Positions 1 through 29,505 of a stretch of DNA of 29,505 bases are shown here, one piece after another. How positions within the stretch are numbered: position 1 is the first letter of the stretch; the number at the start of each line of letters is the position of its first letter. A model generated the notes under the pieces. The model was not told the origin of the DNA, ran no database searches, and was given only the letters and a program-made list of their open reading frames with translations. A program made the translations under genes and the position numbers. Source of the stretch: a virus; the IMG/VR virus record IMGVR_UViG_3300030085_004084, positions 1,899 to 31,403 of that record; one strand, written 5' to 3'.

Positions 1-393
1 GACTTTGAGTGTTATACACGGGACCATGGTATTGTCAAAGGTGAATACATTTGTACTTTAGATAATTACCATCAAGATCCTGATGCAGTTGATTATGCAA
101 CATCAGAGAATCCTGCTGAACATAAGTCACATAACTTGATTGAACTTGACAATGGACAGTTTGCACTGTATCCAAACAATCGAATGCGTATCTATGATAA
201 CAGTTTGACACCTGAAGATCCAAAGATGCCAGACTTCAAGGTATCAACGATTGAGTATTCTGTAGAGAATGGTTTTGATCGTCTTGGTATGGGACGAGAG
301 GATGAATACTTCTGGAAAACCTCTAAGGAACGTCAGGAGGAGGATACAGTTGATATGTATCACTCACAAGATGGACGTTATGCTGACCCATAG
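1..393 (+). CDS. Unrecognised structural-cluster protein, C-terminal part (5' truncated by window edge)
   Basis: The frame is open from the first base to the TAG at 391-393, giving about 130 residues. No start codon in this frame precedes the ATG at 136, so the gene very probably begins upstream of the window. The visible part is acidic and aromatic-rich. It contains PNNRMRIYDNSLTPEDP followed by MPDFKVSTIEYSVENGFDR and ends in a charged tail (KTSKERQEEDTVDMYHSQDG). No signal peptide, membrane segment or catalytic motif is visible. It lies just upstream of gp25, a position that in T4-like cyanophages commonly holds gp5/gp53-type baseplate genes and small conserved hypotheticals. A virion or virion-assembly role is inferred from position only; I cannot name the family. 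Confidence 0.85.
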   Translation, partial: DFECYTRDHGIVKGEYICTLDNYHQDPDAVDYATSENPAEHKSHNLIELDNGQFALYPNNRMRIYDNSLTPEDPKMPDFKVSTIEYSVENGFDRLGMGREDEYFWKTSKERQEEDTVDMYHSQDGRYADP

Positions 394-416
394 ATAGTAA
401 TTATATTTTAAGTCAA

Positions 417-575
417 ATGGAAGACAATCTGCTCAGAGAGATCAATAACGATAAACAAACTCCGAAAAATAAAAGAATTGTAAATGAGGATGGTTTGTTT
501 GAATCTGAAGAGGATTGCAGTCATCCAGATCATGTATGTAAGTGTGGACAACAAACTCTGTCAGAACACACCTAA
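417..575 (+). CDS. Small 52-residue protein with a Cys/His cluster (possible zinc knuckle)
   Basis: ATG at 417 opens a 52-codon frame ending at the TAA at 573-575. It fills the space between the upstream protein (stop at 393) and gp25 (start at 604). The N-terminal half is charged (MEDNLLREINNDKQ...). The C-terminal half carries CSHPDHVCKCGQ, a cluster of three Cys and two His that could bind one metal ion. The CKCG end is typical of small zinc ribbons or knuckles. The stop codon lies inside the late-promoter motif CTAAATA at 572-578. I see no strong Shine-Dalgarno sequence. Function is unknown; metal binding is inferred from the cysteine and histidine spacing. The tight fit between neighbours and the compact motif argue that it is a real gene rather than chance. 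Confidence 0.6.
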   Translation: MEDNLLREINNDKQTPKNKRIVNEDGLFESEEDCSHPDHVCKCGQQTLSEHT

Positions 576-578
576 ATA
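572..578 (+). promoter_or_regulatory. T4-type late promoter motif ahead of gp25
   Basis: CTAAATA matches the late-promoter core used by T4-like phages (T4 consensus TATAAATA, recognised by the gp55/gp33 late sigma system; cyanophage versions often CTAAATA). It lies 25 bases before the GTG of gp25, and the same motif recurs at a similar distance before gp8, gp13 and gp15. The TAA of the upstream small ORF is embedded in the motif. Confidence 0.7.
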
Positions 579-603
579 AAGCAGATTTATAGTATCTACT
601 CAG

Positions 604-1005
604 GTGCCAGCACAAAGGACCAGTAAAGCGTTTCGTGACGTGAGTGCCACTTTTCAGGTTAATCCCCTGAATTTTGACATCGTCTCACTCCGTAATGAGA
701 ATGCGATTGCGAGATCAGTTCGTAATCTCATTCTGACAATTCCTGGTGAGAGACCATTCAATCCTGTTCTGGGTTCAAATGTTTATAAGTTATTATTTGA
801 GAACTTTGATTCACAGACAGCATTTGCAATCAGAACTCAGATTGAGATTTGTCTTAAAAACTTTGAACCAAGAATTGCTGTAGAAAAGGTGGATGTAGCA
901 CCTGACTTTGAAGCTCATGAGTTCAATGTCACGATAACATATAAAATCGTTGGTATTGAAGCAGAGATACAACAACTCCAGTTCGCATTAGAACCCACTA
1001 GGTAA
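604..1005 (+). CDS. gp25: Baseplate wedge subunit gp25
   Basis: This 133-residue protein matches the usual length of T4 gp25 (132 aa) and the gpW/gp25 lysozyme-like fold family, a non-enzymatic core component of contractile baseplates. Signatures are SVRNLILTIPGERPFNP at about residues 38-54, then a segment ending in LFENFDSQTA, and NFEPRI at about 86-91. These parallel T4 gp25 segments GIITTRKGSRPFDP, LFENMTPLTA and NYEPRI. The start is GTG at 604. No ATG occurs anywhere in the frame, and an in-frame stop at 577-579 closes it upstream, so GTG is the only sensible start giving full length. gp25 forms the core bundle of each wedge with gp6 and gp7 and contacts the first sheath ring. gp6 starts one base after its stop codon. 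Confidence 0.95.
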   Translation: MPAQRTSKAFRDVSATFQVNPLNFDIVSLRNENAIARSVRNLILTIPGERPFNPVLGSNVYKLLFENFDSQTAFAIRTQIEICLKNFEPRIAVEKVDVAPDFEAHEFNVTITYKIVGIEAEIQQLQFALEPTR

Positions 1006-1006
1006 G

Positions 1007-2908
1007 ATGCCTTTAGTAAATTTCAGTAGTGTCGATTTTGATGAGATTAAACAATCCATCAAAGATTACCTCAAGTCAAACTCCGAGTTTACGGATTATG
1101 ATTTTGATGGATCAAACTTATCGACCATCCTAGACACGTTAGCATATAACACATACATTGCTTCATACAATGCCAACATGGTATCGAATGAAGTATTTCT
1201 TGATAGTGCGACTCTGAGAGAAAACGTTGTATCAATTGCAAGAAATATTGGATATCTCCCTCGTTCTAGAAAATCATCAAAAGCCAATATCAGTTTTTCA
1301 GTTGATGCATCTGGATCAAACACTGTAGCTGTTACATTGAAAGCTGGTCCTGTTTGTTTGAGTTCTTCTACGTTTGCAAAACAATCATTTACATTCTGTG
1401 TGATGGAAGACATCACTGTTCCTGTAGATTCAACTGGAACTGCGGTCTTCTCGGACATTGAAATTTGTGAAGGTTCATATTTGACACAGACATTCGCTGT
1501 CAACTCAAGAACACCGAATCAAAGATATGTCTTACCAAATGCTGGTATCGATACTGACACCATCAATGTTATTGTGAGAGAGACACAACAATCATCTGTC
1601 AAGAGAAAGTTCATTCAATATGATAGTTTAATTGGTGCTGGTAAAGATACACCTCTTTATTTCTTGAGAGAGACTGAGGGTGAGAGATATGAACTGTTGT
1701 TTGGTGATGGTGTCTTTGGTGTTCCTGTAGAAGAACCAAACTTCATTGAAGCATCTTACCTTTCATGTAGTGGTGCAACTCCAAATGGTATTTCATCATT
1801 CTCATTTGCTGGTAGACTTCTCGACAACAATGATAACCCACTCACTGAGGGTATTTCTGGTGTTACTGTCAATAGAGCATCAGGTGGTGGTGATTCAATC
1901 GAGAGTGTTGAATCGGTTAAGAAACTGGCACCTAACATCTATGCATCACAACATAGAGCTGTTACAGCATCTGACTTTGAAACTATTGTTCCAAGAATCT
2001 ACACTGAGGCTGAATCAGTAACATCATATGGTGGTGAAGAACTTGACCCACCACAGTTTGGCAAAGTCTTCATCAGTATCAAACCATATAATGGTGTTTT
2101 CTTATCTGAAGAAGTAAAGAGAAATATTCAACTTCAACTTAGAAAGTATTCTGTAGCTGGTATCATTACAGAAATCACTGATCTGAAGTATCTGTATGTT
2201 GATGTTGAATCGAACGTTTACTATGATACAAATAAAGCAGATGGAGCAGCTCAAGTTAGATCAGCTGTCACTAATAACCTTATAAAATACGCTGATTCTA
2301 CTCAGTTAAATAAGTTTGGGGCTAGATTCAAGTATAGTAAATTTGGAAAGGTTGTTGATGATAGTCATGAGGCTATTACATCAAACATTACCACAATCAA
2401 CATGAGAAGAGACTTAACACCTTCTCTCAATCAGTTTGTAGAATACACTCTGGGATTTGGTAATCGTGTTCACCTCAAGAGTGAAATTGGATTCAATATT
2501 AAGTCATCTGGATTCACTGTAAGTGGTATCAGTGGCACTGTTTATATGAGTGATGCACCAAATGCAGATCTGACTACAGGAACTATCTTCCTGTTCAAAT
2601 TATCTTCTCCAACTGAACCAGTCATTGTCAAGAGAAACATTGGAGTCATTGATTATGTTAAAGGAATCATCAAACTGAATCCACTGAACGTATTATCAAC
2701 TGAAGTTACTCGCGGAACAAGTCTCATTGAGATTTCCGCCTGTCCTTTCTCCAATGATGTAATTGGTCTTCAGGACCTTTACTTACAGTTAGATACTCAA
2801 CAACTGACTGTCAATATGATTCCTGATTCAATTTCATCTGGGGCTGACGTATCAGGTGGAAATTACTCTGTAACATCCAGCTATTCAAACGGATCACTAA
2901 CACGATAA
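1007..2908 (+). CDS. gp6: Baseplate wedge subunit gp6 (Baseplate J family)
   Basis: At 633 residues it is close to T4 gp6 (660 aa). The N-terminus (MPLVNFSSVDFDEIKQSIKD, then YDFDGSNLSTILDTLAYNTY and NEVFLDSATLRENV) is the usual helical gp6 start seen in T4-like phages and related to P2 gpJ. The central segment ELLFGDGVFG, followed by AVTASDFETIVPRIYTEAE and VFISIKPYNG, is typical of the Baseplate J region. gp6 dimers bridge adjacent wedges and form the continuous inner baseplate ring that rearranges when the sheath contracts. The ATG is one base after the gp25 stop, and the next gene begins six bases after its own stop, so the three are probably co-translated from the late transcript starting near 590. 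Nothing looks truncated. Confidence 0.95.
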   Translation: MPLVNFSSVDFDEIKQSIKDYLKSNSEFTDYDFDGSNLSTILDTLAYNTYIASYNANMVSNEVFLDSATLRENVVSIARNIGYLPRSRKSSKANISFSVDASGSNTVAVTLKAGPVCLSSSTFAKQSFTFCVMEDITVPVDSTGTAVFSDIEICEGSYLTQTFAVNSRTPNQRYVLPNAGIDTDTINVIVRETQQSSVKRKFIQYDSLIGAGKDTPLYFLRETEGERYELLFGDGVFGVPVEEPNFIEASYLSCSGATPNGISSFSFAGRLLDNNDNPLTEGISGVTVNRASGGGDSIESVESVKKLAPNIYASQHRAVTASDFETIVPRIYTEAESVTSYGGEELDPPQFGKVFISIKPYNGVFLSEEVKRNIQLQLRKYSVAGIITEITDLKYLYVDVESNVYYDTNKADGAAQVRSAVTNNLIKYADSTQLNKFGARFKYSKFGKVVDDSHEAITSNITTINMRRDLTPSLNQFVEYTLGFGNRVHLKSEIGFNIKSSGFTVSGISGTVYMSDAPNADLTTGTIFLFKLSSPTEPVIVKRNIGVIDYVKGIIKLNPLNVLSTEVTRGTSLIEISACPFSNDVIGLQDLYLQLDTQQLTVNMIPDSISSGADVSGGNYSVTSSYSNGSLTR

Positions 2909-2914
2909 GAAATA

Positions 2915-5900
2915 ATGACATTAGATAGAGTAAAATTCCAGGATGTAGTTGCTGATCAACTTCCTGCCTTTATCAAAGAGGATTTCCCATTACTCGTAGA
3001 CTTTCTGGAACAGTATTATGTTTCAGTAGAAACTCAAGGTGCTCCGTTTGACCTTCTCAATAATATTGACAAATATGTTAATGTCGAACAACTGACAGGA
3101 CTGACAGCAAATGCAGTTCTTTCAGAAGACATTGATACTATAACAGATACAATTAGTGTTGGTGTTGCTGGAAACTTTACTGAAGGTTTCCCTAAAAGGA
3201 ATGGTCTAATTAAAATCGATAATGAGATCATCTCATATGAATCTAAGACTGACACATCTTTTGAAGGATGTGTCAGAGGATTCAGTGGTATCACCACCTA
3301 TACTACTGATACTCCCGATAGATTAGGATTTCAAAGTACTTCTATCCCCAGCACACACAGTGAAGGTGCAGTAGTAGAAAATCTGAATGTACTGTTTCTT
3401 CAGGAGTTCTTCAAGAAATTAAAACTGCAATTAAGTCCTGGTTTTGGTGATAGAAAGTTAAAGACTGATGCAAAGAACTTTATCATCAACAGTGATAGTT
3501 TTTACAAGACAAAGGGAACAGATACATCATATAAAATTTTATTTAAAGCTCTGTTTGGTGAAACTGTTGACATCATTCGTCCAAGTCAGTTCCTCTTCAG
3601 ACCATCTGATGCATCTTATAATGTAACAGAGGATATCGTTGTAAAGAAAGACATTGGTGATCCACTCGACCTCAAGAATCTGACACTGTTCCAAAAGTCT
3701 TCTGGTGCCCGTGGAACTGTGACTAATGTAAATCAAGTTCAGTATGGTGGTGGAGATTACTATCAACTGAGTATTGACTCAGGTTATGAAAGAGATATCA
3801 ATACAAGACAGGGAACAATTTTTGGTACATTCCAACCAAACCCCAAAACTAAGATTCTTGAAAAGATTGGTGCTGGAGCAACTATCATTGATGTTGACTC
3901 AACTGTAAGTTTCCCCACAACTGGAAAACTGAGAACAGTTGATATTGATGGTAATGACGTATCAATTGCATATACTGGAAAGACTTTAACACAGTTTTTG
4001 AATGTATTTGATGTTCCCTCTACAATTGCATCAAAAACAGATTTAAGACTTGATGATTACTCCTATGCATATGTTGGTATTGGAACTGATGAGGAGATCA
4101 GAGTTCAAGTTACATCAACATTGAAAGAACTTGAAATTAAAGGTAAGAACTACTTCTTTAATAAAGAAGATACAGTACAAATTAAGTCATTCGGTATTGA
4201 AGATGAATCAACTCTCGCATCAAGATGGTTGGTCAATGCAAAATCTAACTATGAAGTATTTGATGTAAGTGTTATCGATTTAATTGCAAACAAATATGCA
4301 ATAACAACATATGATGAACATGACCTAGAGCAAGGTTATCTTGTTGAGATGACTGATAATGCTGGAAATGTAGTTAGAGCAGATGTTACGGATGTCACTG
4401 GTAAGACTACTCTTAATATCAAATCATCAGCACCCCTTAATCTAAGCAGTACTTATATTCTTGAGAATCAACTTCTCAGACCTAATTCTACTACATACGG
4501 ATATCTTAACTCCTCTACTGCAAACGTACAGAACACTTATAGTAAGTTTGATGGTGATGTTATTGTTGCAAGTAATTCATTACCAAACTATGTCAATGAA
4601 CCAATAAACCCATATAATAAGTCATTGAAGTTCACTGGTGCTGCTTTACCTAATGCATCAGATACCATTGACTTTCAAACGAATCATGGTTTCTATACTG
4701 GTGATGCTGTATTTTATAAACCAGCAATCATCACAACTACAACCGTAACACCTAACGGAGTTACATTAGTAACAACCACAGAGAGTCAGTTTGAAAATCT
4801 TGAATCGGCTGTATACTATGTGAAGAGAGTAAACAGCACACAAATTAAACTCTCAAGAAGTAGATCAGATATTTTCAGAGGTGTCTTTGTAACTTTCTCT
4901 GGAAGTGTAACAGATAACGAATTTACATATTATAACTTCTACAACAAACCCATTACACCACAAGGGATTTACAGAGAATTCATAACACCAATTAGAGAAG
5001 CTGGTGATTTCCAGACACTTCCTGGTTACAATGGAATGTTCATCAACGGTGTTGAACTGTTGAACTATAAATCAGATGATACTGTATTTTATGGACCAAT
5101 TAAGAGTCTTGATGTAACTGGTCAAGGAAGTGGATATGATATCATAAGCCCACCTCGATTTGTAATCAATGACACGATTGGTAGTGGTGCTACTGGAACT
5201 GCAGCAGTTGAAGGTATCTTAGAAAGAATTGATATTATTGATTCTGGATTTGATTTCCTTAAAACACCAGTTGTCAGGATTTCTGGTGGTAACCCAGAAG
5301 TAGAAGCAAGTGCAGAGGTCAATGTTTCACCAGTCATCTATGAGGTGAACATCAATACCGAGAAAAATGGTAATATCAATCATGAAACTGATTCTATTGG
5401 TTTCTCAACATTCCATAGATTCAAACAGAATGAGAGAATCATTTATGATACCAAGGGGATGAGATCAGTTCCAGGTCTCTCAACTAACTCTTCTTACTAT
5501 GTGAACGTCGTTGATAACTTCAATATTCAACTCCATAACACTCCAGCAGACTCCCAAGCAGGTATCAATACGATAACCTTTAATATTGGTGAGTATGGTC
5601 AAGGAACCCAGTCTCTCAGATCATCAGAAAGAAAGAATATTGTAACTAATGTAATTGTTACTAACTCTGGTAAGGGATATAAAAATAAGAAGAGAGCTGT
5701 TGTTGCAACTGGAATCAACACAGCCACAGATGTAATTAGTATCACCAAACATGGTTATAGTGAAGGTGAAGTTATTCAGTATGCAGCTGGATCAACTCCA
5801 ATTGAAGGTTTATCGACCTCTGTCGATTACTATGTCAGAAAGATTGATAATAACTCATTCTCTTTGAGTGAAGTAGGTACAGGTGCTACGAATGCGAAGT

Positions 5901-8900
5901 ATTACTATGAACATGATATAGTAACCGATCTCAAGAGTCAAGGTGATGGTAATTTCAATTATCAACCTATTACTGTTAGTGTTGAAGGAGTTACTGGAAT
6001 CACCACTCGATCTGGTCAAGATTTTCAGTGTAAGATTCAACCAGTCTTTAGGGGTCATATTGACTCAGTTGACCTGACTGCAGAGGGAACTGATTATGGA
6101 TCTTCCGAAATCCTCAATTTCAACAGACAACCTGAGTTTGTATTTGAAGGTGGTAAATTAGCTCAGGCAACACCAGTTATTAATAATGGTCAAATCGTTG
6201 ATATCATCATTACAAATCCAGGTAGTGGTTACGTTTCACCACCTAATATTACAATCACTGGTGCTGGTAAATTTGCAAAACTTACACCAATTCTTGAGAA
6301 TGGTAGACTATCAAAAATTATCATTGTCGGTCCAGGTGTTGACTATGTTGCTGGTGAAACATTCCTTACAATTACAAACCCTGGTGTTGATGCATTAGTT
6401 GAAGCTGAGATTAATGAGTGGAATGTCAACCTCTTCACTAGAAACTTCGATGCTGTTGGAGAAGATGATGGTTTTGTGGAGGAGAACTTGGCTAATGATT
6501 CTACACAATATTGTCACATCTACACACCAAGACCTCTTAGAGAATCGACATATGTTCTCACAACGAATGGTGAGACTTTCTATGGTATAGCTGATCTTGA
6601 AAAAGCTGGTGGTGTTGAAGTTACTGGTGGATTCCACTCCCCTATTCTTGGTTGGGCATATGATGGAAATCCAATCTATGGTCCCAATGGATACACAGAT
6701 AGGTCAGGTGGTGTTGTCAAGCAACTGAAGTCTGGATATAACCTTTCAGTAAATCTAACTAATAGACCACCTGTTGGTATATTCCCTGAAGGTTTCTTTG
6801 TTGAGGATTATCAATTTACTAATGAAGGAGATCTCGATATCCACAATGGAAGGTTCTGTGTCACCCCAGATTTCCCCAATGGTACATATGCTTACTTTAC
6901 TACGTTAGAGACGTTTGTAGACGCTTCTGGACCCTTTAAAAACTACAAGAGACCAGCTTTCCCATATGTCATTGGTGATACCTTACATTCAAAGAGAAAT
7001 GAGTTCAATTACAAAACCACTTCAAACCAAATTGACTATGATATTCAAAATGGTGAGTGGTTTAGAAACACAGCTGTATACAACACCAACAGTAAGAACA
7101 GTGGATATGATTACATCTTTGATTCCAATAAGATCAAGAAACAAACTATTGACGTAACAGCGTCATCTCTCGGTGTATTGAGTGGTGTTGGTATTGTTAC
7201 TGGTGGTACAAACTATCAAGTTGGTGATGAATTAGTATTTGACAATAGTCAATCTAGTGGTAGAGCAGCTCAGGGTAAAGTATCATCCATTGAAGGAAAG
7301 AGAGTCGATACTGTAAGTGTAGCCACAACTCAGATAGACAATATTGAATTCAACAAATACTTCTCTCTGAATCAGTTTATCGGATTTAGTTCAACACCAC
7401 ACAACCTGAACAACCTCGATATATTGAACATCGATGGTCTATCAACTTATTATAAAGGGTTTGATGGCTCTTATCAAATCGGTGTTAGAAGTGACACCTT
7501 CATAACCACTCTTGGTATTGGTACGACTGGAACCACTGGTCTTTCCACATACTTCTATATCTCTGGTGCTTTGGAATTCCCATTCATCAGACCAAATGAC
7601 ATTTTAGGAATTGGTACAGAGAAAGTTAAAGTTCTGAATATTGATGAACAGACCCAGAGAATTCGTGTTCTGAGAGAACAAGAGGGAACGGTTGGTTCTG
7701 CCCATACCAATAAATCGGTCCTTACACAAGACTCTAGGAAGTTTACAATCAATGTAGGATCTATCACTACAGAGAAGTATTTTAGAGTCAATGAGGAACT
7801 GTACTTTGAACCAACAGAAGCTGTTGGTATTGGAACAACAACTGGTAATGGTGTCGGTACAGTAGTAACATTCAGAAACCCAGGTGTTGGTAAATCAACT
7901 ATCTTTATTGATCCACAAGCCATTTACTACAGAAATCATGGTATTAAGATTAATGATGTAGTCACATATGCAACAAACGGTGGAACATCTCTTGGTGTTT
8001 GGAATGGTATCTCGACAACTTACACAAGTCTCGATGAATATGATGTTCTTTATGCATCACCAATTTCAAAAGACTTTATTGGAATCTCTTCTCACAAAGT
8101 TGGTATTGGTTCTAGTGGATATGTTGGTATTAATACCACCACAGGTCTATTCTTCTTCACAAGTTTAGGAACTGGTGATCATCACAGCTTTAAGACTCAG
8201 AGAACGGACATCTTACAAGCATCAGTCAATAAGAACGTTGTCACTGTATCTACGGCATCAACTCATGGTCTCAATCTCAATGATAAGGTAAATGTAACAA
8301 TCAAACCAACAGGTGATCAAACTGTTGATGTGAGATATGACGACTTCAACAGAAGAATTGTATTCGACCCAATTACCTTCACTTCAGGTAATGTTGATAC
8401 ACAAATCAACACCGTCACAGTTACCAATCATGGATTCAGAGTTGGTGAAAAGGTAATCCACACTTCTAGCAATCCAGCTGGTGGTCTTGAGAATGAAGTA
8501 ATGTATTATGTTATTCCATTCGACACCAACAGAGTTAGATTTGTCAAACATAAGTTTGAGGTTCTTGAACAGGAACCTTCGTTTGTCAATATCACATCAC
8601 AAGGTTCTGGTGGTACACTTTCAAGAATCAACCCTCTGGTCACAACTAGAAAGAACAATAATCTTAAATTTGATCTTAGTGACTCATCACTCTCTTTCCT
8701 TTCTAATGGAGTGAGATATCCAGCATTCAAGATGAGAATTTATCTTGATCAAGAGTTCAACAAAGAGTTTGTTACTACTGGCAAAAAAGAGGATAAGTCC
8801 TTTGAGGTTACAAACACTGGATCCGTTGGAATCGATTCAGATGCAAATCTGACAGTTGAAATAACCGATGATGTTCCTACCAGACTATACTATAAGTTTG

Positions 8901-11900
8901 ATCCTATCAACCTTGATCTTATTCTAGAAAATAAGAGAGGAATTGTTATTGATGATGATGACTCTGCGTTTAATCAAATTAACATAGAAAAGAGCATCTA
9001 CAGTGGTCAACACAGACTGACAGGAGCTGGTAATACAGAATTCACCTATGAAGTCACCACAACTCCTGAGGTTTCGGTTTATACAAGATCAAATTCTGAA
9101 TCATCCTACACCACTAATGCCACCAATCCATTTGGTGCAATTGCTGATGTTAATTTGACTAATTCTGGTAACAGTTATAGAAGACTACCAAAGATTTCCA
9201 GAGTTATAAGTGGAATTGGAACAGATGCTATCTTAGAAGCTCAATCCAATACTATTGGAAATATTCTCCAGAACAGATTTGATTCTGAGAACATTGGTTT
9301 CGATTATCCAACTGACGAGACACTGAGACCTGTTGCTAATCTCCCAGAGATTCTTCAGTTGGAGTCATTGACATCCTTTGAATCCATTGGTATCACTTCG
9401 TTTGGAAGGAACTACTTACTACCAGCTGAACTTGTAGTTATTGATGGATACACTAAGAAAGTTCTTCCAGAAGTAGATATTAGATATGAGATTGGTGATC
9501 CAAAGGTCAAGATTTTCAACAACACCACTGGAATGTACAACGTTCCACCAAGAATTGTTCCAGTCAAGAACAGTAATGGTGTTGGTATTTCATCACTGAC
9601 TTTTGACAGTACGACAAAGATTGTAAGACTCTTTTTGGATCAGTCTTTCCCAACAGCTAGAGACTTCCCATTTGTTGTTGGTAAGAAGATCCTCGTAGAA
9701 AACATTAGTATTGGTTTTAATTCTACTGGACAAGGATACAACTCCTCAGATTATGACTATAATCTTTTCCCTGTAACCACTGTGTTCCCACAGTTGGGTG
9801 GTAGTGGAGCATACATCGAATATAGTCTCAAAGACTATCTTGAAGTTGGTGAAGAACCTGGAAATGTCGTACCACTCACAAATCTTGGTAGAGTAGTTCC
9901 AGAGGAACATTTCCCACTGTTTGAGACTACTCTTGGAACCAATGACTTCCTCTTAGGTGAGACTGTGGTCAATGGTAATATTGAGGGTGAAGTTGAAGCC
10001 TGGGTAAGTAATATCGAACAACTTAAGGTTTCTACACCTAAGGAGTTTGGTCTTGGTACGGTAGTCAGAGGTTTGAGTTCAAACACTCAAGCTGTTATTC
10101 TGAAGAAGTGGGACTTCGACGCTGAGATTACAACTGGTGTTGGTGCTACTGTAGTTCGTGGTTGGCAGAATAACGCTGGTTTCTTGAATGATAATCTCCA
10201 AAGATTACCCAATAACGAATACTATCAGAGATTCTCATATTCACTCTCCTCCAAAGTTCCCTATCAGGAGTGGGATGAGGTAGTAACTAGTCTGAACCAC
10301 ACAGCTGGTTTTGCCAAGTTTGCTGATTATCAACTTGAGAGTATTGAGTCTGATCCAGGTGGAGCAATTGCTAGACCTAAGGATTCTAACATCGAAGTAA
10401 TTGTCGATATTATTGGAGAGGCTGATCTCAATTGTGTTTATGACTTCGACTTAGTATCTGAGGGAACCCAGTATGTCAATGGTGTACTGGCCTCTAATGA
10501 AATCTTCTTTGAGAACAAGATTCTTACAGATTACTTCCAGTCTGTCGGAAACAGAGTCCTTTCTATTGATGATGTTAGTTATCTCTTCAATAGTAATGAA
10601 AGAGGAGAAGCATTTGAACCAATTGCAAGATATGACACCAATTACATCTTCAATAAGATCTTTACGTTCGCTAAAGATAATGTTTATACAGATGAAAGAC
10701 AATTCTCTATTGTCAATTTGATTCAAGACAGCACTCTTGGGTATACCAATGAGTATTCGATTATTGAGACATATCCAAGACTTGGTTTCTATGATTATGG
10801 TAGAGCTACCGATGGTTGGGATTTGACTTTTAATCCAGTCAAGTTTGAATTCAACACATATAACACCTCAACTCTGGCATTCAGTCTCCTTGATGGTGTA
10901 TCTGGTATTGGTTCACAAGCTCTTGGTAATATTGTTGACATCACTGGAAAACAAGTCAGTGTTTCAACTGGTACAACTACAACAGTTGCATCTTTCCCAA
11001 CAACCAATAGAGCAGCTAAGATTCTGACAATGGTTGAAGCAACCTCTGGAATCGCATCTGGTAGATATGACGCTACTGAACTCAATATTGTTCATGATGG
11101 AACTACGGTATCTCTACTTGAATATGGTGACATGCAGAACACCATTGACAATTATGGTAGTAGCACTGGTTTGGGAACATATCATTCCTACATTGATGGT
11201 GGACTTGTCAAGATTGATTTCACCCCATCTGTTGCTGGAACAATGGAATCTCAGACTTCAATGACCTTGATTTCTGACTCTGGAACAACCGTAGGTTTGT
11301 TCAACTTTGACGTATCCCAAATTAATTCTACTCATACGGCAATTTCAGCCTCTGGTTCACCATCGGCTACAGTGGTTTCCACTTATGCCACTCCTTATGA
11401 GTCAGCCTATCATATTGTTCTTGTTAAGGATACAACAAACAATTTGTATGAGATGTTTGAGTTCGCCATGATTGATTCCTCATCAAATGAGGCATTTGTT
11501 GAGTTTGGTAATATCGGTCCTAGCCTTGGTCAGGTTGGTATTACATCAGTAGGAACAGCCAAGAACGTAACATATACACCAAACGCCAACATTGACGTAG
11601 AAGTCAAGATGTTTGGTATTCAGATGAAGATCTTTGATGGTAACTCAGATCCTCAAGAAATCGATATGAACAATGTTGTTCTTACTTCAGATAATGATCA
11701 ATATAGAGGAACTAAGTTAGACCTTCAGACATCTTTTGGTCTCTACCATGATGGTTTTGAAATCTTCAGAAGAGTCTTTGATGGAAGTAGTGCATCTATT
11801 GTAGATACTGGTACAACTTCTATCAATGTTCCAAATCACTTCTTTGTAACTGGTGAAAAGGTTCTTTACACTCATGTTGGAACTGGATCTTCAAACGCTA

Positions 11901-14900
11901 TCGGTATTGCAACAACTAGTGTTGCTGGAGTTAGTACTGATAAACTTCCTAATGAACTTTTCGTTGTCAAGATTGATGATGTGAAGATGCAGTTCGCTGA
12001 GACAGCAGCTAAAGCAAACGCATTACCACCTGAAGTTCTTTCAATTAACTCAGTTGGCGTAGGTGCATCTCATGTTATTACATCCACCAACCAGAATGCA
12101 AAAGCTCTGGTGGCTATTGACAATATGATTCAGGCACCAGTTACTGACACGGCTATCAAAACTACTCTACATGAGGACATTTTATTCCAACAAGAATTTA
12201 GTGTTACTGGTATTACATCCTTTGCTTCTGACGACATTATCAAGATTGGTAATGAGTTTATGATTACTGAAGGTGTTGGTATTGCTGGATCTACTAGATT
12301 TAGTGTAAGAAGAGCACAACTTGGAACTGAATTAGAATCACATGGTATTGGAGCTACAATCACTAAGATTGGTGGTAACTATAACATTGTTGGAAATAAC
12401 ATTGTCTTTGCTTCTGCACCATTTGGTAACACACCACTGAGTACAACATCAGCAGCTAGCCCAGATCAAAGAGATTGGACAGGTATCACAACTAGTTCCA
12501 CTTTCCAAGGTAGAACATTCATGAGAAGGTCAGCTGTCAACTCTGTGACAGAAACCTATTCCATGAACTATGTCTTTGATGATGTTACTCATCAATTCAA
12601 TGGTATCACTAGTTCTTACACTCTGAAACAGAATGAACTCAACACAACTGGGTTCTCTACAGATAATGGTATCATCTTAGTTAATAATATCTTCCAAGTT
12701 CCAGAGGGAGCACAGGCTGGTGATGGGTCATATCAACTGGAAGAGTCCGTTGGTGTAACATCAGTCACTTTCACTGGTATCGGTATTACTAATGGTTATG
12801 ATCCAAACTCTGGAGACTTACCAGTTGGTGGAGTTATCGTTTCAGTCGGATCAAGTTCTGGATTTGGTTATCAACCACTGGTATCAGCTGGGGGAACAGT
12901 TACAGTTTCTGCAGCGGGTTCAATCACTGCTGTAAGTATTGCTAATAGTGGTTCTGGTTATAGAACTGGAATTCAAACAGTTGTAAACGTTGGGGTCCAG
13001 ACTGATGGTGAACCAAGTCTTCACTTCATTGGCACTGCAGCAATCAGTGGTGGTAACATCGTCAGTGTCGCCATTACCAATCCAGGAACTGGTTACACTG
13101 GAACTAACTTACCAGAGGTGGTGTTTGATGATCCAATGTCATATGACAATATTCCTCTCCAATATAGTTCTTCTGGACCTATTGGAGCTGGCAAGAGCGC
13201 ATATGTCAATGTTGTAGTTGGACAAGGTTCTAGTGTAATTGACTTTGAGTTCGTATACACTGGTTACGCATATGGTGAAGGTGAGATTCTGACAGTTCCA
13301 GTTGGTGGCACTGTTGGTATTCCAACTGTCTCTGGAGCATCATTTGAAGAGTTTGCACTTACCATAGATCGAATCTACTCTGATAGATTCAATGGTTGGT
13401 CAGTTGGTCAATTACAAGTTCTTGACAAGTTTGATGATCTCTTTGATGGATTCGTCAGAGATTTCAGACTCCAACTGAATTCAAATTCAGTATCGATTCA
13501 AGCAGATAGGGGTTCAAGCATCGATGTTGACCAGACACTTCTGATCTTTATCAATGATGTTCTTCAAGAACCAGGTAAAGGTTTTATCTTCAAAGGTGGT
13601 AGTACTGTTGAATTTACAGAGGCACCAAAACCTGGTGATACTTCTAAAGTTCTGTTCTACAAAGGTAGTGGAGATGTTGATGTTATCTTCACTGATGTTC
13701 TTGAAACTGTCAAGGTTGGTGACACTCTCAACATTGACAATCTCCCACCATTACAGGGGGATATCCTTGATCAAGATACTAGAACTATCGTTGGTATCAA
13801 CACTTTGGATTCTATAGAAACTAATAGTTACTTTGGTCCTGGTGTTACCAGTGACAGAAGTACTACTAGACCTGTAACTTGGTGTAAACAAACTGTTGAC
13901 AAGGTTGTCAATGGTCGTCAGGTTGGAAAAGATAGAATTCAATATGAGCCACTTGTCTATCCATGTTCCTATTTGACTCAACCTGTTGGATTTGGTTCTA
14001 CAGAAGCTTATGTTTCTACTCTGAGACCTCTGTTTGATTCAAACAATGAGAATCAAGTAAGAGACTTCCAGAAGGTCATCACAATTACATCACAGGATAA
14101 TATTGTTGGGGCTTCTGGTACAGCTACCGTATCTGTTGGTGGAACTATTTCCGCTATCACAGTAACAACGGCTGGTGTTGGATATACTGTAGCACCAACA
14201 GTCACGATTGGTTCTACGGATGGTGTTTCGACAAACGCTGTCGCGACAGCTACTCTCACAGGAGATACAGTCACATCAGTAACTGTTACAAATGGTGGTG
14301 TTGGTTATGTTACAACTATTGTCCCACCTGTTCTCTTTGAAGAACCAAGAATTAAGAAGGAGGAGATCAACGTATCTTCTTATGAGGGAGACTATGGAAC
14401 TATCATCGGATTCACAACAGCTAAGTCTGGTTCACAGGACAAGATGACATTTGACCTGTTCATTCCGTTTGATTCGTTCTTGAGAACAACAGCCTATGTT
14501 GGAACAGCGATTACAGTAAGTTCTCTTGATGTCGGTGACTTCTTTACACTTTACAACACCAACATTCAGGCTGGTGTTGCTTTGACCACTCAGGATAACG
14601 CTGGTAACACGTTATCAACAGCATCTACTTTCTCAGACGCTGTATATCAAGTACAAAGTGCATCAACTGTTCAGATGACAGTATCTGGTGTATCTACATA
14701 TGTAAGAAGAATTGAAACCAACGTAACTGATCTTGGAACCGTCAGTTTCGGTTCAACAACCACTGGTAACTTCAGTTGGGGTAAGATTATGTTTGAGGCA
14801 AGAACGAACCCTCAGGAGTTCCCATCCTACCTCTCTGATGGATATGTTGGTGTTTCTACATCTGGTGTTCTCTCTAGAAAGAATCCTCTGAAGTACATTA

Positions 14901-14917
14901 ATTATATACAAATATAA
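2915..14917 (+). CDS. Giant YHYH-domain virion/baseplate protein (VrlC-like; gp7/gpI-position protein)
   Basis: A single uninterrupted 4000-residue frame. Residues 1-225 are a helical domain. It has FIKEDFPLLVDFLEQYYVS near residue 19, FLQEFFKKLKLQLSPGFGDR near 160, and FYKTKGTDTSYKILFKALFG with the KGT at 200-202. The KGT-plus-helix segment resembles that of P2-type tail protein I, and the gene follows gp25-gp6 just as gpI follows gpW-gpJ in P2. This suggests the N-terminus supplies the gp7-like wedge core. A YHYH domain lies at about 1198-1365 (GWAYDGNPIYGPNGY from 1246). The rest is beta-rich, with several GxGY repeats (near 730-790, 908-930, 1047-1170, 3302-3405, 3746-3818), HGFxxGE...YYV repeats, and a segment SLNHTAGFAKFADYQ near 2460. 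Only about seven cysteines occur. Related giant proteins in T4-like cyanophages are often labelled VrlC. A structural role is well supported; the receptor or fibre role of the periphery is inferred. Confidence 0.9.
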   Translation: MTLDRVKFQDVVADQLPAFIKEDFPLLVDFLEQYYVSVETQGAPFDLLNNIDKYVNVEQLTGLTANAVLSEDIDTITDTISVGVAGNFTEGFPKRNGLIKIDNEIISYESKTDTSFEGCVRGFSGITTYTTDTPDRLGFQSTSIPSTHSEGAVVENLNVLFLQEFFKKLKLQLSPGFGDRKLKTDAKNFIINSDSFYKTKGTDTSYKILFKALFGETVDIIRPSQFLFRPSDASYNVTEDIVVKKDIGDPLDLKNLTLFQKSSGARGTVTNVNQVQYGGGDYYQLSIDSGYERDINTRQGTIFGTFQPNPKTKILEKIGAGATIIDVDSTVSFPTTGKLRTVDIDGNDVSIAYTGKTLTQFLNVFDVPSTIASKTDLRLDDYSYAYVGIGTDEEIRVQVTSTLKELEIKGKNYFFNKEDTVQIKSFGIEDESTLASRWLVNAKSNYEVFDVSVIDLIANKYAITTYDEHDLEQGYLVEMTDNAGNVVRADVTDVTGKTTLNIKSSAPLNLSSTYILENQLLRPNSTTYGYLNSSTANVQNTYSKFDGDVIVASNSLPNYVNEPINPYNKSLKFTGAALPNASDTIDFQTNHGFYTGDAVFYKPAIITTTTVTPNGVTLVTTTESQFENLESAVYYVKRVNSTQIKLSRSRSDIFRGVFVTFSGSVTDNEFTYYNFYNKPITPQGIYREFITPIREAGDFQTLPGYNGMFINGVELLNYKSDDTVFYGPIKSLDVTGQGSGYDIISPPRFVINDTIGSGATGTAAVEGILERIDIIDSGFDFLKTPVVRISGGNPEVEASAEVNVSPVIYEVNINTEKNGNINHETDSIGFSTFHRFKQNERIIYDTKGMRSVPGLSTNSSYYVNVVDNFNIQLHNTPADSQAGINTITFNIGEYGQGTQSLRSSERKNIVTNVIVTNSGKGYKNKKRAVVATGINTATDVISITKHGYSEGEVIQYAAGSTPIEGLSTSVDYYVRKIDNNSFSLSEVGTGATNAKYYYEHDIVTDLKSQGDGNFNYQPITVSVEGVTGITTRSGQDFQCKIQPVFRGHIDSVDLTAEGTDYGSSEILNFNRQPEFVFEGGKLAQATPVINNGQIVDIIITNPGSGYVSPPNITITGAGKFAKLTPILENGRLSKIIIVGPGVDYVAGETFLTITNPGVDALVEAEINEWNVNLFTRNFDAVGEDDGFVEENLANDSTQYCHIYTPRPLRESTYVLTTNGETFYGIADLEKAGGVEVTGGFHSPILGWAYDGNPIYGPNGYTDRSGGVVKQLKSGYNLSVNLTNRPPVGIFPEGFFVEDYQFTNEGDLDIHNGRFCVTPDFPNGTYAYFTTLETFVDASGPFKNYKRPAFPYVIGDTLHSKRNEFNYKTTSNQIDYDIQNGEWFRNTAVYNTNSKNSGYDYIFDSNKIKKQTIDVTASSLGVLSGVGIVTGGTNYQVGDELVFDNSQSSGRAAQGKVSSIEGKRVDTVSVATTQIDNIEFNKYFSLNQFIGFSSTPHNLNNLDILNIDGLSTYYKGFDGSYQIGVRSDTFITTLGIGTTGTTGLSTYFYISGALEFPFIRPNDILGIGTEKVKVLNIDEQTQRIRVLREQEGTVGSAHTNKSVLTQDSRKFTINVGSITTEKYFRVNEELYFEPTEAVGIGTTTGNGVGTVVTFRNPGVGKSTIFIDPQAIYYRNHGIKINDVVTYATNGGTSLGVWNGISTTYTSLDEYDVLYASPISKDFIGISSHKVGIGSSGYVGINTTTGLFFFTSLGTGDHHSFKTQRTDILQASVNKNVVTVSTASTHGLNLNDKVNVTIKPTGDQTVDVRYDDFNRRIVFDPITFTSGNVDTQINTVTVTNHGFRVGEKVIHTSSNPAGGLENEVMYYVIPFDTNRVRFVKHKFEVLEQEPSFVNITSQGSGGTLSRINPLVTTRKNNNLKFDLSDSSLSFLSNGVRYPAFKMRIYLDQEFNKEFVTTGKKEDKSFEVTNTGSVGIDSDANLTVEITDDVPTRLYYKFDPINLDLILENKRGIVIDDDDSAFNQINIEKSIYSGQHRLTGAGNTEFTYEVTTTPEVSVYTRSNSESSYTTNATNPFGAIADVNLTNSGNSYRRLPKISRVISGIGTDAILEAQSNTIGNILQNRFDSENIGFDYPTDETLRPVANLPEILQLESLTSFESIGITSFGRNYLLPAELVVIDGYTKKVLPEVDIRYEIGDPKVKIFNNTTGMYNVPPRIVPVKNSNGVGISSLTFDSTTKIVRLFLDQSFPTARDFPFVVGKKILVENISIGFNSTGQGYNSSDYDYNLFPVTTVFPQLGGSGAYIEYSLKDYLEVGEEPGNVVPLTNLGRVVPEEHFPLFETTLGTNDFLLGETVVNGNIEGEVEAWVSNIEQLKVSTPKEFGLGTVVRGLSSNTQAVILKKWDFDAEITTGVGATVVRGWQNNAGFLNDNLQRLPNNEYYQRFSYSLSSKVPYQEWDEVVTSLNHTAGFAKFADYQLESIESDPGGAIARPKDSNIEVIVDIIGEADLNCVYDFDLVSEGTQYVNGVLASNEIFFENKILTDYFQSVGNRVLSIDDVSYLFNSNERGEAFEPIARYDTNYIFNKIFTFAKDNVYTDERQFSIVNLIQDSTLGYTNEYSIIETYPRLGFYDYGRATDGWDLTFNPVKFEFNTYNTSTLAFSLLDGVSGIGSQALGNIVDITGKQVSVSTGTTTTVASFPTTNRAAKILTMVEATSGIASGRYDATELNIVHDGTTVSLLEYGDMQNTIDNYGSSTGLGTYHSYIDGGLVKIDFTPSVAGTMESQTSMTLISDSGTTVGLFNFDVSQINSTHTAISASGSPSATVVSTYATPYESAYHIVLVKDTTNNLYEMFEFAMIDSSSNEAFVEFGNIGPSLGQVGITSVGTAKNVTYTPNANIDVEVKMFGIQMKIFDGNSDPQEIDMNNVVLTSDNDQYRGTKLDLQTSFGLYHDGFEIFRRVFDGSSASIVDTGTTSINVPNHFFVTGEKVLYTHVGTGSSNAIGIATTSVAGVSTDKLPNELFVVKIDDVKMQFAETAAKANALPPEVLSINSVGVGASHVITSTNQNAKALVAIDNMIQAPVTDTAIKTTLHEDILFQQEFSVTGITSFASDDIIKIGNEFMITEGVGIAGSTRFSVRRAQLGTELESHGIGATITKIGGNYNIVGNNIVFASAPFGNTPLSTTSAASPDQRDWTGITTSSTFQGRTFMRRSAVNSVTETYSMNYVFDDVTHQFNGITSSYTLKQNELNTTGFSTDNGIILVNNIFQVPEGAQAGDGSYQLEESVGVTSVTFTGIGITNGYDPNSGDLPVGGVIVSVGSSSGFGYQPLVSAGGTVTVSAAGSITAVSIANSGSGYRTGIQTVVNVGVQTDGEPSLHFIGTAAISGGNIVSVAITNPGTGYTGTNLPEVVFDDPMSYDNIPLQYSSSGPIGAGKSAYVNVVVGQGSSVIDFEFVYTGYAYGEGEILTVPVGGTVGIPTVSGASFEEFALTIDRIYSDRFNGWSVGQLQVLDKFDDLFDGFVRDFRLQLNSNSVSIQADRGSSIDVDQTLLIFINDVLQEPGKGFIFKGGSTVEFTEAPKPGDTSKVLFYKGSGDVDVIFTDVLETVKVGDTLNIDNLPPLQGDILDQDTRTIVGINTLDSIETNSYFGPGVTSDRSTTRPVTWCKQTVDKVVNGRQVGKDRIQYEPLVYPCSYLTQPVGFGSTEAYVSTLRPLFDSNNENQVRDFQKVITITSQDNIVGASGTATVSVGGTISAITVTTAGVGYTVAPTVTIGSTDGVSTNAVATATLTGDTVTSVTVTNGGVGYVTTIVPPVLFEEPRIKKEEINVSSYEGDYGTIIGFTTAKSGSQDKMTFDLFIPFDSFLRTTAYVGTAITVSSLDVGDFFTLYNTNIQAGVALTTQDNAGNTLSTASTFSDAVYQVQSASTVQMTVSGVSTYVRRIETNVTDLGTVSFGSTTTGNFSWGKIMFEARTNPQEFPSYLSDGYVGVSTSGVLSRKNPLKYINYIQI
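5101..6420 (+). repeat. GxGY / HGF-type beta-repeat stretch within the giant protein
   Basis: Residues about 730-1170 of the giant protein hold divergent copies of the GxGYxxxPxVxI repeat: VTGQGSGYDIISPPRFVI, IIDSGFDFLKTPVVRISG, VTNSGKGYKNKKRAVV, DLTAEGTDYGSSEILNF, ITNPGSGYVSPPNITITG and IVGPGVDYVAGETFLTI. They are interleaved with two copies of the HGF...YYV repeat (827-880 and 942-989). Copies are similar at protein level only; I see no exact DNA repeat, so they are old or strongly diverged. Confidence 0.75.
6500..7010 (+). other. YHYH domain in the giant virion protein
   Basis: About residues 1198-1365 of the giant protein. It starts with YCHIYTPRPLRE, continues to GWAYDGNPIYGPNGYTDRSG (from residue 1246), and then FCVTPDFPNGTYAYFTT and FPYVIG. 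These are the landmarks of YHYH proteins, a family found in bacterial secreted proteins and marine phage structural proteins. Two of the protein's few cysteines (YCHIY and RFCVTP) lie here and could pair. The biochemical role of the domain is not established. Confidence 0.8.
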
Positions 14918-14933
14918 TGGTTCCTAAACTGTA

Positions 14934-14940
14934 ATAAATA
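14934..14940 (+). promoter_or_regulatory. T4-type late promoter motif ahead of gp8
   Basis: ATAAATA (within TAATAAATA, 14932-14940) lies in the 42-base gap between the giant protein and gp8, 19 bases before the gp8 ATG. It matches the T4 late core TATAAATA. This is the largest intergenic gap between genes in the cluster, which fits a new late transcription start. Confidence 0.65.
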
Positions 14941-14959
14941 ACAAAAAAGTCCAAATAAA

Positions 14960-16519
14960 ATGGCAGCGATAATCACTGATCAACTTCGTATTTTGAATGC
15001 TAGGAACTTCGTAGTTGGAGTTCAGTCGGCATCCAACTCATACTATGCATTCATTGGACTTCCCAACGCGACTGACTATCAGTCAACTTGGGATACCAAT
15101 CCTCCTTCACCGAAGGATAATCTCAATGAGTCTAATGACTATTGGGATACAATGCTTGCTATGAAGAAGATTTCTTCTAGTGATGTTAGTCAAGTAGTCA
15201 GGAAGAGCACCTGGTCATCTGGTGTCACCTATGACATGTGGAGAAATGACATCAGTAGAGATAATCCATCTCTGCCATCTGGTTCTTTTGACATCTATGA
15301 GGCTAATTATTATGTGATGAACTCTGATTTCAGAGTTTATATTTGTCTCTTCAATAATGCCAACCCTGAAAATAACTTCCAAGGTGGTCCATCTCTTGAT
15401 GAACCCACATTCACAGACTTAGAACCCAGAGCAGCTGGTTCAAGTGGTGATGGATACATCTGGAAATACCTTTATACTATCAAACCAAGTCAAGCGATCA
15501 AGTTTGACTCTACTGACTACATTCCAGTCCCAACAGATTGGTACGATGTTGGTAGTGACAACGCAGCAATGAGGCAAAACGCTTCTACAAGTGGTCAACT
15601 TAAGGTTGTAACTGTGAAGAATCGTGGTGTTGGACTGGGAACAGCCAATATCACTTATACGAGAGTACCAATTGTTGGTGACGGAACGGGTGCAGAGGCT
15701 ACTGTGGTCGTAAATAACGACTCAAAGGTCGATTCTGTCACTATTTCAGCTGGTGGTTCAGGTTATACGTTCGGAACAGTTGATCTTGTTGGTGGTGGAG
15801 TTCCAGAAGGGACTACAAAACCAGTTTTTAACGTAATCATTCCTCCAAATGGTGGTCATGGTTACGATATTTACCGTGAATTGGGTGCATACAACGTACT
15901 TACATATGCACGTTTTGAGAATGACACTGAAAACCCTGATTTTATCACTGGAAACCAGTTTGCAAGGGTTGGATTGGTCGAAAATCCACAAGCATACAGT
16001 TCATCCACCGTTTTAAACCTCGATAAGGCTAGTGCAGTCACTGCATTGAGACTTACTGGAGTTGGATACAGTTCAGCTACGTTCACAGCTGACGATTATG
16101 TGACTCAAACTGTTGGATTGGGTTCAACGGCTGTCGGTAGAGTCGTTTCTTACGATCAAACTACTGGTGTTCTCAAACTGTGGCAAGATAGAACGACAGC
16201 AGGATTCAATAGTGATGGAACTTTGAACGCAGGTCCACAATTTGGATTCAAAGCTCATAAATTTACCTCAGATATATTAGCTGGGGGAGCATTTACAATC
16301 GTAGGTGGCTCAGTCAATCTCGGGATTGACACTGTGTTTACAGGTGTAAGTACAGTAATAAATAATAGGACATATTACTTGGGTCAAAGTTTTACTTTTG
16401 GTGTCGCACAACCAGAAGTGAACAAATATTCTGGAAATACCATCTACGTTGACAACAGACCTTCTGTCACAAGGTCTTCATCCCAGAAAGAAGACGTAAA
16501 GATCATCTTGCAATTCTAA
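14960..16519 (+). CDS. gp8: Baseplate wedge subunit gp8
   Basis: gp8 is a dimeric component at the periphery of the wedge, linking gp7/gp10-type arms to the core in T4. The match rests on GDGYIWKYLYTI at residues 163-174 (T4: GDGYVWEYLFEI) and the C-terminus IYVDNRPSV...KIILQF (T4: IYMENRPPI...NILFTF). The PPNGGHGYDIYRELGA segment from residue 295 and the following NPDFITGNQFARVGL are typical of cyanophage gp8. At 519 residues it is about 185 longer than T4 gp8 (334). Much of the excess is at residues 205-290, which hold one or two beta-repeat units (ISAGGSGYTFGTVDLVGGG around 265) of the type found in the neighbouring giant proteins and in gp14. It has its own late promoter motif, and the next gene starts nine bases after the stop. 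Confidence 0.93.
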   Translation: MAAIITDQLRILNARNFVVGVQSASNSYYAFIGLPNATDYQSTWDTNPPSPKDNLNESNDYWDTMLAMKKISSSDVSQVVRKSTWSSGVTYDMWRNDISRDNPSLPSGSFDIYEANYYVMNSDFRVYICLFNNANPENNFQGGPSLDEPTFTDLEPRAAGSSGDGYIWKYLYTIKPSQAIKFDSTDYIPVPTDWYDVGSDNAAMRQNASTSGQLKVVTVKNRGVGLGTANITYTRVPIVGDGTGAEATVVVNNDSKVDSVTISAGGSGYTFGTVDLVGGGVPEGTTKPVFNVIIPPNGGHGYDIYRELGAYNVLTYARFENDTENPDFITGNQFARVGLVENPQAYSSSTVLNLDKASAVTALRLTGVGYSSATFTADDYVTQTVGLGSTAVGRVVSYDQTTGVLKLWQDRTTAGFNSDGTLNAGPQFGFKAHKFTSDILAGGAFTIVGGSVNLGIDTVFTGVSTVINNRTYYLGQSFTFGVAQPEVNKYSGNTIYVDNRPSVTRSSSQKEDVKIILQF

Positions 16520-16528
16520 TAAGAAATC

Positions 16529-19500
16529 ATGCCACAGGAAACTAACCTTAACGTTGCTCCTTATTTTGACGACTTTGATCCGCAGAGTAACTATTATAAA
16601 GTTCTGTTCAAGCCAGCGTATCCAGTCCAGGCTAGGGAGTTAAATAACCTTCAATCCATTCTTCAAAACCAAGTTGAAGACATGGGAACCCACTTCTTTA
16701 AAGAAGGGGCTAAGGTTATTCCTGGTCAGTTGACTTATCTGCCTAATTTTTATGCTATTCAGATTGAACCTGAGTTTTTAGGTGTTCCTGTATCATTATA
16801 TGTCCAACAGTTAGTTGGTAAGAAGATCACTGGTGCCACATCTGGGGTAACAGCCGAAGTTGTAACATATATCACCGATCAACAGTCTGATAGAGGTGTC
16901 TATACCCTTTATTTGGACTATCATGAGTCGTCTACCTCCGACAATGCGACTCAAACGTTGTTAGACAACGAAGTTCTCCTCACAGGAGACAATATTACCT
17001 TTGCAACGACATTTATTGCCGCTGGAGAGGGTTTTGCCAAGACATTGACCAATAATGCCAACGCTGTTGGTTCTGCTTTTGCTCTGAGTAACGGTGTTTA
17101 CTTCCTCAGAGGATTTTTCGTCGATGTTGAGGACCAAATTCTCATCCTTGACCAATATGAGAACAAACCAAATTACAGAATTGGTCTAAATGTCACTGAA
17201 ACTCTAGTTTCATCGGATGTTGACCCATCTTTGAATGATAATGCTAAAAATTTCACTAATTTCACCGCTCCTGGAGCTGATAGACTTGAAATTACTGCAT
17301 TTTTGGCGAAAAAGGCTAGAGATGACTTCAATGATCAAAATTTCGTCCAATTAGCGGAAGTTCAGAACGGTATTTTAAGAGAAACCAATACCGCGACTGA
17401 TTATAATTTCCTTGGAGACGAATTAGCAACAAGAACCTTTGATGAATCTGGTCATTACTATGTAAAAGAGTTCGTATCGACTGTCAGAGAGAGTTTAAAC
17501 AACGGATTCGGAAATAGAGGTATCTATAATCAGAATCAAACCACTACAAATGGTAAAACACCCTCTGAGGACCTCATGGTCTATAAAGTGGGACCTGGTA
17601 AAGCATATGTAAGAGGATATCCCGTTGAAACTCTTGGACCAACCTTCTTAGATGTCCCAAAAGCAAGAACAACTCGCAATATAACTGGTCAATCCGTTAA
17701 TTTTGGTTTTGGACCGTCATTCAGACTCAATAATGTCTCTGGATCTCCAACTTTGGGTTTTGATAACACAAATACCATTAGTTTGAGAAGTGAAAGAATT
17801 GGATCTGCCAGAACAGACCAACATGGTGAAGAAATTGGTATTGCTAGAGTTTATGACTTTGCTTTAGAGAGTGGTAGTTATAATACAAGTAATTTACAAC
17901 TAAATCAATGGGATCTCTCCCTATATGACGTTCAAACCTACACTAAGCTCGATATTAATGAAAATATCGATCTCACCACTCCTGTTCATGTAAAAGGTGA
18001 ATCTAGTGGAGCTGAGGGTTTCATCAGACACAATGTAAGTGCTGGAACAGCTCTTACAGTCTATGATCTTAAGGGTAATTTCAATATTGGTGAAATATTG
18101 ACTTTCAATGGTCAAACCACTAATCAAAGAACAACTATTGATGTTACCAATCACGAAATCTCAGATGTTCAGTCGGTTTACAGTATTGTTGGAACATCTG
18201 GAACATTTGTTGGTGATTTGATCCCACAGACAGCGGTTACCATTGGTATTGCTTCAATTACCAAGGGTGATGTAACTACTGGTGTTTCTACAATCACAAA
18301 TCCAACACTTTCCTTCCCAGGCATCGTCACTGTAGGAAATCTTGTTGAATATTCTGATCCAATTCTCACATTACCAACACTCCTCAAAGTAACTCAAGTT
18401 AACACCAATTCTGTTCAAGTTGTTGGTGTTGAAACTGTTACAGCTTTCGTTGATGGTGGTACACCAACCTTAGATACTACAATCACTGATTTGAGAGTAG
18501 TTGAGTCATTCCCTGCACCAAGATCAAGAAATTCAAATCTTGCCGATAATGAGTCACTGTTCTCGACATTACCAAGAAAAAATGTTGATAATGTTGATCT
18601 CACGCAATCCAATCTGATAATTAGAAGACAATTTGAGGTAACTGTTGCAGACGGATCTACTGGTTCAATTAATGCAGATGCTAACGAAGTATTCTTACCT
18701 TATGATGAAGAAAGATACTGTTTAGTGAATGATGCTGGTAATATCATACCATTGTCCGAAGATAAGTTTACCTTTGCTGCTGGAAGTATACAGATCACAC
18801 TTAATAACTTGGCAACCAATGGTTCAGCCAAATTGATCGCGACACTCCGTAAATCTTCTGTAACTCCAAAGATCAAACAGAGAAATAGAGTAGTTGAAAT
18901 TGTTATTGATAAATCATCAAATCCTGGATCTGGTGTTGGAAATACAACTCTGAATGATGGTCTTCAATATGGAACTTATCCATATGGAACAAGAGTTCAA
19001 GATAGAGACATTTCACTGAACTTACCAGATGTCGTTCAAATTTATGGTGTCTTCTTAGGTGATTCAGAAACTGATGGTTCAGATCCTGAATCGCCATCAA
19101 TGACTGTTGGTTCTATGGATGGTCCAACAAACACTACGAATGATGTTATCATTGGTGAGGAGATTATTGGTTCTATCAGTGGTGCTAGAGCCATATATGT
19201 AACAAGAAAAACAGATACTTCGATCAACTTCATTTATGAGAATAGAACATCATTCTCACCTGGTGAAGTCATTAACTTCCAAGAGTCTGGTGTAAGTGCT
19301 GTCGCTTCCAACATTGTCGTCAATAGTAGAAATGTAACTCAAGACTTTAACTTCCAGACAGGTCAGAGAAAGTCACATTATGATTATTCTAGACTTATAA
19401 GAAGACAGGATGTTCAAACTCCACAGAATAAACTGAAAGTTTATTGTTTAACTGCTTCTTATAGTTCTGGAGATACTGGTGACATCACAGTAGCCAATTC

Positions 19501-22500
19501 TTATAAGGATTTTGAATATGGTACTCAGGTTACCTCAATTGGTGGTGTCAGAGGAACTGACATCGTTGACGCTCGTCCTAGAGTTTCAAGTTTCTCAGTA
19601 GCCACTTCAAACACTAGATCACCATTTGAATTCTTAGGTAGAACATTTAGTGGTGGTCAACATAGTTCTAAGAATATCTTGGCTTCTGATGAATCAATTA
19701 CCGTAGCTTATGATTATTATCTTCCAAGGATTGATAGGGTATATCTGGACAGAAATGGTATTTTCCAGGTAATTCAAGGATCTCCAGCTGATTCTCCCTC
19801 CCAACCAAAGGGTCTGAATAATGCGATGAATATCGCTAACATGACTATTCCAGCCTATACTTATAGCGCAGGTGATGTAAGGGTTACATTTATCAATCAT
19901 AAGAGATATCAAATGTCCGATATCTCCAAACTGGAACAAAGAATTAAGAGTCTTGAATATTACACCTCATTGAATCAACTTGAGTCAAGAACTCTCAATC
20001 AGTTCATCCCTGACGCGAATGGTTTGAACAGATTTAGATCTGGTTTGTTTGTTGATAACTTCGGTTCTCTATTATCCCAAGATCTCAATATCGGGATGAA
20101 GAATGCTATCGATAGAGGTCAAGGTGTTCTGAGACCTTCTCACTACACAACAGCTGTCAACTTGGATGTTGGCAACACGACGATGACTGGTATTGGTACA
20201 ACTACCACAGCCAATCAAGACGCTAGATTTGCTGATGTTCTTGGTCAAGGTATTAGGAGAAGTGGTCAAATGATCACTCTTGATTACAGTGAAACTTCTT
20301 GGTTGAGACAACCATTCGCCACAAGATCTGAGAGTGTTACTCCTTTCCTTGTACGTTTTTGGCAAGGTAATATCTCCTTTGAACCAAGTGTTGATGTTTG
20401 GATTGATGTCAATCAAATGGAACTCAGAGATGTTCTGATGGAAGGTTCATTCCAGGGTGTCGCTGAAGCAATGAGAGCTGAGATCACTACAGCTGCGGAT
20501 GGTTCAAGATCTGGTGTATCTCCTGTTATTTGGAAGGCATGGGAAACAACTGGTGTCAATGTATCATTCGACTTGAGTTCAAGTCAGAATACGACTCAGG
20601 GTGCAAGCACTTGGCGTCAAGGAACTCCAACAGAGTTCAACGATATGAGAGGTGCTAATAGAAATCTCAATCGTGCTGTTCCACCAAACTTTAGAGTTGA
20701 AGAATCTGGTCCTTCTTCAACTGACACCACAATTACTGGCACAGTTGGTGTTGATCTCAATCAAAGAAGAGAGGGTACACAAACAACTGTAACAGAACAA
20801 ATTGATACTTCATCACTTGGTGACAGAATCGTCAACCGTGAAGTCATTCAGTTTATGAGAGCTCGTAACATTCAGTTTACAGCTCAGAACATGAAACCTT
20901 TCACTGAGGTTTATCCATTCTTTGATAATGTAGATGTCAAACAGTTCTGTTTGTCCAAACTTATTGAAGTTGAGATGGTCAGTGGTACATTTGAAGTTGG
21001 TGAAGCCATTGGTGGTGTGATGCCAGATACACAACTGTTCTCACCAACAGATGCTAGTGTAGTATCCACATCGGAAGATGATAATATATCACCAGCTATT
21101 GTATTCAGACTCGCAACAGCTAACCACAAGTTTGGTCCATACAATAATCCAAGAGATACATTTGATAGAAATCCATATGACAGAGAGAATCTTCTCCCTG
21201 ACACATATACAGAGACATCAACTGTATTGAATGTTGATACGTTCTCATTAGCAGCTGATAGTTCACCTGAGTTCCAGGGTCACATTGCTACTGGAATGAG
21301 ATTGGTTGGAGCTAACAGTGGAGCCGAAGCCACAGTAACCAATGTAAGACTGGTAACAGATCGTATTGGTACTTTGATCGGTTCATATAGAGTTCCAGGT
21401 TCTGATGACCCATCAACACCTATATTTGAAACTGGTAGATCTACATTAAGACTCACCAGTAGTGAAACTGATAGTAGAGTTGAAGGTCTGGTCAGCACTT
21501 CAGCTGAGGACATCTTCTATTCACAAGGTGACCAAGACAATACACAAGAAGTTACACTCTCACTGAGAAACGCTAGAGTCACACATGACGATAGTTTCGT
21601 TGAGACTAGAACTATTGGTGATACAGCTACCTCAAGTACAACGTTCACCACTGGTGGTGGTGATAGTGGTAGACTGACTGGTGAGTTCACTGACCCTCTC
21701 GCCCAATCCTTCATCGTTGATGATGTTACTGGTGTCTATTTGACCTCTGTTGATGTTTTCTTCCAAGAAAAACCACTAGAGTTTGATGTTCCAGTTACAC
21801 TACAGATTCGTGAAGTTGAACTTGGTGTTCCTAACCAGAGAATTCTCCCATTCTCTGAAGTTTCACTGGCACCTGACGATATCACTACATCAAATGACGC
21901 TAGTGTTCCACAGAAGTTTACTTTCGAGTCTCCTGTCTATCTGAATGGTCAGAGAGAATACGCTATTGTTCTTCTGTCCAACTCCACTGAATACAGGGTA
22001 TGGATTTCTAGACTTGGTGAGTCTGACGTTGCTACTTTAGATAGAGAAGCTGGCCAGATTCTTGTTTCTACACAGAGACTTCTGGGTTCACTGTTCAAGT
22101 CACAGAACGCTTCTACTTGGACACCTTCTCAGTACGAAGACCTTACGTTTGAGATGTTTAGAGCCGAATATGCACCTTCTGGTTCTGTTCAATTCTTCAA
22201 CCCACAACTCCCACAAGATTTGGAAATCATTCCTCCAAATGGAATTACAGCGGAGTCTAAGACTATCAGAGTTGGTCTCGGAACTACAGTTGCTGATTCT
22301 GGTCTCCTGGATGGTCAACTGATTACTCAAACTGAGTCTGGAGCTACTGGTAGATTTGTAGGTTATGGTGGTTCGGCTCTTCAGGGACCGATGCCTATCA
22401 TCAACGCTGGTGTTGGATACACCCCCACATCAGGTCCATTCACCTTCACCAATGTGGCTATGACAGCCGTCACTGGTCATGGTGTCAATGCTACAGCTGA

Positions 22501-24145
22501 CATCTTCATTGAAAATGGAGTCGCCGTTGGAGCTACAATCAACGCTGGTGGACGAGGTTATCAAGTTGGTGACATTCTTACACCAACAACTATCGGAAGT
22601 GGTCTCGGTGATGGAATCAGAGTTTCTATCTCCACCATCTTTGGTAACAACGAACTGAATATCACTGATGTTCAGGGTGAGTTCTCAACATCTGCATCAG
22701 CTGTATTCCAATACACCAACTCTGTTGGTGTAACAACAACACTTGACGTTTCTAGAAACCCAACTGGAGTTTCTATTAATGGACCTATCGATGTTGTCAA
22801 TGATGGACTTCATATGACAATTAATCAGAGAAACCATGGAATGTATTCCAATACAAACCGTGTAGTCATTCGTGATGTTGCTTCTACTGTACCAGCAACA
22901 AATCTGGCGGCCGCCTATCCAAGAACGGCAACCACAAACATCTCTGTTGGTACTACAGCTCATCTGATGAATTTTGAAGGTGTTGGAGTTGCCGTCACTA
23001 ACCCAGGATATGTCAGAATTGGTGATGAAATTATCCAATACACTGGTGTATCAGGTGCTGTACTGACTGGTATCACAAGAGGTATCGACAACACAGGTGT
23101 TGCTAATCACAATGAAAATCAACGTGTTTCTAAGTATGAATTCAATGGTGTTTCACTGAGAAGAATCAACAAGACTCACAATATGAATGAAGTCACCGCG
23201 TCCAATCCATATGACGCAGACTTCTACAAGATCAAGATCAACATGGCACTGAACGGAACCAATAGAACCACTAGTACCATTGGTCAGAGATTCTTCGAGA
23301 AAGACACTATCGGTGGTGGACCTAATGCGAGAGGAACCTACAACATTCCATTCTCACAGGTCATTCCTAACTTTAACACTATCACACCAACAGGAACATC
23401 TATTGACCCAACAATGAGAACCATTTCTGCAACTAGTATTTCTGGTGAAGAGGGTTCGTTTGTTGATCAGGGATTTGAACAAATTGCTCTGAACCAAGAT
23501 AACTACTTTGACTCTCAGAGAATGATTTGTTCCCGTGTCAACGAAGAGACATTCTTGGATGATCTCCCAGGTAATAAGTCACTCACGGTTGGTCTGAATA
23601 TGACCACTGATGATACCAGAATTACCCCATGTGTTGACCTTGACCAGGTTGCTTTAGTTCTGACATCAAACAGAGTTAACGCACCAGTCTCAAATTACGC
23701 AACTGATTTCAGGGTAAATACAGTTGATGAAGATCCTAACAAGTTCTTCTATGTGACAAAGAACATCAAACTTGAGAATCCTGGTACTTCCATTCAAGTT
23801 TACCTGGACGCATATTTGGCAGAAGCAGCTGACCTCAGATGTTTCTATTCGTTTGGAACTGAGAAACTGGAAGACGCTGTCTTTATTCCATTCCCAGGAA
23901 CTGATAATTTCCAACCAAATGGTTCAGTTCTCAACCTCGCTAACAGTAACGGTAGCACTGACGTTGCTACTCCCAAGACTGATGATCACAACCCACTTGC
24001 ACCGTACAGCTTGTACAGAGAACTCAAGTGGTCTATTGATGACCTTACACCGTTTAGTTCCTTCAGAATCAAACTGATTGGTACTACAACTAACCAGGCA
24101 CATCCTCCATACGTTAAAAACTTTAGAGCAATTGGTTTAGCATGA
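16529..24145 (+). CDS. Giant DUF4815-type virion structural protein (outer baseplate/fibre-attachment candidate)
   Basis: A continuous 2538-residue frame. Residues 5-75 (YFDDFDPQSNYYKVLFKPAY, QARELNNLQSILQNQVE, GAKVIPGQ) are the hallmark DUF4815 N-terminus. The matching second part runs to about 390 (GVYFLRGFFVDV, GPGKAYVRGYPVE). Further family landmarks are KLEQRIKSLEYYTSL (1134), DRIVNREVIQFMRARNI (1432), TDPLAQSFIVDDVTGVYLTS (1721) and LYRELKWSIDDLTPFSSF near the C-terminus. GxGY repeats occur at about 1953-2040, GExIxGxxSGA modules at several places, and an IGDE module at 2157-2216. It sits between gp8 and gp13, where T4 has gp9-gp12 and fibritin, so an outer-baseplate role analogous to gp10 and neighbours is inferred from position, not sequence. 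The start ATG is nine bases after the gp8 stop. Its last codons overlap the next gene as ATGA. Confidence 0.9.
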   Translation: MPQETNLNVAPYFDDFDPQSNYYKVLFKPAYPVQARELNNLQSILQNQVEDMGTHFFKEGAKVIPGQLTYLPNFYAIQIEPEFLGVPVSLYVQQLVGKKITGATSGVTAEVVTYITDQQSDRGVYTLYLDYHESSTSDNATQTLLDNEVLLTGDNITFATTFIAAGEGFAKTLTNNANAVGSAFALSNGVYFLRGFFVDVEDQILILDQYENKPNYRIGLNVTETLVSSDVDPSLNDNAKNFTNFTAPGADRLEITAFLAKKARDDFNDQNFVQLAEVQNGILRETNTATDYNFLGDELATRTFDESGHYYVKEFVSTVRESLNNGFGNRGIYNQNQTTTNGKTPSEDLMVYKVGPGKAYVRGYPVETLGPTFLDVPKARTTRNITGQSVNFGFGPSFRLNNVSGSPTLGFDNTNTISLRSERIGSARTDQHGEEIGIARVYDFALESGSYNTSNLQLNQWDLSLYDVQTYTKLDINENIDLTTPVHVKGESSGAEGFIRHNVSAGTALTVYDLKGNFNIGEILTFNGQTTNQRTTIDVTNHEISDVQSVYSIVGTSGTFVGDLIPQTAVTIGIASITKGDVTTGVSTITNPTLSFPGIVTVGNLVEYSDPILTLPTLLKVTQVNTNSVQVVGVETVTAFVDGGTPTLDTTITDLRVVESFPAPRSRNSNLADNESLFSTLPRKNVDNVDLTQSNLIIRRQFEVTVADGSTGSINADANEVFLPYDEERYCLVNDAGNIIPLSEDKFTFAAGSIQITLNNLATNGSAKLIATLRKSSVTPKIKQRNRVVEIVIDKSSNPGSGVGNTTLNDGLQYGTYPYGTRVQDRDISLNLPDVVQIYGVFLGDSETDGSDPESPSMTVGSMDGPTNTTNDVIIGEEIIGSISGARAIYVTRKTDTSINFIYENRTSFSPGEVINFQESGVSAVASNIVVNSRNVTQDFNFQTGQRKSHYDYSRLIRRQDVQTPQNKLKVYCLTASYSSGDTGDITVANSYKDFEYGTQVTSIGGVRGTDIVDARPRVSSFSVATSNTRSPFEFLGRTFSGGQHSSKNILASDESITVAYDYYLPRIDRVYLDRNGIFQVIQGSPADSPSQPKGLNNAMNIANMTIPAYTYSAGDVRVTFINHKRYQMSDISKLEQRIKSLEYYTSLNQLESRTLNQFIPDANGLNRFRSGLFVDNFGSLLSQDLNIGMKNAIDRGQGVLRPSHYTTAVNLDVGNTTMTGIGTTTTANQDARFADVLGQGIRRSGQMITLDYSETSWLRQPFATRSESVTPFLVRFWQGNISFEPSVDVWIDVNQMELRDVLMEGSFQGVAEAMRAEITTAADGSRSGVSPVIWKAWETTGVNVSFDLSSSQNTTQGASTWRQGTPTEFNDMRGANRNLNRAVPPNFRVEESGPSSTDTTITGTVGVDLNQRREGTQTTVTEQIDTSSLGDRIVNREVIQFMRARNIQFTAQNMKPFTEVYPFFDNVDVKQFCLSKLIEVEMVSGTFEVGEAIGGVMPDTQLFSPTDASVVSTSEDDNISPAIVFRLATANHKFGPYNNPRDTFDRNPYDRENLLPDTYTETSTVLNVDTFSLAADSSPEFQGHIATGMRLVGANSGAEATVTNVRLVTDRIGTLIGSYRVPGSDDPSTPIFETGRSTLRLTSSETDSRVEGLVSTSAEDIFYSQGDQDNTQEVTLSLRNARVTHDDSFVETRTIGDTATSSTTFTTGGGDSGRLTGEFTDPLAQSFIVDDVTGVYLTSVDVFFQEKPLEFDVPVTLQIREVELGVPNQRILPFSEVSLAPDDITTSNDASVPQKFTFESPVYLNGQREYAIVLLSNSTEYRVWISRLGESDVATLDREAGQILVSTQRLLGSLFKSQNASTWTPSQYEDLTFEMFRAEYAPSGSVQFFNPQLPQDLEIIPPNGITAESKTIRVGLGTTVADSGLLDGQLITQTESGATGRFVGYGGSALQGPMPIINAGVGYTPTSGPFTFTNVAMTAVTGHGVNATADIFIENGVAVGATINAGGRGYQVGDILTPTTIGSGLGDGIRVSISTIFGNNELNITDVQGEFSTSASAVFQYTNSVGVTTTLDVSRNPTGVSINGPIDVVNDGLHMTINQRNHGMYSNTNRVVIRDVASTVPATNLAAAYPRTATTNISVGTTAHLMNFEGVGVAVTNPGYVRIGDEIIQYTGVSGAVLTGITRGIDNTGVANHNENQRVSKYEFNGVSLRRINKTHNMNEVTASNPYDADFYKIKINMALNGTNRTTSTIGQRFFEKDTIGGGPNARGTYNIPFSQVIPNFNTITPTGTSIDPTMRTISATSISGEEGSFVDQGFEQIALNQDNYFDSQRMICSRVNEETFLDDLPGNKSLTVGLNMTTDDTRITPCVDLDQVALVLTSNRVNAPVSNYATDFRVNTVDEDPNKFFYVTKNIKLENPGTSIQVYLDAYLAEAADLRCFYSFGTEKLEDAVFIPFPGTDNFQPNGSVLNLANSNGSTDVATPKTDDHNPLAPYSLYRELKWSIDDLTPFSSFRIKLIGTTTNQAHPPYVKNFRAIGLA

Positions 24146-24366
24146 CACTTATCCCAGTAAAAGGAAATTCTGGTCTCTTCCGTGATAGTGAGACTGGTGC
24201 TATTATCAACAATAACACCAATGAATACAATACATATATGACTAATAGAAATAAACTCCTCTCCGAAAAGGAGAGGTTGACTAGAGTTGAGACAAAAGTA
24301 CAGGACCTATCTGATGATATTGGTGATATCAAACGTATGTTACAACAATTAACAAATGGCCAATAA
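24142..24366 (+). CDS. Small coiled-coil virion-cluster protein (74 aa)
   Basis: The ATG at 24142 overlaps the upstream TGA (ATGA), a typical translational coupling. The N-terminal 30 residues (MTLIPVKGNSGLFRDSETGA) look extended. Residues about 33-70 form a continuous amphipathic helix with leucine/isoleucine/valine heptads (KLLSEKERLTRVETK, then DIGDIKRMLQQL), consistent with a dimeric or trimeric coiled coil. There is no signal peptide or membrane segment. The ATG of the next gene lies inside its last codons, an 11-base overlap. Position suggests a small adaptor or assembly factor for the baseplate, fibre or neck. Family unknown to me. A perfect inverted repeat (24258-24276) lies within the coding sequence. 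Confidence 0.85.
   Translation: MTLIPVKGNSGLFRDSETGAIINNNTNEYNTYMTNRNKLLSEKERLTRVETKVQDLSDDIGDIKRMLQQLTNGQ
24258..24276 (+). other. Perfect 7-bp RNA hairpin inside the coiled-coil gene
   Basis: CCTCTCC - GAAAA - GGAGAGG forms a GC-containing 7-bp stem with a 5-base loop, within codons for residues 39-45 of the 74-residue protein. It is one of the clearest short inverted repeats I noticed in the window. It lacks a following U-run, so it is not an intrinsic terminator. It lies about 80 bases before the next start codon. Confidence 0.5.
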
Positions 24367-24745
24367 TACAATCACTTTCAATCCTGACTCCAGTGCGGAA
24401 GCATATGGAGTCAATTTGGTCATCAGTACTAGAACTGATTTTACTTCTACATTCAAAGTTGTAAGACCAGATAAGTCTAATTTTGATTTTACCAGTTATA
24501 CTGGTTCATCTCAAATGGCTAAGTCTGCATCTATCGGATCTAGTACAGGTGTTGCTGGTAATTTTACTGTTGGTTTCACCAGTGCGCTTGGTGGTGAATT
24601 TAAACTCACAATGCCAAAAGGAGAGACTAGAGTTCTAAAACCTGGAAGATATGTTTGGGACGTTCTGGTGAGTTCGGGAAGTACGGTTTATAGATTGGCT
24701 GAGGGTAATGTTACTGTTATATCTGGAGTTTCATCGTCTCTCTAA
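24356..24745 (+). CDS. Small beta-sandwich-like virion protein (129 aa)
   Basis: The sequence is beta-rich and has no cysteine. It begins ANNTITFNPDSSAEAYGVN, then FTSTFKVVRPDKSNFDFTSY, and near the end GRYVWDVLVSSGSTVYRLAEG followed by NVTVISG. The pattern of an N-terminal strand pair, a polar 'dFtsYtg' turn, 'PGRYVWDV' and 'RLAEGnVTV' is widespread in small phage tail proteins. It resembles the N-terminal domain of siphophage baseplate upper proteins (BppU-type), which serves as an attachment or adaptor domain. I infer a structural adaptor role next to the neck or baseplate; the exact position in the virion is not visible. The ATG overlaps the preceding gene by 11 bases. The TAA stop is embedded in the late promoter motif for gp13. 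Confidence 0.87.
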   Translation: MANNTITFNPDSSAEAYGVNLVISTRTDFTSTFKVVRPDKSNFDFTSYTGSSQMAKSASIGSSTGVAGNFTVGFTSALGGEFKLTMPKGETRVLKPGRYVWDVLVSSGSTVYRLAEGNVTVISGVSSSL

Positions 24746-24748
24746 ATA
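24742..24748 (+). promoter_or_regulatory. T4-type late promoter motif ahead of gp13
   Basis: CTAAATA, 22 bases before the gp13 ATG. The stop codon TAA (24743-24745) of the preceding gene is inside the motif, as also seen ahead of gp25. The spacing matches the other late motifs in the window. Confidence 0.7.
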
Positions 24749-24770
24749 GTAAAAAGCTATAGTTATATAA

Positions 24771-25634
24771 ATGGCGCAGCCTTCCTCTAGACAAGAATTG
24801 ATTGACTACTGTCTGAGACAGTTGGGTGCCCCTGTAGTTGAAATCAATGTCGCTGATGAGCAGGTCCAAGATTTATTGGATGACGCTATTCAACTGTTTC
24901 AAGAAAGACATTTTAACGGGGTTATTCAGACATTTCTGAAGTACGAAATCACCGAAGCAGATAAAGACAGAGCCAAAGCTGTCCCCTCTGGAGCTCCAAG
25001 TGGTAGGGGGTCAGTTGGTATGGCTGCCACGTCAGCTACCACTGATATTGAGGGTACGAGTACAACCTTCACTTATTACGAAAACAGTAATTATCTCCAG
25101 ATCCCTAATGATGTAATTGGTATTAATAAGGTATATCAATTTGATCAATTGATGGGTGTAAAGTCCAGTAACATGTTTAGTCTCAAGTATCAGATGTTTC
25201 TGAATGACATCTATTACTGGGGTACTACTGATATCTTGTCATATGCGACGGCTCAGTCGTATCTAGAGACACTGAACTTCCTTCTCAATACACACAAGGC
25301 AATTAGATTCAATCAAAGACAAAATAGGATGTATCTTGATGTCAAGTATGATGACTTGATTGTTGGTGACTATTTGATCATTGATTGTTGGAAGGTTCTT
25401 AACCCTAACGATGCTACTGGTGTTTTCAACGATCCTTTCCTAAAGAGATACCTGACAGCATTGATCAAGAGACAATGGGGTCAGAACTTGATTAAGTTCC
25501 AGGGTGTCAAACTACCTGGTGGTATTGAATTCAACGGAAGACAAATCTTTGACGACGCTCAAGCTGAACTTGATAAGATTGAGGAAAAGATGTTGAGTAC
25601 ATATGAGATTCCACCTCTTGATCTTATCGGGTAA
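24771..25634 (+). CDS. gp13: Neck protein gp13 (head completion)
   Basis: This 287-residue protein compares with T4 gp13 (309 aa). The N-terminus ELIDYCLRQLGAPVVEINV aligns with T4 ELKDVILRRLGAPIINVEL, then LFQERHFNGV with LYGEYHFDGL. The C-terminal part has YLTALIKRQWGQNLIKFQGV and LPGGIEFNGRQIFDDA, and ends in IPPLDLIG (T4 ...DPPFGILVG). gp13 forms the ring that docks below the portal after packaging, and with gp14 it closes the head and receives the tail. It has its own late promoter motif. gp14 follows with a six-base gap, so the two neck proteins are made together. A Ser/Thr/Gly-rich loop at about residues 70-105 is the least conserved-looking part. Confidence 0.93.
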   Translation: MAQPSSRQELIDYCLRQLGAPVVEINVADEQVQDLLDDAIQLFQERHFNGVIQTFLKYEITEADKDRAKAVPSGAPSGRGSVGMAATSATTDIEGTSTTFTYYENSNYLQIPNDVIGINKVYQFDQLMGVKSSNMFSLKYQMFLNDIYYWGTTDILSYATAQSYLETLNFLLNTHKAIRFNQRQNRMYLDVKYDDLIVGDYLIIDCWKVLNPNDATGVFNDPFLKRYLTALIKRQWGQNLIKFQGVKLPGGIEFNGRQIFDDAQAELDKIEEKMLSTYEIPPLDLIG

Positions 25635-25640
25635 GATGTT

Positions 25641-28616
25641 ATGCTTAATCCATATTTTCTCAATGGTTCTAAAAACGAACAGAGTTTAGTTCAGAGCCTT
25701 GTAAACGAACAACTCAAGATGTATGGGGTAGAGGTTTACTACCTCCCAAGACAATATGCAACTGAAAAGACAATAATTAAAGAGGTTATTGAGTCAAAAT
25801 TTGAACATGCCTATCCACTTGAAGCGTATGTGGATAGTTATGAGGGATTTGGTGGTCAAGGAACACTCTTGTCTAAGTTTGGTATCCAAGAGAAAGATGA
25901 TCTGACATTGGTCATTTCTAAGGAGAGATTCTCAGATTACATTTCACCTTTCATGAAAGACATCCCCAACATGAAGGGTGTCACACATAGACCAAGAGAA
26001 GGTGATCTTATTTGGTTCCCACTTGGTGAGAAACTGTTTGAAATCAAGTATGTTGAACATGAACAACCTTTCTATCAGTTAGAGAAGAACTATGTCTATC
26101 AACTGAGGTGTGAACTCTTCAGATATGAGGACGAAGTCATCGATACAGGTGTAGAGGATGTCGATGATGAGATTACAGAAGTCAGTACAGGATATACTCA
26201 AACTTTAACTGTTGTTGGTGTTGCGTCTGATGCTTTGGCTGCAGCTACTCTCTGTAGTGGTGGATCTGTAAAGGAAGTTTCCATCACCAATATGGGCAAT
26301 AATTACAATATTGCTCCTATTGTGGCATTCAGTTCAGCACCTTCTGGTGGTATCACTGCTACTGGTATTGCGACAATTACGACTGAATATGTTGGATGTA
26401 GTGGTCCAGGATCAGGAAAGGTTTCTGATATTCTCATAACCAATGCTGGTTGTGGATATACAGTAGCACCTAAGATTACACTCACAACTCCAAAGGGTTA
26501 TACTGGTTCTGGGGCTGCAGCTACTACAGGTATCAGTACAACTGGTTCAGTACATCTTGTTACTGTCACCTTTGGTGGTAGTGGTTACATCACTCCACCA
26601 TCAATTGGTATCTCTACACCGAAACATGTCGGAGCAGCTGCAACAGCTGTTCTTGGTCTCCCATCGCAAGCTGGAGCTGGTGTAAGTATCATTTCCGCAC
26701 CAATCAGTATCGGAGCTTCGGCATATTTGTTCCCACATGGAACAACTGGTGGTGTCTATTATAAGACAGCTCCAACTGTCACATTTGATCCCCCAACTGG
26801 AACTGGAAATGGAGCTCTTGGTTCAGCTACAATAGATGATCCTTCACTATATGGTGGAACTGTAAAGAGTCTGGCAATCACTACAGAAGGTAAGTTCTAT
26901 ACGGCAGCTCCAACAGTATCAATTAGTCACCCTGGTACATCATTTGTTTCGGCTACAGTGGGTATTGTCACCAGTGGTGGCGGTGGCAGTACAACAGATT
27001 ATTCAGAAGTCACCTTGAGTGGACTGTCACCATCTTCTTTCAACCAAACTTACGTTAGACAATCCACAGGATTTGTTCTTGATACTGGTACAGTTTCTAG
27101 TGGTAATGCTGTATTCCACGCTGATAGTAACTACTACTATTATGTGGCCTCAACTGGTTCTTTCCCAGACTCCAGAATGTTGATCTTCAGTGTAGAAGAT
27201 AACAGTTGGATGACTGTTTTTGACCTTAATGGCACTGATTTTACTGAAGGGAATGTATCAAACAATCAAGCAATTGGTTTCTCTGGTATCTTTGATGATG
27301 AAGTAACTTCCAGCAACACCACAGCAGATGGAAGAAATGTTCCAACTGCTAGTGGTAGTATTGTTTACGCTACTTCTGGTGGTGGAGGAGGAGGTGGTGT
27401 CACTGGAGCAATCGATCCATCACTAACAGCATTCTCTACAACAGGAAGAGCATACACAACAGCTCCAACTGTTGCCATCACCACATCTGGGACAATGGTA
27501 GCCCCATCAGTACAGGCTGTTGGTATTGCTACAATCCATCCAATCACAGGTATTGTTACTGCAATCTCATTCAATCCATCGGATCCTTGGGCTGTTGGAA
27601 CTTCAGCGACCATTGGTGCTGGTTACACTGTTGCACCTAATATCAGTTTCTCTGGAAGTCCCTCACCAGTTCAAGCCACAGCAACGGCTACAGTGTCTAC
27701 CGCTGGTACGGTCACAGCACTCTCTATTGGTAATAGTGGATTTGGTTACAACTCTACTCCTACTGTTTCTATCTCTGCTCCAGCTGGTGTCACCACACAA
27801 TTCACAGCAACTGGTATTGCAACGATAAGATTTGACTCAATCAGTACGGTTGGAACAATTGGTATCGGTTCAACAGTTATCACTGGAATCAACACCACCA
27901 ACATGATTGTGGGTGATAGAGTCAGACTTGGAACTGGATATGATTCTCACCTTCCAGAGGTCCAAACCTTCCCAGATCCTACTCACATAACTGGTATTGG
28001 TGCTTCTACTCTGTTTATCAGTCAAACCACAACTAACGTTGGAATTGCAACAACGACAATTGAGGTTGGTATTCAGAACTGTGGTATTGTCACTGGTATC
28101 AGTATAACTTATGGTGGTGGTGGATATGTGACTCCACCTACAGTCACTATCACTAATGACACTGGTGAGAAGAATTATGTTGATGAGGTTGTTGGTGTAA
28201 ACACAGCAACCGCTGGTTCTATCGTTGGTGCTTCAAGTACAGTATCATCCATATACATCATCAATAGTGGAACAAAATATGTTCTTACACCAGATGTTGT
28301 GGTTGGTGGTATTGGCAATACCAACGGTGGTTCTGGTTCATTCATCTTTAATGAAACTATAATTGGTTCCCAATCAGGAACTCAAGCTAGAGTCAAGAAC
28401 TGGAATTCTACAACTAATAGTTTGGAAATTTCTATTGTCACTGGTGACTTCATTGTGGGTGAGAGAATTGTCGGACAAGAGTCTGGAGCTGACTACATGA
28501 TTAGTCTGGTGACTGAAGACGACATAGTTGATACCTTCGCTGATAACGATACCTTTGAGACTGAGGCAGATAAAATCATAGACTTCAGTTCTGAGAACCC
28601 CTTTGGGATGCCTTAA
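25641..28616 (+). CDS. gp14: Neck protein gp14 with a large beta-repeat insertion
   Basis: Residues 1-180 are a recognisable gp14 domain: MYGVEVYYLPRQY at 27-39 (T4: MRGVECYYVPREY), AYVDSYEGF at 62-70 (T4: AYLNSFEGY), GDLIWFP at 121-127 (T4: GDLIYFP) and PFYQL at 143-147. The last residues (SSENPFGMP) parallel the T4 end (ESSPFDNDFMD). Between them lie about 700 extra residues, making the protein 991 aa against 256 in T4. The insertion holds about ten GxGYxxxPxVxI-type repeats, a non-repeat cassette at residues 450-580 bracketed by Gly4 and Gly7 linkers, and two GExIxGxxSGA modules just before the C-terminus. gp14 stacks below gp13 at the head-tail joint, so the insertion should project outwards from the neck (inferred). 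No canonical Shine-Dalgarno is visible before the ATG. Confidence 0.92.
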   Translation: MLNPYFLNGSKNEQSLVQSLVNEQLKMYGVEVYYLPRQYATEKTIIKEVIESKFEHAYPLEAYVDSYEGFGGQGTLLSKFGIQEKDDLTLVISKERFSDYISPFMKDIPNMKGVTHRPREGDLIWFPLGEKLFEIKYVEHEQPFYQLEKNYVYQLRCELFRYEDEVIDTGVEDVDDEITEVSTGYTQTLTVVGVASDALAAATLCSGGSVKEVSITNMGNNYNIAPIVAFSSAPSGGITATGIATITTEYVGCSGPGSGKVSDILITNAGCGYTVAPKITLTTPKGYTGSGAAATTGISTTGSVHLVTVTFGGSGYITPPSIGISTPKHVGAAATAVLGLPSQAGAGVSIISAPISIGASAYLFPHGTTGGVYYKTAPTVTFDPPTGTGNGALGSATIDDPSLYGGTVKSLAITTEGKFYTAAPTVSISHPGTSFVSATVGIVTSGGGGSTTDYSEVTLSGLSPSSFNQTYVRQSTGFVLDTGTVSSGNAVFHADSNYYYYVASTGSFPDSRMLIFSVEDNSWMTVFDLNGTDFTEGNVSNNQAIGFSGIFDDEVTSSNTTADGRNVPTASGSIVYATSGGGGGGGVTGAIDPSLTAFSTTGRAYTTAPTVAITTSGTMVAPSVQAVGIATIHPITGIVTAISFNPSDPWAVGTSATIGAGYTVAPNISFSGSPSPVQATATATVSTAGTVTALSIGNSGFGYNSTPTVSISAPAGVTTQFTATGIATIRFDSISTVGTIGIGSTVITGINTTNMIVGDRVRLGTGYDSHLPEVQTFPDPTHITGIGASTLFISQTTTNVGIATTTIEVGIQNCGIVTGISITYGGGGYVTPPTVTITNDTGEKNYVDEVVGVNTATAGSIVGASSTVSSIYIINSGTKYVLTPDVVVGGIGNTNGGSGSFIFNETIIGSQSGTQARVKNWNSTTNSLEISIVTGDFIVGERIVGQESGADYMISLVTEDDIVDTFADNDTFETEADKIIDFSSENPFGMP
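26277..28310 (+). repeat. GxGYxxxPxVxI beta-repeat array in gp14
   Basis: About ten diverged copies at protein level: ITNMGNNYNIAPIVAF (26283), ITNAGCGYTVAPKITL (about 26436), TFGGSGYITPPSIGIS (about 26568), VYYKTAPTVTF (about 26754), TTEGKFYTAAPTVSIS (about 26880), TGRAYTTAPTVAIT (about 27441), IGAGYTVAPNISFSG (about 27615), GNSGFGYNSTPTVSIS (about 27726), TYGGGGYVTPPTVTIT (about 28104) and INSGTKYVLTPDVVVG (about 28260). Spacing is uneven because other modules are inserted between copies. No long exact DNA repeats are apparent. Confidence 0.85.
26976..27398 (+). other. Glycine-linker-bracketed domain cassette in gp14
   Basis: Codons for Gly4-Ser (26976-26990, residues 446-450) precede and a run of seven glycines (27378-27398, residues 580-586) follows a segment of about 130 residues. 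That segment breaks the beta-repeat pattern. It contains LSGLSPSSFNQTYVRQSTGF, SNYYYYVAST, MLIFSVEDNSWMTVFDLNG and GFSGIFDDE, and is rich in Tyr, Phe and Trp. It looks like an independent globular domain. A surface- or sugar-binding role is only a guess from its aromatic content and exposed setting. Confidence 0.65.
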
Positions 28617-28618
28617 CT

Positions 28619-28625
28619 CTAAATA
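28619..28625 (+). promoter_or_regulatory. T4-type late promoter motif ahead of gp15
   Basis: CTAAATA, 22 bases before the gp15 ATG and just after the gp14 stop (28614-28616). It has the same core and spacing as the motifs before gp25 and gp13. Confidence 0.7.
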
Positions 28626-28647
28626 GTAGCAAATAAACACTAGACTG

Positions 28648-29505
28648 ATGTTTGAGTATTTCTATAATGAAATCTTCAGATCCGTAATTATCGGATTTGG
28701 ATCAATGTTTAATGGAATTGAGATTCAACACAAGAATGAGTCTGCAATCTTAAAGTTCCATTGGCATATGGACCTACTCAGAAGTTTCTTGCAAGAATCG
28801 AACAGCAAGCAAACTTGAACAAGTCAACTCAGATGTCTCTCCCAAGGATGTCATTTGAGTTTACTGATCTCCAATATGACCCAACCAGAAAGTCAACTCA
28901 AACACAACAGTTTGTAGTCAAGAATTCAAGTGGAAGTGAGATTAAGAAAGGATATGTTCCTGTCCCCTATAACATGACCATTCAGTTGTCGATCATGACA
29001 AAACTGAATGATGATATGTTGCAGATTGTTGAACAGATCTTACCTTACTTCCAACCCGCATACAATCTCCCAATCAACTTCTTAGGTGACTTCAAGGAGA
29101 AGAGAGATATCCCCATCCAACTTGAGGGTATTTCAATGGAAGATGATTATGAAGGTAACTTTGAAACGAGAAGAGCTCTTGTATATACTTTAACATTTAC
29201 AGCTAAGACGTTCCTGTTTGGTCCTCTATCCGATGTATCAGGTGATATTATCAAGAAAGTTACTGTTGGTTATGTTGCTGGTTCCGCAGGACCAGGTCTT
29301 AGAAATCCAGAAAGAGACCTCACATACAGAGTTGTACCAAGAGCTATCCAGGACTATGATGACAGTTATGTCACTACGATTGCTGAGGACATCGATCTGA
29401 CAGAAAAGGTTATCGAAGTCGCAGATGCATCTCAACTCTCAGCAGCATCATACATTCAAATCGGTAAAGAAGAGATGTATATTGAGAAGGTCTCTGGTAA
29501 CAAAC
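28648..29505 (+). CDS. gp15: Tail completion/sheath stabiliser protein gp15, frameshifted and 3'-truncated by window edge
   Basis: The ATG at 28648 gives MFEYFYNEIFRSVIIGFGSM (T4 gp15: MFGYFYNSSFRRYATLMGDL), up to NESAILK. The frame then runs into unrelated sequence and a TGA at 28816. In the -1 frame from 28755 the homology resumes at once: VPLAYGPTQKFLARIEQQA (T4: VPITYAS...), LPRMSFEFTDLQYDP, MTIQLSIMTKLNDDMLQIVE and QILPYFQP (T4: QILPYFQP). This second frame stays open to the window end. One base has therefore been lost, or a -1 slip is needed, near 28750-28755 (CTTAAAG). gp15 caps the tail tube and sheath and joins the tail to the gp13/gp14 neck; it is essential in T4. The C-terminal part beyond the T4 core ends in YIQIGKEEMYIEKVSGN, a module shared with the giant proteins. 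Identity is certain; the meaning of the frameshift is not. Confidence 0.88.

Follow-up and report, generated by a model that had tools for sequence, protein, structure and literature searches.

The question raised by this locus is whether a single very large protein, encoded where a T4-like virus would carry gp7, is itself the wedge protein of the baseplate and, if so, how its parts are arranged. The window, by which we mean the whole stretch of 29,505 nucleotides that was analysed, comes from a virus record of 31.4 kb (IMG/VR IMGVR_UViG_3300030085_004084, positions 1,899 to 31,403), and its gene content is T4-like and cyanophage-like. The virus is a marine cyanobacterial virus, a T4-like cyanomyophage with close relatives in the Kyanoviridae. 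Cyanophages of the T4 type abound in the ocean, yet we have met no account in the open-licence literature of how their baseplates are built.

An earlier note, made from the letters alone, had read the gene order as gp25, gp6, the giant protein and then gp8, and this order is confirmed. Specifically, the plus strand encodes gp25, the sheath initiator and wedge protein (604..1005; PF04965, E 3e-16; PHROG 261), gp6, the expected wedge partner with two copies per wedge (1007..2908; PF21379, E 2e-16; PHROG 219), the giant of 4000 amino acids and 435 kDa (2915..14917) and the wedge protein gp8 (14960..16519; PF09215, E 1e-12). The giant matches PHROG 2885, 'baseplate wedge subunit', with 3445 bits, and its orthologues are annotated as T4-like gp7. 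This tail protein also matches PHROG 4406, 701 and 19630, three families classed as 'head and packaging'. Further along lie a VrlC-like DUF4815 protein (16529..24145, plus strand; PF16075, E 8e-52), gp13 (24771-25634), gp14 (25641-28616) and gp15 (from 28761). The gp14 neck protein has 991 residues, against 256 in T4, and is lengthened by repeats of the GxGYxxxPxV type, which are also present in the giant. A ferredoxin-type gene, truncated at the start of the window (1-393; PHROG 3704), stands just upstream of gp25 and is likewise found near gp25 in S-8S53, S-CAM9, ACG-2014e and S-CAM1.

We propose, with a probability of about 0.88, that the giant is gp7 and supplies the third chain of the (gp6)2-gp7 wedge, and that its core is made of two parts, D1 and D2, that are split by 2171 residues, with a module of 93 residues within D1 and a further 1526 residues after D2. 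That these proteins are orthologous to gp7 is already known, several relatives in GenBank being annotated "baseplate wedge initiator, T4-like gp7". We found no earlier description in the open-licence literature of the split core, of its three growth sites, or of gp7 in HTVC008M and S-PM2, where it stands under 'structural' or 'hypothetical' labels.

The core parts D1 and D2

Two HMMs, one for D1 and one for D2, were built from compact proteins only. The D1 model matches the giant in two halves, at residues 11-59 (24 bits) and 164-245 (44 bits). The first half of D1 is helical and spans residues 1-63 (2915..3103, plus strand; helices 8-60); the second spans residues 157-245 (3383..3649, plus strand), carries the FYxxKG motif and corresponds to residues 724-760 of T4 gp7. 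Within it, at residues 196-215, is FYKTKGTDTSYKILFKALFG, and this region aligns with T4 gp7 724-760 by phmmer (E 0.006) and by profile-profile comparison (97% probability). A likeness to the 'KGT + helix + ALxG' segment of tail protein I had been suggested here; the segment is present and, given the match to T4 gp7 and the lack of any score with the D1 model among 200 shuffled versions of the giant, goes beyond chance. The same model finds residues 646-759 of T4 gp7 (37.6 bits, E 2.9e-11). When the first 262 residues of the giant were compared by phmmer with all PDB sequences only two were returned at E <=10, both of them gp7, and a 58-sequence profile of residues 1-345 matched gp7 at 9.8e-8 and 4e-6. 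Moreover, hhalign against a T4-type gp7 profile gave 97% probability, with residues 189-316 of the giant placed on T4 727-831. In contrast, profile comparison gave no match to gpI of phage P2 (hhalign 0.1%), which is partly because the P2 relatives used were near-identical.

Compact proteins that occupy the same slot, among them those of Pseudoalteromonas phage XG4 (419 aa) and contig L157 (503 aa), revealed a second conserved stretch, YYQEFSY...HPAG. Its counterpart in the giant, D2, is a beta-alpha-beta unit at residues 2417-2474 (YYQRFSYSL...HTAGF; 10163..10336, plus strand), which scores 31.7 bits (E 1.7e-9) with the D2 model, where 200 shuffled versions of the giant reached at most 7.6 bits, and is aligned to T4 gp7 at about residues 847-896. 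A whole-length MAFFT alignment of the compact proteins puts D2 of L157 in the wrong place and was replaced. Both parts were found in 103 proteins, none of which has a second D2 above 15 bits, while all 63 proteins with D1 only stop before the expected position of D2, the longest having 2469 residues. The Pfam family PF23786 (Baseplate_wedge, 284 positions) is itself composed of D1 (1-221) and D2 (about 226-282), and a combined D1 and D2 profile matches gp7 of Klebsiella phage KP1 at residues 650-895 in a single match (E 6.6e-11). On T4 gp7 itself the D2 model is weak, with 2.7 bits and about 10 bits for two relatives, and hhalign gives D2 57.6% at T4 847-896, a weak match but one in the right position. 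PF23786 scores 20.4 bits on the giant as a whole protein and 27 bits in the genome search, where neighbours are in frame, the curated cut-off being 27 bits. The two features by which T4 gp7 and members of PF23786 are recognised, a helical D1 with an FYxxKG-helix motif and, after it, a D2 with YYQxFSY...HPAG, are both found in the giant, and as judged from sequence its core comprises a helical D1 and a beta-alpha-beta D2 that are homologous to T4 gp7 at about residues 646-896.

Single-chain AF2 models of modest confidence were made of residues 1-345 of the giant (pLDDT 71) and of residues 1-279 of the compact homologue L157, which hold D1 and D2 (pLDDT 59). The N-terminal 225 or so residues of the giant had been described as helical, and this is true of the predicted segments 8-60 and 157-214 but not of residues from about 64 to 156, which form a beta module, with pLDDT 80-94 over residues 61-120. 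In Foldseek searches the giant model matched only two chains below 1e-3, gp7 of KP1 (2e-5) and gp7 of T4 (5e-5); the same two led for L157 (1.2e-5 and 2.1e-4) and were its sole PDB matches below 1e-3. The expected likeness of the N-terminus to gp7 was thus borne out by structure as well as by profile. The matches are local and do not describe one rigid body (TM 0.15-0.31 for both models), the low TM reflecting parts of the models that are not rigidly placed. In VIA comparisons with the L157 model all chains at Z >=4 are baseplate chains of contractile tails (Z 4.0-8.2), these being A-1(L) 8kea_c (8.2), P1 (6.5), the Streptomyces CIS (6.1), phiCD508 (5.6), phiKZ, KP1 gp7 702-898 and T4 gp7 702-896. 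With a pLDDT of 59 and Z values only in this range, the fold evidence is supportive and not decisive. Among these chains are compact gpI-class wedge proteins, namely A-1(L) 8kea_c, P1 9vzk_k and Streptomyces CIS 9gtp_A, on which the compact homologue superposes; together with XM1 gp17 they have 179-242 residues and are without the giant insertions. The proposed identity with gp7 or gpI stands for the gp7 core. No direct sequence link to P2 gpI was found, and the tie to gpI depends on the structural matches to the other gpI-class chains, which are weak.

Insertion sites and the size series

The giant had been pictured as an N-terminal core joined to a C-terminal periphery of some 3800 residues, an arrangement that needs revision; D2 had been missed. 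Since the core begins with D1 at the N-terminus and is completed only by D2, at residues 2417-2474, most of the supposed periphery is inserted within the core protein and not fused to its C-terminus. Three sites can be distinguished, all on the plus strand. Site A is the beta module of about 93 residues within D1 (residues 64-156; 3104..3382), with AF2 strands over 66-156, and is absent from compact relatives. Site B is the stretch of 2171 residues from D1 to D2 (3650..10162), defined by the D1-D2 spacing across the 103 proteins; it includes a YHYH domain at residues 1239-1332 (6629..6910; PF14240, E 4e-23). Site C is the extension of 1526 residues C-terminal to D2 (10337..14914). The beta module of site A, which accounts for the VIA matches listed for the model of residues 1-345, resembles part of the JBD30 baseplate protein, chain b (VIA Z 8.7, 2.0 A over 79 residues); F1-ATPase barrels also reach Z of about 6 to this module, which we take as a common barrel arrangement and not as kinship.

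Each site varies in size among homologues. Site A is 0 in compact forms, about 100 residues in the giant by HMM and about 600 in P-SSM4. The D1-D2 spacing at site B is 47 in L157, 47-143 across the compact relatives, about 105 in T4-like gp7, 1070 in S-CRM01, 2171 in the window and 2800 in P-SSM4, and site C ranges from 14 to over 2500 residues. Total lengths run from 419 (XG4), 503 (L157), 896 (Melnitz), 1016 (HTVC008M) and 1454 (S-CRM01), through 3032 (the S-CAM1 type), 3048 (S-PM2) and 4000 (the window), to 6376 (Syn33), 6422 (ACG-2014b), 6619 (S-SZBM1) and 7312 (P-SSM4). The slot, gp25-gp6-X-gp8, is retained from compact to giant forms, with the window giant at X, and a series of 419 to 7312 residues that always lies between gp6 and gp8 shows one protein enlarging at three sites. 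Growth of the wedge protein can in this way be traced site by site. On contig L027 (618-3113) the gp7 frame ends after 832 residues, unlike in all close relatives, possibly through a frameshift or an assembly error.

Close relatives are S-B05, S-8S53, S-CAM7 and S-CAM9. Identity to S-B05 is 63-75% in the core and 45-47% in the inserts; to S-8S53 it is 48-54% in D1, 32-37% in the inserts and 43% in D2, where the contrast is smaller. The T4-like gp7 proteins of the Kyanoviridae S-B05, S-8S53, S-CAM9 and P-SSM4 (PHROG 2885; 3884-7312 aa) have the same slot and the same D1 and D2, with an identity to the giant over the N-terminus of 59% (S-B05) down to 31% (P-SSM4). There is no categorical difference between them and the giant, which joins them as a new member, and the split of the core goes unremarked in their annotations. 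Gp7 of T4 (PDB 5IV5) and KP1 (9F4A) likewise lies between gp6 and gp8, with D1 at about 646-760 and D2 at about 862-896. In T4, however, the extra mass is mostly N-terminal to the core (residues 1-640), whereas in the giant it is found inside D1, between D1 and D2 and after D2. The split core thus provides coordinates for interpreting future baseplate maps.

gp7 in related phages

The search for PF23786 covered the window record, which is a fragment, together with 15 phage genomes that are complete or nearly so (P-SSM4, S-8S53, S-CAM7, S-CAM9, ACG-2014e, S-CAM1, S-CRM01, S-H34, ACG-2014b, Syn33, Melnitz, XG4, S-SZBM1, S-PM2d and HTVC008M). The window record gave one match, the giant, and the 15 genomes matched only in the gp7-slot protein; the earlier view that no other gp7 candidate lies between gp6 and gp8 is upheld, and none was seen outside the slot in these relatives. 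S-CRM01, taken as a single-locus query, gave two loci only. The partial record of S-B05 has no PF23786 match, and its gp7-slot protein has D1 and D2 by the purpose-built HMMs. In S-SZBM1, a protein of 615 residues labelled 'baseplate wedge initiator' (S-SZBM1_205; L278 8260-10107) might have been a second gp7 but was dismissed, since it has no PF23786, D1 or D2; the label looks wrong. The 3048-residue 'hypothetical protein' of S-PM2, S-PM2d081 (L280 15531-24677), is a gp7 orthologue by position and by D1 and D2.

According to one study, cyano- and pelagimyophages lack gp7 and appear to use VrlC in its stead (PMC7029224), in which case the giant would be an unrelated peripheral protein. DUF4815 is indeed found in all relatives and not in T4. 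However, neither D1 nor D2 was found by HMM in the VrlC-like protein of the window or in S-PM2d084, and in HTVC008M, which served that study as its reference phage, the protein between gp6 and gp8 has 1016 residues, with D1 (1-42, 148-267), D2 (757-812) and a PF23786 score of 48.9 bits, above the cut-off. Together with the confinement of PF23786 to the gp7 slot in the 15 genomes, this contradicts the reported absence of gp7 and its substitution by VrlC, a reading that we regard as very improbable and already at odds with the sequences. Identification of the gp7 core corrects the published claim and accounts for several giant 'hypothetical' frames such as S-PM2d081.

Rival readings and a proposed role at the baseplate

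The layout first proposed, with a gpI-like N-terminus of about 225 residues, a C-terminal periphery and residues 2417-2474 as merely another module, draws on the fact that most of the signal from the giant to T4 gp7 comes from D1 alone. It is difficult to reconcile with the single D2 in every sufficiently long orthologue, with the joining of D1 and D2 in PF23786 and in compact relatives, and with the same D1-D2 order in T4-like gp7, and we consider it improbable. Somewhat less so, and still unlikely, is that proteolytic maturation divides the giant into a core the size of gp7 and peripheral proteins of their own, so that it is not one chain in the virion. The S-SZBM1 orthologue, S-SZBM1_208 (6619 aa), was detected in the virion proteome by 71 peptides with 13.5% coverage (PMC9146016), which does not reveal chain length; yet Pfam found no protease domain and, since the halves of the core are far apart in sequence, cleavage would leave it as two chains.

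It was also suggested that the giant carries the receptor-facing superstructure instead of gp9-gp12. In favour of gp7 doing all the jobs of gp9, gp10, gp11 and gp12, gp11 (PF08677) turned up in T4 but in none of the relatives examined, and searches for the gp9/10 N-domain (PF07880) gave nothing in S-8S53, S-CAM7, S-CAM9, ACG-2014e, S-CRM01 or S-H34. Nevertheless, a protein with this domain adjoins gp7 in P-SSM4, Syn33, ACG-2014b and Melnitz, directly after the larger gp7 (6376-7312 aa) of the first three, and is also present as S-SZBM1_206, so that the size of gp7 and the loss of gp9/10 are not simply coupled. The suggestion is too simple and only partly supported and, with the window record only a fragment, a complete takeover is doubtful, if a little less so than proteolysis.

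Under our preferred reading, that the giant is gp7 with a split core, two gp6 copies would contribute their N-terminal helices to the wedge core bundle and D1 would join them there. D2 would fold back onto D1 in space, and the insertions would project from this core round the baseplate rim as large bodies, most of them rich in beta structure. With six copies, about 2.6 MDa of a single polypeptide would be present at the baseplate, and the giant may carry or replace part of the pin and fibre apparatus of T4, so that much of the landing gear of the virus may be mounted on a single very large protein. There are precedents in simpler phages: XM1 gp17, called an orthologue of T4 gp7, holds 12 spikes by a loop and its C-terminus (PMC10457771), and the C-terminal loop of A-1(L) gp32 touches the long fibre (PMC10966104). 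In the giant, surface loops of this kind may have expanded to whole domains, among them the YHYH domain. A positional match between the spike-binding loop of XM1 (residues 80-106) and site A was weighed, and the likeness is taken as analogy only.

From these precedents, the S-SZBM1_208 proteomics, the late mutations reported in S-PM2d081 during S-PM2d chemostats (PMC9910659) and the prediction that YHYH domains are metal-dependent hydrolases (PMC7824862), we infer that the baseplate rim and some of the surface turned towards the host are made up of the inserts, which may contact the receptor. It is possible, if on balance doubtful, that sites A, B and C are growth points for a host-contact apparatus inside the wedge core, with adsorption surface and contraction trigger in one polypeptide, present in six copies and with a built-in YHYH enzyme. 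In S-SZBM1 a free-standing YHYH-domain protein, S-SZBM1_207 (L278 11634-13232), adjoins gp7, which itself also has a YHYH domain.
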